64,000 nt of DNA from Streptomyces halstedii (GTDB taxonomy: Bacteria; Actinomycetota; Actinomycetes; Streptomycetales; Streptomycetaceae), in contig JOAZ01000019.1 in NCBI GenBank assembly GCA_000720535.1, positions 84,058 to 148,057 on the forward strand. Direction: 5' to 3'. Positions 1-64,000 of the stretch are shown piece after piece. Numbering within the stretch: the first letter of the stretch is position 1; each line of letters begins with the position of its first letter. A program made the position numbers and the translations under genes. Below the pieces are notes generated by a model, which made no database searches, was not told the DNA's origin, and saw only the letters and a program-made list of their open reading frames with translations.

Positions 1-1
1 G

Positions 2-163
2 ACCAACCACCTGGACCTGCCGGCGATCGAACAGCTGGAGTCGGCGCTCGATTCGTACACCGGCACGCTGCTGCTGGTGACGCACGACCGCCGGATGCTC
101 GAAGCCGTCCGCACCACCCGCCGCCTGGAGGTCGCCGGCGGCACGGTCGTCGAGGCCGGCTGA
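2..163 (+). CDS. ABC-F family ATPase, C-terminal end only
   Basis: The first 53 codons visible are the end of an ATP-binding cassette protein. The fragment opens on TNHLD, the D-loop that follows Walker B in ABC-F proteins, and continues to the switch histidine in LLLVTHDRRML. It stops at a TGA shortly after a short Val/Gly-rich tail. ABC-F proteins have two such domains and no membrane segments; they act on the ribosome in translation rescue or antibiotic protection. Because the domain ends only about 50 residues after the D-loop, this is the second ATPase domain without a long C-terminal extension. The start lies outside the window, so the subfamily cannot be named. It converges with tex across a shared hairpin. 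Confidence 0.85.
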   Translation, partial: TNHLDLPAIEQLESALDSYTGTLLLVTHDRRMLEAVRTTRRLEVAGGTVVEAG

Positions 164-169
164 CACGGC

Positions 170-204
170 GGGCCCGCCCTCCCGGTACGGCGGAGGGCGG
201 GCCC
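170..204. terminator. bidirectional hairpin terminator between ABC-F gene and tex
   Basis: A perfect 13-bp GC-rich stem (170-182 pairing with 192-204) with a 9-nt loop lies between two convergent stop codons at 163 and 218. There is no clear T-run, which is usual for Streptomyces terminators. The position suits termination from both sides. Confidence 0.7.
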
Positions 205-217
205 GGCACCGGTGTCC

Positions 218-2716
218 TCAGCGCTTGCGGCCGCCCTGGTCAGGGCCCGTCAGCCCCGCGCGGCGGAGCGCGTCCGCCATCGCGCTGTTGGCCGGCGCGG
301 GCGACGGACGCGAGGAGCCACCGCCCCGCCGGTCACGGCCCTGGCCGCCGCCACCCTGACGGCCGCCCTGCCGCTGCGGCTGCCCGGCCTGCCCCTGCCC
401 GGACCGGCCGCCACCCTGCCCGGACTGCCCCTGGCCCGACCGCGCCTGGTCCTGCCGGCCCTGGCCGCCCTGACGCTGCCGCGGGGGACGCTCGCCGCCG
501 CGCTCACGCTTCGGGCCCTGGCCGCCGCCCGCCGCCGACGCCTCGTCGTCCAGCCGCAGCGTCAGCGAGATCCGCTTGCGCGGGATGTCCACCTCCATGA
601 CCTTCACCTTGACGACGTCGCCCGGCTTCACCACGTCGCGCGGATCCTTCACGAACGTCCGCGCCATCGCCGACACATGCACCAGACCGTCCTGGTGGAC
701 ACCGACGTCCACGAACGCGCCGAACGCCGCGACGTTCGTGACGACGCCCTCCAGCACCATGTCCGGAGCCAGGTCCCCGATCTTCTCGACACCCTCCCGG
801 AAGGTGGCGGTCCGGAACGCCGGACGCGGGTCCCGCCCCGGCTTCTCCAGCTCCTTGAGGATGTCCGTGACCGTGGGCAGGCCGAACTTCTCGTCCACGA
901 AGTCGTCCGGACGCAGGGAGCGCAGGACGTCCGTGTTGCCGATCAGCGAGGCGACGTCGCCGCCCGTCCGTTTCACCATCGTCCGCACCACCGGATACGC
1001 CTCCGGGTGCACGCTGGAGGCGTCCAGCGGGTCACCGCCCCGGATCCGCAGGAAGCCCGCGCACTGCTCGTACGCCTTCGGGCCGAGGCGCGCCACGTCC
1101 TTCAGCGTCCGGCGGGAGGGGAACGGGCCGTTGGTGTCACGGTGCGCCACGATGTTCTCGGCGAGCGTCGAGCCGATGCCCGACACCCGCGAGAGCAGCG
1201 GCGCCGACGCCGTGTTCACGTCGACCCCGACGCCGTTCACACAGTCCTCGACCACCGCGTCCAGCGAACGCGACAGCTTCACCTCCGACAGGTCGTGCTG
1301 GTACTGGCCGACGCCGATCGACTTCGGGTCGATCTTCACCAGCTCGGCCAACGGGTCCTGGAGCCGCCGGGCGATCGACACGGCACCGCGCAACGACACG
1401 TCCATGTCGGGCAGTTCCTGCGAGGCGAAGGCCGACGCCGAATACACGGACGCGCCCGCCTCCGACACCATCACCTTGGTGAGCTTCAGCTCCGGGTGGC
1501 GCTCGCACAGCTCACCGGCCAGCTTGTCCGTCTCCCGGGACGCCGTGCCGTTGCCGATGGCGATCAGCTCCACCCGGTGCTCCCTGGCCAGCCGCTCCAG
1601 GGTGGCCAGGGACTGCTCCCACTTGTTGGCCGGCACATGCGGGTGGATGACGTCGGTGGCGACGACCTTCCCGGTGGCGTCCACCACGGCGACCTTCACG
1701 CCCGTACGGAAACCGGGGTCGAGCCCCAGCGTCGCCCGGGTACCGGCCGGAGCCGCGAGCAGCAGGTCCCGCAGGTTCGACGCGAAGACCCGGACCGCCT
1801 CATCCTCCGCCGCCGTCCGCAGCCGGAGCCGCAGATCGATGCCGAGGTGCACCAGGATCCGGGTGCGCCAGGCCCACCGCACCGTGTCACCGAGCCACGT
1901 GTCACCGGGCCGGCCGCGGTCCGCCACACCGAAACGGCGGGCGATCATGTTCTCGTAGACCGAGGGGCCGGTCCGCTCGGCGCTCTCCCCGTCCTCGGGC
2001 GACAGGACCAGGTCGAGCACGTCCTCCTTCTCGCCCCGGAGCATCGCCAGCACCCGGTGCGAGGGCAGCGCGGTGAACGGCTCCGCGAAGTCGAAGTAGT
2101 CCGCGAACTTCGCGCCCGCCTCCTCCTTGCCCTCGCGCACCTTCGACACGGCCCGGCCGTGCGACCACATGCGTTCGCGCAGCTCACCGGTCAGATCGGC
2201 GTCCTCCGAGAACCGCTCGGTCAGGATCGCGCGGGCGCCGTCCAGCGCCGCCTGGGGGTCGGCCACGCCCTTGTCCGCGTCGACGAACGCGGCCGCCGCG
2301 GCGAGCGGGTCCTGGGAGGGGTCGCCGAGCAGCCCGTCCGCCAGCGGTTCCAGACCGGCCTCGCGCGCGATCTGCGCCTTCGTCCGGCGCTTGGGTTTGA
2401 AGGGCAGATAGATGTCTTCGAGCCGCGCCTTGGTGTCGGCCGCCCGGATCCGCGCCTCCAGCTCCTCGTCGAGCTTGCCCTGTTCGCGTACGGAGTCGAG
2501 CACCGCCGTACGACGGTCCTCCAGCTCCCGCAGGTACCGCAGCCGTTCCTCAAGCGTGCGCAACTGCGCGTCGTCGAGCATCTCGGTCGCTTCCTTGCGG
2601 TAGCGCGCGATGAACGGCACGGTCGACCCGCCGTCGAGCAGCTCGACCGCCGCCCTCACCTGACGCTCCTGTACGCCGAGTTCCTCGGCGATCCTGCCTT
2701 CGATGGACGTCGTCAC
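218..2716 (-). CDS. tex: Tex family S1 RNA-binding transcription accessory protein
   Basis: This encodes about 832 residues of the Tex family, conserved cytoplasmic nucleic-acid-binding proteins linked to transcription. The N-terminal HTH/helical part begins [12 protein letters not shown]. The YqgF-like RNase H fold is seen around [17 protein letters not shown], HhH repeats around [18 protein letters not shown], and a C-terminal S1 domain around [20 protein letters not shown]. After the S1 domain comes a long Gly/Gln/Arg-rich tail ending KRKR-like, a common actinobacterial extension that may add RNA affinity. I chose the GTG at 2716 because the conserved family start falls there and AAGGCGAG sits upstream; an in-frame ATG 20 codons earlier is possible. 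It is transcribed alone, convergent with the ABC-F gene. Confidence 0.93.
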
Positions 2717-2887
2717 GGTTTTCCCGACTCGCCTTCTCGTACTGGCTGTGCTGGCTGTGCCACGGGGGTGGTCCACACCCGGGTGGTCCCCTTCGCCTGC
2801 ATTGTGCCGGGTCGCCGGGTGCCGTGTCGCGCGACCTCCTCGAACGCGGCCCGCGGATCCGCGGACCGCGAACGCCTCACGGACCGG

Positions 2888-3751
2888 TCAGCCCTTCCCC
2901 ACCAGGTCGTCAGGGAACGCCCCCGCGGCCGCGGCCGTGAACAGGAAGCCGCGCCCCAGCTCCGTCAGCCGCTCCACCCCCGCCGCTCCCAGGTGCTCGT
3001 ACGGCGCCGCGTCCATCCGGTCCGTGGCCTCCTCCAGCTCCGCCCTGAGCGCCGTGCCGGCGTCCGTCAGCTCACCCGCCCCGTCGAGCATCCCGCGCCC
3101 GCGCAGCCGTTCCACCGCGGCGTCCCAGTCGGCGCGCTGCCAGCCCCGGGTGGCCAGGACCCACCGGGGCGCCATGCCCTTGCCCGTCGCGGTGTGACTG
3201 ACCAGGGCCTCGACCGGATCGAGTCCGGCCGCGAGCAACGCGGCGAGGTGGGCGTCGCCGCGGTGCTCGCGCAGGAGCGACGCCGCGTGCCAGTACGCCA
3301 GGTGCGGCGCCTCGGGCACCGGCTGGTCGGCGTGCCCGGCGTACAGCGGCTTGGCGTGCCGGGCGCATCCCTCGGCGGCACGCAGGGCGAGGTGGGCGGC
3401 CTCGGCCATCTCCGGGGAGGCGACGACCTCCTCGCCGAGCACCCGGCGCAGCGTGGCGTCGGCGGCGCGCAGCCGTGCGCCGACCGCGGCCGGGGGTGTC
3501 ACGACCGACCACACGGCCGGCACATGACGGGACACCAGCTCGTGGTTGAAGTTGTAGAAGGCGGCGGTGACCGTGCCGGGCCCGACCGCGCCCAACACGG
3601 CGGCGCGGGCCGCGAAGTAGACGGCGGTGGGGTCGTCGAGGCCCAGTTCCCCGAACTCCTTGCCGAGGTCGGGGGAGAAGTAGACGCAGGAGTGCAGCGG
3701 GTTGAGCGCGTTGTGGCAGCGCCGGCCGGCGCGCGGCGGAAGAGAAGGCAT
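2888..3751 (-). CDS. SCO6745 family protein (helical, winged-helix-like)
   Basis: This 287-residue protein matches the SCO6745/SalK family that is widespread and often duplicated in Streptomyces. Visible hallmarks are the N-terminal HNALNPLHSCVYFSP segment, the alternating helical HAASLLREHRGDAHLAALLAAG stretch, and the C-terminal part with ATGKGMAPRW and a helix-turn-helix-like MLDGAGELTDAGTALRAELE region. The length is normal for the family. Some relatives sit in natural-product clusters, but no biochemical role is established well enough to claim here. It lies 170 bp upstream of tex in the same direction, and that gap carries a perfect 14-bp palindrome at 2851-2864. There is no signal peptide or membrane segment. 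Confidence 0.75.
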   Translation of the reverse strand: MPSLPPRAGRRCHNALNPLHSCVYFSPDLGKEFGELGLDDPTAVYFAARAAVLGAVGPGTVTAAFYNFNHELVSRHVPAVWSVVTPPAAVGARLRAADATLRRVLGEEVVASPEMAEAAHLALRAAEGCARHAKPLYAGHADQPVPEAPHLAYWHAASLLREHRGDAHLAALLAAGLDPVEALVSHTATGKGMAPRWVLATRGWQRADWDAAVERLRGRGMLDGAGELTDAGTALRAELEEATDRMDAAPYEHLGAAGVERLTELGRGFLFTAAAAGAFPDDLVGKG

Positions 3752-3816
3752 GGCTGCACGTTACCGACTGGTCGGTACGCTCCGTAACCCCGGGGCGGGC
3801 ACGACCTGCCTCCGCC

Positions 3817-3873
3817 GGACCGCCCCCACGGCCGCAGGACCGCCCCCACGGCCGCAGGACCGCCCCCACGGCC
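3817..3873. repeat. short tandem repeat, 20-bp unit, about 2.8 copies
   Basis: Units at 3821-3840 and 3841-3860 are identical, followed by a 13-bp partial copy (3861-3873) and preceded by GGAC matching the unit end. The array lies in the gap between the SCO6745-family gene and the enoyl-CoA hydratase gene. It is probably a replication-slippage expansion; no function is evident. Confidence 0.85.
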
Positions 3874-3918
3874 GGCGGCCCGGCCGCCTGGTCGAGGAGG
3901 CCCGCTCCGGGAGCCGCT

Positions 3919-4740
3919 TCATCCTGAGGTGACCGGGCTCCCGGGTGCGTCCTCGTCCTGGCCCGTCGTGAAGGTGAAGCGGGGCGCCCGGCGCTCGATG
4001 AAGGCGGCGACGCCCTCGGCGGTGTCGCCGCTGCCGCGCGCCCGCGCCTCCCAGTACGCGTCCCGGTCGGTCCGTCCGTCGGCGAACTCCTTCGCCGCGG
4101 CCTGGGTCAGCTGCGAGCGCGACGCCAGCACCCGCGCGAAGTCCCGTACCCGCTCCTCCAGCCCGTCCGCCGGCAGCACCTCGTCCACCAGCCCGGTGCG
4201 CAGGGCGCGTTCGGCGGCGACCAGCTCGCCGGAGAACAGCAGGAACTTCGCCGTCGCCGGGCCGACCAGTGTCACCAGCCGCCGGGTCGACGAGGCGGGG
4301 TAGACGATCCCGAGCTTGGCCGGGGTGACGCCGAACGACGCCTCCTGATCGGCGAACCGCAGGTCGCACGCGACCGCGAGCTGGCACCCGCCGCCCACGC
4401 AGTAGCCGCGCACCGCGGCCAGCGTCGGCCGGGGGAAGGCGGCCAGCGCCTCCTCGGCGCGTACGGCGGCCTCCTGCGCGCGGCCCGCGGGGTCCTGGAG
4501 CGAGGTGATGTCCGCACCGGCGCAGAAGGTCCCGCCCGCCCCGGTGAGCACGAGGACGCGCACGGCGGGGTCGGCGGACAGCGCGTCCAGCAGGCCGGGC
4601 AGCGCCGCCCACATGTCCGCGGTCATCGCGTTCCGCTTGGCGGGGTTGCTGATGACGACGGTGGCGACGCCGTCCGCCACCTCGTGCTCCAGCCGGGGCC
4701 CGGCCGCCGTGCCGCGTTGCGCCTGTCGCCTGAGGTCCAT
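3919..4740 (-). CDS. enoyl-CoA hydratase/isomerase family protein
   Basis: The roughly 273-residue product has the crotonase fold. The first oxyanion-hole segment is GTFCAGADITSL and the second is GYCVGGGCQLAVACDLRFA, each giving a backbone NH expected to bind the acyl-CoA thioester. The residue positions where hydratases carry catalytic glutamates read AKLGIVYPAS, so the usual second Glu is not obvious; the protein may be an isomerase, decarboxylase or other crotonase rather than a true hydratase. The ATG at 4740 is preferred over an upstream GTG at 4779, although neither has a strong ribosome-binding site. No acyl-CoA pathway genes adjoin it, so its substrate cannot be inferred. Confidence 0.85.
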   Translation of the reverse strand: MDLRRQAQRGTAAGPRLEHEVADGVATVVISNPAKRNAMTADMWAALPGLLDALSADPAVRVLVLTGAGGTFCAGADITSLQDPAGRAQEAAVRAEEALAAFPRPTLAAVRGYCVGGGCQLAVACDLRFADQEASFGVTPAKLGIVYPASSTRRLVTLVGPATAKFLLFSGELVAAERALRTGLVDEVLPADGLEERVRDFARVLASRSQLTQAAAKEFADGRTDRDAYWEARARGSGDTAEGVAAFIERRAPRFTFTTGQDEDAPGSPVTSG

Positions 4741-5105
4741 GCGCCGGATGCTATCGGCAGGCGTCGGCCCCGTGATCACGAAGGGTCAAGAAGGGGCGCG
4801 AAGCGGACAGGACGGTGCGGAGCCGGCGAGGACCCGTACGGAGCCGCCGAAGGCCCGTGAGGAGCTGTCGACGACCGGGCCCGTGACCGAGGGCGGCCTG
4901 CACGTCACGGACCAGATGGATCCCGAACATGGCGGAAAGTGGTTCGCTGCCGGACAACTCCGAACGCATTCCTTCGCGTTGCTGTCATGAGTGGGCACTT
5001 GTAGTCAGCCGCTGAGTCAGGGCCGCGTCGTTCCCGACACTCATTACTCGAAAGTCAGTGACAGGCGAAGTCAGTGACAGGCGAGCCGAGAGCGGGTGCC
5101 GGTCG
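4741..5105. other. 365-bp intergenic region with a 16-bp tandem duplication
   Basis: No convincing gene is seen between the divergent enoyl-CoA hydratase and anti-sigma-like genes. The right end contains an exact 16-bp direct duplication, 5053-5068 and 5069-5084, about 20 bp before the start of the next gene. Promoters for both flanking genes should lie here but no clear -35/-10 pair was identified. Confidence 0.6.
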
Positions 5106-5561
5106 ATGGAGAGCCGCGAAACAGTACCGGCCCACCCCGTGCCGTTCACCGGGGTGTGGCGCTTCACCGCGCCCGCCGTCGACGCCTCGGTGCCACAGGC
5201 CCGGCGCGCCGTGCGGGACCTGCTGGAGCGGCAGCGGGTCCCCGCCGGGGACGACCTCCTGCACGGACTGCTGCTGATCGTCTCGGAACTCGTCACCAAC
5301 GCGGTCAGGCACGCGGCCGTGCTGTCACCGGAACTGGCCGTGGAGGTGGCCGTCGGGGCGGAGTGGATCAGGGTCTCCGTCGAGGACGGCCACCCCTACC
5401 GCCCCACCGCCCTGGTCACCGACCACGCGCAGACGGGCGGCCGGGGGCTGCTGCTGGTCCGCGAGATCACCGCGGAGGCGGGGGGCACCTGCGACGTGGC
5501 GCACACGGCGGGCGGCGGCAAGATCATCTGGGCGGCGATGCCGCTCGGCACCGTGCCCTGA
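5106..5561 (+). CDS. RsbW-like ATP-binding protein (HATPase_c_2)
   Basis: The 151-residue product is a stand-alone GHKL ATPase domain of the anti-sigma-factor kinase type that Streptomyces carries in many copies. The N box is LLIVSELVTNAVRHA, the G1 box is VSVEDGHPYRP, and the G2 region is GGRGLLLVREIT. Such proteins bind sigma factors or anti-anti-sigma proteins or act as orphan serine kinases; no sigma or STAS gene adjoins it, so the partner is unknown. The degenerate DGHPYRP in place of the canonical DxGxG is common in these orphan copies. The ATG at 5106 is chosen; a GTG at 5058 would place the 16-bp duplication inside the gene and seems less likely. Confidence 0.83.
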   Translation: MESRETVPAHPVPFTGVWRFTAPAVDASVPQARRAVRDLLERQRVPAGDDLLHGLLLIVSELVTNAVRHAAVLSPELAVEVAVGAEWIRVSVEDGHPYRPTALVTDHAQTGGRGLLLVREITAEAGGTCDVAHTAGGGKIIWAAMPLGTVP

Positions 5562-5583
5562 CCGGTCCCCGCCCGCCGCCGCC

Positions 5584-6177
5584 TCACCAGCCGGCCGACG
5601 GACCGGTCAGCTCCCTGATCGCGGGCCGCGCCGCGTCCAGCACCGTCATGAACCACGCCGAGAACGGCGCGGCGGCGTGGCGCCCGGCCAGCTCCTCCGC
5701 GGTCACGAACGCGGTCTCGCCCACCTCGTCCGCGTCCGGCCGCACCCGCTCCTGCACCATCCCGACGAAGAGGTGGTTGAACTCCTGCTCCACCAGCCCG
5801 GAGGCCGGGTCCGGGTGGTTGTAGCGGACCGTGCCCGCCGCCGCGAGCAGCGAGGGCGACACCCCCAGCTCCTCGTACGTACGCCGGGCGGCGGCCGCGA
5901 AGGGCGCCTCGCCCGGGTAGGGGTGACCGCAGCACGTGTTCGACCACACGCCGGGGGAGTGGTACTTGCCGAGTGCCCGGCGTTGCAGCAGCAGCCGTCC
6001 CTGCTCGTCGAAGAGGAAGACGGAGAACGCCCGGTGCAACTGGCCGGGGGCCTGGTGGGCCGCGAGCTTCTCCGCGGTGCCGATGGTGGTGCCGCTCTCG
6101 TCGACCAGTTCGAGCATGATCGCTTCTGCTGTGCCGTTCGACGAGCTGTGCGTCGCGGTGGCTGGTGTGGTCGGCAT
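5584..6177 (-). CDS. idi: isopentenyl-diphosphate Delta-isomerase, type I
   Basis: This 197-residue Nudix-fold enzyme interconverts IPP and DMAPP in the cytoplasm. The catalytic cysteine lies in VWSNTCCGHPYPGE, the metal-binding histidines include HRAFSVFLFDEQG and YNHPDP, and the catalytic Glu region is AAARRTYEELGV and EQEFNHLFVG. The ATG at 6177 is chosen over 6183 because GAAGG then sits 6 nt upstream. It lies about 10 kb from the hopanoid genes, with the same neighbours as I recall for S. coelicolor SCO6750, so it plausibly supplies the DMAPP needed by the prenyl diphosphate synthase of that cluster. It is transcribed leftward and ends against the RsbW-like gene. Confidence 0.95.
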   Translation of the reverse strand: MPTTPATATHSSSNGTAEAIMLELVDESGTTIGTAEKLAAHQAPGQLHRAFSVFLFDEQGRLLLQRRALGKYHSPGVWSNTCCGHPYPGEAPFAAAARRTYEELGVSPSLLAAAGTVRYNHPDPASGLVEQEFNHLFVGMVQERVRPDADEVGETAFVTAEELAGRHAAAPFSAWFMTVLDAARPAIRELTGPSAGW

Positions 6178-6279
6178 ACCCATCCTTCGCTTTGGTTACC
6201 GGCCTCGTGCGCCGGACCCCTGGAGTCCGGTCAAGTCTGCCGTACAAAAGCCGCTTGTCCGCACTGCGGGTGCGGGCAT

Positions 6280-6317
6280 GTCCGTCCCGCCGGACCGGGC
6301 GGCGCGGCGGGACGGAC
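6280..6317 (-). terminator. GC-rich hairpin between CDF gene and idi
   Basis: A perfect 13-bp stem (6280-6292 with 6305-6317) and 12-nt loop lies in the 318-bp gap between the end of the CDF exporter gene and the start of idi. It could terminate transcription from the CDF gene before idi. The rest of the gap shows no gene. Confidence 0.5.
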
Positions 6318-6495
6318 ACCACCCGGCCCCCGACGGCGGGGCGGCCTGGTCCGCGTACCGGCACCGGCACCCCGGGGACCAGCGCCCTCACCGCCGTGAC
6401 CGGCGTCCGGGAGCCGGACCGGGGCGGGCCTGGACGCCGTGGCGGAGCCGGACGGCGGACGGCGGCCCGGTACCGGAACGAGTGACGCCCGGCGG

Positions 6496-7437
6496 TCAGT
6501 GGCAGAGCTTGGCCTCGTGCGCGGCGTGCCCGCTCGGCTCCAGCTGGAAGGTGCAGTGCTCCACGTCGAAGTGGTCGCCCAGGCAGCCCTGGAGGTCGTG
6601 CAGCAGCTTCTCGTGCCCGATCGAGTCCAGCACCTCCTGGTGCACCACCACGTGGGCGGAGAGGACCGGCATCCCCGAGGTGATCGTCCAGGCGTGCAGG
6701 TCGTGGACGTCCAGCACCCCGGGCAGGGCCGTGATGTGGGCCCGGACCTCCGCCACGTCGACGCCCTTCGGGGCCGACTCCAGCAGCACGTCGAGCGTCT
6801 CGCGCAGCAGCTTGACCGTACGCGGCACGATCATCAGGCCGATCAGGAGCGAGGCGATCGGGTCGGCGGCCTGCCAGCCGGTCGCCATGATGACGCCGGC
6901 CGCCACCAGCACGGTCACCGAGCCGAGGGTGTCCGCGAGGACCTCCAGATAGGCGCCCCGCACATTGAGGCTGTCCCGCTGCCCGCGTACGAGCAGGGAG
7001 AGCGAGACCATGTTGGCGACCAGGCCGACCGCGGCGAAGGCCAGGGCCAGCCCGCCCCGGGTGTCGGCCGGGGTGATGAAGCGTTCCACGGCCTCGAAGA
7101 CCAGGTAGCCGCCGACCCCGAGCAGCAGCAGACAGTTGGCCAGCGCCGCCAGGATCTCGGCGCGGGCGAACCCGAAGGTGCGGTTGGGGCCCGCCGGGCG
7201 GTTGGCGAAGTGGATCGCCAGCAGCGCCATGCCCAGGCCCAGCGCGTCGGTCGCCATGTGGGCCGCGTCCGCGATCAGCGCCAGGGAGTCGGCGAGCAGC
7301 CCGCCGACGATCTCCATCACCATGACGCCGAGCGTGATGACCAGCGCGACCCGGAGGCGCCCCCGGTACGCGGCCGCCGCCGTCCCCGTCGGCGGCGGCC
7401 CCGTGTGCGTGTGCCCGTGGTCGTGACCAGCCCCCAT
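6496..7437 (-). CDS. cation diffusion facilitator (CDF) metal efflux protein
   Basis: The 313-residue protein is a proton-coupled divalent metal exporter of the cytoplasmic membrane, most likely for zinc, cobalt or cadmium. It has a His-rich N-terminus (GHDHGHTH), about six membrane helices with the transport-site motif SLALIADAAHMATDAL in helix 2 and the matching EVLADTLGSVTVLVA in helix 5, and a cytoplasmic C-terminal ferredoxin-like domain containing the DLHAWTITSG and VVVHQEV segments. The ATG at 7437 is chosen because GGGAGG stands 8 nt upstream; a longer frame exists but is not family-like. It follows galE in the same direction with a 161-bp gap that contains a perfect inverted repeat. 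Confidence 0.92.
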   Translation of the reverse strand: MGAGHDHGHTHTGPPPTGTAAAAYRGRLRVALVITLGVMVMEIVGGLLADSLALIADAAHMATDALGLGMALLAIHFANRPAGPNRTFGFARAEILAALANCLLLLGVGGYLVFEAVERFITPADTRGGLALAFAAVGLVANMVSLSLLVRGQRDSLNVRGAYLEVLADTLGSVTVLVAAGVIMATGWQAADPIASLLIGLMIVPRTVKLLRETLDVLLESAPKGVDVAEVRAHITALPGVLDVHDLHAWTITSGMPVLSAHVVVHQEVLDSIGHEKLLHDLQGCLGDHFDVEHCTFQLEPSGHAAHEAKLCH

Positions 7438-7553
7438 GAGTACGCCTCCCGAGCGCGTGTACGCGGTCGGGCGCCCACCGCCCGACGCGGCCAGTGAACT
7501 ACGGGGAGGGGGTATCCGGCAACACGGCACTGAACACCGTTGTCATGTGCCCT

Positions 7554-7577
7554 GACCTGCGCAAATGTTCGCAGGTC
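7554..7577. promoter_or_regulatory. 8-8-8 perfect inverted repeat upstream of the CDF gene
   Basis: Arms 7554-7561 and 7570-7577 are perfect complements around an AT-richer 8-nt centre (CAAATGTT). The spacing resembles a metal-sensor operator (for example ArsR/SmtB type) for the exporter gene 117 bp away. It also lies just past the galE stop, so it could instead be a galE terminator hairpin. Confidence 0.4.
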
Positions 7578-7598
7578 CACGCGGTGCGGGCCCGGTCG

Positions 7599-8582
7599 TC
7601 AGCGTGTTCGGGCGTCCGGGTGGCGCAGGCACCAGCCCTCCCAGGCCGACTCGACCATGTCCCGCACGCCGAGCCGCGCCGTCCACCCCAGCTCCCGTGT
7701 CATCCGCTCCGCCGACGCCACGGCGCGGGCCGCGTCACCGGGGCGGCGCGGCCCGGTCTCGGGCTCGACGGGCCGGCCGGTGACCTCGCCCACCAGCGTC
7801 GCCAGCTCGCGCACGGACACGCCCTCGCCACGGCCGATGTTCACCGTCAGGTCCTCGCCGGCCCCCCGTGAGGCGAGGCTCCCGGCCACCGCGAGGTGCG
7901 CGTCGGCGAGGTCGGCGACATGGATGTAGTCGCGGACACAGGTGCCGTCCGGGGTCGGGTAGTCGTCACCGAAGATCCGCGGTGCCTGCCCGCGGGTGAG
8001 CCGGTCGAAGAACATCGGCACGACGTTGTGGACCCCGGTGTCCGACAGCCGGGGCTCGGCCGCCCCCGCCACGTTGAAGTACCGCAGGCACGCCGTGGTC
8101 AGACCGTGTGCCCGGCCCGTCGCCCGCACCAGCCACTCCCCGGCGAGCTTGGTCTCGCCGTAGGGGTTGATGGGGACGCACGGGGTCAGCTCCGTGATCC
8201 GCTCGACGTCGGGGACGCCGTACACCGCCGCCGACGACGAGAAGAGGAAGCGCCGCACCCCGGCCGCGACCACCGCCTCCAGGAGGACGGTGAGCCCGCC
8301 CACGTTCTCCCGGTAGTACAGCAGCGGGTCCTCCACGGACTCGCCGACCTGCTTCTTCGCCGCGAGGTGCACCACCCCCGTGACACCGTGCCCGGCCAGC
8401 ACCCGGTCCAGCAGCCCGCGGTCCGCCGCCGAGCCCCGGACCAGGGTGACGCCCTCGTCCAGCCGCCCCGCGTCGCCCGTGGAGACGTCGTCGAGGACGA
8501 CGACCCGCTCCCCGGCCCCCGCCATGGCCCTCGCCACGTGCGCCCCGATGTATCCCGCCCCGCCTGTGATCAGCCATGTCAT
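7599..8582 (-). CDS. galE: UDP-glucose 4-epimerase
   Basis: This 327-residue extended SDR protein converts UDP-glucose to UDP-galactose. The NAD-binding GGAGYIGAHVARAM motif is at residues 7-20, the catalytic Ser is in FLFSSSAAVYG and the YxxxK dyad is NPYGETKLAGEW. DGTCVRDYIHVADLADAHL is the characteristic GalE sugar-nucleotide segment, and length and motifs agree fully with GalE rather than other epimerases. It is divergent from the envelope-glycan operon starting at 8875, and the shared 292-bp gap suggests co-regulation, so it may provide UDP-galactose for the GT2 enzyme in that operon; that link is inference. The ATG at 8582 encodes the family-typical MTWLITGG start. Confidence 0.93.
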   Translation of the reverse strand: MTWLITGGAGYIGAHVARAMAGAGERVVVLDDVSTGDAGRLDEGVTLVRGSAADRGLLDRVLAGHGVTGVVHLAAKKQVGESVEDPLLYYRENVGGLTVLLEAVVAAGVRRFLFSSSAAVYGVPDVERITELTPCVPINPYGETKLAGEWLVRATGRAHGLTTACLRYFNVAGAAEPRLSDTGVHNVVPMFFDRLTRGQAPRIFGDDYPTPDGTCVRDYIHVADLADAHLAVAGSLASRGAGEDLTVNIGRGEGVSVRELATLVGEVTGRPVEPETGPRRPGDAARAVASAERMTRELGWTARLGVRDMVESAWEGWCLRHPDARTR

Positions 8583-8703
8583 GGGCGTCAGCTTAGGCTT
8601 TCGCCCCCGATGCCCAGGATCGCCCCGGGCGCGGGGCCCCGGGGGAGGGCGCGGTTTGTGGGACGGGGCGGTGATCCACGATGATGATCGCGAACGCGCC
8701 GCA

Positions 8704-8749
8704 GGATGGCCGCTTCACTCGAACAAGGATGGCCACTTCACCCGAACGA
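8704..8749. repeat. tandem 23-bp direct repeat in divergent promoter region
   Basis: Two adjacent 23-bp units, 8704-8726 and 8727-8749, match at 20 positions; both contain GGATGGCC then CTTCAC and CGAAC. They lie between galE and the envelope-glycan operon, 126 bp before the latter's start. The arrangement could be two sites for a regulator, or a chance duplication. Confidence 0.6.
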
Positions 8750-8874
8750 AGCACAAACGGGCGGTGAACTCGGTCTTCCGTTCATCCGATAGCCTCAGCC
8801 GACGAGCCGCCGGCCCCCGCCTCGGGGCCGCACAGTCGCGCGCCGTTCCCGTCACCGCCAAGGAGTGAGTTCGT

Positions 8875-10713
8875 CTGTCGACCGCCATCCTCACCGGTGC
8901 ACCGGTACCCGGATCGTCGCTCGCGGACGATCTGCGGTCCCTCGGCTTCGACGTGACCGCAGCCGCCGACGCCACCCAGGCCGCCGAGCTGCTCGCCACC
9001 GTCCCCACCGACCAGCGCGTCGCCCTGGTGGATCCCCGCTTCATCGGCCACCTCCACGCCCTCAGGCTCGGACTGACCGACCCCCGCTTCGACGCCGCCG
9101 CCGTCCCCGGCGCCCTCACCGCACAGCCCGCGGCCCGCGGCGCGCTGCTCCGCGCCCTGCGCCGGACCGTGGCCGCCGTCGGCGCCGGCAGCCCCGTGGC
9201 GCCCCCCGGAGCCGGAGAAGTGGCCGCCACCGAGGACCGCACGGTCCCCGGCCGGCTGGCCACGGCCCTGGACGCCGAGGGCGTCCGCGTACAGCGTCCC
9301 GAGCTCGGATCGCTCACCGCCGCGGTGCCCGCCGGCCCCGAGGAGCGGGTCGCCGCACGGACCTCCGTCGCCGCCGTCGACGACGAGGCGGTCCGGCTGC
9401 GCAGCGCGGTCAAGGCCCACGACGGCTTCTTCACCACCTTCTTCATCAGCCCCTACTCCCGCTACATCGCGCGCTGGTGCGCCCGCCGGGGCCTCACCCC
9501 CAACCAGGTCACCACCGCCTCGCTGATCACCGCCCTGATCGCGGCGGGCAGCGCGGCGACCGGCACCCGCGGCGGTTACGTCGCGGCCGGGGTGCTGCTG
9601 CTCCTGTCGTTCGTCCTGGACTGCACCGACGGGCAGCTCGCCCGCTACTCGCTCCAGTACTCGACGATGGGCGCCTGGCTGGACGCCACCTTCGACCGGG
9701 CCAAGGAGTACGCCTACTACGCGGGCCTCGCCCTCGGCGCCGCGCGCGGCGGCGACGACGTATGGGTCCTCGCGCTGGGGGCGATGGTCCTCCAGGCCTG
9801 CCGCCACGTCGTGGACTTCTCCTTCAACGAGGCCAACCACGACGCGGTCTCCAACACCAGCCCCACCGCCGCCCTCTCCGACCGGCTCGACAGCGTCGGC
9901 TGGACCGTCTGGGCGCGCCGGATGATAGTCCTGCCCATCGGTGAACGCTGGGCCATGATCGCCGTGCTGACCGCGCTCACCACGCCCCGGATCGTCTTCT
10001 ACGCCCTGCTGGTGGGCTGCGCGCTGGCCGCCTGCTACACCACGGCGGGCCGGCTGCTCCGCTCGCTGACCCGCAAGGCCCGGCGTACCGACCGCGCCAT
10101 GCGGGCCCTGGCCGACCTCGCCGACTCCGGACCCCTCGCCCAGGCGGTCGCCGCGGTGCTCAGGCGCCCCGGCGGCGGCTTCACCGCCCCGCTGCTGGCT
10201 CTCCTCGCCGCGGTGCTGATGGTCGCGGCGGCCCTCTTCGCGCCCTTCGGCGGATGGCTCACCGTCGGCGCCGCCGTGCTGTACGCCGTCCTCGGCGGCC
10301 TCGCGGTCTCCCGTCCGCTGGGCGGCGCGCTCGACTGGCTCGTACCGCCCGCCTTCCGGGCAGCGGAGTACTGCGTGATCCTGGTGCTCGCCGCCCGCAG
10401 CGACAGCCCGCACGCGGTTCCGGCGGCGTTCGGGCTGGTCTCGGCCGTCGCCTACCATCACTACGACACGGTCTACCGCATCCGAGGCGGTACCGGTGCG
10501 CCGCCGCGGTGGCTGGTGCGCGCCGTCGGCGGTCACGAGGGCCGGACCCTCGTCGTGGCGCTGCTCGCCGCCCTGCTCACCACCGGCTCAGATTTCACCA
10601 CGGCGCTCACCGTGCTCGCGGTCGCCGTGGCTCTCGTGGTGCTCGTGGAGTCCATCCGCTTCTGGGTGTCCTCCTCGGCCCCCGCCGTACACGACGAAGG
10701 AGAACTCGCATGA
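8875..10713 (+). CDS. CDP-alcohol phosphatidyltransferase with N-terminal extension, CTG start
   Basis: The 612-residue protein has a central CDP-alcohol phosphotransferase domain with the full motif DCTDGQLARYSLQ..GAWLDATFD, starting at residue 249 and containing all four Asp of the DxxDGxxAR...GxxxDxxxD signature. The first ~180 residues look like a degenerate nucleotidyltransferase-type fold without the LAAGxG signature; after the catalytic domain come several further membrane helices to residue ~600. Family members transfer a phospho-alcohol from a CDP-alcohol to an acceptor hydroxyl at the membrane. The only good start is CTG at 8875: AAGGAG lies 9 nt upstream, a TGA closes the frame just before it, and the N-terminus STAILTGAPVPG resembles a nucleotide-binding strand. 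First gene of a seven-gene operon; its stop overlaps the next ATG. Confidence 0.85.
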   Translation: MSTAILTGAPVPGSSLADDLRSLGFDVTAAADATQAAELLATVPTDQRVALVDPRFIGHLHALRLGLTDPRFDAAAVPGALTAQPAARGALLRALRRTVAAVGAGSPVAPPGAGEVAATEDRTVPGRLATALDAEGVRVQRPELGSLTAAVPAGPEERVAARTSVAAVDDEAVRLRSAVKAHDGFFTTFFISPYSRYIARWCARRGLTPNQVTTASLITALIAAGSAATGTRGGYVAAGVLLLLSFVLDCTDGQLARYSLQYSTMGAWLDATFDRAKEYAYYAGLALGAARGGDDVWVLALGAMVLQACRHVVDFSFNEANHDAVSNTSPTAALSDRLDSVGWTVWARRMIVLPIGERWAMIAVLTALTTPRIVFYALLVGCALAACYTTAGRLLRSLTRKARRTDRAMRALADLADSGPLAQAVAAVLRRPGGGFTAPLLALLAAVLMVAAALFAPFGGWLTVGAAVLYAVLGGLAVSRPLGGALDWLVPPAFRAAEYCVILVLAARSDSPHAVPAAFGLVSAVAYHHYDTVYRIRGGTGAPPRWLVRAVGGHEGRTLVVALLAALLTTGSDFTTALTVLAVAVALVVLVESIRFWVSSSAPAVHDEGELA

Positions 10714-11447
10714 TCGGCCTCGTACTGGCAGCAGGTGCCGGACGCCGTCTGCGTCCCTATACGGACACACTGCCCAAGGCCCTGGTGCCCGTGGACGGGG
10801 AGAAGACGGTCCTGGACCTGACGCTGGCGAACTTCGCCGAGGTCGGTCTCACCGAGGTCGCGGTCGTCGTCGGCTACCGAAAGGAGGCGGTCTACGCCCG
10901 CAAGGCCGAGTTCGAGGCCACGTACGGCGTGAAGCTGACGCTCATCGACAACGACAAGGCCGAGGAGTGGAACAACGCCTACTCCCTGTGGTGCGCCCGT
11001 GACGTCCTCAAGCAGGGCGTCATCCTCGCCAACGGCGACACCGTGCACCCGGTCTCCGTCGAGCGGACCCTCCTGGGCGCGCGCGGCGAGGGCCGGAAGA
11101 TCATCCTCGCCCTGGACACCGTGAAGAACCTCGCCGACGAGGAGATGAAGGTCGTCACCGAGGACGGCCGGGGCGTGCGGCGCATCACCAAGCTGATGGA
11201 CCCCGCCACCGCGACCGGCGAGTACATCGGCGTGACGCTGATAGAGCCGGAGGCGGCCGAGGAGCTCGCCGACGCGCTGAAGACCACCTTCGAGCGGGAC
11301 CCCGACCTGTACTACGAGGACGGCTACCAGGAGCTCGTCGACCGCGGCTTCACCGTGGACGTCGCGCCCATCGGCGAGGTCACCTGGGTCGAGATCGACA
11401 ACCACGACGACCTGGCCCGCGGCAGGGAGATCGCGTGCCGGTACTGA
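10710..11447 (+). CDS. nucleotidyltransferase, polyol/choline-phosphate cytidylyltransferase-like
   Basis: The 245-residue protein is a single sugar-nucleotidyltransferase-fold enzyme. The nucleotide-binding VLAAGAGRRLRPYTDTLPKA motif is at residues 4-23, and the NDKAEEWNNAYSLWCARD segment resembles LicC-type phosphocholine and inositol-1-phosphate cytidylyltransferases, where NNxYSL recurs. The metal-binding Asp lies in ILANGDTV and the second in EIDNHDDL. It most likely activates a phosphorylated alcohol with CTP, making the CDP-alcohol used by the two phosphotransferases encoded on either side. The substrate is not shown by the sequence; glycerol-1-phosphate from the next gene is my favoured candidate. 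The ATG overlaps the preceding TGA (ATGA) with GAAGGAG upstream. Confidence 0.85.
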   Translation: MIGLVLAAGAGRRLRPYTDTLPKALVPVDGEKTVLDLTLANFAEVGLTEVAVVVGYRKEAVYARKAEFEATYGVKLTLIDNDKAEEWNNAYSLWCARDVLKQGVILANGDTVHPVSVERTLLGARGEGRKIILALDTVKNLADEEMKVVTEDGRGVRRITKLMDPATATGEYIGVTLIEPEAAEELADALKTTFERDPDLYYEDGYQELVDRGFTVDVAPIGEVTWVEIDNHDDLARGREIACRY

Positions 11448-12496
11448 CCCGCCTCATCCCCTCGCCGGTCGTCGTGGACATCCGGCCCGGCGCCCTGGAC
11501 GATCTGGCCGGCCTCCTGGCCGACCAGCGGATCTCCGCCTCCGGAAAGCTCGCCGTCGCGATCAGCGAGGGGTCGGGACGCGTGCTGCGCGAACGGCTCG
11601 CCCCGGCGCTGGCGGGCGCCGACTGGTACCCGGTCGGCAACGGCACGATAGACGCCGCGGTGCGGCTCGCCGACGGCATCAAGGGCAACCGGTACGACGC
11701 CGTCGTCGGCCTCGGCGGCGGCAAGATCATCGACGTGGCGAAGTACGCCGCGGCGCGCGTGGGCCTGCCCATGGTCGCCGTCGCGACGAACCTCTCCCAC
11801 GACGGCCTCTGCTCCCCGGTCGCGACCCTGGACAACGACAACGGACGCGGCTCCTACGGCGTCCCCACCCCGATCGCCGTGGTCATCGACCTCGACGTGA
11901 TCCGGGAGGCCCCCGCCCGCTACGTGCGCTCCGGCATCGGCGACGCGGTGTCCAACATCTCCTGCGTCGCCGACTGGGAACTCGCCCACGAGGTGCGCGG
12001 CGAGGACATCGACGGGCTCGCGGCCGCCATGGCCCGGCAGGCCGGCGAGGCCGTGCTGCGCCATCCCGGAGGGGTGGGTGACGACGCCTTCCTCAAGGTG
12101 CTGGCCGAGGGACTGGTCCTGACCGGCATCTCGATGTCGATCGCCGGAGACTCCCGTCCCGCCTCCGGCGGCTGCCACGAGATCAACCACGCCTTCGACC
12201 TGCTGTACCCGAAGCGGGCCGCCAGCCACGGCGAACAGGTCAGCCTCGGCGCCTGCTTCGCCATGCACCTGCGGGGTGCCCGCGAGGAGTCGCGGCACAT
12301 GGCGTCCGTCCTGCGCGGGCACGGGCTGCCCGTCCTGGCCGAAGAGATCGGCTTCAGCGCCGACGAGTTCGTCCGGGCCGTGGAGTACGCCCCGCAGACG
12401 CGCCCGGGACGTTTCACGATCCTGGAACACCTCAACCTGTCCACCGACCAGATCAGGGACGCGTACGCCGACTATGCACAAGCCATCCATAGCTGA
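11435..12496 (+). CDS. sn-glycerol-1-phosphate dehydrogenase-like enzyme (AraM/EgsA family)
   Basis: The 353-residue protein belongs to the iron-containing alcohol dehydrogenase superfamily and most resembles the glycerol-1-phosphate dehydrogenase branch. The dinucleotide-binding GLGGGKIIDVAKYAA is near residue 92, the conserved TNLSHDGLCSPVA follows, and the metal ligands are expected at the Asp in SGIGDAVSN and the His in GGCHEINHAFD and ASHGEQVSLG. Such enzymes reduce dihydroxyacetone phosphate to sn-glycerol-1-phosphate, the enantiomer used in archaeal lipids and a few bacterial products. Here it lies between a cytidylyltransferase and a CDP-alcohol phosphotransferase, which fits supplying a polyol phosphate. 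The GTG start overlaps the previous gene by 13 bp; a related dehydrogenase with another ketose-phosphate substrate is the alternative. Confidence 0.82.
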   Translation: MPVLTRLIPSPVVVDIRPGALDDLAGLLADQRISASGKLAVAISEGSGRVLRERLAPALAGADWYPVGNGTIDAAVRLADGIKGNRYDAVVGLGGGKIIDVAKYAAARVGLPMVAVATNLSHDGLCSPVATLDNDNGRGSYGVPTPIAVVIDLDVIREAPARYVRSGIGDAVSNISCVADWELAHEVRGEDIDGLAAAMARQAGEAVLRHPGGVGDDAFLKVLAEGLVLTGISMSIAGDSRPASGGCHEINHAFDLLYPKRAASHGEQVSLGACFAMHLRGAREESRHMASVLRGHGLPVLAEEIGFSADEFVRAVEYAPQTRPGRFTILEHLNLSTDQIRDAYADYAQAIHS

Positions 12497-13253
12497 ACTC
12501 CGGCCGGTCGTGCACCCGGCGGGCGTGAAGGACCGGCGCAGCGGGGAGCACTGGGCGGGCCGTCTCTACATGCGCGAGATCTCGCTGCGCATCGACCGGC
12601 ACCTGGTGAACACCAGGATCACGCCCAACCAGCTGACCTATGTGATGACCGTCGCGGGTGTGCTCGCCGCGCCCGCGCTGCTGGTCCCCGGGATCTGGGG
12701 GGCCCTGCTCGGCGTGCTCATGGTCCAGCTCTACCTGCTGCTCGACTGCGTCGACGGCGAGGTGGCCCGCTGGAAGAAGCAGTTCTCCCTGGGCGGGGTC
12801 TACCTGGACCGGGTCGGCGCCTACCTGTGCGACGCGGCCGTGCTGGTCGGCCTCGGGCTGCGCGCCGCCGACCTGTGGGGCAGCGGCCGCGTCGACTGGC
12901 TGTGGGCGTTCCTGGGCACGCTCGCCGCGCTCGGCGCGATCCTGATCAAGGCCGAGACCGACCTGGTCGGCGTCGCGCGCCACCAGGGCGGGCTGCCGCC
13001 GGTCAAGGAGGCCGCCTCCGAGCCCCGCTCCTCCGGCATGGCGTTCGCCCGCCGGGCCGCCGGGGCGCTCAAGTTCCACCGGCTGATCCTCGGCGTCGAG
13101 GCCTCGCTGGTCGTCCTGGCCGCCGCCGTCGTGGACGTGGTCAGGGACGACCTCTTCTTCACCCGTCTCGCGGTCGCGGTGCTGGCAGGGATCGCCCTTC
13201 TCCAGACCGTCCTGCACCTCGTCTCGATCCTGGCGTCCAGCAGGCTGAAGTGA
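12474..13253 (+). CDS. second CDP-alcohol phosphatidyltransferase family protein, variant active site
   Basis: The 259-residue membrane protein has the CDP-alcohol phosphotransferase core with about six helices. The signature begins DCVDGEVARWKKQFSLGGVY at residue 91 and continues LDRVGAYLCD. The first three Asp are present but the fourth, normally four residues after LD, is Ala; a Cys-Asp pair lies four residues further. In characterised family members the fourth Asp is the proposed catalytic base, so this copy may use altered chemistry or act on an unusual acceptor, or the later Asp may substitute. It is translationally coupled to the dehydrogenase gene (23-bp overlap) and followed by the glycosyltransferase. 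The ATG at 12474 gives a family-like cytosolic N-terminus. Confidence 0.8.
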   Translation: MHKPSIAELRPVVHPAGVKDRRSGEHWAGRLYMREISLRIDRHLVNTRITPNQLTYVMTVAGVLAAPALLVPGIWGALLGVLMVQLYLLLDCVDGEVARWKKQFSLGGVYLDRVGAYLCDAAVLVGLGLRAADLWGSGRVDWLWAFLGTLAALGAILIKAETDLVGVARHQGGLPPVKEAASEPRSSGMAFARRAAGALKFHRLILGVEASLVVLAAAVVDVVRDDLFFTRLAVAVLAGIALLQTVLHLVSILASSRLK

Positions 13254-14134
13254 GCTCCTCCATGAAACTCGGCGCGGTCATCATCACCATGGGCAACCGC
13301 CCCGAGGAACTGCGCGCCCTCCTCGATTCGGTCGCCCGGCAGGACGGCGACCGGATCGAGGTGGTCGTCGTCGGCAACGGCGCCCCGGTCCCCGGCGTCC
13401 CCGAGGGCGTACGGACGGTGGAGCTGCCCGAGAACCTGGGCATCCCGGGCGGCCGCAACGTCGGTATCGAGGCCTTCGGCCCGTCCGGCTCGGACGTGGA
13501 CGGGCTGCTCTTCCTCGACGACGACGGGCTCCTGCCGAACACCGACACCGCCGAGCTGTGCCGGCAGGCGTTCGGCGCGGACCCGGAGCTCGGCATCATC
13601 ACCTTCCGCATCGCCGACCCGGACACCGGGGTCACCCAGCGCCGGCACGTGCCGCGGCTGCGGGCCTCCGACCCGATGCGCTCGTCGAGGGTGACGACCT
13701 TCCTCGGCGGGGCCAACGCGGTCCGTACCCAGGTGCTCGCCGAGGTCGGGGGGCTCCCCGGTGACTTCTTCTACGCGCACGAGGAGACCGACCTCGCCTG
13801 GCGGGCCCTCGACGCCGGCTGGATGATCGACTACCGCGCGGACATGGTCCTCAACCACCCCACCACCGCGCCCTCCCGGCACGCGGTCTACCACCGCATG
13901 GTGGCCCGCAACCGGGTCTGGCTCGCCCGCCGGAACCTGCCCGCGCCGCTGGTGCCCCTCTACGTCGGGGTCTGGCTGCTGCTCACGCTGGTGCGCAGGC
14001 CCTCGGCGCCGGCTCTGAAGGCGTGGTTCGGGGGCTTCCGGGAGGGCTGGACCAAGCCCTGCGGGCCGCGGCGTCCCATGAGGTGGCGTACGGTGTGGCG
14101 GCTGACCAGACTGGGCCGACCACCCGTGATCTGA
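13250..14134 (+). CDS. family 2 glycosyltransferase
   Basis: The roughly 294-residue enzyme is an inverting GT2 (GT-A fold) glycosyltransferase. It begins LGAVIITMGNRPEELRALLD, has the nucleotide-binding ENLGIPGGRNVGIEAF, the metal-binding LLFLDDDG motif, an acceptor-site region FFYAHEETDLAWRALDAGW with the catalytic ETD/ED-type acid, and a C-terminal amphipathic or membrane-associated segment VPLYVGVWLLLTLVRR. The architecture resembles rhamnosyl- and galactosyltransferases of surface polymers. GTG at 13250 overlaps the preceding stop (GTGA); the ATG at 13262 is an alternative. It probably decorates or initiates the polymer made by the flanking genes; galE next to the operon makes UDP-galactose a reasonable donor, by inference. 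Confidence 0.87.
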   Translation: MSSSMKLGAVIITMGNRPEELRALLDSVARQDGDRIEVVVVGNGAPVPGVPEGVRTVELPENLGIPGGRNVGIEAFGPSGSDVDGLLFLDDDGLLPNTDTAELCRQAFGADPELGIITFRIADPDTGVTQRRHVPRLRASDPMRSSRVTTFLGGANAVRTQVLAEVGGLPGDFFYAHEETDLAWRALDAGWMIDYRADMVLNHPTTAPSRHAVYHRMVARNRVWLARRNLPAPLVPLYVGVWLLLTLVRRPSAPALKAWFGGFREGWTKPCGPRRPMRWRTVWRLTRLGRPPVI

Positions 14135-14241
14135 GAGGCTTTCCTCTGAGAACATGAGCCGTAGACATATGTACGGGGACCCCTGTCCGCCCTGGCCGCG
14201 CCCGCTCGCGCCGCGCACTGTGAAGACGAGAGTTCTGACTT

Positions 14242-15171
14242 GTGAGTGACACGACCCAAGACGGCGGGCTCGCCCTGAGCGCCCCACCGTCCGCCGACGA
14301 CGGGCTGAGCGCGTCCCAGCTGGCCGCCAAGTACGGCCTGGCCGTGAGCGGTGCCAGGCCCGGACTCGTCGCGTACGTCCGGCAGCTCTGGGGCCGCCGG
14401 CACTTCATCCTGGCCTTCTCCCGGGCCAAGCTGACGGCGCAGTACAGCCAGGCGAAGCTCGGCCAGGTGTGGCAGGTGGTCACACCGCTGCTGAACGCCC
14501 TGGTCTACTTCCTGATCTTCGGCCTGATCCTGGGCACCCGGAGGGGGATGACCCAGGAGGTCTTCATCCCCTTCCTGGTGACCGGCGTCTTCGTCTTCAC
14601 CTTCACCCAGAGCTCGGTCATGGCGGGGGTGAAGTCGATCTCCGGCAACATCGGCCTGGTCCGCGCCCTGCACTTCCCGCGCGCCTCCCTGCCGATCTCG
14701 TTCTCGCTCCAGCAGCTCCAGCAGCTGATGTTCTCGATGATCGTGCTGCTGGCGGTCGCGGTCGGCTTCGGCAGCTATCCGGCGCTGTCCTGGCTGCTGG
14801 TCCTGCCCGCGCTGGCCATGCAGTTCCTGTTCAACAGCGGACTCGCGCTGATCATGGCGCGGCTGGGCAGCAAGACCCCGGACCTCGCCCAGCTGATGCC
14901 GTTCATCATGCGGACCTGGATGTACGCCTCGGGCGTCATGTACTCCATCCCCGTGATGCTGGCGGACAAGCCGCGGTGGATCGCGGACGTGCTCCAGTAC
15001 AACCCGGCGGCCATCTACATGGACCTGGTCCGCTTCGCCCTGATCGACGGCTACGGCTCGGAGAACCTGCCGGACCACGTGTGGGCCGTCGCGCTCGCCT
15101 GGGCGGTCGTGGTGGGCGTCGTGGGCTTCGTGTACTTCTGGAAGGCAGAGGAACGGTACGGCCGTGGCTGA
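14242..15171 (+). CDS. polysaccharide/teichoic acid ABC exporter, permease
   Basis: The 309-residue permease belongs to the ABC-2 exporter group of TagG/Wzm/RfbD proteins. After a cytosolic N-terminus the conserved amphipathic segment FSRAKLTAQYSQAKLGQVWQ leads into the first of six membrane helices (LLNALVYFLIFGLILG), and the family-typical PFIMRTWMYASGVMYSIPVM and LQYNPAAIYMDLVR lie in the second half. It should form a channel across the cytoplasmic membrane with the ATPase encoded next, exporting a lipid-linked glycan. The GTG start follows a 107-bp gap after the glycosyltransferase gene, the only sizeable gap in the operon, so an internal promoter is possible. The ATPase start lies within its last codons. 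Confidence 0.92.
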   Translation: MSDTTQDGGLALSAPPSADDGLSASQLAAKYGLAVSGARPGLVAYVRQLWGRRHFILAFSRAKLTAQYSQAKLGQVWQVVTPLLNALVYFLIFGLILGTRRGMTQEVFIPFLVTGVFVFTFTQSSVMAGVKSISGNIGLVRALHFPRASLPISFSLQQLQQLMFSMIVLLAVAVGFGSYPALSWLLVLPALAMQFLFNSGLALIMARLGSKTPDLAQLMPFIMRTWMYASGVMYSIPVMLADKPRWIADVLQYNPAAIYMDLVRFALIDGYGSENLPDHVWAVALAWAVVVGVVGFVYFWKAEERYGRG

Positions 15172-15949
15172 GGAATCGTCCAAGGGACACATCCCGACCG
15201 TGATCGCCGACGACGTGCACATCGTGTACCGGGTCAACGGCACGGGCGGCGGCAAGGGCAGCGCCACCGCGGCGCTGAGCCGGATCCTGCGCCGGGGCAA
15301 GGGGGAGCCGCGCGGCGTACGCAAGGTGCACGCGGTGCGCGGGGTCTCCTTCACCGCCTACCGGGGCCAGGCGATCGGCCTCATCGGCACCAACGGCTCC
15401 GGCAAGTCCACCCTGCTGCGGGCCATCGCCGGACTCCTGCCGCCCGAGAGCGGCAAGGTGTACACCGACGGCCAGCCGTCCCTGCTGGGCGTCAACGCCG
15501 CCCTGATGAGTGACCTGACCGGTGAGCGCAACGTCGTGCTGGGCGGTCTCGCGATGGGCATGAGCCGCGAGGAGATCCGCTCCCGCTACCAGAAGATCGT
15601 CGACTTCTCCGGGATCAACGAGAAGGGCGACTTCATCACGCTGCCCATGCGGACGTACTCCTCCGGCATGGCGGCCCGGCTGCGCTTCTCCATCGCGGCG
15701 GCCAAGAACCACGACGTCCTCATGATCGACGAGGCGCTGGCCACCGGCGACCGCAAGTTCCGGGTGCGCTCCGAGGAGCGGATCCGCGAGCTGCGCAAGG
15801 AGGCGGGCACGGTCTTCCTCGTCAGCCACAACAACAAGACGATCCGGGACACCTGCGACCGGGTGCTGTGGCTGGAGAAGGGCGAGCTCCTGATGGACGG
15901 CTCCACCGACGAGGTGCTCAAGGCCTACGAGCGGGAGACCGGCAAGTAG
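15164..15949 (+). CDS. polysaccharide/teichoic acid ABC exporter, ATP-binding subunit
   Basis: The 261-residue ATPase is of the TagH/Wzt type. Walker A is GTNGSGKST near residue 77, the signature is YSSGMAARLRFSIA, Walker B is DVLMIDEALATGD and the switch His is in VFLVSHNNKTI. The N-terminal IVYRVNG and the VHAVRGVSF strands are as in TagH. There is no C-terminal carbohydrate-binding domain like that of E. coli O9a Wzt, so export probably does not require a terminal-modification signal read by this subunit. Its GTG overlaps the permease gene by 8 bp, which supports a fixed complex. It is the last gene of the operon and is followed by a strong hairpin. Confidence 0.93.
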   Translation: MAEESSKGHIPTVIADDVHIVYRVNGTGGGKGSATAALSRILRRGKGEPRGVRKVHAVRGVSFTAYRGQAIGLIGTNGSGKSTLLRAIAGLLPPESGKVYTDGQPSLLGVNAALMSDLTGERNVVLGGLAMGMSREEIRSRYQKIVDFSGINEKGDFITLPMRTYSSGMAARLRFSIAAAKNHDVLMIDEALATGDRKFRVRSEERIRELRKEAGTVFLVSHNNKTIRDTCDRVLWLEKGELLMDGSTDEVLKAYERETGK

Positions 15950-15960
15950 TGTCCACGTGT

Positions 15961-16000
15961 CCGTGGCCCCCGCCGGAGAACCCCCCGGCGGGGGCCACGG
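15961..16000 (+). terminator. strong operon-end terminator hairpin
   Basis: A perfect 16-bp stem (15961-15976 with 15985-16000) around an 8-nt loop begins 11 bp after the ABC ATPase stop codon. It separates the envelope-glycan operon from the hopanoid cluster. Confidence 0.85.
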
Positions 16001-16298
16001 CGTGTGGCCCCGGATACGGCGGATGCGGCAGGGGCCCCTGGGACATCTCCTTCCGGCGGATGACGCCAATCGCGGTCGTTACGGGGAAGGTTGGCGGGGC
16101 GGGCGGCGTTGTACCGGGACGCGCTGCACCCCGGCGCCCCGGTGCGAGTTGTACAACGTAAGCTGTACCGGTGCTGATTCGCGGCCGTTTCGTGGTGATA
16201 CGCCCCGGTGTATCGATCGTCTCCGTCCGTCGCACAGGAGAGTGTGAGCGGCGTGTCCGAAAAGGGATGTTTTGGGTCGGCAGTGTAGAACGGGAGAT
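16001..16298 (+). promoter_or_regulatory. hopanoid cluster upstream region with repeated TTGTAC elements
   Basis: This roughly 300-bp region carries no gene. TTGTAC occurs at 16109-16114 and again inside the palindrome GTTGTACAAC at 16148-16157, with a further GTAC shortly after. A GATAC...GTATC inverted pair lies near 16197-16214. The region should hold the promoter of hpnC; no -35/-10 pair can be fixed by eye. Confidence 0.4.
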
Positions 16299-16370
16299 AT
16301 GACGGCAATGATGGGAAATCTCCAGCTCCGACGTGGTTTCGCCGTCCCCGCGTCGGGCGGTACGCAGTGA
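16299..16370 (+). CDS. candidate 23-residue leader peptide coupled to hpnC
   Basis: An ATG-started frame preceded by GGGAG encodes MTAMMGNLQLRRGFAVPASG followed by GTQ, and its TGA (16368-16370) overlaps the GTG of hpnC as GTGA. Two further ATGs at 16308 and 16311 are better spaced from the GGGAG. hpnC itself has only a weak ribosome-binding site, so translation of this short frame could deliver ribosomes to hpnC by termination-reinitiation. No known family was recognised. It may simply be a chance frame, but the exact stop/start overlap matches the coupling seen between the other genes of this operon. Confidence 0.4.
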   Translation: MTAMMGNLQLRRGFAVPASGGTQ

Positions 16371-17287
16371 CCCGTACCCCGAAGGCGTACACCGACGCCG
16401 CCGCGACCGGCACCCTCGACAAGGCCGCCGACGAGAACTTCCCCGTCGCCCCCTTCTTCCTGCCGCAGGCCTGGCGCGACGACCTCATGGCCGTGTACGG
16501 CTTCGCCCGCCTGGTCGACGACATCGGCGACGGCGACCTCGCGCCCGGCGGCGCCGACGCCCGCCACCTCGGCGTGGACGCCGGAGGCGACGAGGACCGG
16601 CTCGCCCTGCTCGACGCGTTCGAGGCCGACCTGCACCGCGTCTTCGCGACCACCGGCGACGGCCCGCGCCACCCCCTGCTGCGCGCACTGCGCCCCACCG
16701 TGCGGCGCTGCGCGCTCACCCCCGACCCCTTCCTCGGGCTCGTCGAGGCCAACCGGCAGGACCAGAAGGTCCGCCGCTACGCCACCTACGAGGAGCTCCT
16801 GGCCTACTGCGAGCTGTCCGCCAACCCCGTCGGCCGCCTCGTCCTCCAGATCACCGGCACCGCCAGCCCCGAGCGCGTCCGCCGCTCCGACGCCGTGTGC
16901 ACCGCCCTGCAGATCGTCGAGCACCTCCAGGACGTCGCCGAGGACCTCGCCCGGGACCGGATCTACCTGCCCGCCGAGGACATGGCCCGCTTCCACGTCG
17001 GCGAGGACGACCTCGCCCTGCCCAGCGCGGGAGCCTCGCTGCGCGCTCTGATCGCCTTCGAGGCGCAGCGCGCCCACGAGCTGCTGGACGAGGGCACCGC
17101 GCTGGTGGGCAGCGTCCACGGCAGACTCAGACTGCTGCTCGCGGGATTCGTCGGCGGGGGCCGGGCCGCCCTCGGCGCCGTCTCGGCCGCCGGTTTCGAC
17201 GTACTGCCCGGACCGCCCAAGCCCACCGCGCCCCGACTGCTGCGCGACGTGGGAGCAGTCCTGCGAAGAGCGCACAGAGAGAGGTGA
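16367..17287 (+). CDS. hpnC: hydroxysqualene synthase HpnC
   Basis: This 306-residue protein is a squalene/phytoene synthase-fold enzyme. In the HpnCDE route, HpnC converts presqualene diphosphate to hydroxysqualene. The two Asp-rich motifs expected for Mg-diphosphate binding are visible as LVDDIGDGD near residue 48 and LQDVAEDLARDRIYLPAED near residue 190. FPVAPFFLPQAWRDDLMAVYGFAR is the typical entry segment of HpnC. It is the first confirmed gene of the hopanoid operon; its TGA overlaps the hpnD GTG. Assignment to C rather than D rests on the N-terminal ENFPVAPFFLP motif and on gene order. Confidence 0.93.
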   Translation: MTRTPKAYTDAAATGTLDKAADENFPVAPFFLPQAWRDDLMAVYGFARLVDDIGDGDLAPGGADARHLGVDAGGDEDRLALLDAFEADLHRVFATTGDGPRHPLLRALRPTVRRCALTPDPFLGLVEANRQDQKVRRYATYEELLAYCELSANPVGRLVLQITGTASPERVRRSDAVCTALQIVEHLQDVAEDLARDRIYLPAEDMARFHVGEDDLALPSAGASLRALIAFEAQRAHELLDEGTALVGSVHGRLRLLLAGFVGGGRAALGAVSAAGFDVLPGPPKPTAPRLLRDVGAVLRRAHRER

Positions 17288-18240
17288 GCCGGACCGTGGA
17301 GGGACAGACGACGTACATGTCGGCACCGGTACAGGCCGCGTACAGCTACTGCGAGGCGGTCACCGGACAGCAGGCCCGCAACTTCGCGTACGGCATCAGG
17401 CTCCTGCCGTACGAGAAGCGGCAGGCCATGTCGGCGTTGTACGCCTTCTCCCGTCGGGTCGACGACATCGGCGACGGGGTACTGGAGCCAGAGACCAAGC
17501 GGTCCCGGCTGGAGGGCACCCGCGAACTGCTCGACCGGATCCGGCACGGCGCCGTCGACGAGGACGACACCGACCCGGTGGCCGTCGCGCTCGCCGACGC
17601 GGCCCGCCGGTTCGCGCTGCCGCTCGGCGGTCTCGACGAGCTCATCGACGGCGTCCTGATGGACGTGCGCGGCGAGCACTACGAGACCTGGGACGACCTG
17701 AAGACCTACTGCCGGTGCGTGGCGGGCGCCATCGGGCGGCTGAGCCTCGGCGTCTTCGGGACGGCGCCGGGCGTACCGGGCGCCGACCGCGCCGCCGAGT
17801 ACGCCGACACCCTCGGCCTCGCCCTCCAGCTCACCAACATCCTGCGCGACGTCAGGGAGGACGCGGGCAACGGCCGCACCTACCTGCCCGCCGACGACCT
17901 CGCCAAGTTCGGCTGCTCCGCGGGCTTCCACCGGGCCACCCCGCCCCCCGGCTCCGACTTCGCCGGGCTGGTGCACTTCGAGGTCCGGCGGGCCCGCGCC
18001 CTGTTCGCCGAGGGCTACCGGCTGCTGCCCATGCTCGACCGGCGCAGCGGAGCCTGCGTGGCCGCGATGGCCGGCATCTACCGCCGCCTCCTCGACCGCA
18101 TCGAGCGCGATCCCGAGGCCGTCCTGCGCGGACGGGTCTCGCTGCCCGGCCACGAGAAGGCCTACGTGGCGGTCCGCGGGCTCTCGGGTCTCGACGCGCG
18201 TCACATCTCGCGCCGTACGACCAGGGGGCGGAGCCGATGA
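17284..18240 (+). CDS. hpnD: presqualene diphosphate synthase HpnD
   Basis: The roughly 318-residue enzyme condenses two farnesyl diphosphates to presqualene diphosphate, the first committed step to squalene here. It shows NFAYGIRLLPYEKRQAMSALYAFSR, the first Asp motif RRVDDIGDG and the second LRDVREDAGNGRTYLP, with MDVRGEHYETWDDLKTYC between them. The GTG at 17284 overlaps the hpnC stop (GTGA); an ATG at 17317 is an alternative start that would remove eleven poorly conserved residues. The TGA overlaps the ATG of a 34-codon ORF. Membership of a contiguous hpnCDE-shc set makes the hopanoid role secure. Confidence 0.94.
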   Translation: MSRTVEGQTTYMSAPVQAAYSYCEAVTGQQARNFAYGIRLLPYEKRQAMSALYAFSRRVDDIGDGVLEPETKRSRLEGTRELLDRIRHGAVDEDDTDPVAVALADAARRFALPLGGLDELIDGVLMDVRGEHYETWDDLKTYCRCVAGAIGRLSLGVFGTAPGVPGADRAAEYADTLGLALQLTNILRDVREDAGNGRTYLPADDLAKFGCSAGFHRATPPPGSDFAGLVHFEVRRARALFAEGYRLLPMLDRRSGACVAAMAGIYRRLLDRIERDPEAVLRGRVSLPGHEKAYVAVRGLSGLDARHISRRTTRGRSR

Positions 18241-18341
18241 CGGGGCGTATCCTCCTGCCGGACGGCGGGGCGGAGCGGGCAACCCCGCGCCCGGCCCGTG
18301 CGTCCCTGACCGCGACGACACTGCGAAAGGGAGACGGATGA
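18237..18341 (+). CDS. 34-residue ORF exactly linking hpnD and hpnE
   Basis: This frame starts MTGRILLPDGG and ends RASLTATTLRKGDG. Its ATG overlaps the hpnD stop (ATGA) and its TGA overlaps the hpnE ATG (ATGA), so it fills the gap with no free base. It is rich in Thr, Ala and Arg and has no membrane segment. The C-terminal RASLTATTLRKG is reminiscent of very small conserved Streptomyces proteins (possibly the DUF6380 group), but I cannot confirm a family. Whether its product matters or it serves only to couple translation is unknown. The AAAGGGAG sequence before the hpnE ATG lies within its last codons. Confidence 0.55.
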   Translation: MTGRILLPDGGAERATPRPARASLTATTLRKGDG

Positions 18342-19726
18342 ACGGCCGGACCCCGCACCCCTCCAGGGCGGTGGTCGTCGGCGGCGGACTCGCCGGAGTC
18401 ACCGGCGCCCTCCGCCTCGCCGACGCCGGTGTCCGGGTGACCCTGCTCGAAGGACGCCCCCGGCTGGGCGGGCTGGCCTTCTCCTTCCGCCGCGGCGACC
18501 TCTCCGTGGACAACGGGCAGCACGTCTACCTGCGTTGCTGCACCGCCTACCGGTGGTTCCTGGACCGGATCGAGGGCACCGCCCTCGCCCCGTTGCAGAG
18601 CCGTCTCGACGTGCCCGTCCTGGACGTCGGGCGTTCCGCCGGACCCCGGCTCGGCCGGCTGCGCCGCGGCGGGCTGCCCGTACCGCTGCACCTGGCCGGC
18701 GGGCTCGCCGCCTACCCGCACCTCTCGCTCGCCGAGAAGGCGGGCGTCGCCCGCGCCGCCCTGGCCCTGGGCCGCCTGGACCCCGCCGACCCGGCCCTCG
18801 ACGGCATCGACTTCGCGACCTGGCTGCGCCGCCACGGCCAGTCCGACCGCACCCTCGCGGCCCTCTGGGACCTCGTCGGCGTCGCCACGCTCAACGCCAG
18901 GGCACCGGACGCCTCCATGGCGCTCGCCGCCATGGTCTTCAAGACGGGACTGCTCTCCGACCCGGGCGCCGCCGACATCGGCTGGGCCGCCGTGCCGCTC
19001 GGCGACCTCCACGACACGCTCGCCCGCAAGGCCCTCGAATCCGCCGGAGTGGACGTCCGGGTGCGCAGCCGGGCCACCGGTCTGACCCGCACCGAGGACG
19101 GCCGCTGGGCGGTCGAGACCGACGGCGAGCGCTTCGAGGCGGACAACGTCGTCCTCGCCGTCCCGCAGGGCCAGGCCCACGCGCTGCTGCCCGAGGGGGC
19201 CCTGGAGAACCCGGGCCGGCTGCTGGAGCTGACCGACTCGCCCATCCTGAACGTCCACGTGATCTACGACCGCAAGGTGCTGCGCAGGCCGTTCTTCGCC
19301 GCGCTCGGCTCGCCCGTCCAGTGGGTCTTCGACCGCACCGCCTCCTCCGGGCTCCAGGGCGCGGGCCAGTATCTCGCGGTCTCCCAGTCCGCGGCGCAGG
19401 ACGAGATCGACCTGCCGGTCGCCGAACTGCGCGCCCGCTATCTGCCCGAACTGGAGCGGCTCCTTCCGGCCGCCCGGGGTGCGGGGATCCGGGACTTCTT
19501 CGTCACCCGCGAGCGCACGGCGACCTTCGCGCCCGCTCCCGGGGTGGGACGCCTGAGGCCGGGCGCGCACACCCGGGCCCCCGGGCTCCACCTCGCCGGC
19601 GCGTGGACCGCCACCGGCTGGCCCGCCACGATGGAGGGTGCCGTCCGCAGCGGGTTCACCGCCGCGGACGCCGCGCTCCAGGTGCTCGGCAGGCCCCACC
19701 GACATCCGCTGCAGGAGGCGGCATGA
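18338..19726 (+). CDS. hpnE: hydroxysqualene dehydroxylase HpnE (FAD-dependent)
   Basis: The 462-residue flavoprotein reduces hydroxysqualene to squalene in the HpnCDE pathway. The Rossmann FAD motif is AVVVGGGLAGVTGALRLADAG near residue 11, the following acidic residue lies in VTLLEGRPRLGG, and the C-terminal FAD-contact segment is PGLHLAGAWTATGWPATMEG, as in the phytoene-desaturase-like amine oxidase superfamily. VDNGQHVYLRCCTAYRWFL is typical of the HpnE branch. It is coupled by ATGA overlaps to the preceding small ORF and to the prenyl synthase gene. No signal peptide is expected; it should act at the membrane surface. Confidence 0.93.
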   Translation: MNGRTPHPSRAVVVGGGLAGVTGALRLADAGVRVTLLEGRPRLGGLAFSFRRGDLSVDNGQHVYLRCCTAYRWFLDRIEGTALAPLQSRLDVPVLDVGRSAGPRLGRLRRGGLPVPLHLAGGLAAYPHLSLAEKAGVARAALALGRLDPADPALDGIDFATWLRRHGQSDRTLAALWDLVGVATLNARAPDASMALAAMVFKTGLLSDPGAADIGWAAVPLGDLHDTLARKALESAGVDVRVRSRATGLTRTEDGRWAVETDGERFEADNVVLAVPQGQAHALLPEGALENPGRLLELTDSPILNVHVIYDRKVLRRPFFAALGSPVQWVFDRTASSGLQGAGQYLAVSQSAAQDEIDLPVAELRARYLPELERLLPAARGAGIRDFFVTRERTATFAPAPGVGRLRPGAHTRAPGLHLAGAWTATGWPATMEGAVRSGFTAADAALQVLGRPHRHPLQEAA

Positions 19727-20826
19727 GCAGTACCACCGGAACAAGAGGAGAGTCTGTGACCCCGGCGAACCCGGCTTTCGACACCGTGGCGGACACCACG
19801 GACGTCACCGCGCTTCTGGAGCGCGGAAGGGCCCTGTCAGCGCCGGTACTGCGAGCCGCGGTGGACCGGCTGGCGCCGCCCATGGACACCGTCGCCGCCT
19901 ACCACTTCGGCTGGATCGACGCACAGGGCCGCCCCGCCGACGGCGACGGCGGCAAGGCCGTACGGCCGGCGCTCGCACTGCTGTCCGCCGAGGCGGCCGG
20001 CGCTCAGGCGGAGGCCGGGATCCCCGGCGCGGTCGCCGTCGAACTCGTGCACAACTTCTCGCTGCTGCACGACGACCTGATGGACGGCGACGAACAGCGC
20101 CGCCACCGCGACACCGTATGGAAGGTGCACGGGCCGGCCCAGGCGATCCTGGTCGGCGACGCCCTGTTCGCCCTGGCCAACGAGGTCCTGCTGGAGCTCG
20201 GCACCGCCGAGGCCGGCCGGGCGGCCCGCCGGCTGACCACCGCCACCCGCAAGCTCATCGACGGGCAGGCCCAGGACATCTCCTACGAGCACCGCGAGCG
20301 GGTCACCGTCGAGGAGTGCCTGGAGATGGAGGGCAACAAGACGGGCGCCCTGCTCGCCTGCGCGGTCTCCATCGGCGCCGTGCTCGGCGGCGCGAACGAC
20401 CGCACCGCCGACATCCTGGAGGCGTACGGCTACCACCTCGGCCTCGCCTTCCAGGCCGTCGACGACCTGCTGGGCATCTGGGGCGACCCGGAGTCCACGG
20501 GCAAGCAGACCTGGAGCGATCTGCGCCAGCGCAAGAAGTCCCTGCCGGTCGTCGCCGCGCTGGCCGCGGGCGGACCGGCCTCCGAGCGTCTGGGCGAACT
20601 GCTCGCCGCCGACGCCAAGAGCAGTGACTTCGACAGCTTCTCCGAAGAGGAGTTCGCCGCCCGAGCGGCACTCATCGAGGAGGCGGGCGGCCGTGAGTGG
20701 ACCGCCCAGGAAGCGCGTCGTCAGCACGCGGTGGCCATCGAGGCCCTGCACGGTGTCGACATGCCGGAAAGGGTGCGGACGCAGCTCACTGCGCTCGCCG
20801 ACTTCGTCGTCGTACGAAAGAGATGA
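19723..20826 (+). CDS. polyprenyl diphosphate synthase
   Basis: The 367-residue trans-prenyl transferase makes the allylic diphosphate for the operon, most likely farnesyl diphosphate. The first Asp-rich motif is LLHDDLMDGDEQRRHRDTVW and the second is FQAVDDLLGIWGDPESTGK; GGKAVRPALALLSAEA supplies the IPP-binding residues. The residues just before the first motif (VHNFSLLHDD) are small to medium, which does not fix chain length; GGPP synthase activity is the alternative. GCAGGAGG precedes the ATG at 19723, which overlaps the hpnE stop; a GTG at 19756, also with a good ribosome-binding site, could be a second start. It is followed by a hairpin in the 101-bp gap before shc. Confidence 0.9.
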   Translation: MSSTTGTRGESVTPANPAFDTVADTTDVTALLERGRALSAPVLRAAVDRLAPPMDTVAAYHFGWIDAQGRPADGDGGKAVRPALALLSAEAAGAQAEAGIPGAVAVELVHNFSLLHDDLMDGDEQRRHRDTVWKVHGPAQAILVGDALFALANEVLLELGTAEAGRAARRLTTATRKLIDGQAQDISYEHRERVTVEECLEMEGNKTGALLACAVSIGAVLGGANDRTADILEAYGYHLGLAFQAVDDLLGIWGDPESTGKQTWSDLRQRKKSLPVVAALAAGGPASERLGELLAADAKSSDFDSFSEEEFAARAALIEEAGGREWTAQEARRQHAVAIEALHGVDMPERVRTQLTALADFVVVRKR

Positions 20827-20851
20827 TGACCATTCAGATATGACGCGTCGC

Positions 20852-20880
20852 CGGCGGGCGCCCACCGAGGGCGCCCGCCG
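20852..20880 (+). promoter_or_regulatory. intra-operon hairpin before shc
   Basis: A perfect 12-bp stem (20852-20863 with 20869-20880) with a 5-nt loop lies between the prenyl synthase stop and the shc start. It may attenuate transcription, stabilise an mRNA end or act as a partial terminator within the hopanoid operon. Confidence 0.55.
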
Positions 20881-20927
20881 ACGGAGACCCCAGCACAGCA
20901 GAGGACCAACTGCACGAAGGGGAAGCC

Positions 20928-22937
20928 ATGACAGCGACGACCGACGGAAGCACCGGGGCCGCGAACCTTCGCGCGGTCACGTTCGGCGATCCGATCGAAC
21001 CGACTACCGACACGGACGATGTCCTCGCCGCCGCGCGAAGGGCCGCGGGGCGCTCGGTGGAGCACCTCCTCGGCAGGCAGGACGAACAAGGCTGGTGGAA
21101 GGGAGACCTCGCCACCAACGTCACCATGGACGCCGAGGACCTGCTGCTCCGTCAGTTCCTGGGGATCCAGGACCCGGAGACCGTCCAGGCGGCGGCCCGC
21201 TTCATCCGGGGCGAGCAACTCGGCGACGGCACCTGGAACACCTTCCACGGCGGACCGCCCGACATCTCCGCCACCATCGAGGCGTACGTCGCACTCCGGC
21301 TGGCCGGAGACCTGCCGGACGACCCGCACATGCTCAGGGCGGCCGGCTGGGTCAGGGAGCAGGGCGGCATCGCGGCCTCACGGGTCTTCACCCGCATCTG
21401 GCTGGCTCTCTTCGGCTGGTGGAAGTGGGAGGACCTGCCCGAACTGCCGCCCGAGCTGATGTTCTTCCCCTCGTGGGTCCCGCTCAACATCTACGACTTC
21501 GGCTGCTGGGCCCGCCAGACCATCGTGCCGCTCACCATCGTCTCCGCGAAGCGGCCCGTGCGCCCCGCTCCGTTCGCGCTCGACGAACTGCACACCGACC
21601 CGGAGCACCCCGCCCCGCCCCGGCCGCTCGCCCCCGCGGCGAGCTGGGACGGCGTCTTCCAGCGGCTCGACAAGGCGCTGCACGCGTACCACAAGGTCGC
21701 CCCGCGCCGGCTGCGCCGCATCGCCATGAACGCGGCGGCCCGCTGGATCATCGAGCGGCAGGAGAACGACGGCTGCTGGGGCGGCATCCAGCCGCCCGCG
21801 GTGTACTCGGTCATCGCACTCCATCTGCTCGGCTACGACCTCGAACACCCGGTGATGCGGGCCGGTATCGCCTCGCTCGACCGCTTCACCGTCTGGCGCG
21901 AGGACGGCTCCCGCATGGTCGAAGCCTGCCAGTCCCCGGTCTGGGACACCTGCCTGGCCACCATCGCGCTCGCCGACGCCGGTGTGCCCCCGGACCACCC
22001 GGCCCTGGTGAGGGCGGCGGACTGGATGCTCGGCGAGGAGATCGTACGGCCCGGGGACTGGTCCGTACGCCGCCCTCAACTGGCGCCGGGGGGTTGGGCG
22101 TTCGAGTTCCACAACGACAACTATCCGGACATCGACGACACCGCCGAGGTCGTGCTCGCCCTGCGCCGGGTCCGCCACCCGGACCAGCCGCTGGTGGACG
22201 CCGCCATCGAGCGCGGGGTCCGCTGGAACCTCGGCATGCAGTCCCGTGACGGGGCGTGGGGCGCCTTCGACGCGGACAACACGAGCCCCTTCCCCAACCG
22301 CCTGCCGTTCTGCGACTTCGGCGAGGTCATCGACCCGCCGTCCGCCGACGTCACCGGGCACGTGGTGGAGATGCTCGCCGTCGAGGGCCTGGCCACCGAC
22401 CCGCGTACCCGCCGGGGCATCCAGTGGCTCCTCGACGAACAGGAGGCGAGCGGAGCCTGGTTCGGCCGATGGGGCGTCAACTACATCTACGGGACCGGCT
22501 CCGTGGTACCCGCGCTGATCGCCGCCGGACTTCCCGCGTCCCACTCCTCCGTCCGACGGGCCGTCAGCTGGCTGGAGTCCGTCCAGAACGACGACGGTGG
22601 CTGGGGCGAGGACCTGCGGTCCTACCGGGAGGAGAAGTGGATCGGCCACGGCGCCTCGACCGCCTCCCAGACCGCCTGGGCGCTGCTCGCGCTGCTGGCC
22701 GCCGGGGAGCGGGAGAGCAGGGTGGTGGAGCGGGGCGTCACCTGGCTGGCCGAGACCCAGCAGGCCGACGGGTCCTGGGACGAGCCGTACTTCACCGGGA
22801 CCGGCTTCCCCTGGGACTTCTCCATCAACTACCACCTCTACCGGCAGGTGTTCCCGCTCACCGCGCTGGGACGCTATGTGCACGGCGAGCCCTTCGCCAC
22901 CGCCGGTACGGGCACGGCACCCGGCAGGGAGGCCTGA
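20928..22937 (+). CDS. shc: squalene-hopene cyclase
   Basis: The 669-residue enzyme cyclises squalene to hopene/hopanol as a monotopic membrane protein. The catalytic DXDD acid motif is DIDDTAEV at residues 401-404. Several QW repeats are visible, including QDEQGWWKGDL, QENDGCWGG, QSRDGAWGAF, QEASGAWFGRWG, QNDDGGWGED and QADGSWDEPYFTGTGFPWDF. Length and repeat number are typical of bacterial class-II triterpene cyclases. A clear GAAGGGGAAG ribosome-binding site precedes the ATG. It is the key enzyme of the cluster and is followed 4 bp later by hpnG. Confidence 0.96.
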   Translation: MTATTDGSTGAANLRAVTFGDPIEPTTDTDDVLAAARRAAGRSVEHLLGRQDEQGWWKGDLATNVTMDAEDLLLRQFLGIQDPETVQAAARFIRGEQLGDGTWNTFHGGPPDISATIEAYVALRLAGDLPDDPHMLRAAGWVREQGGIAASRVFTRIWLALFGWWKWEDLPELPPELMFFPSWVPLNIYDFGCWARQTIVPLTIVSAKRPVRPAPFALDELHTDPEHPAPPRPLAPAASWDGVFQRLDKALHAYHKVAPRRLRRIAMNAAARWIIERQENDGCWGGIQPPAVYSVIALHLLGYDLEHPVMRAGIASLDRFTVWREDGSRMVEACQSPVWDTCLATIALADAGVPPDHPALVRAADWMLGEEIVRPGDWSVRRPQLAPGGWAFEFHNDNYPDIDDTAEVVLALRRVRHPDQPLVDAAIERGVRWNLGMQSRDGAWGAFDADNTSPFPNRLPFCDFGEVIDPPSADVTGHVVEMLAVEGLATDPRTRRGIQWLLDEQEASGAWFGRWGVNYIYGTGSVVPALIAAGLPASHSSVRRAVSWLESVQNDDGGWGEDLRSYREEKWIGHGASTASQTAWALLALLAAGERESRVVERGVTWLAETQQADGSWDEPYFTGTGFPWDFSINYHLYRQVFPLTALGRYVHGEPFATAGTGTAPGREA

Positions 22938-22941
22938 CCCG

Positions 22942-23592
22942 ATGGCTGATCCCCGAAGGCCGCCGGCCGCTCCGCCCCTGGTGATCGCCTGCGCCCTGGG
23001 CATCGAGCTGCTGGCCCTGCGCACCGGGCGGGCGGGCGGCGCCTCGGGCCCCACGACGGTCGTACGGACCGGCATGGGGCCCAAGGCCGCCGAGACGGCC
23101 GTCCGGCGCGCGCTCGGCCGGGACGGAACCGGGGACGCGGCCGTCATGGCCTCCGGCTTCTGCGCCGGCCTCGGCCCCGGGATGCACCCCGGGGACATCG
23201 TCGTCGCCGAGGAGACCCGGGACCACAGCGGCACCACCCCCTGCACGGGCACCGGCGCGCTGGTGGACGCCCTGGTCAGGGCGGTGCCCGGACGCACCGT
23301 CCACACCGGTCCGCTGACCGGCTCCGACCACGTCGTCCGGGGAACCGAACGCGCCGGCCTCAGGGCGACCGGCGCCATCGCGGTGGACATGGAGTCCGCC
23401 GCCACGCTTCGTACCGCCGTACGGACAGGACCGCGCCCCGTTGCGGCCGTACGGGTGGTCGTGGACGCTCCAGAGCATGAGCTCGTCCGCATCGGCACGG
23501 TCCGCGGTGGAATATCGGCATTCCGCGTTCTCCGTGCTGTCCTTCCGGCTTTTCACGAATGGCACCGATCTTTGCTGCTCCCCAGGAGGTGA
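22942..23592 (+). CDS. hpnG: adenosylhopane nucleosidase-like phosphorylase HpnG
   Basis: The 216-residue protein has the nucleoside phosphorylase/MTA-SAH nucleosidase fold. ACALGIELLALRTG, TGMGPKAAETAV, SGFCAGLGPGMHPGDIVVAEE and the ribose-binding AVDMESAATLR motif are visible. In hopanoid clusters this gene removes adenine from adenosylhopane to give ribosylhopane, which leads to bacteriohopanetetrol. Its position between shc and hpnH strongly supports that role over general purine salvage. The ATG at 22942 lies 4 bp after the shc stop with GGCAGGGAGG upstream; hpnH follows after 6 bp. Confidence 0.88.
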   Translation: MADPRRPPAAPPLVIACALGIELLALRTGRAGGASGPTTVVRTGMGPKAAETAVRRALGRDGTGDAAVMASGFCAGLGPGMHPGDIVVAEETRDHSGTTPCTGTGALVDALVRAVPGRTVHTGPLTGSDHVVRGTERAGLRATGAIAVDMESAATLRTAVRTGPRPVAAVRVVVDAPEHELVRIGTVRGGISAFRVLRAVLPAFHEWHRSLLLPRR

Positions 23593-23598
23593 GCCCAG

Positions 23599-24615
23599 AT
23601 GGCCATGCCGCTCCGTCAGTCCATCAAGGTTGCGACGTATCTCGTCGAACAGAAGCTCCGCAAGCGGGACAAGTTCCCGTTGATCGTCGAGCTGGAGCCC
23701 TTGTTCGCCTGCAATCTGGCGTGCGAGGGCTGTGGGAAGATCCAGCACCCGGCCGGTGTGCTCAAGCAGCGCATGCCGGTCGCGCAGGCGGTCGGGGCGG
23801 TGCTCGAATCAGGTGCCCCGATGGTGTCCATCGCCGGCGGCGAACCCCTGATGCACCCTCAGATCGATGAGATCGTGCGCCAGTTGGTGGCCAAGAAGAA
23901 ATACGTCTTCCTCTGCACCAACGCCATGCTCATGCGTAAGAAGCTGGAGAAGTTCACCCCCTCGCCCTACTTCGCCTTCGCGGTGCACATCGACGGACTG
24001 CGGGAGCGGCACGACGAGTCCGTCGCCAAGGAAGGCGTCTTCGACGAGGCGGTGGCGGCGATGAAGGAGGCCAAGCGGCGCGGCTTCCGGGTCACCACCA
24101 ACTCCACCTTCTTCAACACCGACACCCCGCAGACCGTCATCGAGGTCCTCAACTACCTCAACGACGAGCTGAAGGTCGACGAGATGATGATCTCGCCCGC
24201 CTACGCCTACGAGAAGGCGCCCGACCAGGAGCACTTCCTGGGCGTCGAGCAGACCCGCGAGCTCTTCAAGAAGGCCTTCGCGGGCGGCAACCGGGCCCGC
24301 TGGCGGCTCAACCACTCGCCGCTCTTCCTGGACTTCCTGGAGGGCAAGGCCGACTTCCCGTGCACGGCCTGGGCGATCCCCAACTACTCCCTCTTCGGGT
24401 GGCAGCGGCCCTGCTACCTGATGAGCGACGGGTACGTCCCGACGTACCGGCAGCTCATCGAGGAGACCGACTGGGAGAAGTACGGCCGGGGCAAGGACCC
24501 GCGCTGCGCCAACTGCATGGCGCACTGCGGCTACGAGCCCACCGCCGTCCTCGCCACGACGGCGTCCCTCAAGGAGTCGCTGCGGGCGATGCGGGAGACG
24601 ATCGCCCCGAGCTGA
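23599..24615 (+). CDS. hpnH: adenosyl-hopene transferase HpnH (radical SAM)
   Basis: The 338-residue radical SAM enzyme joins a 5'-deoxyadenosyl group to diploptene, creating the C5 side chain of extended hopanoids. The 4Fe-4S ligands are Cys38, Cys42 and Cys45 in FACNLACEGCGKIQHP. GGEPLMHPQIDEIV supplies the SAM-binding GGEP motif, and the C-terminal CANCMAHCGYEPTAV contains the further Cys residues typical of HpnH. The AGGAGG ribosome-binding site is immediately upstream. A strong hairpin follows the stop, so this is likely the end of the main hopanoid transcript. Confidence 0.95.
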   Translation: MAMPLRQSIKVATYLVEQKLRKRDKFPLIVELEPLFACNLACEGCGKIQHPAGVLKQRMPVAQAVGAVLESGAPMVSIAGGEPLMHPQIDEIVRQLVAKKKYVFLCTNAMLMRKKLEKFTPSPYFAFAVHIDGLRERHDESVAKEGVFDEAVAAMKEAKRRGFRVTTNSTFFNTDTPQTVIEVLNYLNDELKVDEMMISPAYAYEKAPDQEHFLGVEQTRELFKKAFAGGNRARWRLNHSPLFLDFLEGKADFPCTAWAIPNYSLFGWQRPCYLMSDGYVPTYRQLIEETDWEKYGRGKDPRCANCMAHCGYEPTAVLATTASLKESLRAMRETIAPS

Positions 24616-24627
24616 CGGCCGGGAGGA

Positions 24628-24657
24628 CGCGCGGGGAGGGTGCGCCCTCCCCGCGCG
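24628..24657 (+). terminator. terminator hairpin after hpnH
   Basis: A perfect 13-bp stem (24628-24640 with 24645-24657) closed by a TGCG tetraloop begins 13 bp after the hpnH stop. The following gene, hpnO, starts 125 bp later and may therefore have its own promoter. Confidence 0.8.
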
Positions 24658-24782
24658 GTGTGACGCCGGTGTACGGGCGGCCGCGCGGGCCCGGCTCCGG
24701 TGGGGGCGCCGCCGCGCGGGCCGAGGCGGCCTGCACGGCCGAGGACAGTGGGGGAGCGGACCATGCCGAAGGAGAGCGGGGA

Positions 24783-26180
24783 ATGAAGGACAACCGGCCG
24801 GGGGGCTTCGACCTGGCGAAACTCCTGGCGGAGCGTGGCGACGAGAGGTATGAGCTGCACGCCCGGTACCTCAACCACCAACTGCCGCGGATGCTCCGCA
24901 CCATCGGCTTCGACCGGGTCTACGAGCGGGCCCAGGGCGCCTACTTCTGGGACGCGGACGGGAACGACTACCTCGACATGCTGGCCGGGTTCGGGGTGAT
25001 GGGACTCGGCCGGCACCACCCCGTCGTACGCCAGGCCCTGCACGACGTCCTGGACGCCTCGCTGGCCGACCTCACCCGTTTCGACTGCCAGCCGCTGCCG
25101 GGGCTCCTGGCCGAGAGACTGCTCGCGCACAGCCCGCACCTGGACCGGGTGTTCTTCGGGAACAGCGGCACCGAGGCGGTCGAGACGGCGCTGAAGTTCG
25201 CCAGGTACGCCACCGGGAAGCCGAGGATCCTCTACTGCGACCACGCCTTCCACGGACTGACGACCGGTTCCCTCTCGGTCAACGGCGAGGACGGCTTCCG
25301 GGACGGGTTCGCCCCCCTGCTGCCCGACACCGCGATCGCGCTGGGCGACCTCGACGCGCTGCGGCGCGAACTCGGCCGCGGAGACGTGGCCGCGCTGATC
25401 GTGGAACCCGTCCAGGGCAAGGGTGTCCACGCGGCACCGCCCGGCTTCCTGCGGGAGGCCCAGGAACTGCTGCACCGGCACAAGGCGCTGCTCATCGCCG
25501 ACGAGGTGCAGACCGGCCTCGGCCGCACCGGCGACTTCTACGCGTACCAGCACGAGGAGGGCGTCGAGCCCGATCTGGTCTGCGTGGCCAAGGCGCTCTC
25601 CGGCGGGTACGTCCCGGTCGGCGCGACCCTCGGCAAGGAGTCGGTCTTCAAGCGCGTCTACTCCTCCATGGACCGCGTCCTCGTCCACTCGGCCAGCTTC
25701 GGTTCGAACGCCCAGGCCATGGCCGCGGGGCTCGCGGTGCTCGCGGTGATGGAGGACGAGGAGACCGTCGCCAACGCCCGCCGCACCGGGGACCTGCTGC
25801 GCGAACGGCTCGCCGGGCTCGTGGACCGCTACGAGCTGCTGCACGAGGTGCGCGGCCGGGGGCTGATGATCGGCATCGAGTTCGGCCGGCCCTCGTCGCT
25901 GAAGCTGCGGAGCCGCTGGGCGATGCTCCAGGCCGCCCGCAAGGGGCTGTTCGCGCAGATGGTCGTCGTACCGCTGTTGCGGAAGCACCGGATCCTGACC
26001 CAGGTCTCCGGCGACCACCTGGAAGTGATCAAGCTGATTCCGCCCCTGGTCATCGGTGAGCCGGAGGTGGAGCGGTTCGTCACGGCCTTCACGGCCGTCA
26101 TGGACGACGCGCACAGCGGGGGCGGACTGATGTGGGACTTCGGCCGGACCTTGGTGAAGCAGGCCGTCGCCAACCGCTGA
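24783..26180 (+). CDS. hpnO: class III aminotransferase, HpnO-like (aminohopanoid synthesis)
   Basis: The 465-residue PLP enzyme belongs to the acetylornithine/ornithine-type aminotransferases. The PLP lysine is Lys270 in CVAKALSGGYVPVGA, the phosphate-binding GNSGTEAVETALKFAR is near residue 127, and the ring-stacking and Asp segments are CDHAFHGLTTGS and LLIADEVQTGLGRTG. Hopanoid-associated copies form aminobacteriohopanetriol from ribosylhopane, using an amino donor; its location after hpnH supports that. The N-terminal extension (GFDLAKLLAERGDERYELHARYLN) is typical of the HpnO-like subgroup. The ATG has GGAG 8 nt upstream. A non-hopanoid aminotransferase role cannot be fully excluded. 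Confidence 0.85.
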   Translation: MKDNRPGGFDLAKLLAERGDERYELHARYLNHQLPRMLRTIGFDRVYERAQGAYFWDADGNDYLDMLAGFGVMGLGRHHPVVRQALHDVLDASLADLTRFDCQPLPGLLAERLLAHSPHLDRVFFGNSGTEAVETALKFARYATGKPRILYCDHAFHGLTTGSLSVNGEDGFRDGFAPLLPDTAIALGDLDALRRELGRGDVAALIVEPVQGKGVHAAPPGFLREAQELLHRHKALLIADEVQTGLGRTGDFYAYQHEEGVEPDLVCVAKALSGGYVPVGATLGKESVFKRVYSSMDRVLVHSASFGSNAQAMAAGLAVLAVMEDEETVANARRTGDLLRERLAGLVDRYELLHEVRGRGLMIGIEFGRPSSLKLRSRWAMLQAARKGLFAQMVVVPLLRKHRILTQVSGDHLEVIKLIPPLVIGEPEVERFVTAFTAVMDDAHSGGGLMWDFGRTLVKQAVANR

Positions 26181-26193
26181 ACGGGGCGTGGGG

Positions 26194-26269
26194 CTGTCGG
26201 AGAGGCGCTGTCGGAGAGGCCGGCCGCCGTAGGGAAGGCCGGTCGATGTCGGGAAGGCCGGTCGATGTC
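26194..26269. repeat. two short tandem duplications
   Basis: CTGTCGGAGAGGC occurs at 26194-26206 and 26208-26220, and GGGAAGGCCGGTCGATGTC occurs at 26232-26250 and 26251-26269. Both are perfect and lie in the 160-bp gap between hpnO and the cupin regulator gene. Confidence 0.85.
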
Positions 26270-26292
26270 CGGGCGGTGGCTCGGCGAGGATT

Positions 26293-26329
26293 CTTGCCTC
26301 TCAGGTAAGGAATTTGCCTGAGAGGAAAG
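26293..26329. promoter_or_regulatory. 13-bp inverted repeat, probable operator of the XRE-cupin regulator
   Basis: CTTGCCTCTCAGG (26293-26305) and CCTGAGAGGAAAG (26317-26329) are complementary at 12 of 13 positions across an 11-nt AT-rich spacer. The right arm also carries the purine-rich AGAGGAAAG 12 nt before the regulator's first ATG. The centre-to-centre distance of 24 bp fits binding by a dimeric HTH protein, most simply autoregulation. Confidence 0.6.
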
Positions 26330-26340
26330 ATCCTGGCTCA

Positions 26341-26958
26341 ATGGGGGGTATGAACCACCCTGAAGGAGCGGTGACCGACGAGGTGCCGGGCGTCGCGCCC
26401 CGCCTGCGGGACCTGCGCCGTGACCGGGGCCTCACCCTGGAGACGGCCGCCCGCCGGGCAGGACTCTCGCCGGCGCACCTCTCCCGGCTGGAGACGGGCC
26501 GCAGGCAGCCCTCGCTGCCGATGCTGCTGGGCCTCGCCCGGATCTACGGTACGACGGTCTCCGCGCTCCTCGGTGAGGTGCCACCCGAACGGGACGCGAT
26601 CGTCCGCGGCGGTCCCCTCGGCGTGAGCGAGGCGGACGGGTGGCGCTACCGGCAGGCGGGCGGGCCGGGGCGCGCGATGCAAGCCCTGCGCGTGCGTGTG
26701 CCGTACGGCACGGAGGGCGACCTCGTGCGGGTCCATCCCGGCGAGGAATGGCTGTACGTCCTGGAAGGCCGTCTCAGGGTCGCCCTGGGGGAGACGCTGC
26801 ACGATCTCGACCCCGGGGACAGCGCGCACTTCGACTCGCTGACCCCGCACCGGATCGCCTCGCTCGACCGGTCCGGCGCCCAGCTGCTCTTCGTCCACAC
26901 GCTGCTGCAGAGCTCCGCCGCCGAGCTGTGCCTGGGCAACGGGATCCATCGGCTCTGA
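26341..26958 (+). CDS. XRE-family transcriptional regulator with C-terminal cupin domain
   Basis: The 205-residue protein joins an N-terminal XRE helix-turn-helix (LRDLRRDRGLTLETAARRAG, then LSPAHLSRLETGRRQPSLPM) to a C-terminal cupin_2 sensor domain (VHPGEEWLYVLEGRLRVALG and LDPGDSAHFDSLTPHRIASL). Such regulators sense small ligands and control adjacent transport or metabolic genes. It lies directly downstream of hpnO in the same direction and upstream of a small membrane protein, so it could control either hopanoid tailoring or that protein. ATG 26341 and ATG 26350 are both possible starts. A strong inverted repeat just upstream suggests autoregulation. Confidence 0.88.
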   Translation: MGGMNHPEGAVTDEVPGVAPRLRDLRRDRGLTLETAARRAGLSPAHLSRLETGRRQPSLPMLLGLARIYGTTVSALLGEVPPERDAIVRGGPLGVSEADGWRYRQAGGPGRAMQALRVRVPYGTEGDLVRVHPGEEWLYVLEGRLRVALGETLHDLDPGDSAHFDSLTPHRIASLDRSGAQLLFVHTLLQSSAAELCLGNGIHRL

Positions 26959-27064
26959 AGCCGCCCCCGCCGCCCCGCGCGCTCCCCGCCGGGCTCCCCC
27001 TCCACCTCCTTCGCCATCCTCCTTCGTCATCCTCCGGCCCGTGCGGGCGGAAGAGAGGACTGTC

Positions 27065-27238
27065 ATGTCCGATTCCGAGAACTACGACCCGCTGACTCCG
27101 TACCGGCCGGACAAGAAGGAGACGCAGGAGCGGCGGATGCCGCGCGGCGTCGTCATCCGGCTCTTCGCCTACCTGGTGGCCGGACACGTCATCGCCGCCT
27201 TCCTCTACCTCCTGTTCACCGTCGCCGGGGAAGGCTGA
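27065..27238 (+). CDS. 57-residue single-pass membrane protein (DUF6126-like)
   Basis: The short product has an acidic and basic N-terminal half (MSDSENYDPLTPYRPDKKET) and one membrane helix (VVIRLFAYLVAGHVIAAFLY) ending near the C-terminus. It resembles the small DUF6126 proteins that accompany XRE-cupin regulators in Streptomyces; that family name is from memory. GAAGAGAGG stands before the ATG. The role is unknown; position suggests co-expression with the regulator, possibly as a membrane-bound modulator or a subunit of a transporter encoded elsewhere. Confidence 0.7.
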   Translation: MSDSENYDPLTPYRPDKKETQERRMPRGVVIRLFAYLVAGHVIAAFLYLLFTVAGEG

Positions 27239-27466
27239 CGCGCTGACGGGGCCGCCGGGGCCGACGGGGGACGGGCGGACGGCCGGTCCGGTGGGAACGC
27301 CGGACGGGCCGCGGTCGCTCGGGCGGTACCGGCGCGTTCCGTGTCCCGGTCGGCCGTCCGCCCCGCGTCCGGCCGACCGTGCGCCCTGCCCGTGCCCTGA
27401 GGCCTCAGCCTGGGGGCCGCGTCTCCGGGGTCCGGGCTCCTGAGGCCGGTGGCCCCGGGTGTGTGG

Positions 27467-28276
27467 TCAGGCGTCCTCGGTCAGGCGCTCGCGCAGCTTC
27501 TCGCGGGTTTCGGGGGCGAGGCGCAGCCCCTCGGTCAGATAGCGGTCCGTGCCGCCCCAGCTCTCCTCGATCGTGGTGAAGGCCGCGGCGAGGTACTCGG
27601 CACGCGCGCCGAAGAGCGGGTTGAGCAGCTCCATCACCTCGTCCGACATACCGGCCGCCGAGGTGTCGCTGCGCTGCACCTTGTAGCGGCGGTGCGCGTC
27701 GTTGGACTTGAGGTAGTCGGCCTCGATGGCCTCCCTCCCGACGCCGACGGCGAGCAGCGCGACCGCGATCGAGAGCCCGGCGCGGTCCTTCCCCGCGGCG
27801 CAGTGCATCAGCGCGGGCACGCTGTCCTCGGCCAGTGCGTGCAGCACCCGGCTGTGCTCGGCGGTGCGGTCGGTGATGATCGACCGGTAGGAGGCGATCA
27901 TGCGCTCCGTCCCCTTGCCGCCCGCCAGGATCGAACGCAGCTGCTCGATGTTCCCGTCGCGCACCAGCCGCCAGAACTCGGCGCCGTCCGCCGGGTCGGA
28001 GAGCGGAATGCTGACATTCCGGACGCCGGGCAGCTCTACGTCGTATCCGTCGAGCCGGTGGTCGGCCGCGTTGCGGAAGTCGAAGACGGTGTGCAGGCCG
28101 AGGCCGGACAGGAACGCGGTGTCGGCCTCGGAGGCGTGGGCCAGGTGGCCGCTGCGGTAGAGGCGCCCGAATCGCACCCTGCGGCCGTCCAGGGTGGGGA
28201 GCCCGCCCACGTCACGGAAGTTGCGGACACCGGTCAGCTCGATGTCGGTCGACGGAACCTCTGGCAGCTGCGTCAC
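27467..28276 (-). CDS. tyrosine/serine protein phosphatase, PtpB-like
   Basis: The roughly 269-residue phosphatase is of the atypical bacterial PTP family that includes Mycobacterium tuberculosis PtpB. The P-loop is MHCAAGKDRAGLSIAVAL with the nucleophilic Cys and the family-specific KDR in place of the usual GxxR. N-terminal landmarks are GVRNFRDVGGLPT and LYRSGHLAHA. Substrates could be phosphotyrosine or phosphoinositides; none is indicated. The GTG at 28276 is preferred because AGGAG lies 5 nt upstream, whereas a GTG two codons earlier would overlap it. The gene is transcribed alone, facing away from the riboswitch-controlled peptidase gene. Confidence 0.88.
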   Translation of the reverse strand: MTQLPEVPSTDIELTGVRNFRDVGGLPTLDGRRVRFGRLYRSGHLAHASEADTAFLSGLGLHTVFDFRNAADHRLDGYDVELPGVRNVSIPLSDPADGAEFWRLVRDGNIEQLRSILAGGKGTERMIASYRSIITDRTAEHSRVLHALAEDSVPALMHCAAGKDRAGLSIAVALLAVGVGREAIEADYLKSNDAHRRYKVQRSDTSAAGMSDEVMELLNPLFGARAEYLAAAFTTIEESWGGTDRYLTEGLRLAPETREKLRERLTEDA

Positions 28277-28654
28277 AAGCACTCCTGGGGTGTCGGGTGT
28301 CGGCGCCGCTCGCCGACGAGAGCACGCTGGCGACCCTACGACATGGGTTCATCAGGCAATCGTTTCGGTCGCCCGGCGAGGGGCGACGGTGAAGTCGTGT
28401 CCGTATTGGAGCATTTGAAACAACATGCCCCACTTGCCGGGGAGATGGTGGCGGCCAGGTGAGCGGGATCATATCCGTGACGGTGTGTGGCGGAGATCGT
28501 GGCGGCCATTCCGTACGTCGTGCGGAAAGCCAAGATCCGTAATCCACGGAGTGTGACGGGAATTCCGGCACGGAATTGAATGATGGATTCCGGAGTACGG
28601 CCGGTGGCTTGTTCCCGGCCTCCCGGCTCGCTTACGGTCACCGTCAATCCGGAC
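28277..28654. other. divergent intergenic region upstream of the riboswitch
   Basis: About 380 bp without a gene lie between the phosphatase start and the riboswitch. The stretch is less GC-rich than its surroundings. A 7-bp hairpin (28368-28374 with 28381-28387) is present. Promoters for the phosphatase and the peptidase mRNA should lie here; no -35/-10 pair was fixed. Confidence 0.5.
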
Positions 28655-28825
28655 GGAACGCCTAATCCTGCCGCCGCCCGGAATCCGCACCGACCCACGT
28701 GTGGCAGGAGCGGGGGAACCAGGTAAGTCGCCGACCGGAGTCATCCGGAACGGCTCGGGGTCAAGTCGCGTCCCACGCGGCCGGGCATCTCCAGTCCGAA
28801 CCCGACAGCTCACCTCGCAGGCGCC
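28655..28825 (+). promoter_or_regulatory. ydaO/yuaA-type cyclic di-AMP riboswitch
   Basis: The leader of the M23 peptidase gene carries the conserved blocks of the actinobacterial ydaO class: AATCCTGCCGCCGCC, then GGCAGGAGCGGGGGAACCA, then GGCTCGGGGTCAAGTCGC, and finally TCCGAACCCGACAGCT followed by CACCTCGCAGGCG, ending about 15 nt before the ATG. Members of this class bind cyclic di-AMP and usually turn off downstream cell-wall hydrolase genes such as rpf and LysM/M23 genes in Streptomyces. Boundaries are approximate; the closeness of the end to GGAGAGGAAATCC suggests control through ribosome access or a nearby expression platform. Confidence 0.85.
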
Positions 28826-28840
28826 GGAGAGGAAATCCCC

Positions 28841-29779
28841 ATGCCCGCAAAGGGTAAGCACCGCCGTACGACGTCCGGTCCGATCGCCCGCGGCGTCCTC
28901 GCCGCGGGAGCCGGCGGCGCCGTCCTGGCCCTTCCGCTGTTCGGCGCCACCGGCGCCCACGCGGCGGAGCAGTCCGCGCCGACCGCCGAGTCCGCGACCA
29001 CCGCGACCGGCGCGTCCACCGCCCCGGCCGCCAAGAAGACGAGCGCCCCGAAGACCTACTCCGTGGTCTCCGGCGACTACCTGTCGAAGATCGCGGCCGA
29101 CCAGAAGATCAAGGGCGGCTGGCAGAAGCTGTACCAGGACAACAAGGACGTCGTCGGCGACAACCCGAGCCTGATCTTCCCGGGCATGAAGCTGACCCTC
29201 GGCGCCAAGGCGTCCGGCGCGGCCACCCAGACCGCTCCGTCCGAAGCCGCTCCCTCGAAGGCCGCCCCTTCGAAGTCCACCGAGTCCGAGGCCGCCCCGA
29301 AGGCTTCGGTCCCGGCTCAGAACACGGCCGCCGAGTCGCCCGCGCCGGCCTCCGCCGCCGAGAGCGACAGCTCCGGCTGGACCACCCCCGTGGCCTCCGC
29401 CAACGTCACCACCCAGTACCGCGCCTCCGGCGCCAGCTGGTCCAGCGGTTACCACACGGGCTCCGACTTCCAGGCCGCCTCGGGCACCAGCGTCCGGGCC
29501 ATCGGTCCGGGCACCGTGGTCTCGGCCGGGTGGGGCGGCGCGTACGGCAACGAGGTCGTCATCCAGCACAGCGACGGCATGTACTCCCAGTACGCCCACC
29601 TGTCCTCGCTCGGCGTCTCGGCCGGCCAGACCGTGACCGGCGGTCAGCAGATCGGCCTCTCGGGCTCCACCGGCAACTCCACCGGTCCGCACCTCCACTT
29701 CGAGGTCCGCACCGGCCCGAGCTACGGCTCGGACGTCGACCCGATCGCCTACCTGCGTTCGCACGGCGTCTCCATCTGA
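28841..29779 (+). CDS. secreted LysM and M23 metallopeptidase, cell-wall hydrolase
   Basis: The 312-residue preprotein has an N-terminal signal peptide (basic KGKHRRTTS, hydrophobic core, then AHA-A cleavage near residue 40), a LysM domain from about 72 to 125 (YSVVSGDYLSKIAADQK), a Ser/Ala/Pro linker and a C-terminal M23 peptidase domain from about 195. The zinc ligands are expected in GYHTGSDFQA and in GPHLHFEVR, with a further His in YSQYAHLSSLG. It should cleave peptidoglycan peptide cross-bridges outside the cell, during growth, sporulation or germination. It is preceded by a cyclic di-AMP riboswitch and followed by a strong terminator, so it is a single-gene unit. Confidence 0.95.
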   Translation: MPAKGKHRRTTSGPIARGVLAAGAGGAVLALPLFGATGAHAAEQSAPTAESATTATGASTAPAAKKTSAPKTYSVVSGDYLSKIAADQKIKGGWQKLYQDNKDVVGDNPSLIFPGMKLTLGAKASGAATQTAPSEAAPSKAAPSKSTESEAAPKASVPAQNTAAESPAPASAAESDSSGWTTPVASANVTTQYRASGASWSSGYHTGSDFQAASGTSVRAIGPGTVVSAGWGGAYGNEVVIQHSDGMYSQYAHLSSLGVSAGQTVTGGQQIGLSGSTGNSTGPHLHFEVRTGPSYGSDVDPIAYLRSHGVSI

Positions 29780-29819
29780 CGCGGCCGGGCGGCCACGGCG
29801 GTTCTCCTGATACGCCCGG

Positions 29820-29859
29820 AGCGGAGGGGCGGTACGCGGTCGCGTACCGCCCCTCCGCT
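29820..29859 (+). terminator. long perfect hairpin terminator after M23 gene
   Basis: A perfect 19-bp stem (29820-29838 with 29841-29859) is followed by TTATTCC. It is the strongest intrinsic-type terminator in the window and isolates the riboswitch-controlled gene. Confidence 0.93.
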
Positions 29860-29962
29860 TATTCCAGCTTTACCAAAACCTGACCGGGTGGTCTTTCTCA
29901 CCACCCGTCAACCCTTTATTACGGTCGCGTAGGTCACATTCAAAGGTGCAAGATATGTGCTC

Positions 29963-30790
29963 GTGGCAGACGATTCGAGAAACAGACAGCAAGGCAACAT
30001 CGGGTCGTACGCGGCGATAGGCGACAGCTTCACCGAGGGGGTCGGCGACCCTGGCCCCGACGGGACGTTCGTCGGCTGGGCGGACCGTTTCGCGGTCCTC
30101 CTCGCGGACCAGCTCCCCGACTCCGACGGAGCGACGGGCCCGGCGGGCGAAGCGCACGGGCATTTCCGGTACGCCAATCTCGCCGTACGCGGACGCCTCC
30201 TCGACCAGATCGTCGAGGAGCAGGTCCCCCGCGCCAAGGAGCTGGCACCGGATCTGGTGAGCTTCTGCGCGGGCGGCAACGACATCATCCGGCCCGGAAC
30301 CGACCCCGACGACGTGGCCGAACGCTTCGAACGGGCGGTCGCGGACCTGGCGGGCTCGGTCGGCACGGTCATGGTCACCACCGGCTTCGACACCCGGGGT
30401 GTCCCGGTCCTCCGGCACCTGCGCGGCAAGATCGCCACGTACACCGCCCATGTCCGGGCCATCGCCGACCGCTACGACTGCCCGGTGCTGGACCTGTGGT
30501 CCCTGCGCTCCGTGCAGGACCGGCGTGCCTGGGACGGCGACCGGCTGCACCTCTCGCCCGAGGGGCACACCCGGGTGGCGCTGCGGGCCGCGCAGGTCCT
30601 CGGTATCGAGGTGCCGGCCGATCCCGACCAGGCCTGGCCGCCGCGGGCACAGCGTGGAGCGCTGGAAGAGCGGCGCGACGACATCCACTGGGCGCGCGAA
30701 TACCTCGTGCCGTGGATCGGCCGGAGGCTGCGCGGAGAGTCCTCCGGGGACCATGTCGAGGCCAAGCGGCCTGACCTGCTGCCCCTTTGA
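29963..30790 (+). CDS. SGNH/GDSL-family hydrolase
   Basis: The roughly 275-residue protein is an SGNH esterase/lipase. Block I is YAAIGDSFTEGVGD with the nucleophilic Ser, block III is FCAGGNDIIRPG with Gly-Asn-Asp, and block V is DRLHLSPEGHTRVA with the Asp-x-x-His pair. No signal peptide is seen, so it is probably cytoplasmic, unlike secreted GDSL lipases. The substrate is unknown. GTG 29963 is chosen; GTG 29957 two codons earlier is possible. It converges with the STM4011-STM4015 cassette, with only 4 bp between stop codons. Confidence 0.9.
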   Translation: MADDSRNRQQGNIGSYAAIGDSFTEGVGDPGPDGTFVGWADRFAVLLADQLPDSDGATGPAGEAHGHFRYANLAVRGRLLDQIVEEQVPRAKELAPDLVSFCAGGNDIIRPGTDPDDVAERFERAVADLAGSVGTVMVTTGFDTRGVPVLRHLRGKIATYTAHVRAIADRYDCPVLDLWSLRSVQDRRAWDGDRLHLSPEGHTRVALRAAQVLGIEVPADPDQAWPPRAQRGALEERRDDIHWAREYLVPWIGRRLRGESSGDHVEAKRPDLLPL

Positions 30791-30794
30791 GGCC

Positions 30795-31862
30795 TCAGCC
30801 GGTGACGAGGGGGAGCGGCCGCCGGTGATGCGCCCGGCCGTCCGGCCCGTCCGGCGTGGGTGCCCACACCGGACGGGCGGGTATGCGCTCCAGCACCCCT
30901 CCGGCGAAGACGTCGTACAACGGCAGGGACTCCAGGTGCACATAGCCGATGTGGCAGTCGCACACCGCGAGCGGGCAGCCGCGCGGGCCCAGTGAGCTCC
31001 GGTAGCCGCCGTCGTAGAGATTGCCGAGCTCGGTCCGGACGAAGTGGCAGCGGCGCACCGTGCCGTCACCGTCGACCGAGATCACCGACTCACCGGTCCG
31101 GCACGGCAGTCCCGCCGAGGTGTGCGGATGCCTGCTGTAGGGGAACAGCGGGTCCAGCGCGGTCCAGCGGTCCGCCTCCGCGTCCGTGTAGGTATGGCCC
31201 TCGGCCGCGTTGACCCAGAGGTACACCTCGGGCGGCAGCGCGGCCCGGAGCCGCCGGGCCTCCTCCAGGTGGCCCTCCAGGCCCACCACCCCGACGCTGA
31301 ACCGCACCCCCAGGTCCGACAGTTCCCGGCACCGGCCCAGGAACCGCTCGTACGGGGTCTGGCCCGGGTGGTACGTGCACCACAGGGCGACCTTGTCCCG
31401 GTCGGCGTCGGCCAGCCAGCCGGTGCGGCAGCTCAGGTTGGTCTGGATGGCGACCCGGCGGATGTGCGGCAGCCGCGACAGCTCGACCAGCGCCCGCCGG
31501 TACCAGGACCGTACGAGACCCTCGCCCCACGGGGTGAACAGCACCGAGAGCCGGTCGCCGGTCTGCGCGCCGGCCCAGCCGGTGAAGCGCTCCAGGGCGG
31601 CGCGGTCCGCCCGCAGTTGCTCACCGCTGTCCCGGCGCTTGGCGAACGGGCAGTACGGGCAGTCGTAGTCGCAGGACGCCAGCGGACCGCGGTACAGGAC
31701 GGTCAGGTCGATGCCGTCGGCGGCGCCGGAGACGGTCGGGCCGGGGCTGGGGCCGGAGACCGTCGGGCTGGGGCTGGGGCTGGGGCTGGGGCCGGGTCCG
31801 GTGGCCGGCGGGCCGGCTTCCGGGCCGGTGGTGGGCGGGTCGGTGCTCATCCGGGTGCTCAC
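30795..31862 (-). CDS. STM4011 family radical SAM protein
   Basis: The 355-residue protein is a radical SAM enzyme of the STM4011 family. The cluster-binding motif is SCDYDCPYCPFAKRR (Cys-x3-Cys-x2-Cys) near residue 64. Further Cys residues in LPCRTG, RRCHFV and GCPLAVCDCHIGY suggest an auxiliary iron-sulfur cluster. The N-terminus has a low-complexity Pro/Ser/Gly stretch from a GGGGCT repeat at about 31767-31797. GTG 31862 overlaps the STM4012 stop; ATG 31850 is an alternative. It is the last gene of a six-gene leftward operon whose product is unknown. Confidence 0.88.
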   Translation of the reverse strand: MSTRMSTDPPTTGPEAGPPATGPGPSPSPSPSPTVSGPSPGPTVSGAADGIDLTVLYRGPLASCDYDCPYCPFAKRRDSGEQLRADRAALERFTGWAGAQTGDRLSVLFTPWGEGLVRSWYRRALVELSRLPHIRRVAIQTNLSCRTGWLADADRDKVALWCTYHPGQTPYERFLGRCRELSDLGVRFSVGVVGLEGHLEEARRLRAALPPEVYLWVNAAEGHTYTDAEADRWTALDPLFPYSRHPHTSAGLPCRTGESVISVDGDGTVRRCHFVRTELGNLYDGGYRSSLGPRGCPLAVCDCHIGYVHLESLPLYDVFAGGVLERIPARPVWAPTPDGPDGRAHHRRPLPLVTG

Positions 31863-33205
31863 TTCGCCTCGTACGCGGACATCGCGGCCCGTACCGCGGG
31901 GGAGAACAGCTCCGGGCCCAGCGCGTCGGAGTGCGCCAGACCTTCGGGTGACAGCCGCAGCCCGCCGGGTGCCGCGGACCCGTCCAGCCAGCCGCGCGCC
32001 GCGAAGCGCTCCAGCTCGGCGGGGAAGTCGGCGTGCGGATCCGTGCCGAACCGCTCGCGGTACCCGGCCCGGTCCATCCCCTCGGCCTGGAGCAGCGACT
32101 GCAACAGGTGGCGCCTGCGCGCCTCGTCACCGGTGACGTATCTGCCGACCTCCGCCCGGGAGAAGTCCCCGGTGGCGGTGAAGTCGTCGATGATGCCCCG
32201 GATCCCCCGCATCTCCACCGCGTAGTCGAAGGAGTAGTGCAGCGAGGAGGTGTACGAACGCGCGCCGCAGCCGAGCCCGATCATGCCGTCGGTCTGGCAG
32301 GCGTAGTCGTCGGGGCCGGCCTGCGGGGCGTCCTTGAGGCGGAACATGCGCATCGACACCTGTTCGTAGCCGTGGGCGAGCAGATGGTCGCGCCCTGCCC
32401 GGTACAACCGCAGCCGCTGCTCGTCCCAGGCCCTGTCCGGGGCGTCCGCGTCGGTCCGGTGCCGGCCCAGACCCGTCAACGGGCGTACGTAGAGGGGGTA
32501 GAGGTAGAGCTCCTCCGGGCGCCAGGCCAGGGCGGCGTCCAGCGAGAAGCGCCAGCTCTCCTCCGTCTGCCCGTCGATGCCGTAGATCAGGTCGATGTTG
32601 AGGACGGGGACACGGGCGTCGCGGATCCGGCCCAGCGCCGCCTCCACCTCCGAACGGTGCTGCGGACGGACGGCCGCCCGCGCCTCGGCGTCCACGAAGC
32701 TCTGGACACCGATGCTGACCCGGGTCGTGCCCCGGTCGGCGAGCACCGCGAGCCGGTCCGCCGTGGCGGTCGACGGGGAGGTCTCCACCGACAGCGGCAC
32801 CGACCGCAGATCGGCGCCCATCCGCCTCTCCGCGATGTCGCAGAGCCGCTCCAGCTCACCCGCCGTCAGGAAGGTGGGTGTGCCGCCACCGAACGCGGCG
32901 GCCGCGAAACGCACCGGGTCCGCGTCGCCCAGCGCGTCCCGGACGGCCGTGGCCTGCCGGTCCAGGGCGTCGAGGTAGCGGGTGGTCAGCTCGTCCGGTG
33001 CGCCGATCCTGGTGAACAGGTTGCAGAAGCCGCAGCGGACCTCGCAGAACGGTATGTGCAGGTAGAGGGAGAGCGCGTCCTTGGGCTCGGACGCCCACAG
33101 CTCGCTCAGGAGCGGGCGCCCGGCGGGGTGCCCGGCGAGCGGGCGGTAGGCCGTCTTGTGCGGATAGGCGTAGACGTAACCGCGGTACGGGGTGGTGCTG
33201 GTCAT
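31859..33205 (-). CDS. STM4012 family radical SAM protein (HemN-like)
   Basis: The 448-residue protein resembles coproporphyrinogen dehydrogenase HemN. The motif YLHIPFCEVRCGFCNLFT supplies the radical SAM Cys-x3-Cys-x2-Cys near residue 54, FGGGTPTFL the glycine-rich SAM site and DLIYGIDGQTEESW the HemN-type helix. The C-terminal winged domain typical of HemN/HemW is present. Although annotated pipelines often call such genes hemN, its strict linkage with STM4011, STM4013, STM4014 and STM4015 genes marks it as a distinct family of unknown reaction. The ATG at 33205 overlaps the STM4013 stop (ATGA). Confidence 0.9.
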   Translation of the reverse strand: MTSTTPYRGYVYAYPHKTAYRPLAGHPAGRPLLSELWASEPKDALSLYLHIPFCEVRCGFCNLFTRIGAPDELTTRYLDALDRQATAVRDALGDADPVRFAAAAFGGGTPTFLTAGELERLCDIAERRMGADLRSVPLSVETSPSTATADRLAVLADRGTTRVSIGVQSFVDAEARAAVRPQHRSEVEAALGRIRDARVPVLNIDLIYGIDGQTEESWRFSLDAALAWRPEELYLYPLYVRPLTGLGRHRTDADAPDRAWDEQRLRLYRAGRDHLLAHGYEQVSMRMFRLKDAPQAGPDDYACQTDGMIGLGCGARSYTSSLHYSFDYAVEMRGIRGIIDDFTATGDFSRAEVGRYVTGDEARRRHLLQSLLQAEGMDRAGYRERFGTDPHADFPAELERFAARGWLDGSAAPGGLRLSPEGLAHSDALGPELFSPAVRAAMSAYEAK

Positions 33206-34071
33206 CGAGATGCCCCCGGGTCGAGGAAGAAGTGTGCGTACGGCACGGTCCAGACGGCCTCGTGCCCCAGCCGGTGACCGGTGTAGCCGCCGTCCCCGTA
33301 CGCCGTGCCGTGGTCGGAGCAGACGATCGCGAAACACCGGCGGCGGCTGCTCACCGCGGCGAAGAGGCGTCCGATGTGCCGGTCCACGTACTCCAGGGCG
33401 GCGGCGTGCGTCGCCCTGGAGTCGCCCGCCTCGGCGGTGGCGCCGGGCAGATGGAACCAGTTGGGCTGATGCAGGGCCGACACGTTGACGAAGAGGAACA
33501 GCCGCCGCTCCGGTGGCAGGGCGGCCACCACCCGCTCGGCGCACGCCACCTGGGCCTCGAAGGAGGTGGGGGAGGCGACGCCGAACTCCGGCTCCCAGTG
33601 ACTCTCCTGGAACAGGCCCGGCAGCACCGAGCCGAGCGGGGGACGGCGGTTGAAGAAGCCGACCCCGCCGATGCACACCGTGTGGTAGCCGGCGCCGACG
33701 AGACCCGAGGGCAGATCGGGGGTCTCGTGGACGAAGGTGCCGTCCGCCGTGGACTCGCTGCCCGCGAAGCGCGCCGCGAACAGGCGCGGATGCGGACCGG
33801 GAGAGGCCGGCGTGGGCAGGAATCCGGCGAACATCGCCTGGTGCGAGGCGTAGGTGAAGCTGCCCGGAGCGTGCCTCTTCTCCCAGACGCCACCAGGGAG
33901 GTGACGGGCCAGGTGGGGGATGCGGCCGGCGGCGGCGAGCTCCTCGGCCACATCGAAACGCAGGGTGTCCAAGGTGACGAACAGCAGGTCGTGGCTGCCC
34001 ACCACCGCGTTCATATCGGGGTTCGGGGCGTCCTGGACGCGGGTGACGGGGTCAGGGGGCTGAGGCGGCAC
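33202..34071 (-). CDS. STM4013/SEN3800 family sulfatase-like protein
   Basis: The roughly 289-residue protein has an alkaline-phosphatase/sulfatase-type fold. LLFVTLDTLRFDVAEELAAAG supplies the metal-binding Asp near the N-terminus, SFTYASHQAMFAGFLPTP is where sulfatases carry the formylglycine Cys or a Thr/Ser nucleophile (here Thr or Ser, not Cys), and IVCSDHGTAYGDGGYTGHRLG supplies the distal metal ligands. It therefore may be a phosphodiesterase or phosphotransferase rather than a true sulfatase. GTG 34071 is chosen because GAGGA is 7 nt upstream; it overlaps the STM4014 gene by 20 bp. Operon position with radical SAM genes suggests substrate tailoring. Confidence 0.85.
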   Translation of the reverse strand: MPPQPPDPVTRVQDAPNPDMNAVVGSHDLLFVTLDTLRFDVAEELAAAGRIPHLARHLPGGVWEKRHAPGSFTYASHQAMFAGFLPTPASPGPHPRLFAARFAGSESTADGTFVHETPDLPSGLVGAGYHTVCIGGVGFFNRRPPLGSVLPGLFQESHWEPEFGVASPTSFEAQVACAERVVAALPPERRLFLFVNVSALHQPNWFHLPGATAEAGDSRATHAAALEYVDRHIGRLFAAVSSRRRCFAIVCSDHGTAYGDGGYTGHRLGHEAVWTVPYAHFFLDPGASR

Positions 34072-35245
34072 GGTCGTTCCTCGCTCGGTCGTTCGTCGGC
34101 TGTTCCTCGGGGCGGCGCTCTTCCCCGGCGGCCCGCAGGACCGCGGCGACCTGCGCCGCGTAGGTGTCCAGGCCTTCCGCACCACTGCCCGGCAGGCCGG
34201 TCAGACGGGGCAGCAGATCCCCGAAGGCGTTGACCTCACCCACGGCGAAGCGTCGCCAGCCGGTCGCCGGAAGCAGGTCGACCCCCACACACAGGGTGTC
34301 CGGGAAGCACGCGGCGGCCCGCTCGCACACCGCGAGGGCTTCGGCCCAGCCGCCGCCCGCGTCCTCGACGGCCGCCCGCACCTCGTCGAGATCGCCGCGC
34401 GCCCCGCCCAGGTGCAGATTGGTCATGGGGGAGCGGCTGGTCCGTACGACGGCGTGGGTCGCCCGGCCCGCGACCACCACCACCCGGAGGTCGGCGACCC
34501 GGCCGCCGCGCACCGAGGCCTTCGGCAGCCAGCGCTCGACATGCAGCCCGTCCGGAGCGAGGGCGTCGACGACCGCCGCCACCTCGCTCTCCGTCGTGCA
34601 CCGGCGCACCCGGAGCGAGTTGAAGAGGCGGCCCGCCTCGTCCCGCTCCACGGACGTCGTGGCGCGCACCCGGCCGGGGCCCGCCGTCTCCACGGCCAGC
34701 ACCCCGGAGGCGGAGGAGCCGTGGGCGAGCTTCACGAACACCCGCGGCATCCGGTGGTCCGTCATCAGCCGGCGTACGTCCGCCCAGTCCCGCACCGGTG
34801 GCGCCGCCTGACCCGAGGTGGGCGACTCCGGCACGGGCACCCCGGCGGCGTCCATGACACCGTGGCAGAGGCGCTTGTCGAAGAGCACCGCGATGTCGTC
34901 CGGGTCGTCCAGCAGAACGGCCCCGGCCGAGGCGGCCGTCCGGGCCACGTCCCGCACCGCGGAGGTGAAGCGGGTGTACCAGAGGGCCGAACCCTCCACC
35001 CTGGTCGGGTCGTCCACCCCGCGCAGCAGCCGTTCGACCTCGGTGTCCTCGCCGGGCGAGTCGATACGGACCCGCTCGCCCGGAAGGAAGGCGGCCTCAC
35101 CCCGTACCACCTGCCGCCAGGACACGGTGCGCGCCTCGGGCAGCCCGGCGGCCCGCACCGCGTCCTGGAAGAGGCCGACCCTGCGGTTGCCGGGATTCCC
35201 GACGACCGCGAGGCGCGGCAGCGCGCTATTCGCTGACAACGACAT
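34052..35245 (-). CDS. STM4014 family protein (ATP-grasp-like)
   Basis: The 397-residue protein begins LPRLAVVGNPGNRRVGLFQD and has ATP-grasp-like features: FDKRLCHGVMDAAGVPVPES, VFVKLAHGSSASGVLAVE as a lysine-containing nucleotide-binding strand, and VGEVNAFGDLLPRL near the C-terminus like the metal-binding E-x-N of ATP-grasp ligases. Such enzymes form amide or peptide bonds through acyl-phosphates, so the cassette may assemble and radically modify a peptide-like product. It is the STM4014 family by gene order and these motifs. The ATG at 35245 overlaps the STM4015 gene by 20 bp. Confidence 0.82.
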   Translation of the reverse strand: MSLSANSALPRLAVVGNPGNRRVGLFQDAVRAAGLPEARTVSWRQVVRGEAAFLPGERVRIDSPGEDTEVERLLRGVDDPTRVEGSALWYTRFTSAVRDVARTAASAGAVLLDDPDDIAVLFDKRLCHGVMDAAGVPVPESPTSGQAAPPVRDWADVRRLMTDHRMPRVFVKLAHGSSASGVLAVETAGPGRVRATTSVERDEAGRLFNSLRVRRCTTESEVAAVVDALAPDGLHVERWLPKASVRGGRVADLRVVVVAGRATHAVVRTSRSPMTNLHLGGARGDLDEVRAAVEDAGGGWAEALAVCERAAACFPDTLCVGVDLLPATGWRRFAVGEVNAFGDLLPRLTGLPGSGAEGLDTYAAQVAAVLRAAGEERRPEEQPTNDRARNDRAASAP

Positions 35246-36254
35246 AACGGAACTCGTCGTCCTCGGGATCCGAGTCGTCCGCCTCGTCGAGATCGACGTG
35301 GACGTCCGCCCCGGCACACAGGTCGCGGAAGCGCGACACCAGCGGCTCGGTGAGGTAGTGGTGGTGCAGGTCCAACGAGACGAGATGGGTGAGCGGCTGG
35401 CCGTCCAGGAGGGCACGGGCGCCCGTGTCACCGAGCGTCCCCATGGACAGGGCGAGCGATTCCAGCCGGGCGACGACGGGGGCGGAGGCGACCGCCGCCG
35501 CGATCTCGTCCTGGATCTCGCTGTTGCACAGGCCCAGATGGCGCAGGCTCGGGAGGGCGGCGCCCGACAGGAGGGGGCGTATGTCCTCGACCGTGGTGTC
35601 GCCGCCGTACCCCTGGGTGCCGAGCCACAGCTCCAGCCGCTCCAGAGCGGGCAGGTCGGACGCGCCCAGCGCGCGGACGACATGGCCGGGCAGCCCGCCG
35701 GACTCGAAGCGCAGCGACTTCAGCGCCCGGTGGTTCACGGGATTCAGTCGCAGCTCCTCGTCGTCCGACATGGAGTCACCCCCGCCCCGCACGACCAGCT
35801 CCTCCAGCAGGGGGAAGGCCTCGAACACCGGGGTGATGTCGCACAGCTGGATCCACGAGACCTCGCATTCCTCACCGGTCACATCGGCGAGGAACAGGCC
35901 GCGCAGCTCCGGGAGAAGGCCCGCGTCGGAGGCGATCAGCCTCAGAGCGGGTCCGAGGGAGACGTAGTCCTCGTGCCACCAGGGGCCGATCAGCAGGGCA
36001 CGGACCCGGCGCGTGTCGACCGTGCCGAGGAAGTGCCGCCAGAGCGCGGGGAATCCGCCGTCCTCGGGCGGATATTCCAGCCGCCAGGCGACGGAACCGG
36101 GCTCGGGAAGCGTGGGCGCCGGCAGGGTGTCCGGCTCCGGGAGGGTGAACACCGGCAGGCCGTGGAAGACCTCGGGATGGTCGATGTCGAGATGCTCGAC
36201 GATCATGTGCTCGACGTCCTCGCGCTCGTCGTTCGTGGGTCCCGTCCGCGTCAT
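35226..36254 (-). CDS. STM4015 family leucine-rich-repeat protein, copy A
   Basis: The 342-residue protein consists of irregular leucine-rich repeats: LRGLFLADVT, LEELVVRGGG, LKSLRFESGGL, LERLELWLGTQGYGGD, LRHLGLCNSE, LESLALSMGTLGD, LVSLDLHHHYL. These should stack into a solenoid that binds a partner or precursor. It is the STM4015 family, always linked to the STM4011-STM4014 genes. ATG 36254 has GGAG upstream; a later ATG at 36206 is possible. It is about 45% similar by eye to the next gene, showing tandem duplication. An acidic tail (DEADDSDPEDDE) precedes the stop. Confidence 0.85.
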   Translation of the reverse strand: MTRTGPTNDEREDVEHMIVEHLDIDHPEVFHGLPVFTLPEPDTLPAPTLPEPGSVAWRLEYPPEDGGFPALWRHFLGTVDTRRVRALLIGPWWHEDYVSLGPALRLIASDAGLLPELRGLFLADVTGEECEVSWIQLCDITPVFEAFPLLEELVVRGGGDSMSDDEELRLNPVNHRALKSLRFESGGLPGHVVRALGASDLPALERLELWLGTQGYGGDTTVEDIRPLLSGAALPSLRHLGLCNSEIQDEIAAAVASAPVVARLESLALSMGTLGDTGARALLDGQPLTHLVSLDLHHHYLTEPLVSRFRDLCAGADVHVDLDEADDSDPEDDEFRYVVVSE

Positions 36255-36261
36255 CGCCGCA

Positions 36262-37218
36262 TCACTCCGCGACCGTGGTGTAGCGGCCCGCGGCGCCCCG
36301 GCCGTCCCAGGGCTCACAGCGCTCGGAGAGGTCGATCCGCACGCCGTGCGGCTCCAGGGCCTCGACGACCCGGCGCTCCATCGGCTCGGTCAGGAAGTGG
36401 TGGTGCAGGTCCAGCGCCGTCAGGTGGGTGAGCGGCTGGCCTTCGAGCAGCGCGGCCGCCCCCTCGTCACCGAGTGTGCCGGAGGAGAGGTCGAGCGTCC
36501 GGAGCCGGGCGACGACCGGGGCCGAGGCGATCGCGGTCGCGATCTCGTTCTCCAACTCGCTGTTGCGCAGGCCGAGATGGTGGAGCCGGGGGAAGCGGGT
36601 GCCGGAGAGCAGCGGCGCGAGGTGGCGCAGGGACGCGTCGCCTCCGTACGCGGACACCCCGAGCCAGAGTTCGAGCCGCTCCAGCGCGGGCAGCTCGCTG
36701 TCCAGCACCCCGCGCACCACCTCCGCCGGCAGGCCGCCGCTCTCGATCGTCAGCGCCCGCAGGGACGCGTGCCGGACCGGCGGGAACACCAGGCCGCTGC
36801 CGCCACGGACACCGAGCTCGGTCAGGGCGGGGTAGGCGGTGAGGAGAGCGGTGACGTCCGACTGCTCGATCCAGGAGATCTCGGCCTCCTCCATCTCCAG
36901 GTCCCCGACGAAGACCGCCTCCAGCGAGGTGAAGCGGTCGGCGGCGGCCACGACGAGGCCGATGGGATGCGAGGAGTCCTTCTCGTACGCCTCACCCCAC
37001 TGCCCGATGATCAGCGCCCGCACCCCGGCGGGGTCGACGGCTTCGAGGAACGCGTCGAACTGCTGCTCCCAGGCGTCGTCCCTCTCGTCGTCGTAGGGAT
37101 CGACCCGGAGGCGCCAGGCCGCGTCCCCCGCCTCCGGCCGTACGGTCCCACCGGTCTCAAGCTGGAAATCCACGGCCGGGAGGCCGAGCAACTCGTGCAG
37201 ATGTTCCACACCGGGCAT
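36262..37218 (-). CDS. STM4015 family leucine-rich-repeat protein, copy B
   Basis: The 318-residue protein is a paralogue of copy A with the same repeats in the same order: LEAVFVGDLEM, LTELGVRGGS, LRALTIESGGL, LERLELWLGVSAYGGD, LHHLGLRNSE, LRTLDLSSGTLGD, LTALDLHHHFLTEP. It is the first gene of the leftward cassette, with AGGAG 10 nt before the ATG. Only 7 bp separate it from copy A. Many STM4011-4015 loci have one STM4015 gene, so the duplication may allow recognition of two partners or a heterodimer; this is inference. A divergent promoter region of about 208 bp lies upstream. Confidence 0.85.
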   Translation of the reverse strand: MPGVEHLHELLGLPAVDFQLETGGTVRPEAGDAAWRLRVDPYDDERDDAWEQQFDAFLEAVDPAGVRALIIGQWGEAYEKDSSHPIGLVVAAADRFTSLEAVFVGDLEMEEAEISWIEQSDVTALLTAYPALTELGVRGGSGLVFPPVRHASLRALTIESGGLPAEVVRGVLDSELPALERLELWLGVSAYGGDASLRHLAPLLSGTRFPRLHHLGLRNSELENEIATAIASAPVVARLRTLDLSSGTLGDEGAAALLEGQPLTHLTALDLHHHFLTEPMERRVVEALEPHGVRIDLSERCEPWDGRGAAGRYTTVAE

Positions 37219-37426
37219 GGCGCTGAGCTCCTGTTGCTGAGGACGATTGATGTCCGCAAGGTCTATCAAGCCCCACTGACAACGGCGCGGCCGGGCCGGG
37301 CCGGAGCGCGTCGGAAGGGCGTGGACGGAGGCTTCCGGGCCCGGTCCGGGGCCCGTTGTCAGACCCCCGCCGTAGCGTTCTGTTCGTGGTCGGCACAGCG
37401 GGTGCCGCCGTGGAGGGGAGACGTCT

Positions 37427-37753
37427 GTGTACCGGCAGGGTGACGTGCTGATCATGGCTCTGGAGGAGTCGGCGGTGCCGGCCCAGTTCCTCAAGGCGCC
37501 GGGCGAACTGCGGGACGGGCGGGGGCAGCTGGTGCTCGCACTGGGCGAGGTCACCGGGCACGCGCACGCGGTGCGGGGGCCGGGCAGGCTCCTGCGGGAG
37601 GCCGGTCCTTTCGGGCCGATGCTGCTCCATCTCCCCGAGGGCGGCCGGGTGGTGCACGAGGAGCACGCCCCCATACCCCTGCCCAAGGGGTGGTTCAGGG
37701 TGGTGCGGCAGCGGGAGTACGCGCCGGGTGCCGTCCGCATCGTCGCCGACTGA
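37427..37753 (+). CDS. conserved hypothetical protein, 108 aa
   Basis: The small soluble protein starts MYRQGDVLIMALEESAV, contains VTGHAHAVRGPGRLL and HEEHAPIPLPKGWFRVVRQR, and ends after EYAPGAVRIVAD. The same pattern (RQGDVLI, HxHxV, HEEH, P.G.Y.V.RQREY) recurs in small proteins of actinobacteria and phages whose function I do not know; the clustered His residues could bind metal. It is followed 99 bp later by a larger gene with the same company in other genomes, and both probably form one unit. The GTG start follows AGGGGAGACG. Confidence 0.65.
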   Translation: MYRQGDVLIMALEESAVPAQFLKAPGELRDGRGQLVLALGEVTGHAHAVRGPGRLLREAGPFGPMLLHLPEGGRVVHEEHAPIPLPKGWFRVVRQREYAPGAVRIVAD

Positions 37754-37852
37754 CGGGGCGGGCGGTGCGGCGGCGACGGGACGGGACGGCACGGGTGACG
37801 TGCCGTGGGTGATGTGCGGTCAGCGCAGACGGATTGGGGACGGGGAACACCG

Positions 37853-38854
37853 ATGCAGTACGTGAACGACTGGCGGGCCGTGGCGGCGGCGACGGGCGGG
37901 GCAGACCGGGGAACCGCGGAGGACGGGGTGCGGCTCGCCTACCGCCGCGCCGGACTCGCGGAACCGGAGCGGATCATCTGGGTGGACTCACCCCGGGCGG
38001 CCGTCGAGGCGGTGGAGAAGCTGACCGACGCCGGACGCTCCGTGCGCGAGGAGGTGCGCACCCGGCCGTGGGCCGAGGAGCGCCGCCGGATGTACGACGA
38101 GCTGGGACCGGCCGGCTGGTCGGCCCTGTGGTCCGCCACCGGGGCCCAGTTGTGGGAGACCACGGCCGCCCTGGCCGAGCGGATACGGGCAGGTGTGGTC
38201 GCGGACCTCGCGGACGTGCCCGAGGACGAGTCCGACGTGCGGCTCGTTCTGCTCGACGCGGTCCTCGGCCAGCACGACGCGGCCTGGCTCGCCGCCTTCG
38301 ACGGCCGCGGCGACCGGCTGAACGGCCTGGCGGAGGTCGCCAGGAACGCCGGCTGGTGGTGGCCCTACGAGCGGGCCGTGGTGATCAGCGAACGGCCGGT
38401 CGCCCTCCACCGCGACGAGGCGGGACGGCTCGACCGGGGCGACGGGCCCGCGCTCGCCTACCGCGACGGCTTCGCGCTGCACGCCTGGCGGGGCATGCCC
38501 GTACCGGCCGAATTCCTCGACGGACTCGCGGATCTGACGCCCGAGCGGATACGCGCCGAGGAGAACGCCGAGCTGCGCCGCGTGATGCTGGAGTACTACG
38601 GCTACGACCGCTACCTGGCCGAATCGGACGCCGAGCCGGTGCACCGGGACGAGACCGGCGTCCTCTGGCGGATCGCGCTGGAGGGCGACGAGGACGTCGT
38701 CATGGTCGAGGTCGTCAACTCGACGCCGGAGCCGGACGGCACCCACCGCACGTACTGGCTGCGGGTGCCGCCCAGCACGAGGACGGCGAAGGACGGCGTC
38801 GCCTGGACGTTCGGGGTCGAGGGAGAGGCCTACGCCCCGCTGCGCCAGACCTGA
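37853..38854 (+). CDS. DUF6745-like protein
   Basis: The 333-residue soluble protein has no known enzymatic motif. Recognisable segments are WVDSPRAAVEAVEKL, WWPYERAVVISERPVALHRD, GRLDRGDGPALAYRDGFALH and AWRGMPVPAEFLDG, which resemble DUF6745 proteins found next to small RQGDVLI-type proteins. The repeated L-H-RDE-G-RL...GPA-Y-DG pattern is seen also in leucine-rich or ankyrin-like bacterial proteins of unknown use. It probably works with the product of the gene before it. The ATG at 37853 is the family-like start, with a GGGGAA upstream. Function unknown. Confidence 0.7.
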   Translation: MQYVNDWRAVAAATGGADRGTAEDGVRLAYRRAGLAEPERIIWVDSPRAAVEAVEKLTDAGRSVREEVRTRPWAEERRRMYDELGPAGWSALWSATGAQLWETTAALAERIRAGVVADLADVPEDESDVRLVLLDAVLGQHDAAWLAAFDGRGDRLNGLAEVARNAGWWWPYERAVVISERPVALHRDEAGRLDRGDGPALAYRDGFALHAWRGMPVPAEFLDGLADLTPERIRAEENAELRRVMLEYYGYDRYLAESDAEPVHRDETGVLWRIALEGDEDVVMVEVVNSTPEPDGTHRTYWLRVPPSTRTAKDGVAWTFGVEGEAYAPLRQT

Positions 38855-38997
38855 CCTGGACCACCCGGACCGCCGTGGCCGGTGGCCTGGCAGGGGCGGG
38901 GCGCGGGCAGGGGCGTGGGCAGGGAGCGGCGGGGCGTGCGCCGTGGGCCAGTGGCGGGCGGTGGCGATCCCTGGCCCCCGCCCGCCGCCGGGCGCGG

Positions 38998-39609
38998 TCA
39001 GGCCGTCAGGGCCGCGTGCTCGATGCCCAGTTCGTGCGCGAGTGCTTCCTCGGTCCACCGGATCATGGTGGCCCGTGAGAGAGGGCCCGCGTACGACGTC
39101 ATCTGGAGGGCCAGGCCGTCCAGCAGGGCGGTCAGCCGCCAGGCCACCGAGACCGGGTCCTCGCAGCGGAACTCCCCGGCCGCCGCTCCCTCCTCGATGA
39201 CCTCCGCCAGCTCGGCCTTCCACTGCTGGTCGAGATCGCCCGCGACCTCGCGCAGCGCCGGATCGCGCAGCGAGGCGGCCCAGCCCTCGATCCACAGGCG
39301 CCAGCCCTTGGCCCGCCCGGTCGGGGCGTACCAGCGGACGGCGGCCCGCAGCCGCCGCACCGCACTCGTACGGCGCGCCAGGATTCCGCGCAGATGGGCC
39401 AGATCGGCCTCGGCCGCGTAGGCGAAGGCCGAGGCGACCAATTTCTCCTTGGAGGAGAAGTGGTAGAGCACCAGGGCGTTGCTGACGCCCAGGACGGAGG
39501 CGACATCGGCGATCCTCAGCGAGGACACACCTCGCACCTCGATCTGCTCGACGGCGGCGCGCAGGAGCTCCTCACGCCGCTCCGCCACGCTCAGCCGCAC
39601 TCTCGCCAT
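38998..39609 (-). CDS. TetR family transcriptional regulator
   Basis: The 203-residue repressor has an N-terminal TetR HTH (REELLRAAVEQIEVRG, IADVASVLGVSNALVLYHF, SSKEKLVASAFAYA) and a BetI-like C-terminal ligand domain (LTALLDGLALQM). The length is typical. It is divergent from a PPOX-fold oxidase gene, 119 bp away, the likely target. No perfect palindrome was noticed in the short gap. The ligand is unknown. Confidence 0.9.
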   Translation of the reverse strand: MARVRLSVAERREELLRAAVEQIEVRGVSSLRIADVASVLGVSNALVLYHFSSKEKLVASAFAYAAEADLAHLRGILARRTSAVRRLRAAVRWYAPTGRAKGWRLWIEGWAASLRDPALREVAGDLDQQWKAELAEVIEEGAAAGEFRCEDPVSVAWRLTALLDGLALQMTSYAGPLSRATMIRWTEEALAHELGIEHAALTA

Positions 39610-39728
39610 CCGGCCACCCTAACCAATGCCCGGCCGCGTCACCGCCCCGCCCGTATCCGCCGGAGCGGGACCCGGACACGGAGTCCTGGATGCGGAATCC
39701 TGCGGCACGCACGGACGTTGGAGTCGGC

Positions 39729-40169
39729 ATGACCGACAACGAATCCGCGCGCGAAGCGCTGCTCCGTCTCCTCGGCGAACACGACGGAGGGGTGCTCGTC
39801 ACCCTCAAGCGCGACGGCAGGCCTCAGCTGTCCAACGTGAACCACGCCTATTACCCCGAGGAGGGAGTGATCCGGGTGTCGGTCACCGAGGGCCGGGCGA
39901 AGACGCGCAACCTGCGCAGGGACCCACGCGCGAGCTACCACGTGACCAGCGACGACCGGTGGGCGTGGACCGTCGTCGACGCCACGGCCGAGCTCGGTCC
40001 GCCCGCCGCCGACCCGCATGACGAGACGGTGGAGCAGCTGATCACGCTCTTCCGGGACGTGCAGGGCGAACACCCGGACTGGGACGACTACCGACGAGCC
40101 ATGGTGCGGGACAGCAGGGTCGTCCTCACCCTGCGGATCGAGCACGTGTACGGGCAGCCGCGTGCCTGA
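39729..40169 (+). CDS. PPOX-class F420/FMN-dependent oxidoreductase
   Basis: The 146-residue split-barrel flavoprotein matches the F420-dependent PPOX class. VLVTLKRDGRPQLSNVNHAYY is the usual N-terminal strand pair, VSVTEGRAKTRNLRRDPRASYHV the cofactor phosphate-binding region, and WAWTVVDATAELG the third. Such enzymes reduce diverse substrates, including biliverdin and xenobiotics, with F420H2. ATG 39729 is the natural start. It is divergent from a TetR gene that probably controls it. The specific substrate is unknown. Confidence 0.88.
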   Translation: MTDNESAREALLRLLGEHDGGVLVTLKRDGRPQLSNVNHAYYPEEGVIRVSVTEGRAKTRNLRRDPRASYHVTSDDRWAWTVVDATAELGPPAADPHDETVEQLITLFRDVQGEHPDWDDYRRAMVRDSRVVLTLRIEHVYGQPRA

Positions 40170-40268
40170 CGCGCGCCCGTACGGGGGTGGACCCCGGCGT
40201 ACCGCCCACCGGGCTCCGGCGTACCGCCCGCCTCTGACGAAAACCTACCGACTGCCCCAGGAGATCTT

Positions 40269-41513
40269 GTGACCGGTGCCGACAAGCGGCCTTCCCTCCG
40301 AGCGAGAGTCCGCTCGCTGCGCCCCGTGGCCTTCGGCGCGGAACCGGACGGCGCGCGGATGGAGCGCATCCGCAGCTCGCCTCATTTCGCCGACGGCGTG
40401 TTCCAGAACCCGTTGGAGGCACGGACCGTCCCGTCCGGCTCCATGGCCGATTTCGCGAAGGCCTACTTCCGCAAGGAGGAGCGGGCCCGCAGGGCACCGA
40501 CCGGAACCGTGCCGGTCCACGCGACCACGGTGGCCGATCTCGCCGCCCCGCCCGCCTCGGGCCTGCGTCTGACCTGGCTCGGGCACTCCAGTGTGCTCGC
40601 CGAGATCGACGGCGCTCGGGTGCTGTTCGACCCGGTCTGGGGCGAGCGCTGCTCACCGTTCTCCTTCGCGGGACCCAAGCGCCTGCACCCGGTGCCCGTA
40701 CCCCTGGCCGCGCTGGGCTCCGTCGACGTCGTCGTCATCTCGCACGACCACTACGACCACCTGGACCTTCCCACGATCAGGGCCCTGGCCAAGAGCTCCA
40801 CGGTCTTCGCGGTGCCGCTGGGCGTCGGCGCCCATCTGGAGTACTGGGGTGTGGCCCCCGACCGGATCCACGAACTGGACTGGAACGAGACCGCGCGGGT
40901 CGCGGGGATCGCCCTGACCGCCACCCCGGCCCGGCACTTCTGCGGGCGCGCGCTGCGTAACCAGCAGCACACCCTCTGGGCCTCCTGGGTCGCCGCAGGG
41001 CCGGAACACCGCGTCTACCACAGTGGCGACACCGGGTACTTCTCCGGCTTCCACGACATCGGCGCGGAGCACGGGCCCTTCGACGCGACCATGATCCAGA
41101 TCGGCGCCTACTCCAACCACTGGCCGGACGACCGCAGACACGGCGAGCCCGACCCGGGCGCCTGGCCCGACATCCACATGACCCCCGACCAGGGGGTCCG
41201 GGCGCATCTCGACCTCCAGGGCGGCGATCCGGCCGAGGGGGTCATGCTGCCGATCCACTGGGGCACGTTCAATCTCGCGATGCACCCGTGGGCCGAGCCC
41301 GCCGAGTGGTCCATGCGCGCCATGGAGTCCGTCGGGGCGACGATGGCGGCGCCACGGCCGGGCCAGCCCTTCGAGCCCGCCGACCCCCGGCCGGTCGAGC
41401 CGTGGTGGCGAGCGGTCGCGCAGGAGCCGGCCGCGGGCTGGGGCAACTGGCCCCCGGTCCACGTACCGCTCGCCCGTCACCTCGCGCGCGGCGATCTGGT
41501 GGCGGATGCGTGA
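40269..41513 (+). CDS. metallo-beta-lactamase-fold hydrolase, NAPE-PLD-like
   Basis: The 414-residue protein has the binuclear zinc motif SHDHYDHLD (HxHxDH), with ligands continuing in TPARHFCGR, YHSGDTGYFSG and LPIHWGTFNL. The order and the WLGHSSVLAEIDGARVLFDP opening match N-acyl-phosphatidylethanolamine phospholipase D and UlaG-like enzymes. The substrate may be a phospholipid or another phosphodiester. It follows the PPOX gene by 100 bp in the same direction. GTG 40269 lies after AGGAGATC. No signal peptide is seen. Confidence 0.88.
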   Translation: MTGADKRPSLRARVRSLRPVAFGAEPDGARMERIRSSPHFADGVFQNPLEARTVPSGSMADFAKAYFRKEERARRAPTGTVPVHATTVADLAAPPASGLRLTWLGHSSVLAEIDGARVLFDPVWGERCSPFSFAGPKRLHPVPVPLAALGSVDVVVISHDHYDHLDLPTIRALAKSSTVFAVPLGVGAHLEYWGVAPDRIHELDWNETARVAGIALTATPARHFCGRALRNQQHTLWASWVAAGPEHRVYHSGDTGYFSGFHDIGAEHGPFDATMIQIGAYSNHWPDDRRHGEPDPGAWPDIHMTPDQGVRAHLDLQGGDPAEGVMLPIHWGTFNLAMHPWAEPAEWSMRAMESVGATMAAPRPGQPFEPADPRPVEPWWRAVAQEPAAGWGNWPPVHVPLARHLARGDLVADA

Positions 41514-41625
41514 CGGGCGGGGCGGCCGCCCACCACCGGGCGACCGCCGAAGGCCCGCCGGACGGCGCTGACCGGACAGCGGCGGGCGGCACCGGACCCG
41601 GCCGGACCGGCGCGGGACCAGCGGA

Positions 41626-42738
41626 TCAGGCAGGCTCGTGCGGTCCGGGCGTTCGCAGCAGTGCCTCCAACGGCCGTACGCCTTCGCCCGTGAGGAGGGT
41701 GCGGGCCGTCGCGATCCGCTGTTCCCGCGCCGGTCCCGGACGGGTCAGGACGTCCAGGGACCGGGTCAGCGCCGCGGCGTCCGGGGCGTGGTCGGTGAGG
41801 CCGTCCGCCGCCATCCTCCTGGCGCCCTCGCGTCCGTGCCCCGGAATGGTGCGGTAGCTGACGACCGGCACCCCGACGGCCATCGCCTCCAGTGCCGTCT
41901 GGCCCGCTGCGTTGTCGACGAGCGCGTGGGACGCCGACAGGAGCCCCGGCATGTCCTCGACCCAGCCCACGGCGTGCTCGGGCGCTTCGCGCGAGGCCTC
42001 CCTGAGCAGCCGGGTGTTCCTGCCGCAGAGCACGACCGGCCGGTATCCGGCCGACGCCACCAGCCGCGCCGTTCCCGCGACGTCCGCCCCCGCCCCCCAG
42101 GCGCCCGTCGAGATCAGCACCGACGGGCGGTCCGCGGGGCCCAGGCGCCGACGCCAGTCCCGCGCCGTGGGTGCCGGGCCGTGGAACCGGGGGGCGATTA
42201 GGGCGCCGGAGGCCACCGCCGGGCGGTCGAGCGCGGTACCGACCTCACGGGCGAGCTGGGGCGTGAGACACAGATGCGTGTCGTTACCCGGATGCAGCCA
42301 TTGGCGGTGGACGGCGAAATCGGTGACGACCACGGCGCTCGGGACGGTGAGCGCCCCCCGGGCGCGGAGCCGGCCGGTGAGCTGTGCGGCCAGATGGAAG
42401 ACCGGCACGACCACGTCCGGTCGTAAGCGCGCGACGAGGTCCAGGAACCGGGGCTCGGCGAGGGCGGCGAGCGGGGCGCTCCCCGGCCTCGGTCCGTCAC
42501 CGGTGCGGAAGAACGCCGCGTACAGCCCCGCGTAGACGGCCGGAGCATGGCAGATCACCGTTCGGTAGAACGTGCTCAGCCCACGCCCGACACCGGGCGG
42601 AAGCAGGTCGAGGACGTCGACGGTCCTCGTCAGCCCGCCGCCGGCCTCCAGACGGCGGGCCAGCTCGTCCGCCACCGCGTGATGACCCGAGCCCATGCCG
42701 GCGCTCAGGATCAGGAAACGTCCCTGTACTGCGTTCAT
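41626..42738 (-). CDS. MGDG-synthase/MurG-like glycosyltransferase
   Basis: The 370-residue GT-B enzyme has an MGDG_synth N-terminal domain (ILSAGMGSGHHAVADELARRL, then LSTFYRTVICHAPAVYAGLYAAFFR) and a C-terminal nucleotide-binding domain with VLISTGAWGAGADVAGTARL, WVEDMPGLLSASHALVDNAAGQTALEAMAVGVPVV. Members glycosylate diacylglycerol or lipid-linked sugars at the membrane face. It is divergent from an SDR, transporter and deacetylase set, which together look like an envelope glycolipid or exopolysaccharide locus. The GT donor is probably a UDP-sugar. ATG 42738 is the only good start. Confidence 0.85.
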   Translation of the reverse strand: MNAVQGRFLILSAGMGSGHHAVADELARRLEAGGGLTRTVDVLDLLPPGVGRGLSTFYRTVICHAPAVYAGLYAAFFRTGDGPRPGSAPLAALAEPRFLDLVARLRPDVVVPVFHLAAQLTGRLRARGALTVPSAVVVTDFAVHRQWLHPGNDTHLCLTPQLAREVGTALDRPAVASGALIAPRFHGPAPTARDWRRRLGPADRPSVLISTGAWGAGADVAGTARLVASAGYRPVVLCGRNTRLLREASREAPEHAVGWVEDMPGLLSASHALVDNAAGQTALEAMAVGVPVVSYRTIPGHGREGARRMAADGLTDHAPDAAALTRSLDVLTRPGPAREQRIATARTLLTGEGVRPLEALLRTPGPHEPA

Positions 42739-42940
42739 CGGTTGCGTGCTCCCGGGCGTCGGCAGAGAGTGGATCCAACTGTGAGGTCGGTCGGCGGTGG
42801 TGGCCGGCGCATGCGATCACCTCGGACAAGGGCTCGGCGGGTCCTGGGGTACTTCCCTACCCGCCTCCTGGTGTTATGTCCCGCATGTCCGGCCTCCGGG
42901 CGGCGGGCCGTGCCGCGCAGAACGGACGCAGGGAGAGGAC

Positions 42941-43756
42941 ATGTCACGTGCACCGGGCATCGCCCACCGCGAGGCGCGCGGCGGCGAAACGGCCGGCGGC
43001 GGGAAGGGCCTGGCAGGCGTGGCGCTGGTGACGGGGGCCTCCTCCGGCATCGGGGCCGCCGTCTGCCACCGGATCGCGGCCGAGGAGGGCTGGCGGCTCC
43101 TGGCCAGCGGGCGCGACCGGGACCGGCTCGCACAGGTCGCCACCTCGACGCGCTCCATGGCCCTGCGCGCCGACCTGACGTCCCCCGACAGCGTGGAACG
43201 CCTGGTCCGTGAGGCACTGGAGGCGGCGGGCCGGATCGATCTGGTGGTGGCTTCGGCGGGGGTCGGCTGGGCGGGGCCGTTCCTCTCCATGTCCCCGGCG
43301 GCCGTCGACCGGGTCCTCGGCGTCGACCTGGCGTCCGTCGTACACCTCGTACGGCTGCTGCTGCCGCACATGGTCGCGGCGGGCCGCGGCCACATCGTGC
43401 TGGTCGGATCGGTGGCGGGAGCGACGGCCGTCCGGGGCGAGGCGGTCTACTCGGCGGCGAAGGCGGCGGTCGCCGCCTTCGCGGACGCGCTGCGCCAGGA
43501 ACTCAGAGGAACGGGCGTACGGGTCACCCTGGTGGTCCCGGGTGTGGTCGACACGCCGTTCTTCGCGACCCGGGGGATGTCGTACGCGCGTTCGTGGCCC
43601 CGGCCGATGGCGCCGGAGCGGGTGGCGGACGCCGTCTGGGAGGCGGTGGTCTCCGGGCGCGACGACGTCTACGTGCCGCGCTGGCTGCGGGTGCCCGGCA
43701 TGGTGCGGGCCGTGGCCCCCGGGCTCTACCGCCGACTCGCCCTCCGCTTCGGCTGA
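42941..43756 (+). CDS. short-chain dehydrogenase/reductase
   Basis: The 271-residue classical SDR has the cofactor motif [17 protein letters not shown] near residue 30, SAG near residue 107 ([11 protein letters not shown]), the catalytic Ser in [14 protein letters not shown] and the [11 protein letters not shown] Tyr/Lys pair. An extension of about 25 Gly-rich residues precedes the Rossmann fold. The substrate is unknown; neighbouring transporter and deacetylase genes hint at an envelope or lipid metabolite. ATG 42941 has GGGAGAGG upstream. The transporter gene follows after 7 bp. Confidence 0.9.
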
Positions 43757-43763
43757 CGCGCAG

Positions 43764-44690
43764 ATGATCTCACCGGCCGTGGTGCTGGCCCTTCTGGCAG
43801 CCCTGGCCAACGGCGCCGCGTCCGTTCTGCAACGGCGGGCCGTCATGGAGCAGGCGGAGGCACAGGACCTGCCGCCGAGCCGGTGGTGGCAGGTGCGGCG
43901 GGCGGCCGCCTGGCTGGTACGTCTCCTGCGGCGGCCGTTCTGGCTGGCCGGGGCGGCGGCACTGGGGCTCTCCGCCGCGTTCCAGGCGGGGGCACTGGCG
44001 CTGGGGAGCCTGTCCGTCGTCCAGCCGCTGATGGCCACCGAACTGCTGTTCACCCTGTTGCTGGGGACGATCGTGTTCCGGCACCGTCCCGGCACGCTCA
44101 CCTGGCTCTCCTTCCTCATGCTCGCGGTGGGGCTGGGCCTCTTCCTCGGCGCCGCCGGTCCGTCGACCGGTGACGCGACGGGCAAGGCGGGCACCTGGCT
44201 GCCGACCGGCGTCTGCGCCGCCGCCGCGGTGGCCGGGCTGGTCGCGCTGGGCAAGATGCTCGGCGGCGCGGTGTCCGCGGCGGTGCTCGGCATGGCGACC
44301 GCCACCTGCTTCGCCTGCACCGCGGCCCTGGTCAAAGAGGTGACCGGCCGGATCCCGGAGGGAATGACCGCCCTCCTCGCCACGGGTTACCTGTACGCCG
44401 CGTGTGCTGCCGGACTGCTGAGCCTCCTGCTGCTCCAGAGCACCCTGCGCGCCGGTTCCCTGGCCGCCTCGCAGCCGGCACTCACCCTGGGGGACGCGCT
44501 GGTGAGCGTGGGGCTGGGGAAGGTGCTCTTCGACGAGCACGTCGCCCTGGGAGCCCATCCCGTGCAGGCCGTATTCGGAGTCTGCCTGCTGGCCGCGGGC
44601 ACGGTGGGCCTCTCGCTGTCCCCGGCCGTCGCGGGCGACTGGGACGCCAAGACACCGCCGAGGCGCCGTGCCCGCGGCGGCCACCGATGA
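43764..44690 (+). CDS. EamA/DMT-like multi-pass transporter
   Basis: The 308-residue membrane protein has about nine hydrophobic helices in two halves (VVLALLAALANGAASVLQRR at the start; LLLLQSTLRAGSLAASQPAL in the second half), as in the DMT superfamily or NIPA-like magnesium transporters. It lacks a signal peptide. The middle SVVQPLMATELLFTLLLGTIVF and QPALTLGDALVSVGLGKVLF are internal repeats of the DMT fold. It could export or flip a lipid or sugar precursor made by the adjacent genes. The ATG at 43764 follows the SDR gene by 7 bp. Confidence 0.82.
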   Translation: MISPAVVLALLAALANGAASVLQRRAVMEQAEAQDLPPSRWWQVRRAAAWLVRLLRRPFWLAGAAALGLSAAFQAGALALGSLSVVQPLMATELLFTLLLGTIVFRHRPGTLTWLSFLMLAVGLGLFLGAAGPSTGDATGKAGTWLPTGVCAAAAVAGLVALGKMLGGAVSAAVLGMATATCFACTAALVKEVTGRIPEGMTALLATGYLYAACAAGLLSLLLLQSTLRAGSLAASQPALTLGDALVSVGLGKVLFDEHVALGAHPVQAVFGVCLLAAGTVGLSLSPAVAGDWDAKTPPRRRARGGHR

Positions 44691-44721
44691 CGGACGACGA
44701 CGAAGGCGAGAGACGATCCCG

Positions 44722-45543
44722 ATGCACCCCGGACACCCGATCACCCTCCCGGCACTCCGCGCCTCCCTGGCCGCCACCGCCCTGGCGGCCACCGCGCACA
44801 TCGTCCCGGCCGGCACCTGGCTGCCGGGACTGCGCCGGACCTTCCTGCCCGCCCTGACGGGCCTCGGCGACCCCGACCACGTGGCCCTGACGTTCGACGA
44901 CGGCCCGGACCCCCGCTCCACCCCGTACTTCCTGGACGTGCTCGACGGGCTGGACACGCGTGCCACGTTCTTCGTGATGGGGGAGAGGCTGGCGGAGCAC
45001 CCCGAGCTCGGCCGCGACATCGTCCGCCGCGGTCACGAACTCGCCGTGCACGGCTGGACGCACAGCCGCCCGTGGCTGCCCGCCCCCGGCCGGGACCTGC
45101 GGGAGGTCTCGGGAGCCGCCGAGGAGGTACGCCGGATCTCAGGTGTCCGCCCGCAGTGGTACCGGCCGCCCTACGGGATCCTGACCGGCGGCCGCTGGGC
45201 CGCCGCGCGGCGCTGCGGGCTGCGGCCGGTGCTGTGGTCGGCCTGGGGAAAGGACTGGACGGCCGACGCCACCCCCGAAGGCGTCCTGGAGACCGTGCGC
45301 GGCCAGCTGTACGGCGTGGGCGACACGATCCTGCTGCACGACGCCGACCTGTCGGGCTCGGACCGCTGGCGCCCGGCCCTGGCGATGCTCCCGGAACTCG
45401 TCGGCGGCCTCAGGGCGAGTGGCCTGACCGTCGGCCCGCTGGCCGACCACGGCCTCGTACCGCACGCGGGAGCGCGGAAGGCACCGGAGCCCTGGGACCG
45501 TCCGGGCCCGGCGGCGGCCGCGGCCGACGCCGCACGCGCCTGA
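44722..45543 (+). CDS. polysaccharide deacetylase (NodB-like)
   Basis: The 273-residue protein has a CE4 NodB domain. TFDDGPDPRSTPYFLDVL supplies the catalytic Asp and the metal Asp, HGWTHSRPW supplies the two metal His residues, RPPYG is motif 3, and LLHDADL supplies the final His and Asp. The N-terminal ATALAATAHIVPAGTWLPG hydrophobic stretch could be a signal anchor, so it may act outside on peptidoglycan or an exopolysaccharide. It is the last gene of the SDR/DMT set, 31 bp after the transporter gene. ATG 44722 is chosen. The substrate is not indicated. Confidence 0.9.
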   Translation: MHPGHPITLPALRASLAATALAATAHIVPAGTWLPGLRRTFLPALTGLGDPDHVALTFDDGPDPRSTPYFLDVLDGLDTRATFFVMGERLAEHPELGRDIVRRGHELAVHGWTHSRPWLPAPGRDLREVSGAAEEVRRISGVRPQWYRPPYGILTGGRWAAARRCGLRPVLWSAWGKDWTADATPEGVLETVRGQLYGVGDTILLHDADLSGSDRWRPALAMLPELVGGLRASGLTVGPLADHGLVPHAGARKAPEPWDRPGPAAAAADAARA

Positions 45544-45819
45544 TACGTACACCAGACGGCATGTCGAGCAAGTGGTCGAACACGGCCCAAGGGGTAATCG
45601 GCAACCCGTGCGAGGTGTCATACCAGAGCGGGACGCCTGGCGGGCAAGTTCGACAACTGCGCATCAGGGCCCGGGGATTCGTGACTACCGTGTGTGGTCG
45701 GTGATCAACGGTGGGCTCCTATCGGTCGAGTCCGTGCTGCCGTTGGCCCCGGCCTGACCGACCACCGTGGGTGTCACCACACGAATGCCGATTCCTGGTG
45801 CCCCGTACCGAGGACGATG

Positions 45820-47946
45820 ATGTCTCAACTTCGCGCACCCACCGCGCGACCGGAACGCCGAGAGGGCGGGCGGCACGGCCGCCCGGGTGGCCGTTCGCAG
45901 TCGGCCGCGGGCCGGCCGCGCGCCGGGCAGCCCGCCCCCGAGGTCCCGCTGCGCCGCCAACTGCTCCGTACGGCGGTGCTGCCCGCCGTCGCCGCCGCGC
46001 TGAGCGGGGCCGCGGCCGTGCTCTTCGCCGTCCGGGCCTCCGGGGTGCGCCCGTCCGGCAGTCTCCTGGCGGCGCTCGGCGGCTCCGGCGCCCTCGCCGT
46101 CGCGGCCGTGGCCGCGGCGTTCCTCGGTGCGCACCGCGTCTCCGCCGGCGTACTGGACCGCTCCCTCGCCCTGCGGCGCACCCAGGCCGAGCAGCAGACC
46201 GAACTGCGCGCGGTCGTGGAGCGGCTCCGCGGCGGCGAACCCGTGACGCCCCCTTGCCCGGCGCCGCCCACCGCCCCCACCGCGGACGCCTTCGACCTGC
46301 TCGCCCAGGAGATGGGCCGGGCGCACGAAGGGGCCGTCGCCGCCGTCGTCGAGGCCTCGCAGCTCTTCAGCCGCACCGGGAACGAACAGAAGGTCGAGGT
46401 GTTCGTCAACCTCGCGCGACGGCTCCAGTCCCTCGTGCACCGCGAGATCCAGATCCTGGACGAACTCGAACACGAGGTGGAGGACCCCGACCTGCTCAAG
46501 GGCCTCTTCCACGTCGACCACCTCGCCACCCGTATCCGCCGGCACGCCGAGAACCTCGCGGTACTCGGCGGAGCCGTCTCGCGGAGGCAGTGGAGCAACC
46601 CGGTCAGCATGACCGAGGTGCTCCGCTCGGCGGTCGCGGAGGTCGAGTACTACCCCCGGGTCAAGCTGGTGCCGCCCGTCGACGGGACCCTGCGCGGGCA
46701 CGCCGTCGCCGACGTCATCCATCTGCTGGCCGAACTCGTCGAGAACGCCACCGTGTTCTCCGCCCCGCACACCCAGGTCCTGCTGCGCGCCCAGCGGGTG
46801 ACCGCCGGGCTCGCCCTGGAGGTCGAGGACCGGGGGCTCGGCATGCCCGCCCCCGAGCAGCAGCGGATGAACACCCTGCTCGCCGACCCCGACCAGGTCA
46901 ACGTCGCCCACCTTCTCCAGGACGGCCGTATCGGTCTGTTCGTCGTCGCCTCCCTGGCTCGTCGGCACGGCATCGCCGTACGACTGCAGAGCAACATCTA
47001 CGGCGGCACACAGGCGGTACTCGTGCTGCCGCAGGTCCTCCTCGGCATCGACTGCGACACCCAGGAGGTGCCCGGCGCGGCGGCCGCAGGGCCCACAGGG
47101 ACCACACCCCGGAACACCGGTGCCGTGCCCCGGTACCCGGACCGGGCGGTCGCTCCGCCGACCCCGCCCTCCCCGGCCGAGGCGCCGCCGTCTTCCGACC
47201 GCGCCGGTCCCGTGCTGTCGCGGCCCGCCCCCGTGCCCGCGCCGCAGTCACCGCCCTCGCCCACGGTGCAGCCGACGCTCCGTCCCGACCGGATGCCCCG
47301 GCAGACCCCGCGCGGGGAAGAGGCGCCACCGCCGCGCCACGAGCGGACCGACGCCTCGAGCCACGCCGCGCCTCCGACCGGTGCCCGGCCGGTCCCACAC
47401 ACCGCGCCACCGCCCGGCGCCCGGTCCGTCCCACACACCGCGCCTCCGCCCGGCGGTGACGGCCCGGCGGCTCCGCAAGGGGCTCGCGGACGCCCCCAAC
47501 TGCCCCGGCGCAGCAACCAGGAGCACCTGGTCCCGCAGCTCAGGGAAGCGCCCGCGCCCCGGACGGAGGGCACCGACATCCTGCACGACCCGGGGCTGAT
47601 GGCCGCCTTCCGCCGCGGGGTCGATCTCGCCGACACCCAGACACCGGAGGATCCCGAGCCCACCGGGCACGCCGCCGGGCCACAGGCACCGGGGCCCGCG
47701 GTGGCCGTCGGCGGCCGGCCGGCCGGCCACGGCCTCGCGCCCCTGCCGGTCCGTGGCCATACCGCCTCCGATTCCGGGGCGCTGCCCGACCCCGGCGACG
47801 GCGGCCCGCGGGTGACCGGTACCGGATCCGGCGGCCCGCAGATGACCGGTGCCGGTTACGGCGGCCCGGGAGCGGCCGAATCCGGCTACGGCGGCCCGCT
47901 GTCGCCCCAGGCCGGCCCACGAACCGAGAACACGTTCAAGGAGTAG
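45820..47946 (+). CDS. cvnA: conservon sensor-like histidine kinase (CvnA)
   Basis: The 708-residue protein is the membrane kinase of a conservon. Two N-terminal helices (about 45-70 and 80-105) bracket a very short loop, so there is no large sensor domain. The dimerisation region LFHVDHLATRIRRHAENLAV precedes a HATPase with N box LLAELVENATVFSAP and G1 box VEDRGLGMP. The last ~270 residues are Pro-, Gly- and Ala-rich and disordered, a usual CvnA feature. CvnA proteins are thought to signal to the CvnB-CvnD complex at the membrane. ATG 45820 has GAGG 6 nt upstream; ATG 45817 adjoins it. Confidence 0.9.
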   Translation: MSQLRAPTARPERREGGRHGRPGGRSQSAAGRPRAGQPAPEVPLRRQLLRTAVLPAVAAALSGAAAVLFAVRASGVRPSGSLLAALGGSGALAVAAVAAAFLGAHRVSAGVLDRSLALRRTQAEQQTELRAVVERLRGGEPVTPPCPAPPTAPTADAFDLLAQEMGRAHEGAVAAVVEASQLFSRTGNEQKVEVFVNLARRLQSLVHREIQILDELEHEVEDPDLLKGLFHVDHLATRIRRHAENLAVLGGAVSRRQWSNPVSMTEVLRSAVAEVEYYPRVKLVPPVDGTLRGHAVADVIHLLAELVENATVFSAPHTQVLLRAQRVTAGLALEVEDRGLGMPAPEQQRMNTLLADPDQVNVAHLLQDGRIGLFVVASLARRHGIAVRLQSNIYGGTQAVLVLPQVLLGIDCDTQEVPGAAAAGPTGTTPRNTGAVPRYPDRAVAPPTPPSPAEAPPSSDRAGPVLSRPAPVPAPQSPPSPTVQPTLRPDRMPRQTPRGEEAPPPRHERTDASSHAAPPTGARPVPHTAPPPGARSVPHTAPPPGGDGPAAPQGARGRPQLPRRSNQEHLVPQLREAPAPRTEGTDILHDPGLMAAFRRGVDLADTQTPEDPEPTGHAAGPQAPGPAVAVGGRPAGHGLAPLPVRGHTASDSGALPDPGDGGPRVTGTGSGGPQMTGAGYGGPGAAESGYGGPLSPQAGPRTENTFKE

Positions 47947-47953
47947 ATGCACC

Positions 47954-48388
47954 ATGACGAGCGATATGCCGTCCGGTCAGGTCGCGGACCTCGACTGGCT
48001 GTTGAGCGGGCTGGTACAGCGCGTGCCCTATACACGCAGCGCCGTCCTGCTCTCGGCCGACGGCCTGGTGAAATCCGTTCACGGCATGGACGCCGACAGT
48101 GCCGACCACATGGCGGCCCTCGCCGCCGGGCTGTACTCGCTGGGCCGCAGCGCCGGTGCCCGTTTCGGGGACAACGGTGATGTGCGCCAGGTCGTGGTCG
48201 AGCTCGACTCGACGCTTCTGTTCGTTTCGACCGCCGGGTCGGGGACGTGTCTCGCCGTGCTCTCCGGCCGGGAGGCGGACGCCGCCGTGCTGGGGTACGA
48301 GATGGCCATGCTGGTCAAGAGCGTCCGGCCGTACCTGATGACACCCGTCCGGCAGACGGCCGGAGCGCCGTTCGCCCCGGGGCTGTGA
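47954..48388 (+). CDS. cvnB: conservon roadblock/LC7 protein (CvnB)
   Basis: The 144-residue protein is a roadblock/LC7 domain: LDWLLSGLVQRVPYTRSAVL, VKSVHGMDADSADHMAALAA and LLFVSTAGSGTCLAVLSG are the core strands and helices. Roadblock proteins act as GTPase-activating or scaffold partners for small GTPases such as MglA, here the conservon GTPase. It lies 7 bp after cvnA. The ACCATG start with AGGAGTAG upstream is clear. Confidence 0.93.
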   Translation: MTSDMPSGQVADLDWLLSGLVQRVPYTRSAVLLSADGLVKSVHGMDADSADHMAALAAGLYSLGRSAGARFGDNGDVRQVVVELDSTLLFVSTAGSGTCLAVLSGREADAAVLGYEMAMLVKSVRPYLMTPVRQTAGAPFAPGL

Positions 48389-48390
48389 GG

Positions 48391-48762
48391 ATGCCGGCCC
48401 CGCAGGACGGGCCCCTGCTCGACGACGCGGCCGGCCGGCTCATCCGCCCGTACACCGTCAGCAACGGCCGGACCCGGCCGACCGCCGAACTCGACCTGCT
48501 CTCCCTGGTGATGGCCACGGGCATCGAGCCCGACCCTCCGCCGGGACCGGAACACGCCGTGGCCCTGGACCTGTGCGAGGGCCCGACCTCCGTGGCCGAG
48601 ATCGCCGCCCATCTCCGGCTCCCCGCGGCGATCACCAAGATCATCCTGTGTGACCTGGTCGACTGCGGCGCGGTCACCGCGCACGCCCCCGCCTTCCATG
48701 ACATGCCCACCGACCGATCCCTGCTGGAGGCAGTGCTCGATGGTCTACGACGACAGCTCTGA
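48391..48762 (+). CDS. cvnC: conservon DUF742 protein (CvnC)
   Basis: The 123-residue protein is a DUF742 winged-helix-like member. It begins with a polar stretch, then RLIRPYTVSNGRTRPTAELD, the signature of the family, and ends with an HTH-like LRLPAAITKIILCDLVDCGAV. Its biochemical role is unknown; with CvnB and CvnD it forms a membrane-associated complex resembling eukaryotic G-protein systems. It follows cvnB by 2 bp and overlaps cvnD by 23 bp. Confidence 0.93.
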   Translation: MPAPQDGPLLDDAAGRLIRPYTVSNGRTRPTAELDLLSLVMATGIEPDPPPGPEHAVALDLCEGPTSVAEIAAHLRLPAAITKIILCDLVDCGAVTAHAPAFHDMPTDRSLLEAVLDGLRRQL

Positions 48763-49366
48763 CAGCACCGGAAGCTCCGGATACTTTCCCGTGGCCCTCA
48801 AGGTCCTGGTCGCGGGCGGCTTCGGCGTCGGCAAAACGACATTCGTGGGCGCCGTGAGCGAGATCGCGCCGCTGAGTACCGAGGAGTTGCTGACCCAGGT
48901 CAGTGTGGCGACCGACAACCTGGACGGCATCGAGTCCAAGACGGCCACCACGGTGGCCATGGACTTCGGCCGGATCACCCTCTCCGAGCAGCATGTGCTC
49001 TACCTGTTCGGGACGCCGGGGCAGGAGCGCTTCTGGTTCATGTGGGACGAGCTCTCCAAGGGGGCGCTGGGGGCCGTCATCCTGGCCGACACCCGGCGGC
49101 TCGCCGAATGCTTCGCCGCGGTGGACTACTTCGAACGGCGCGGCATCGGGTTCATCGTCGCGGTCAACGAGTTCGACGGCGCCTACCGCTACGAACCCGA
49201 CGAGGTGCGTGCGGCACTCGACCTCGGTCCCGCGGTGCCGGTCGTCCTGTGCGACGCCCGGATCGCCAGCTCGGGTACGGGTGCGCTGGTCACCCTGGTG
49301 CAGCACCTCATCAACGCCACGGCCGAAGTCGCGGCGCCGTTCTCCGGTTTCGGGGCCCGTTCGTGA
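48740..49366 (+). CDS. cvnD: conservon small GTPase (CvnD)
   Basis: The 208-residue GTPase has P-loop GGFGVGKTTFVGAVSE, switch II/G3 GTPGQERFWFMWDE and G4 VNEFDGAYRY in place of NKxD, as usual in this MglA/Cvn group. An N-terminal stretch of about 15 polar residues precedes it. The conserved catalytic Gln after DTPG is present as GTPGQE. It works with CvnB and CvnC, under control of CvnA and possibly the GAF protein encoded next. The TGA overlaps the next GTG. Confidence 0.94.
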   Translation: MVYDDSSDSTGSSGYFPVALKVLVAGGFGVGKTTFVGAVSEIAPLSTEELLTQVSVATDNLDGIESKTATTVAMDFGRITLSEQHVLYLFGTPGQERFWFMWDELSKGALGAVILADTRRLAECFAAVDYFERRGIGFIVAVNEFDGAYRYEPDEVRAALDLGPAVPVVLCDARIASSGTGALVTLVQHLINATAEVAAPFSGFGARS

Positions 49367-49944
49367 CCCCTGGGGGGACGGACCGGCCGCTCCTCACCCC
49401 GGTGGACCGGGACGCGTCGGTCCGTGGCGCGCGGTTGCGCGGACTCGGCCTGGGGCGGCGGTCCGACGCCTCGTTCGAGAGTTTCGACGCCTTCGCCGAC
49501 CGGGTGGCCGCGGTGACCTCGGCCCCCTACTCGATGGTCAACTTCATCGACGAGAACCGGCAGTTCTTCGCCGGGCTGCACACCCCGGCCGGAACGGGCA
49601 GCGGACACGACCTGGGCGTCGCGGCGGCGAGCAGCGGCGGTCGTCTGCGCCAACTGGCCCGGGACCACGGCTACTGCCCGCACGTCCTCGCGCGGCGCAA
49701 GGCCCTCGTGCTGGAGGACGTCTGCGACTACCCCCGGTTCGCCGGGAACCCCGTGGTCGACGGCATAGGGATCCGCTCCTACCTCGGAGCCCCGCTCATC
49801 GACGGTACGGGGGTCGCACTCGGCACGGTCTGCGCGGTGGACACCGTGCCGCGCGCCTGGGGCCGGGAAGGGCTGCACGCCATCAAGGTGCTGGCGGGGG
49901 AACTCGTCGGGTACATCGACGGGCGGGCGCCGCACCTCTGGTGA
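49363..49944 (+). CDS. conservon-associated GAF-domain protein
   Basis: The 193-residue protein is a single GAF domain (VAAVTSAPYSMVNFIDENR, QFFAGLHTPAG, YCPHVLARRKALVLEDVCDY, IRSYLGAPLIDGTGVALGTVCAVD). GAF domains bind small ligands or sense redox. The GTG start overlaps cvnD, so it belongs to the same operon as a fifth element; other conservons carry a cytochrome P450 or a sensor there. It could supply the signal that CvnA lacks a domain for. GAF-containing redox or ligand roles are both possible. Confidence 0.85.
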   Translation: MTPGGTDRPLLTPVDRDASVRGARLRGLGLGRRSDASFESFDAFADRVAAVTSAPYSMVNFIDENRQFFAGLHTPAGTGSGHDLGVAAASSGGRLRQLARDHGYCPHVLARRKALVLEDVCDYPRFAGNPVVDGIGIRSYLGAPLIDGTGVALGTVCAVDTVPRAWGREGLHAIKVLAGELVGYIDGRAPHLW

Positions 49945-50010
49945 CGGGGCGGGGCAGTACGGGACGGGGCAGCACGGGACGGGGTACGGCCGGACGGGGC
50001 AGGGCGGGAG
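49945..50010. repeat. degenerate short tandem repeat, GACGGGGCA units
   Basis: After the GAF gene, GACGGGGCAG or GACGGGGYA recurs about five times with spacers of 8-15 bp. The next part contains GGCGCCCGG twice at about 50030-50060. It separates the conservon from a leftward TetR gene; no hairpin terminator is obvious. Confidence 0.5.
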
Positions 50011-50133
50011 CGAGGAACCGACCCGGGCGCCCGGACCCAGGCGCTCGGACTTGGGCGCCCGGTCGTCCCCGACGCCGCCCGGTTGGCCCACGACCGGTCC
50101 GTCGTCCCGAGGGCCCGGGCGGGGGTCTCGCAC

Positions 50134-50874
50134 TCAGCGCAGCGCGAACGCGTCCGCCAGCAGGTTCAGTTGGGCCATGAGCAGGGTGCCCCCGCCGTGC
50201 CCCATCCCGGTGAAGTTCCCCGCGGCCTCCAGCCCGACCGAGCCGTGCAGCTGCGCCCATACGAGGACCGTGCCGGCCAGCGCGTACGACGGGGCGCGCA
50301 GGTCGCCGAGTACGTCGGGCGCGTACTCCGCCACCCAGGCGCCCACGCTCTCGTCCTCGGCGAGCCAGTCCGTCATCTCCACCACCAGCGCGGCCAGCCC
50401 GGCTTCCGGTGTGCCGTTCGCGAAGACCGGCAGGAACGGCCCGAGCACCGCGCGGGCCCGGCCCCGGGTGTCGTCCGGCGCGACATAGCCGGGCACGGGT
50501 GCCCCCTGGATCAACAGGTAGCGGTGCGGCTCGTCGATCGCCCAGGCGCGGTAGGCATCGGCCAGTTCCCGCAACCGCTCACGCGGACTCCGCCCACGCG
50601 CCTCGGCTTCGGCGGCCGCCTGCCCGACGGCTGCCGCCGCGTCGTCGTAGGCGTCCCTGATCAGGGCGCTCAGCAGGTCGTCCCGATTGGCGAAGTACCG
50701 GTAGAGCGCCGGACCCGAGAGCCCCATCTCCTTGGCGACGCGGGTCAGCGCCAGGGCGCCGACCCCTGACTCGGCCAGTTGTCCGAGCGCCGTCTGCTTG
50801 ATCTCCGACCGGGTCTGCTCCCGATACCTGGCGCGCGGGCCCTCCTGGGCTCGGACCATCACCGGCTCCTTCAT
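50134..50874 (-). CDS. TetR/AcrR family regulator
   Basis: The 246-residue repressor has the N-terminal HTH (IKQTALGQLAESGVGALALTRV, AKEMGLSGPALYRYFANRDDLL) and a WHG/TetR_C-like ligand domain (AWAIDEPHRYLLIQGAPVPGY). It is divergent from an NAD-dependent epimerase gene, and two nearly identical 15-bp palindromes lie in the 180-bp gap, so it likely represses both itself and the epimerase. ATG 50874 and ATG 50859 are both plausible; the former is chosen. Confidence 0.9.
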   Translation of the reverse strand: MKEPVMVRAQEGPRARYREQTRSEIKQTALGQLAESGVGALALTRVAKEMGLSGPALYRYFANRDDLLSALIRDAYDDAAAAVGQAAAEAEARGRSPRERLRELADAYRAWAIDEPHRYLLIQGAPVPGYVAPDDTRGRARAVLGPFLPVFANGTPEAGLAALVVEMTDWLAEDESVGAWVAEYAPDVLGDLRAPSYALAGTVLVWAQLHGSVGLEAAGNFTGMGHGGGTLLMAQLNLLADAFALR

Positions 50875-50915
50875 CCGTGGGTGAGGCGTGAGCGCCGCGA
50901 AGGCGGCTCACTTCC

Positions 50916-50974
50916 GTTACGGAGCTTAACAAGCACCCTTGCGACGGCCTCTCGCTGGAGTTATGCTCCGTAAC
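50916..50974. promoter_or_regulatory. twin TetR operators, GTTA-N7-TAAC
   Basis: GTTACGGAGCTTAAC (50916-50930) and GTTATGCTCCGTAAC (50960-50974) are each GTTA-N7-TAAC palindromes. The second in reverse complement differs from the first at one base of 15. They lie between the divergent TetR and epimerase genes, centred 44 bp apart, as expected for autoregulated repressors. Confidence 0.75.
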
Positions 50975-51054
50975 TATTGAAATAACTCGTGTCGAAAGTG
51001 ACACCGCAACACGCCAGCTGGCATCCAGTCGGCGTTCGTCGAAGGGCACCCACC

Positions 51055-52062
51055 ATGACCGCCGCATCCACTCCCGCGTCCGCATCCACTCCTGCGTCCG
51101 CACCTGCTCCTGCGTCCTCGTCCGCCCCCGCCCTGCACGCCGTGCTCGGCGCCGGGCCGGCGGGCACCTCACTCGCTCGGGAGCTCGCGGGCCGAGGGCA
51201 TGACGTCCGTCTGGTCGACCGGCAGGGGAGGGGGCCCGTGATCGACGGTGTCACCCGGTTCCCGGCCGACGTGTCCACCACGGACGGCGCCCGCACGGCC
51301 GTGGCGGGAGCAGCGGTCGTCCACCACTGTGTGAACGTCGGCTACCACCTCCAGGTGGAGGTCATGCCGCTGATCCAGAAGGCCGTGCTGGCCGCGTCCG
51401 AAGAGGCCGGCGCCCGTCTGGTCGTCCTCGACACGCTCTACCCGTACGGCGAGACGCACGGCGCCGTGATGACCGAGGACACACCCTGGAGGGCGACCAC
51501 CCGCAAGGGGGTGATGCGCGCGGAGCTGGACGCGCTCTACCTCGCCGCGCACGCCCAGGGGCGCGTCCGTGTGGTCCTCGGCCGCTCCGCCGACTTCTTC
51601 GGCCCCGGCGTTCTCAACTCCACGCTCGGCGGCGCGGTTTTCCCGGCGGCGCTGACCGGCGGGGAGGTCCCGGGCTTCGGCGACATCGACCTCCCGCACA
51701 GCTACACGTACATCCGTGACGTCGCGCGCGGTCTCGCCACTCTCGCCGAGCACCCGGACGGGGACGGGCGCGTCTGGCACCTGCCGACGGCCCCGGCGCT
51801 CACCACGCGTCAGATCCTCGGCATGATCGAGGAGCGCACCGGGCGGCCCCTGGACGTCACGGTGATGAGCGAACCCCGCCCGTTCGGCCCGTTCGACGAC
51901 GTCTTCATGGCGGAGTACGCCGAGATGTTCTACCAGCACACCGAGGGCCAGACGGTCGACTCCTCCGCCATACGGGAGGCGTACGGTCTCGCCCCCACCC
52001 CGCTCGCGGACGCCCTGGACGAGACGCTGGCCTGGTACCGCGGCTTTCTCGCGGCCCGCTGA
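51055..52062 (+). CDS. NAD-dependent epimerase/dehydratase-like protein
   Basis: The 335-residue extended SDR has an N-terminal Rossmann fold after a 25-residue Ala/Ser/Thr/Pro-rich repeat region (STPASAS and APAPASS). The nucleotide-binding VLGAGPAGTSLARELAGRG is used in place of GxxGxxG with GxGxxG spacing, and the catalytic YPYGETHGAVMTEDTPWRA contains Tyr but the usual Lys spacing is not kept. DLPHSYTYIRDVARGLATLAE is NmrA/epimerase-like. The substrate is unknown. It is divergent from a TetR gene that probably controls it. The 51,061-51,125 region has short Thr-Pro-Ala-Ser repeats that may be dispensable. Confidence 0.82.
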   Translation: MTAASTPASASTPASAPAPASSSAPALHAVLGAGPAGTSLARELAGRGHDVRLVDRQGRGPVIDGVTRFPADVSTTDGARTAVAGAAVVHHCVNVGYHLQVEVMPLIQKAVLAASEEAGARLVVLDTLYPYGETHGAVMTEDTPWRATTRKGVMRAELDALYLAAHAQGRVRVVLGRSADFFGPGVLNSTLGGAVFPAALTGGEVPGFGDIDLPHSYTYIRDVARGLATLAEHPDGDGRVWHLPTAPALTTRQILGMIEERTGRPLDVTVMSEPRPFGPFDDVFMAEYAEMFYQHTEGQTVDSSAIREAYGLAPTPLADALDETLAWYRGFLAAR

Positions 52063-52144
52063 CGCCGCCCGCCCGGGGCGGCCTGCCCGGCCTTCTCGGC
52101 ACCGGGCAGTTGCCCGCGGCAGCCGTGAGCGCTCGCGACGGGCG

Positions 52145-53044
52145 TCAGCCGTGCAGGAACCCGGTGATCCGCCGACGCAGTCCGTCCGGGTCCAGGCCGT
52201 GCGCCGCGACGTGCTCCTCCAGCTGCCCGTACCGGCGCAGCTCCTCACGGGACACCCCGAGGCCGAGCACCCGGTGGGGAAGGTCGACAAGGGCGTCGTT
52301 GGCCGCAGCCGTCGACGTACCGGCCAGGTAGGGCTCGACGATCACCACGTCGGCCGCAGGGCCCGCGCCTACCGCGCTCCGCAGGCCCGGGGCGTCGAAG
52401 GGGCGGACGGTGGTCGCGTAGAGCACTGTCACGTCCAGGCCCTCCGTCGCGGCGAGCGTGTTGTCGAGCGTCGGTCCGACGGCCACCACCACCCCGGCGG
52501 ATCCCTGCCGCAGGGGTGTGAACCCGCCCCCGGTCACCGGGTGCGCCACACCGTTCGACTGGAGGGAGAGGCGTACGTAGACGCGGTCGTCCCCCGTGAC
52601 GGCCCGCCGCAGCAGTGCCTCCGCCTCATCGGGGTGCCCGGGGACGTGCACCGTCCAGCCGTCGAGGGTGTCCAGGAGGGCGACGTCGCCCGGTGCCATG
52701 TGGGTGAACCCGCCGGCCGGCCAGTCGTAGGACGCCCCGGCGCTGACGAGTACGCCGCCCACTCCCTGGTGCCCCAGGTCCAGCTTCACCTGCTCGAACG
52801 GCCGCTCCACCAGGAAGCTGGCGAACGTGTGCACCACGGGGCGCATCCCGGTCAGTGCCATCCCGGCCCCGGCGCCGATCAGCAGTTGCTCCCTGATGCC
52901 CACATGGACCACCCGGTCGGGATGGGCCCGCGCGGCACCCTCGAAGCCATCGCGGCTGATCTCGGCGAGAACCAGGGCGAGGCGCGGGTCCTCGTCCAGC
53001 AGCCGTGTGGTGGTGGTGATGAAGCGGTCGCGCATCGTGTCCAT
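52145..53044 (-). CDS. transketolase-like protein, C-terminal subunit
   Basis: The 299-residue protein carries the pyrimidine-binding and C-terminal domains of transketolase. DGFEGAARAHPDRVVHVGIREQLLIGAGAGMALTG includes the catalytic Glu in GIREQ, and MRPVVHTFASFLVERPFEQVK is the usual next strand. The C-terminal domain starts near VVVAVGPTLDN. Together with the gene just upstream it forms a split, two-subunit transketolase or DXS-like enzyme using thiamine diphosphate. GGAGG is 6 nt before ATG 53044. It is the second gene of a leftward operon, 94 bp after the first. Confidence 0.87.
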   Translation of the reverse strand: MDTMRDRFITTTTRLLDEDPRLALVLAEISRDGFEGAARAHPDRVVHVGIREQLLIGAGAGMALTGMRPVVHTFASFLVERPFEQVKLDLGHQGVGGVLVSAGASYDWPAGGFTHMAPGDVALLDTLDGWTVHVPGHPDEAEALLRRAVTGDDRVYVRLSLQSNGVAHPVTGGGFTPLRQGSAGVVVAVGPTLDNTLAATEGLDVTVLYATTVRPFDAPGLRSAVGAGPAADVVIVEPYLAGTSTAAANDALVDLPHRVLGLGVSREELRRYGQLEEHVAAHGLDPDGLRRRITGFLHG

Positions 53045-53138
53045 GGGTGTCCTCCGTGTGTCCTGGGTCCTGGTCCTGGGTGGTCCTGGGTCGTTCCCGG
53101 CCTCGTGGCGGTCGGCCGCGGGGCCGGGGGCACGACGC

Positions 53139-53840
53139 TCAGTGCTTGGGGTCGACGCGGGCGATCACGGCGTGCGGGCGGCCGGGATGCGGGGCGGTGA
53201 AGGCGTCGTACAGCGCGTCGTGGTCCCGGCCGTCCACCGTCCGGGCCGACCAGCCGGCGGCCTCGAACCGGGCGGCGATTCCGCCCGGCCGGGAGTACGA
53301 CGCGGAGGCGTTGTCGATCACCACGGTGTGCAGCTGCTCCAGGCCCGCCGGGCCGGCGTAGGCGATCGCCTCGTGGTTGCTGCCCTCGTCCAGTTCGGCG
53401 TCGCCCGTCAGCACCCAGACGCGGGGCCCGGTCAGGCCTTGGGCCCGCAGTCCCAGCACGCTTCCCACGGCGAGCGGGAGCCCGTGCCCGAGCGAGCCGC
53501 TGCCGATCTCCGCGCCCGGCACGAGCACCCGGTCCGGGTGGTGACCGAGTGGTGAGTCGTACGCCCCGAACCCGGGCAGCAACTCCTCGCCGAAGAAGCC
53601 ACGCGCGGCCAGTACGGCGTAGTAGGCCATCGGGCCGTGTCCCTTGGACAGGAGGAACCGGTCGCGGTCGGGGGCGCCGGCCGTGGCGGGTGAGACCCGC
53701 AGGACCCGGTTGTAGAGCACCCACAGGGTGTCCAGCGTGGAGGTGGCCGCGGGCCCGTGCTTCTCGTCGCCCGTCATCAGGCTCATCAGCCGGTGCAGGT
53801 CGTCGTATCCGTACGCCGGTGCGTGGGTCGTGTTCGTCAT
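53139..53840 (-). CDS. transketolase-like protein, N-terminal (TPP-binding) subunit
   Basis: The 233-residue subunit has the ThDP diphosphate-binding region: FLLSKGHGPMAYYAVLAARG, GSLGHGLPLAVGSVLGLRAQ, and VLTGDAELDEGSNHEAIAYA as the GDx(22-28)N-type motif with Asp and Asn ligands of Mg2+. It lacks the other two domains, which are encoded next. Split transketolases are known in archaea and actinobacteria and may act on xylulose or on specialised-metabolism sugars. ATG 53840 starts MTNTTHAPAYGYDDLHRLM. A MerR-type palindrome lies 17-34 bp upstream. Confidence 0.88.
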   Translation of the reverse strand: MTNTTHAPAYGYDDLHRLMSLMTGDEKHGPAATSTLDTLWVLYNRVLRVSPATAGAPDRDRFLLSKGHGPMAYYAVLAARGFFGEELLPGFGAYDSPLGHHPDRVLVPGAEIGSGSLGHGLPLAVGSVLGLRAQGLTGPRVWVLTGDAELDEGSNHEAIAYAGPAGLEQLHTVVIDNASASYSRPGGIAARFEAAGWSARTVDGRDHDALYDAFTAPHPGRPHAVIARVDPKH

Positions 53841-53856
53841 GTGGCTCAGCGTTCAA

Positions 53857-53874
53857 CATCAACCAAGGTTGAGG
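53857..53874 (-). promoter_or_regulatory. MerR-family-type operator in the split transketolase promoter
   Basis: The palindrome CCTCAACC-TT-GGTTGATG (minus strand) has 7 of 8 matching positions per arm. A TTGACC -35-like hexamer overlaps its left edge (53873-53878 on the plus strand as GGTCAA). A palindrome between -35 and a distant -10 (spacer about 19 bp, AACGCT) is characteristic of MerR-family promoters. No MerR gene is in the window. Confidence 0.6.
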
Positions 53875-53964
53875 TCAAGCGTCAAGGGGTTCGTGACCAC
53901 CCGCCCGAGTGCGGTATTGTTCTCATGCGCGTTCGGCCAGGGGAAACCCCAGGTCAGGCGGCAG

Positions 53965-54038
<74 letters not shown>

Positions 54039-54338
54039 CTGGAGACAGTCGCAGATCAGTGACGATCGGGCTCGGCGGCGAGGTGGTTCGCGCAGGACCC
54101 CGAAGTGAGCCGAGAGCGCCGCCCCGGCCGCCGTGATCTTGCAGGCATCCGGGTGCGGGTGGCGCTGCGTGGTGGTCGGTGAATCGTGGCCGGCGATCCC
54201 CCGGCCTGTCAGGACCTCGTCAAGGCGGCTGTGGTGTCCGGCATCGCTGGTGGCCCTTCGGCCGTTCACACGGTCGCTTTACTGTCGGCGGGGAGGGTGG
54301 CCGACGCGCGATCACCCTCCACCGCACCTGTGGGGCGG
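54039..54338. other. 300-bp region after tRNA-Pro, no gene recognised
   Basis: The stretch has no supported gene. It contains several short GC-rich inverted segments but no clean terminator. It begins the less dense, accessory-looking part of the window. Confidence 0.5.
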
Positions 54339-55646
54339 TCAGGAATCGGAGACGTCGCCGGTGTGAGGGGTGCGGTCGTCCAGGGTGATGGTGACGAGCG
54401 GGCCGTCGTCGGGGGAGAGGGCGGCGAGGCTGTTGCCGATGCGCTGGTAGACGGCCTCGGCGAGCTCCCGGTCGCCGTCACCTTCGGTGGCGGTGTGCCG
54501 CAGGTGGGACAGGCTGATGAGGACGGCGATGAGTGACCGGCCCGAGATGTCCGCTGCGATGCGGTTCTCGCCTTGGTCGGCGATCTGCGGAGGCATACGG
54601 AAGTGGGGGTGCCCGCCGGCCCAGCCGGACAGGAGCTCCCACAGGTCGCGGTGGCACACCAGCACGGCGGAAGAGATGCCCGCCGCCTGTGTCAGTACTC
54701 TGCTGTGCTCGGGATCGGCGACGGGCCGATCCCGCCCTTCGGTGTTCGCGTCCTGCGGTTCGGCCGGGAGGCGCTCAGCGAGGCCGGTGACCTCCGCGCG
54801 CAGGGCGGCGATCTGCCCGCTCAGCTCCGCGACAGTGGAAGGCGCGCCGTCAGCCACGGGGCCAGGGAGCGCGGCAACCAGTGGCGCAAGCTCCTCGGCC
54901 ACCACCTCGCGCACCACCTCGGCCACCTGTCCCCGCGTCAGAGGGGCTTCCGCCCCCTCTGTCAGCGCCTCACGCACCGCCTCGGCCACCTGCTCACGCG
55001 TCAGCGGGGCCTCCGTCTCCAGCCCGGCCCGCGGTCCGCCCTCGTCGCCAGGTGCGCCTTCGACCACGGCCCCGGTTTCGACAGCATGCGTACCCGTCGC
55101 GTCCGCGCCGTCTGCAGGGGCGGGGCCTTCCCCGGCCGATGGGATGCCGACGGTGACGCTGTCCGCCCGCTGCTCCGGCACCCCGTCCAGCAGAGACCTT
55201 CCGGCGTGCACGGTCTCGGCCGCCGCCGAGGCGTACCCGTTGCTCTCGCCGGCCGTGACCATCGCCGGAACCGGCACGGGCGCCAGTGACGCGACGCCCT
55301 GCGCGACGCTGCCCAGGGTTGTCTGCATGCCGGTCACTAGCTGTTGCAGTTGCCGCAGTTGATCGGCGGTAGCGCTGTCCTTGTCCGAGCCCTGGGTCGA
55401 GTAGGGCAACGGCAGAAGCTTCTGCGTGTCCTGGAGCGCCTTGGTCGTGCGGGCGAGCTCCTTGGCCACGGCGGTATGGGCCTCCGTGTTGGCGCTCTTC
55501 ACGTCGGTGAGCCCCCGGTCGAGGGTCTCGCTCAGCGTGGTGCTGGTGTGCAGCATCGCCTGATGCAGCATAGTCAGCCCGCTGGAAGCCTCGTCGCGGT
55601 CCCCGTTGCCGTCCGCGTCGTCCCCGCCGTTCTTGCCGAAGAACAC
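54339..55646 (-). CDS. hypothetical protein, acidic coiled-coil, 435 aa
   Basis: The product is not recognised. It begins MFFGKNGGDDADGNGDRDEAS, then a helical stretch (LHQAMLHTSTTLSETLDRG, VAKELARTTKALQDTQKLL, ATADQLRQLQQLVTGMQTTL) likely to be coiled coil, a Pro/Ala/Gly-rich middle and two imperfect repeats LTREQVAEAVREALTEGAEA / LTRGQVAEVVREVVAEELAP. The C-terminal ~120 residues (LLSGWAGGHPHFRMPPQIAD, SLIAVLISLSHLRHTA) look globular. There is no signal peptide or membrane helix. GTG 55646 is chosen because GTGAGG lies 5 nt upstream; ATG 55670 is an alternative. It lies next to a tRNA and could be element-borne. Confidence 0.6.
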   Translation of the reverse strand: MFFGKNGGDDADGNGDRDEASSGLTMLHQAMLHTSTTLSETLDRGLTDVKSANTEAHTAVAKELARTTKALQDTQKLLPLPYSTQGSDKDSATADQLRQLQQLVTGMQTTLGSVAQGVASLAPVPVPAMVTAGESNGYASAAAETVHAGRSLLDGVPEQRADSVTVGIPSAGEGPAPADGADATGTHAVETGAVVEGAPGDEGGPRAGLETEAPLTREQVAEAVREALTEGAEAPLTRGQVAEVVREVVAEELAPLVAALPGPVADGAPSTVAELSGQIAALRAEVTGLAERLPAEPQDANTEGRDRPVADPEHSRVLTQAAGISSAVLVCHRDLWELLSGWAGGHPHFRMPPQIADQGENRIAADISGRSLIAVLISLSHLRHTATEGDGDRELAEAVYQRIGNSLAALSPDDGPLVTITLDDRTPHTGDVSDS

Positions 55647-56357
55647 GTCACCCTCACTTTGAGTATGCATACAGTTACACGGGCAGTCTTCCGTGCGGCT
55701 GCCGCCCGCACAGTCGGTTCCGGCAGGTCCGGGGCGAATGGCCGGATTCCGCGTACTGCTGATACGCCTGTGGTTCAACTCCAGCCGGGCCCGCACGCGA
55801 CCCGCACGGCCTCCCCGGCCGGTACCGCCCGGAGGGTCTGCTGTACCGGTTTCCCGGTCGCCGGGGCCGCGGGCAGGCTGATGCCGCGCCGTCCGGCCGT
55901 GCTGGGCAAACCACCGGACAAGACGACCGGAGAGATGTGTGGCACGGTTGGACAGAAGGTTCTGGAGGCCCGCCCAACTGGATGACGGGAGTCGGTCGTA
56001 GGAGCGTTGGGTCACCAGGGCTGCGACAGACGCTGTGGGAGCCTGAGGCCACGTCCTGACTGTCGGGTGCCGCGAATCGGGCCCCTTCCCGGCACGCCGC
56101 CCATTCCCGCCTTCCGGTACGAGGCAACCGCCTCGGCGCAAGGTGACTGACAGCCTCACCGCAGGAAGGGACCACACGCGTCAGGAGCGAGACGTCCGGC
56201 CCACGTCGCCCGAGCTCTCCAGGAACACATCCACACCACCGCCAGGGAAGCCGCTCACGGCGGCCACCGGGCTGGTAGTGCCCGGCCGTCGGCCGGAACG
56301 CGACTGAGCCGAAGGACGGCGTACGTCGCATCAGTGCTGTCTCGGTGGAAGGAGCAC
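55647..56357. other. 710-bp intergenic region, no gene recognised
   Basis: Between the divergent hypothetical gene and the dehydrogenase gene no supported coding frame is seen; open frames here have no consistent third-position GC pattern or known motif. A 10-bp palindrome GTATGCATAC lies at 55662-55671 just upstream of the hypothetical gene and could be an operator or -10-like element. The gap is unusually long for this otherwise dense chromosome. Confidence 0.5.
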
Positions 56358-57506
56358 ATGGTGAAGGCCGTAGTTTACAAAGAACCGTTCAAGGTCGCCG
56401 TCGAGCAGGTCGAAGACCCCCGCATCCAGGACCCCACCGATGTCCTGGTCCGCATCACCTCGACCGCGATCTGCGGTTCCGACCTCCACATGTACGAGGG
56501 CCGTACCGCCGCGAAAGCGGGGATCGTTTTCGGACACGAGAACATGGGGATCGTCGAGGAGGTCGGGCAAGGGGTTGCCAGCGTCAAGCCGGGCGACCGG
56601 GTCAGCATGCCGTTCAACGTCGCCTGCGGTTTCTGCAGGAACTGTCTGGCGGGCCGCACGGCCTTCTGCCTGACTGTCAACCCCGGCTTCGCCGGGGGCG
56701 CCTACGGCTATGTGTCCATGGGCCCGTACGGCGGCGGACAGGCAGAGTACCTGCGAGTGCCGTTCGCCGACTTCAACTGCCTGCAGTTGCCGCCCGGGAC
56801 GGACCACGAGGACGACTTCGCCATGCTCGCCGACATCTTCCCCACCGGATACCACGCCGCCGAGCTGGCCCAGGTCAGCCCGGGTGAGACGGTAGTGGTG
56901 TCCGGCGCCGGACCGGTTGGACTGATGGCGGCCTACTCGGCGCTGCTGCGGGGCGCGTCAAAGGTGTTCGTCATCGACAAGGTACCGAGCCGCCTGGCGC
57001 TCGCCGAGCAGATCGGCGCCGTTCCCGTCGATTACAGCAAGGTCGACGCGGTCGAGCAGATCACCGAGCAGACACGCGGCGTCGGAGCCGACAAGGGCAT
57101 CGATGCCGTCGGCTACCAGGCCACCGTGCAAGAAGGCGAGGAGCAGCCGGCGATCGTCCTCAACAGCCTCGTGAAGGCCGTCCGGGCCACCGGCATGCTC
57201 GGTGTCGTCGGCCTGTACGTACCCTCCGATCCCGGCGCTCCGAACGAGGACGCCGCACACGGCCGACTGCTGTTCAACATCGGGGAGTTCTGGGAGAAAG
57301 GGCTGCGGATGGCCACCGGCCAGGCCAACGTCAAGGCGTACAACCAGCAACTGCGCGACCTCATCATCGCCGGCCGCGCCAAGCCGAGCTTCGTCGTCTC
57401 CAAGCGGCTGCCCCTGGAGGACGCTCCGGACGCATACCAGCGGTTCGACAAGAGGGAGGACGGATACTCGAAGGTCGTGCTCAAGCCCGGCCAACGGGCT
57501 GCCTGA
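56358..57506 (+). CDS. zinc-dependent alcohol/formaldehyde dehydrogenase (FdhA-like)
   Basis: The 382-residue enzyme is a medium-chain dehydrogenase like glutathione-independent formaldehyde dehydrogenase. The catalytic zinc site is AICGSDLHMYEGRT with GHENMGIVEEVG, and the structural zinc site is the four-Cys VACGFCRNCLAGRTAFC. The Rossmann motif is VVSGAGPVGLMAAYSALLRGA with the following acidic FVIDKVPSR, which favours NAD. It likely detoxifies formaldehyde or another aldehyde. GAAGGAG precedes the ATG at 56358. It stands alone and is followed by a hairpin. Confidence 0.92.
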   Translation: MVKAVVYKEPFKVAVEQVEDPRIQDPTDVLVRITSTAICGSDLHMYEGRTAAKAGIVFGHENMGIVEEVGQGVASVKPGDRVSMPFNVACGFCRNCLAGRTAFCLTVNPGFAGGAYGYVSMGPYGGGQAEYLRVPFADFNCLQLPPGTDHEDDFAMLADIFPTGYHAAELAQVSPGETVVVSGAGPVGLMAAYSALLRGASKVFVIDKVPSRLALAEQIGAVPVDYSKVDAVEQITEQTRGVGADKGIDAVGYQATVQEGEEQPAIVLNSLVKAVRATGMLGVVGLYVPSDPGAPNEDAAHGRLLFNIGEFWEKGLRMATGQANVKAYNQQLRDLIIAGRAKPSFVVSKRLPLEDAPDAYQRFDKREDGYSKVVLKPGQRAA

Positions 57507-57577
57507 CCGATGTAGGCAGGGCCGGTTCCGGCCCTCGACCATTTCCGGGACCGGGTCGGGGGCCGGCGTACGGCCCG

Positions 57578-57632
57578 CTCTCCGCACCGGCCGCCGACCG
57601 TGGTTTCGGGCCGGTGGCCGGTGCGGGGAGAG
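57578..57632 (+). terminator. hairpin after the dehydrogenase gene
   Basis: CTCTCCGCACCGGCC (57578-57592) pairs with GGCCGGTGCGGGGAGAG (57616-57632) as 15 bp with a 2-nt bulge. It lies 72 bp after the dehydrogenase stop and has further internal GC complementarity. The remaining sequence to 57809 shows no gene. Confidence 0.6.
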
Positions 57633-57809
57633 GCGGTCGGGGCTCTGCTCCGGTGTCTGCCCGGTTGTCTCATCGTCTTGGTACGGTGCCGGAACCGGAG
57701 CCGGCACGGACCGGTGATCCGGCCCCGGGCACCCGGTTCGTTCCGAGGGCGTGCCGTGGAGACGGTTCCGTTTCCGGCGCCCCGGTGGCGCTGACGAGGC
57801 TTTGGTGAG

Positions 57810-59531
57810 GTGCCGGACGCGGCGGGCCTGGCTGTCCGGAAGAAGGAGAGCGAGGATGACGGCGTGATCGCGATGTGTGGGCCCGCTGCGTTGCCCCTGG
57901 CGCACACCCTGGTCCAGAAGCGTGCCGAACCGCTGCTGCTGTTCGTCGAAGGCGCCGCCGGAGAGGGAAAGAGCCACCTGCTCCAGGAAGTGGCCGACCT
58001 GGCCGAGGAGGCGGAGAAGACCTGTCTGTGGTGGCGCTGCGGAACCGGCGGCGGGCCGTCGCCGGAGGACGAGCACCGGCGCACCCCGGCCCTGTGGCTG
58101 GTGGAAGACGTCCACCGGGCGGACGAGGACGAACTTCGTCGGCTGCGCCGCGTGCTGGAGGCGCTGGAGCCGGGCTCGGCGGCCGCGGTGACCTACCGTC
58201 CTGAGGAACTCCCTGTTCCCGCACTGCCGTTGGGCGGCTCGCCGATGACGTACCCGTCCCGGATGACAGTGCTCCGGTACCGGCTGGCCCCCTGGAACGA
58301 AGAACGCGTCCGCCAGGCCGCCGTGCAAGCGCTCGGTGAGGACTGGACGCCTGAGGCGCTGCGCAGGCTGTACGAGCGGACCAGGCTTGGTGGACAGGGC
58401 AGTGGCCCGGCTTGGCCAAGCGGTGCGAGGACTTCGTCGCCACGACCGCCGACATGCCGGGCATCGCCTCCGACGCGTACATCGTGCGCGGTCTGCTCGC
58501 CCTGGCCCAGGGTGACTGGGGGGAGGCGGCCTCCTGGCTGTCCCAACGCGGTACCAGCGGCACGGAAAGCCTTCCCGTGCCGCTGGCCGCGACCGCGGCC
58601 GGCGCCTTGATACGCCTCGCCCTGGCCCGCCAGGAGCTGGAAGCCGCGGCGGAACAGGCGCGTGCGGCATGGGCGGTGGTGGCCGGGAAGGGGGTGTGGT
58701 CGTGGGCCGCGGAACTCGCGCCCTGGGCCGTGGAAGCGCTGACGCGCGCGGGCGAGAGCGCCACCGCGCACGCCATGGTCCAGGACTTCGCGCGGGGCCT
58801 CGACCGGGGCGACGCGCCGGCCGCCAGGGCCGCGCTGACCTGGAGCCGTGCGGTGCTCGCCGAAACGGGAGCGCCGACTCGGGAGGGGCGGGACGGACTG
58901 CTGCGGGCCGCGGAGCTGCACCGGGAGGCCGCGGCGGCCTACGCGCGCCTGCCCCGCCCTACGCCCAGGCACTGGCGGCGGAGGGCGCCGCGCGCTGTGT
59001 GCTCGCCGCGCACACCGAAGCCGGCCCCGGCCCGGTCGCGGAGGGAGCCGACATCTCCGCGCCGGCGGGCACGGCGTCCTCCCGCGCCTCCGTCCTGTCG
59101 GCGATCACAGGGTCCTCGCGCACCTCTGTCCTGTCGGCGGTCACCGAGCTGGAATCCTGCGCCCAGCGCTTCACCGGTCTGGGCGCGGTCTGGGACGCGG
59201 CTTGGACCAGAACCCTGCTGCGCACGAGGCAGCCGGCCAAGAAGGGCCGCCCTCCCGGACGGCCCTCGCACGCCGATGAGTTGTCCCCCCCCGTGAGGCG
59301 GAGGTCGCCCAGCTCGCGGCCTCCGGTCTGACCAATCGGGAGATCGCCGCGACGCTGCATCTCTCGCCCCGCACGGTGGAGCAGCACATCGCCCGCGCCA
59401 TGCGAAAGACCGGCGCGCTCTCCCGCCGTGGCCTCGCCTCCCGGCCGGGAGGCGGCTCTTCGGACAGTGAGCGCCCCTTCGTCTGTCAGGGACAGCCGTC
59501 CCGGCACGGCGAGGAGGAGCTGGGGAGCTGA
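57810..59531 (+). pseudogene. LuxR-family (LAL-type) regulator, internally deleted and frameshifted
   Basis: The remains of a large ATPase-LuxR regulator lie across three frames. The N-terminal ATPase has Walker A VEGAAGEGKSHLLQEVADL and Walker B-like ALWLVEDVHRADEDEL; it breaks off near 58390 and joins helical, TPR-like repeats (GLLALAQGDWGEAASWL, AAGALIRLALARQELEAAAE) in another frame, implying an internal deletion of several hundred codons. A one-base loss in a C-run near 58960 and a run of eight C at 59285-59292 shift the frame again before the HTH, which reads LTNREIAATLHLSPRTVEQH and ends at 59531. Both later shifts are at C-runs, so sequencing error is possible there, but the deletion is not. 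It is probably inactive. Confidence 0.8.
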
Positions 59532-59576
59532 TACTGGTGGTATCCCGTGTCCCACTACGGCGAGTTCGCCGAGGAG

Positions 59577-59604
59577 CCCAACCGGCTGGTGACTTTGTGT
59601 GATC
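59577..59604 (+). repeat. dispersed 28-bp repeat, copy 1
   Basis: The element matches copy 2 at 60388-60415 at 24 of 28 positions and shares the core GACTTTGYGTGATC. The two copies flank the nucleotidyltransferase gene in the same orientation. Confidence 0.6.
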
Positions 59605-59687
59605 GCCAGTGGTGCACGGCTCAAGGGACCGTCCGTCTCCTTCATCGACCGTGGCCAGCGCTTCGGGCCCGCTGATAGATTCCCGCG

Positions 59688-60329
59688 GTGAGCGAACAAC
59701 TACCCAGCGGCGGCATCGAGCTGTCACCCGACGAGATCGAAGCCCTCCACGCCAGGTGGTCATCCTGCTGGACCCCGAGTGAGGTCGCGCGGCGGCTGGC
59801 AGGGATCAGCACGCCCTGGTACGTGGCTGCGGGCTGGGCGCTGGACTTGTTCCGCGGCAGGCAGACGCGCGCTCATGGAGACATCGAGATCGCGATTCCG
59901 GCCGCGAGCTTTCCCGAGGTCCGCGACCGCTTCCCCGGACATGTCTTCGACGCGGCAGGCAGCGGCCGGATCTGGGAGGTCGCCACACCCGAGGTGCTGG
60001 CTGCCGTACATCAGACATGGCTCCGCGATCCGGTTACCGGAGACTACCTGCTCGACGTGTTCCGCGAACCGCACGACGGCGACACCTGGATCTGTCGACG
60101 CGATGAGGGGATCCGGCTCCCCTACAGCGACATCGTCCGTCACACCCAGGAAGGCATCCCCTATCTGGCGCCCGAACTGGTCCTGCTGTTCAAGGCCAAG
60201 CACGCCCGCCGAAAGGATCAAACAGACTTCGAGGCGACCGTCCCGTACCTGTCCTCGGCTCAGCGCGAGACCCTGGCCGGGCTACTCGCCCGCGTACACC
60301 CGGGACACCCCTGGACCGCGGACCTGTAG
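59688..60329 (+). CDS. nucleotidyltransferase, aminoglycoside/lincosamide adenylyltransferase-like
   Basis: The 213-residue protein has a minimal nucleotidyltransferase fold. [20 protein letters not shown] then GDIEIAIP matches the GW(A/G)xDLxxGxxxRxHxDxD(I/V) pattern of ANT(2'')/Lnu-type enzymes, but the metal-binding pair is GDIEIAI, with Glu in place of the second Asp. [25 protein letters not shown] is the conserved C-terminal part. It could adenylylate a small-molecule hydroxyl or act as an antitoxin-like MNT. Resistance activity is not established. GTG 59688 is chosen. It is flanked by the 28-bp repeat copies. Confidence 0.8.
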
Positions 60330-60387
60330 CCGACGCTCTACTGGTGAGCTCGTGTGTTCAACTGTCGCTGGTTCCCCCCCCCGGGAA

Positions 60388-60415
60388 CCCAGCCCGCTGG
60401 AGACTTTGCGTGATC
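60388..60415 (+). repeat. dispersed 28-bp repeat, copy 2
   Basis: The second copy of the repeat described at 59577-59604 lies between the nucleotidyltransferase gene and the epoxide hydrolase gene, just after a run of nine C. The rest of the 247-bp gap shows only an unrecognised open segment. Confidence 0.6.
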
Positions 60416-60576
60416 TCCTGGGGCGTACCGGCTCCAGGTTCCGCCGGTCCGGCGAAGTCGCGGCACAAGAAGCCGGAGGACGTTCGCAAGTGCTTCCATC
60501 CCTCGCCGGAGGCGTTTGCCGAGGCCACCAGCCTCTTGGTGCGCCGGGCGATGCTCGGCGCTGACCGTTGGAGATG

Positions 60577-61740
60577 TCAGCGGAAACGCCGGAAGAACGT
60601 GCGGACGTCGGCGGTGAACAGGCCGGGTTGTTCCATCGCGGCGAAGTGGCCGCCCCGGGGCAGTTCGGACCAGTGGACGATGTTGTGATCCCGTTCCGCG
60701 AGTCGCCGGACCGGCCGCGCGATATCGGCGGCGAAGACCGCGACGCCGGTAGGGGTGGCGGGATGGCTGGTGCGTGCCGGCTTCGAGGGGTGGGCCGCCT
60801 CCCAGTAGTGGCGGGCGGAGGATCCGGCGGTCGCAGTGAGCCAGTACAGCATCACGTTGGTCAGCAAGCGGTCGCGGCAGACCGCATCCTCCGGTACAAC
60901 GGCGCTGTCCGTCCATTCCTTGAACTTCTCAACGATCCAGGCCAGTTGCCCGATCGGAGAGTCGGTCAGCGCGTAGGACAGCGTTTGAGGACGAGTCCCC
61001 TGGATCTTGGCGTACCCCGACATCTCGGGCTCCGCCTCAAGGAGCCGGTTCAGGCGGGCCCAGTCCTCGTCGGTGAGTCCGGCGGCCACGGCCGGGTCTT
61101 CCGGGGGCAGGGTCAGCAGGGTGTTCAGGTGGATGGCGACGACCTGTTCGGGGGCGAGAGCGGACAGTTCCAGGGTGATCGAATGCCCCCAGTCGCCGCC
61201 CTGCGCACCGTAGCGGCGGTAGCCCAGACGCCGCATGAGCTCGGCCCAGGCACCTGCGACTCGGGGGATGTCCCAGCCGCCCTCTTGGGTCGGCCCTGAC
61301 AGGCCATAACCCGGAATGGACGGGATCACCACGTCGAAGGCGTCGGTCGGCGCACCGAGGTGGGAGCGCGGGTTGGTGAGGGGGCCGATGACGTCGAGGA
61401 ACTCTACGACGGACCCCGGCCAGCCGTGGGTGATCAGCAGCGGCAGCGCGTCCGGTTCGGGAGAGCGGACGTGCAGGAAGTGGATGTCCGCGCCGTCGAT
61501 CGTGGTGGTGAACTGGGGGAGCCGGTTCAACTGCGCCTCCTGCTCGCGCCAGTCGTACGTGGTGCGCCAGTAGGAGGCCAACTCCTTCAGGTACGTTGGC
61601 GGCACTCCCTGTGACCAGCCAGGAGCGGTGGGTTCGTCCGGCCACCGCGTGGCGTCCAGCCGTGCCGCCAGGTCGTCCAGGGCCGCCTGGGGAACGCTGA
61701 GTTCGAAAGGGCGGATTGCCGTCCGGGCATCGTCGTTCAT
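60577..61740 (-). CDS. epoxide hydrolase (EHN-type alpha/beta hydrolase)
   Basis: The 387-residue enzyme has the EHN N-terminal domain ([21 protein letters not shown], then [19 protein letters not shown]) followed by an alpha/beta hydrolase. The oxyanion [14 protein letters not shown], nucleophile elbow [12 protein letters not shown] with catalytic Asp, and the catalytic His in [13 protein letters not shown] are all present. It resembles juvenile-hormone/microsomal-type epoxide hydrolases, hydrolysing epoxides to diols. ATG 61740 has GAGGAGGAG upstream. It appears intact, unlike its neighbours, and transcription runs leftward. Confidence 0.93.
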
Positions 61741-61773
61741 GTGCTCCTCCTCATTCGGCAGGCCCGCGAGCAT

Positions 61774-61935
61774 TCAAGCGGTTGTGACATCATCCTCGTC
61801 CCAGCCCCCACTGCCATGGGTCTCCCGCTGCTGGGCCCGCTCGTCGATCCACCGGTTGTGGGCCTCCTGGGCCGCCTCCTTGCTGTGCCCAGCCGCGGCG
61901 CCGATCTGAGACCACGACGCCCCGGCCTGACGGTG
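61774..61935 (-). pseudogene. fragment of an HTH-like protein, C-terminus
   Basis: The frame reads RQAGASWSQIGAAAGHSKEA then AQEAHNRWIDERAQQRETHG and ends at a TGA at 61774. It resembles the C-terminal HTH of small Streptomyces proteins with SWxxIGxAxGxSxxAAxxR motifs. The upstream part is lost where it meets the Tn3 fragment near 61940-61970, so it was cut by transposition or deletion. Confidence 0.5.
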
Positions 61936-61969
61936 ACGTGACCTTCTGGACTTGCCACTCCCTCTCCGG

Positions 61970-62197
61970 GGTGCGGAGCGGCCGCAGGCCGCGGAGCAGG
62001 TCGGGGAGCCGGAAGGAGTACCGGTCCAGCAGGTTGATGTGGTGCCGTAGGAACGGTGGGAGGCGGGCCACGTCCTCGTCACGGACGTCGGAACCGTCTC
62101 CACACAGCCGATTCACCGTGGCGTCCGGGTACCGGGTGTGGAACAGCACGAGGGCATTGAGGACCAGCCCCAGCGCCCCGATCTGGTCCTGTCCGAA
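61970..62197 (-). pseudogene. Tn3-family transposase, C-terminal fragment
   Basis: About 76 residues near the C-terminus of a Tn3 transposase remain: FGQDQIGALGLVLNALVLFH, TRYPDATVNRL, and DVARLPPFLRHHINLLDRYS then FRLPDLLRGLRPLR. A TAG lies immediately upstream of the fragment and the C-terminal end runs into unrelated sequence. The catalytic core is absent. The 240 bp between here and the DinB gene show no other recognisable gene. Confidence 0.8.
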
Positions 62198-62437
62198 CTA
62201 GCCGAGCACAACGGAGGGTTGTCGATTCCTCGGGCTCGGGCTTCTGCGGCTCGTCGGCCGTGTCGCGGAAGCCCCTTGTGGTGTGCCGAAGTTTGATGGG
62301 TGATATCGCTGGGGCGACGCCTTGAACTGCGAGGACGAGGGCCCGCCCTGCGGCATCATTCGGAGATCACCAGCAAATCGCGGACGAGCCCGTCACCCAG
62401 GTGCCCCCTCCCGACCTCCCTGGTAGCGTGCGCCGCC

Positions 62438-62953
62438 ATGTCATCGGAACTGGAACGCCCCCCGCGCCAAGCGGATGAACGCACTGCGCTCGTCGGCTGG
62501 CTGGACCTGCAGCGGCAGATTCTGCGCTGGAAATGCGAAGGACTGAGCGACGAGGACGCGCGCCGCCCGGTCATCCCGACCTCACCGGACATGACGATGG
62601 CCGGTCTCATCTCCCACATGCGCTGGACCGAGCACATGTGGCTGGAAGTGCTGTTCCTCGGCGGCGACAAGAAGCAGAATCCCGCATTCGACGACTCAAG
62701 CGAGAACGCCGACTGGCACACCGCCGGCCGCCCCCTCTCAGAGCTCCTCGCGGAGTACGAGGCCCAGTGCACCCGCAGCAACGCGGTCATCGCCGCGGCC
62801 GGCCTGGACGAAACCGGCCGCCACCCCGACTTCCACGACCGCAGCGCCAACCTCCGCTGGATACTGATTCACCTCGTCGAGGAGACGGGGCGACACGCAG
62901 GGCACGCGGACATCGTCCGGGAGCTACTTGACGGCACGAAGGGCTACTACTAG
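62438..62953 (+). CDS. DinB family protein (DUF664)
   Basis: The 171-residue protein has a DinB-like four-helix bundle. The metal-ligand His residues are expected in MAGLISHMRWTEHMWLE (first) and LVEETGRHAGHADIVRELLD (last), as in DUF664 members that bind nickel or zinc and may use mycothiol or bacillithiol. The full length looks intact and the gene ends in TACTAG, where an IS5-family element has inserted without losing the stop codon. The ATG at 62438 has no Shine-Dalgarno but follows TAGCGT closely, suggesting a leaderless mRNA. Confidence 0.88.
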   Translation: MSSELERPPRQADERTALVGWLDLQRQILRWKCEGLSDEDARRPVIPTSPDMTMAGLISHMRWTEHMWLEVLFLGGDKKQNPAFDDSSENADWHTAGRPLSELLAEYEAQCTRSNAVIAAAGLDETGRHPDFHDRSANLRWILIHLVEETGRHAGHADIVRELLDGTKGYY

Positions 62954-63902
62954 GCCCTGTCCGGCGGATCATGTGACCTTCTGACCGGTCGTTCGTTGGT
63001 TCGGGCATGGGTCGGGGGGATCTGACGAACCGCGAGTGGTCATCGCTGGAGCCGCATCTGCCACCTCTTGGTGGTCGGGGCGGCCGGTGGAATGACCACC
63101 GCACCGTGCTCAACGGGATCCTCTTTCGGGTCCGGACCGGTGTCCCGTGGCGTGACCTGCCGGAACGCTATGGCTCGTGGAAGACTGTCTATGAACGGCA
63201 TCGCCGCTGGTCGGCGGACGGTACCTGGGACCGGATCCTGCACGCGGTCCAGGCTGACGCCGACCTGGCCGGGCGGATCGACTGGTCGATGGTGGGCGTC
63301 GACTCGACGTCCTGCCGGGCCCATCAGCACGCGGCCGGCGCCCGCACAGTCCGTCCGCGGATCCCGAAAAAAGGACGACGCCCCGGCACCACCGCCCCGA
63401 CGAGGGACTCGGACGGTCCCGGGGCGGCCTGACCTGCAAGATCCACCTCGCCGGCGAAGGCGCTTGCCGTCCCATGGCGTTCCTGCTCACGCCGGGTCAG
63501 TGGGGCGATGCCCCGCAGATGGTCGAGGTCCTGGACCGGATACGGGTTCCCCGGCCACTGGGCGGACGGCCCCGCACCCGGCCGGATCACGTCAGTGGCG
63601 ACAAGGCTTACAGCTCACGCCGAAACCGCCGCTACCTGCGAAGACGCCACATCCGGCACACGATCCCGGAACCGAAGGACCAGCGGGCCAACCGCCGACG
63701 CAGAGGCAGCAGCGGTGGCAGGCCCGCCAGCTTCGACCGCGACCTCTACCGGCGCCGCAACGAGGTCGAGCGGACCATCAACCGGCTCAAGAACTCCCGC
63801 GCGGTCGCGACCCGTTACGACAAGCGGGCCTACGTCTTCCACGGCACCGTTACCGCCGCCGCGATCCGACTCTGGCTCCGCCAGTGATCCGCCGGACACG
63901 AC
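62954..63902 (+). mobile_element. IS5-family insertion sequence, complete, 949 bp
   Basis: The ends GCCCTGTCCGGCGGATCA (62954-62971) and its imperfect complement at 63885-63902 match at 16 of 18 positions, and CTAG is duplicated on both sides (62950-62953, 63903-63906). This agrees with the IS427-type group of IS5, which targets YTAR. It contains one transposase in two frames. Confidence 0.9.
63007..63887 (+). CDS. IS5-family transposase, two frames joined by -1 frameshift
   Basis: The first frame (63007-63432) begins MGRGDLTNREWSSLEPHLPP and holds the first DDE Asp in MVGVDSTSCRAHQH; the second, in the -1 frame, continues DEGLGRSRGGLTCKIHLAGE and holds the second Asp in VSGDKAYSSRRNR and the Glu in YRRRNEVERTINRLKNSR, ending at 63887. 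The switch can occur at CCGAAAAAAGG (63364-63374), a run of six A, as in other IS5/IS427 transposases with programmed frameshifting. The catalytic residues are all present, so the element may be active. The ends of the second frame reach into the right inverted repeat. Confidence 0.88.
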
Positions 63903-64000
63903 CTAGGTGTATTGCCCCGCAGGGTTGTTGACGCGGCTGATCGGGGGTTGGCCTCCGAGTGCGGTGTGGCTGCGGTGGTGGTTGTAGGTGTGGAGGAAGT
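63903..64000 (-). CDS. IS481/IS3-type transposase, C-terminal end (runs off window)
   Basis: The last 32 residues before the window edge read FLHTYNHHRSHTALGGQPPI then SRVNNPAGQYT, typical of the end of IS481-family integrase-like transposases (NHHRPHxALxGxPP). The stop TAG lies in the CTAG duplicated by the IS5-type element, so both ORFs flanking that element end in the same palindrome. The element's own ends are not in the window. Confidence 0.8.
   Translation of the reverse strand, partial: FLHTYNHHRSHTALGGQPPISRVNNPAGQYT

Follow-up and report, generated by a model that had tools for sequence, protein, structure and literature searches.

A conserved seven-gene operon of Streptomyces that may make and export an envelope molecule carrying sn-glycerol-1-phosphate

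Introduction

Among described systems, those closest to the operon reported here are type I wall teichoic acid synthesis and the Archaeoglobus route to glycerophosphoinositol. The former (TarD, TagB/F, TagGH and LCP ligases) shares with the operon a glycosyltransferase, a TagGH-like exporter and, as we propose, a CDP-activated glycerol phosphate, and in some genomes TagF-like and LCP genes also lie near the module. It differs in that the operon's activating enzyme belongs to the NTP_transferase family and sits beside an sn-glycerol-1-phosphate (G1P) dehydrogenase, with the opposite enantiomer predicted, and in that a CDP-alcohol transferase takes the place of TagB/F. For the latter (AF2299 / IPCT-DIPPS), a G1P-preferring cytidylyltransferase activity was described in A. 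fulgidus lysates, its gene as yet unidentified in 2021, and CDP-sn-1-glycerol (CDP-1-glycerol) was linked to archaeal glycerophosphoinositol (PMC8262930; PMC articles are cited throughout from excerpts of their text), while the CDP-alcohol transferase AF2299 was solved with CDP-glycerol (PMC4634129, PMC8633023). The operon would resemble this route in both enzymes, and adds a glycosyltransferase, an exporter and a DUF5941 domain. CDP-1-glycerol has been described as likely absent from bacteria, and neither it nor a glycerol-1-phosphate cytidylyltransferase was met by name in the open-licence PMC literature, where the spelling CDP-1-Gro does occur in one paper.

Wzm/GT2/Wzt export sets, e.g., the mycobacterial galactan exporter, share a permease, a GT2 enzyme and an ATPase with the operon; to our knowledge, the galactan set holds no polyol-phosphate genes. 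AraM of Bacillus subtilis, a bacterial G1P dehydrogenase, is like the operon's gene C in dehydrogenase superfamily and proposed reaction, but it feeds an ether lipid (PMC13400652, PMC5059525), whereas C is coupled to a cytidylyltransferase and GGGPS was not found in the Streptomyces searched. Lipoteichoic acid likewise contains sn-glycerol-1-phosphate (PMC7086022), but draws it from phosphatidylglycerol outside the cell, with no CDP precursor.

Archaeal and bacterial membranes are held to be set apart by the chirality of their glycerol phosphate, and the G1P dehydrogenases of bacteria have been treated as candidate genes for archaeal-type lipids, either inherited from LUCA or transferred (PMC6431249, PMC5059525). 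If an actinobacterial G1P dehydrogenase feeds a CDP-activated envelope molecule, such inferences would change, and it would be clear why these bacteria have one "archaeal" lipid gene but lack the remainder of that pathway. It would also provide a candidate gene family for the cytidylyltransferase activity known from Archaeoglobus lysates (PMC8262930), a source of CDP-glycerol in those Streptomyces that lack a TarD-like gene, and a means of making enantiopure CDP-1-glycerol enzymatically.

Results and Discussion

Open reading frames and Pfam matches placed seven same-strand genes, A to G, at positions 8875-15949 (forward strand) of the window, i.e., the whole 64,000-nucleotide stretch of Streptomyces halstedii contig JOAZ01000019.1 that was analysed. 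Gene A (8875-10713) encodes ~180 N-terminal residues with no Pfam match, a class I CDP-alcohol phosphotransferase domain (CDP-OH_P_transf) and a C-terminal DUF5941 membrane domain, a family without mention in the open-licence PMC literature. Judged by eye from distant relatives, the N-terminal part could, at a guess, be a degenerate cytidylyltransferase-like domain. There follow gene B (10710-11447; NTP_transferase), a nucleotidyltransferase that we propose to be a CTP:sn-glycerol-1-phosphate cytidylyltransferase; gene C (11435-12496; Fe-ADH_2), a glycerol-1-phosphate dehydrogenase-like enzyme; gene D (12474-13253; CDP-OH_P_transf), a second CDP-alcohol phosphotransferase homologue; gene E (13262-14134; Glycos_transf_2), a family 2 glycosyltransferase; gene F (14242-15171; ABC2_membrane), a Wzm/TagG-like ABC-2 permease; and gene G (15164-15949; ABC_tran), a TagH/Wzt-like ABC ATPase. 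The pairs A/B, B/C, C/D and F/G overlap, and gaps of 8 and 107 bp separate D from E and E from F. Gene A starts with CTG, with an in-frame TGA two codons upstream; in S. fungicidicus, the start annotated at this position is TTG. A putative promoter-like pair 5' of A, TGAA-N17-CCGATA (8765-8791, forward strand), was found with its 17-nt spacer in 69 of 74 upstream regions, the window's included, while a TTCACnCGAA repeat 5' of A, present twice in the window and once each in two others of the 74, was dropped from consideration. A long G+C-rich hairpin with stems of 16 bp plus 5 bp (15955-16005, forward strand) closes the operon; its folding energy is -44.2 kcal/mol (z -4.9 against 200 shuffles), and since it has no T-run, it was missing from a standard terminator scan. 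Coordinates, overlaps and folding thus confirmed the preliminary description of seven coupled genes closed by a 16-bp hairpin. The divergent neighbour of the operon is galE.

To compare loci among close relatives, we took the best 80 of at least 489 relatives found by a search with C. All seven genes were present, in the same order, in 77 of these 80 Streptomyces loci; in the other three, G (L054 and L089) or E (L081) had no match. The operon is therefore real and its order is kept far beyond chance, which upholds the joint conservation that had been anticipated. In other actinobacterial families, subsets of A-G recur in rearranged form. Among 296 genomes of the phylum, A occurred in 13 and B (E <= 1e-40) in 14, i.e., the same 13 plus one (Fisher p 9e-22, or 2e-8 without the own genus, kinship being ignored in both).

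C scored 238 bits against NF002022, the curated equivalog for archaeal-type G1P dehydrogenase, and 89 bits against a glycerol dehydrogenase model; the former score is below the cut-off of 413, which counts against our reading of the locus. Residue roles were assigned by alignment with 4rgq and, for the metal ligands and motif, are in part presumed. The putative metal-ligand Asp was found in 79 of 80 Streptomyces copies and seven of eight distant ones (Glu in one of each), both putative metal-ligand His residues in all 88 copies, and, in the SRPxSG motif, the R, P, second S and G again in 88/88, with the first S being Thr in seven. Family scores, alignment and conserved residues all support the earlier assignment of C as an enzyme of the G1P-dehydrogenase type. 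Against our reading, C homologues in one Nitratidesulfovibrio and one Cytobacillus plasmid (30-36% identity) had no annotated cytidylyltransferase within 7 kb.

The reading that we favour, by a little over even confidence and from sequence evidence, is that A-G make and export a cell-envelope molecule carrying sn-glycerol-1-phosphate, the order of action being C, B, A, E and F/G. C, by its family and residues, would reduce DHAP to G1P, and B, given its conserved pairing with C, would join G1P and CTP to form CDP-sn-1-glycerol. A would then move phosphoglycerol from CDP-sn-1-glycerol onto an acceptor bound to the membrane, where A's own DUF5941 membrane domain may hold the lipid, with D, which retains three of the four signature Asp residues, as a partner or modified subunit. 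E would add a sugar, for which the divergent galE may supply UDP-galactose, and F/G, by homology, would carry the product out of the cell in the way that TagGH does with teichoic acid. The predicted product may be a polymer or a short glycolipid; the operon itself has no polymerase. A wall polymer may also draw on CDP-1-glycerol where TagF-like polymerase or LCP genes adjoin.

The signature DxxDGxxAR(x)8GxxxDxxxD was found in 77 of 80 copies of A; the remaining three are truncated (109-279 aa). In D, the fourth Asp, the likely catalytic base of this signature (PMC4634129), was replaced in 80/80 copies (Ala in 63, His in 17); distant relatives have His in four cases and Ala in Nonomuraea. This counts against the preferred pathway, and two active phosphotransferases should therefore not be assumed: the preliminary description, which had two different CDP-alcohol phosphotransferases, holds as to the homology of both and the intact signature of A, but D may instead be the partner of a single active enzyme. 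For both A and D, the closest solved relative is AF2299, and inositol phosphate transferases are also close. AF2299 reportedly does not process lipids (PMC4634129) and probably has a part in PI-phosphate synthesis (PMC8633023); both statements speak against our reading. G had its best solved matches in TagH/TarH (5e-52), scored 183 bits against the curated TagH equivalog (cut-off 320), and is 75% identical to an ATPase paralogue beside a TagF-like cluster of the same genome, whose permease is 63% identical to F. F and G also matched galactan exporter models, below cut-offs. These similarities support the TagGH-like exporter suggested earlier.

The kinship of A and D to AF2299 favours another possibility, in which CDP-1-glycerol is still formed by C and B yet ends up in a short phosphodiester or lipid headgroup, as in the glycerophosphoinositol of Archaeoglobus, rather than in a glycan or polymer, and F/G exports something else. 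The G1P-preferring activity of A. fulgidus lysates and its tie to glycerophosphoinositol (PMC8262930) point the same way, as does the Pfam result that none of the seven genes is a TagB/TagF polymerase, which also weakens our own reading. So too does the finding that F/G were absent from the stretches of G183 (20 kb) and Nonomuraea (19 kb), both of which carry A-E. However, a glycosyltransferase and a TagGH-like exporter share the operon in the 77 complete loci and in G045, and genes for wall polymers adjoin the module elsewhere. A TagF-like gene, of the CDP-glycerol-type glycerophosphotransferase kind, adjoins B-C in G121 (303 bits), another lies in the B-A cluster of G108 (83 bits), and a third adjoins A in G204 (383 bits). 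Two LCP-family genes, which we take to encode wall ligases, lie near the A-E block in both G183 and Nonomuraea. We therefore consider a short product with a separate exporter unlikely, though worth serious weight.

The substrate of B presents a related question. Among solved structures, B most closely matches LicC (1JYK), a phosphocholine enzyme; it carries the nucleotide-binding signature LAAGxGxRLRPxTxxxPKxL, and it is homologous to LicC-like NTP_transferase cytidylyltransferases. B matched PF00483/PF12804 and not PF01467, and was rejected as a TarD, being of the wrong family and without a CTP_transf_like match (HxGH and RTxGISTT motifs). Among the 25 NCBIfam families listed, it reached the cut-off of no named one, which counts against our assignment, and it is publicly annotated as phosphocholine cytidylyltransferase family. 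B could thus activate another phospho-alcohol (choline, aminoethyl-phosphonate, inositol or a longer polyol phosphate), with C supplying a related ketose-phosphate reduction or the acceptor. On a Sulfitobacter plasmid, a B relative (33% identity) has an aminotransferase and a CDP-alcohol transferase for neighbours, which suggest a different alcohol as its substrate there. Against this stands the pairing of B with C, proposed earlier for the window and found across the sampled phylum: C has a B-like gene as its neighbour at 29 of the 33 loci found for it in the 296 genomes, the distant B-like genes (26-39% identity to that of the window) having in part been found using relatives from the same set. 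The four exceptions are G108 (B 15 kb off), G003 (one gene between), G058 (contig edge) and the second C copy of G114 (no B). Together with the scarcity of GGGPS described below, this pairing is the strongest evidence for our reading. With the glycerophosphotransferase gene beside B-C in G121 also opposing it, another alcohol as the substrate of the window's B appears rather improbable.

Three further roles for G1P or for the product can be given little credence. PlsY and PlsC are reported to accept both glycerol phosphates (PMC13400652), so that G1P might enter ordinary acyl phospholipids of mixed chirality, with B acting separately; this would leave unexplained why A, B, E, F and G share a conserved operon, and we regard it as very improbable. 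A role of C in archaeal-type ether lipids was rejected as hardly credible. For it speak statements that the genus Streptomyces holds species with all three archaeal lipid genes (PMC6431249) and that bacterial G1PDH, a Streptomyces sequence being among those aligned, falls within or beside archaeal sequences (PMC5059525). However, C is coupled to a cytidylyltransferase instead, and GGGPS (PcrB family) had no match in the own genome or in 37 other Streptomyces; B was shown in all 38, and C was searched for in nine. In 23 other C-bearing genomes, GGGPS gave only partial matches (47-65 residues) in four, one just over cut-off, while 7 of 14 control genomes were positive. This scarcity (4/61 genomes, all partial) strengthens the idea that G1P goes to a CDP-alcohol. 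Modification of hopanoids, suggested by the synteny of hpnC (within 2 kb 3' of the operon in 73 of 75 loci with room), was likewise rejected as barely tenable, since hpnC, hpnD, hpnE and squalene-hopene cyclase had no match (E <= 1e-5) in eight distant module-bearing stretches (L094-L097, L126, L130, L190, L231), whereas the same search of a Streptomyces control stretch matched hpnC, hpnD and hpnE.

Within the favoured reading, the supply of CDP-glycerol to TagF-like enzymes leads to a broader proposal. In 31 Streptomyces genomes, B was found in all 31, TagF-like genes in 29, and TarD-like matches of at least 58 bits in nine, none over the cut-off; B of G314 was present only as fragments at contig ends. 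Twenty-one of the 31 had TagF-like genes without a TarD-like match of that strength, nine of these 21 having weaker partial TIGR01518 matches (31-36 bits) that were left uncounted. The surroundings of TagF-like genes were viewed in 16 stretches from 12 of the 21 genomes, covering part of their TagF-like genes. It is conceivable, if doubtful, that Actinobacteria make CDP-sn-1-glycerol via C-B and that this is the only CDP-glycerol source in most Streptomyces; TagF-like enzymes would therefore build wall teichoic acids that mirror those of Bacillus, and the "archaeal lipid" G1P dehydrogenase would be a wall-polymer enzyme. The accompanying prediction is that Streptomyces teichoic acids have a chirality unlike the usual ones. 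The own genome has six PF04464 matches outside the operon, a divergent TarD-like gene (L119) and an IspD-SDR fusion that probably makes CDP-ribitol, and B therefore need not feed its TagF-like enzymes. L119 was rejected as a canonical TarD, scoring 66 bits against a cut-off of 165 and reading FPYTVHTSSTQ where TagD reads RTEGISTT. Two genes that had looked TagB/F-like by eye (608 aa in L096, 712 aa in L129) were also rejected, neither having a Pfam match at 1e-6. The locus tags SCO6752-6757, which we assumed to be the relevant ones for a literature look-up, appear in a network paper.

Organization and Conservation of the Operon

Seven coupled genes (A to G) occupy positions 8875-15949 on the forward strand of the window, and the arrangement given in the preliminary description is borne out by gene positions, strand and Pfam domains. 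A begins at 8875 and encodes a three-part protein: its N-terminal portion matches no Pfam family, a CDP-alcohol phosphotransferase domain comes next, and a DUF5941 membrane domain lies at the C-terminus. A is followed by a nucleotidyltransferase (B), a sn-glycerol-1-phosphate (G1P)-dehydrogenase-like enzyme (C), a second CDP-alcohol phosphotransferase homolog (D, 12474-13253), a family 2 glycosyltransferase (E) and an ABC exporter (F and G). The 16-bp terminator described at the end of the operon was recovered as a hairpin of 16 bp plus 5 bp (z -4.9). The most probable reading, somewhat more likely than not once errors in its later steps are allowed for, is that the operon produces and uses a G1P-based molecule of the envelope and exports it.

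The start codon of A is the rare CTG (8875-8877); an AAGGAG site and, in frame, a TGA lie just before it. Among the 70 copies that could be anchored within the best 80 of at least 489 relatives, 68 start with CTG and two with TTG, and 62 have an in-frame stop two codons upstream; the annotated start in S. fungicidicus is a TTG at the same place. Within codons 2-20, third positions take most substitutions (118/135/277). Upstream, at 8765-8791, lies a TGAA-N17-CCGATA pair that resembles WhiG/FliA-type promoters and is shared by 69 of the 74 upstream regions compared (the window's own and others from the best 80 of at least 489 loci); if it is one, it would tie the operon to sporulation.

A search for the seven-gene order in other genomes, as proposed in the preliminary description, found A to G all present and in order at 77 of 80 loci, these being the best 80 of at least 489 relatives found with C and hence close relatives. 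Among the same best 80, galE is divergent and upstream in 62 of 73 loci and hpnC lies 3' of the operon in 73 of the 75 loci whose sequence extends far enough. In the window, hopanoid genes (hpnC onwards, with squalene-hopene cyclase) follow at 16367-22937. Across 296 genomes of the phylum, DUF5941 (A) occurs in 13, B (E <= 1e-40) in the same 13 plus genome G045, and C (E <= 1e-40) in 32; Fisher's test for co-occurrence of A and B gave 9e-22, or 2e-8 with the genus removed, kinship being ignored in both values. One Streptomyces genome (G298) carries two full-length B copies on different contigs, 82% and 85% identical to that of the window.

In distant actinobacteria, the genes are rearranged. 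G045 clusters F-G-B-C-D-E without A, and in G086 the order is A, B, C, D, E, a group 1 glycosyltransferase, two sulfotransferases (stretch L094, 4767-7031), F and G, which suggests a sulfated product there. A-B-C-D-E is found in G183, where two LytR-CpsA-Psr (LCP) genes lie upstream, and in Nonomuraea gerenzanensis, where two LCP genes and a weak match (28 bits) to the TagF family accompany it; F and G were not found in the 20 kb and 19 kb fetched, respectively. G108 has B, A, a bacterial sugar transferase, G, F and a GT2-TagF-like fusion (83 bits), with C-D ~15 kb away. In G204, B-C lies alongside another CDP-alcohol transferase, and A, at a separate place, adjoins a Wzm/Wzt pair and a GT2-TagF fusion (383 bits). 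In G121, a TagF-like gene (303 bits) adjoins B-C.

Probable Formation and Activation of Glycerol-1-Phosphate

C scored 238 bits against the G1P dehydrogenase model, below its cut-off of 413, vs. 89 bits against the glycerol dehydrogenase model, and the solved chains nearest to it are 3ce9, which was deposited as a glycerol dehydrogenase, and archaeal G1P dehydrogenases. Putative metal ligands and an SRPxSG motif are conserved in 88 copies (the best 80 of at least 489, all Streptomyces, and eight distant ones), except that two copies have Glu instead of Asp and seven have Thr as the first residue of SRPxSG. The earlier assignment as G1P-dehydrogenase-like is thus upheld, and we judge C very probably to be a G1P dehydrogenase.

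GGGPS, a PcrB-family enzyme, channels G1P into ether lipids. A passage of PMC6431249 considers an ether-lipid role possible for the Streptomyces G1P dehydrogenase, some Streptomyces having all three genes. This role is disfavored for Streptomyces C by the lack of any GGGPS match in 38 Streptomyces genomes, in a search that was positive in 7 of 14 control genomes (5 above cut-off); among the 23 other C-bearing genomes, four yielded partial matches (47-65 residues), one of them barely above cut-off.

The obvious candidate consumer of G1P made by C is its neighbor B, whose nucleotide signature is intact and which we consider likely to act on G1P. An A. fulgidus enzyme with a G1P preference is called "as yet unidentified" in a passage of PMC8262930. 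In the phylum set, B or a B-like gene adjoins C (their matched pieces overlap or are separated by no more than about 310 bp) at 29 of 33 C loci in 32 genomes: nine genomes of the genus, G204, G086, G183, G045 and 16 others. The remaining loci are those of G108 (15 kb apart), G003 (one gene between) and G058 (C at a contig edge) and a second C copy in G114 (no B found). The pairing is not universal among C homologs, since outside the phylum no cytidylyltransferase is annotated within 7 kb of the homologs of one Nitratidesulfovibrio and one Cytobacillus plasmid. In family f9 of the phylum set, a gene of the type I phosphodiesterase family (PF01663 in the case of L191) is often near the B-C pair (stretches L191, L195, L197, L199, L201, L205-L209 and others), which may reflect a further use of this precursor pair. 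On a Sulfitobacter plasmid (L230, 5986-8801), the neighbors of a B-like gene are a class V aminotransferase and a CDP-alcohol transferase; the group may be a system for a phosphonate headgroup.

The Two CDP-Alcohol Transferase Homologs

The closest solved structure to both A and D is AF2299, in which CDP-glycerol occupies a small hydrophilic pocket; passages of the papers concerned deny it lipid processing and give it a probable part in PI-phosphate synthesis (PMC4634129; PMC8633023). According to a passage of PMC4634129, lipid-acceptor eukaryotic transferases typically have three or four additional C-terminal membrane helices, and DUF5941 could, by analogy, be such a module. In Streptomyces and G204 it belongs to the A protein itself, and in G086, G183, G108 and Nonomuraea it is encoded in a separate adjoining frame, suggesting that the two parts work together. 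For A, we put use of CDP-1-glycerol (CDP-activated G1P) on a membrane acceptor at an even chance.

The fourth signature Asp is absent from every D copy read: among the best 80 of at least 489 relatives, 63 have Ala at this position and 17 have His, while four distant copies have His and Nonomuraea has Ala. Because of this, D is not classed as canonical, and the two CDP-alcohol phosphotransferases of the preliminary description may amount to a single active enzyme with a partner. D copies belong to a subfamily of CDP-alcohol transferases in which His or Ala replaces the residue likely to serve as catalytic base.

Probable Export and Relation to Teichoic Acid Genes

The nearest relatives of G are TagH/TarH, albeit with a score below the curated cut-off, in agreement with the TagGH/Wzm-Wzt-like exporter first described, and F and G probably export the product. 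A second Wzm/Wzt pair in the same genome, 63% and 75% identical to F and G, lies beside five TagF-like genes (L127-L128, contig C15), a stretch without a match to B, IspD-SDR or TarD-like genes. An IspD-SDR fusion, which probably makes CDP-ribitol, lies at another place, near a sixth TagF-like gene.

Among 31 Streptomyces genomes, B occurs in all (as fragments only in G314), TagF-like genes in 29 and TarD-like matches of at least 58 bits in nine, none above cut-off (2 of 14 controls pass). TagF-like genes without such a TarD-like match were found in 21, nine of which show weaker partial ones. A search of 16 stretches, drawn from 12 of these 21 genomes and covering part of their TagF-like genes, detected no B, IspD-SDR or TarD-like gene nearby (E <= 1e-8); on this search of their surroundings, B could provide TagF-like enzymes with their substrate. 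F/G paralogs were present in four of the 16. Passages in the literature state that two TagF-like capsule polymerases take both CDP-glycerol enantiomers in vitro (PMC5974469) and that LTA of B. subtilis is sn-1 and its WTA sn-3 (PMC7086022). Elsewhere in the genome that holds the window (L119, contig C1), a divergent TarD-like gene has a further CDP-alcohol transferase and a probable glycosyltransferase as neighbors, possibly a separate CDP-alcohol system.
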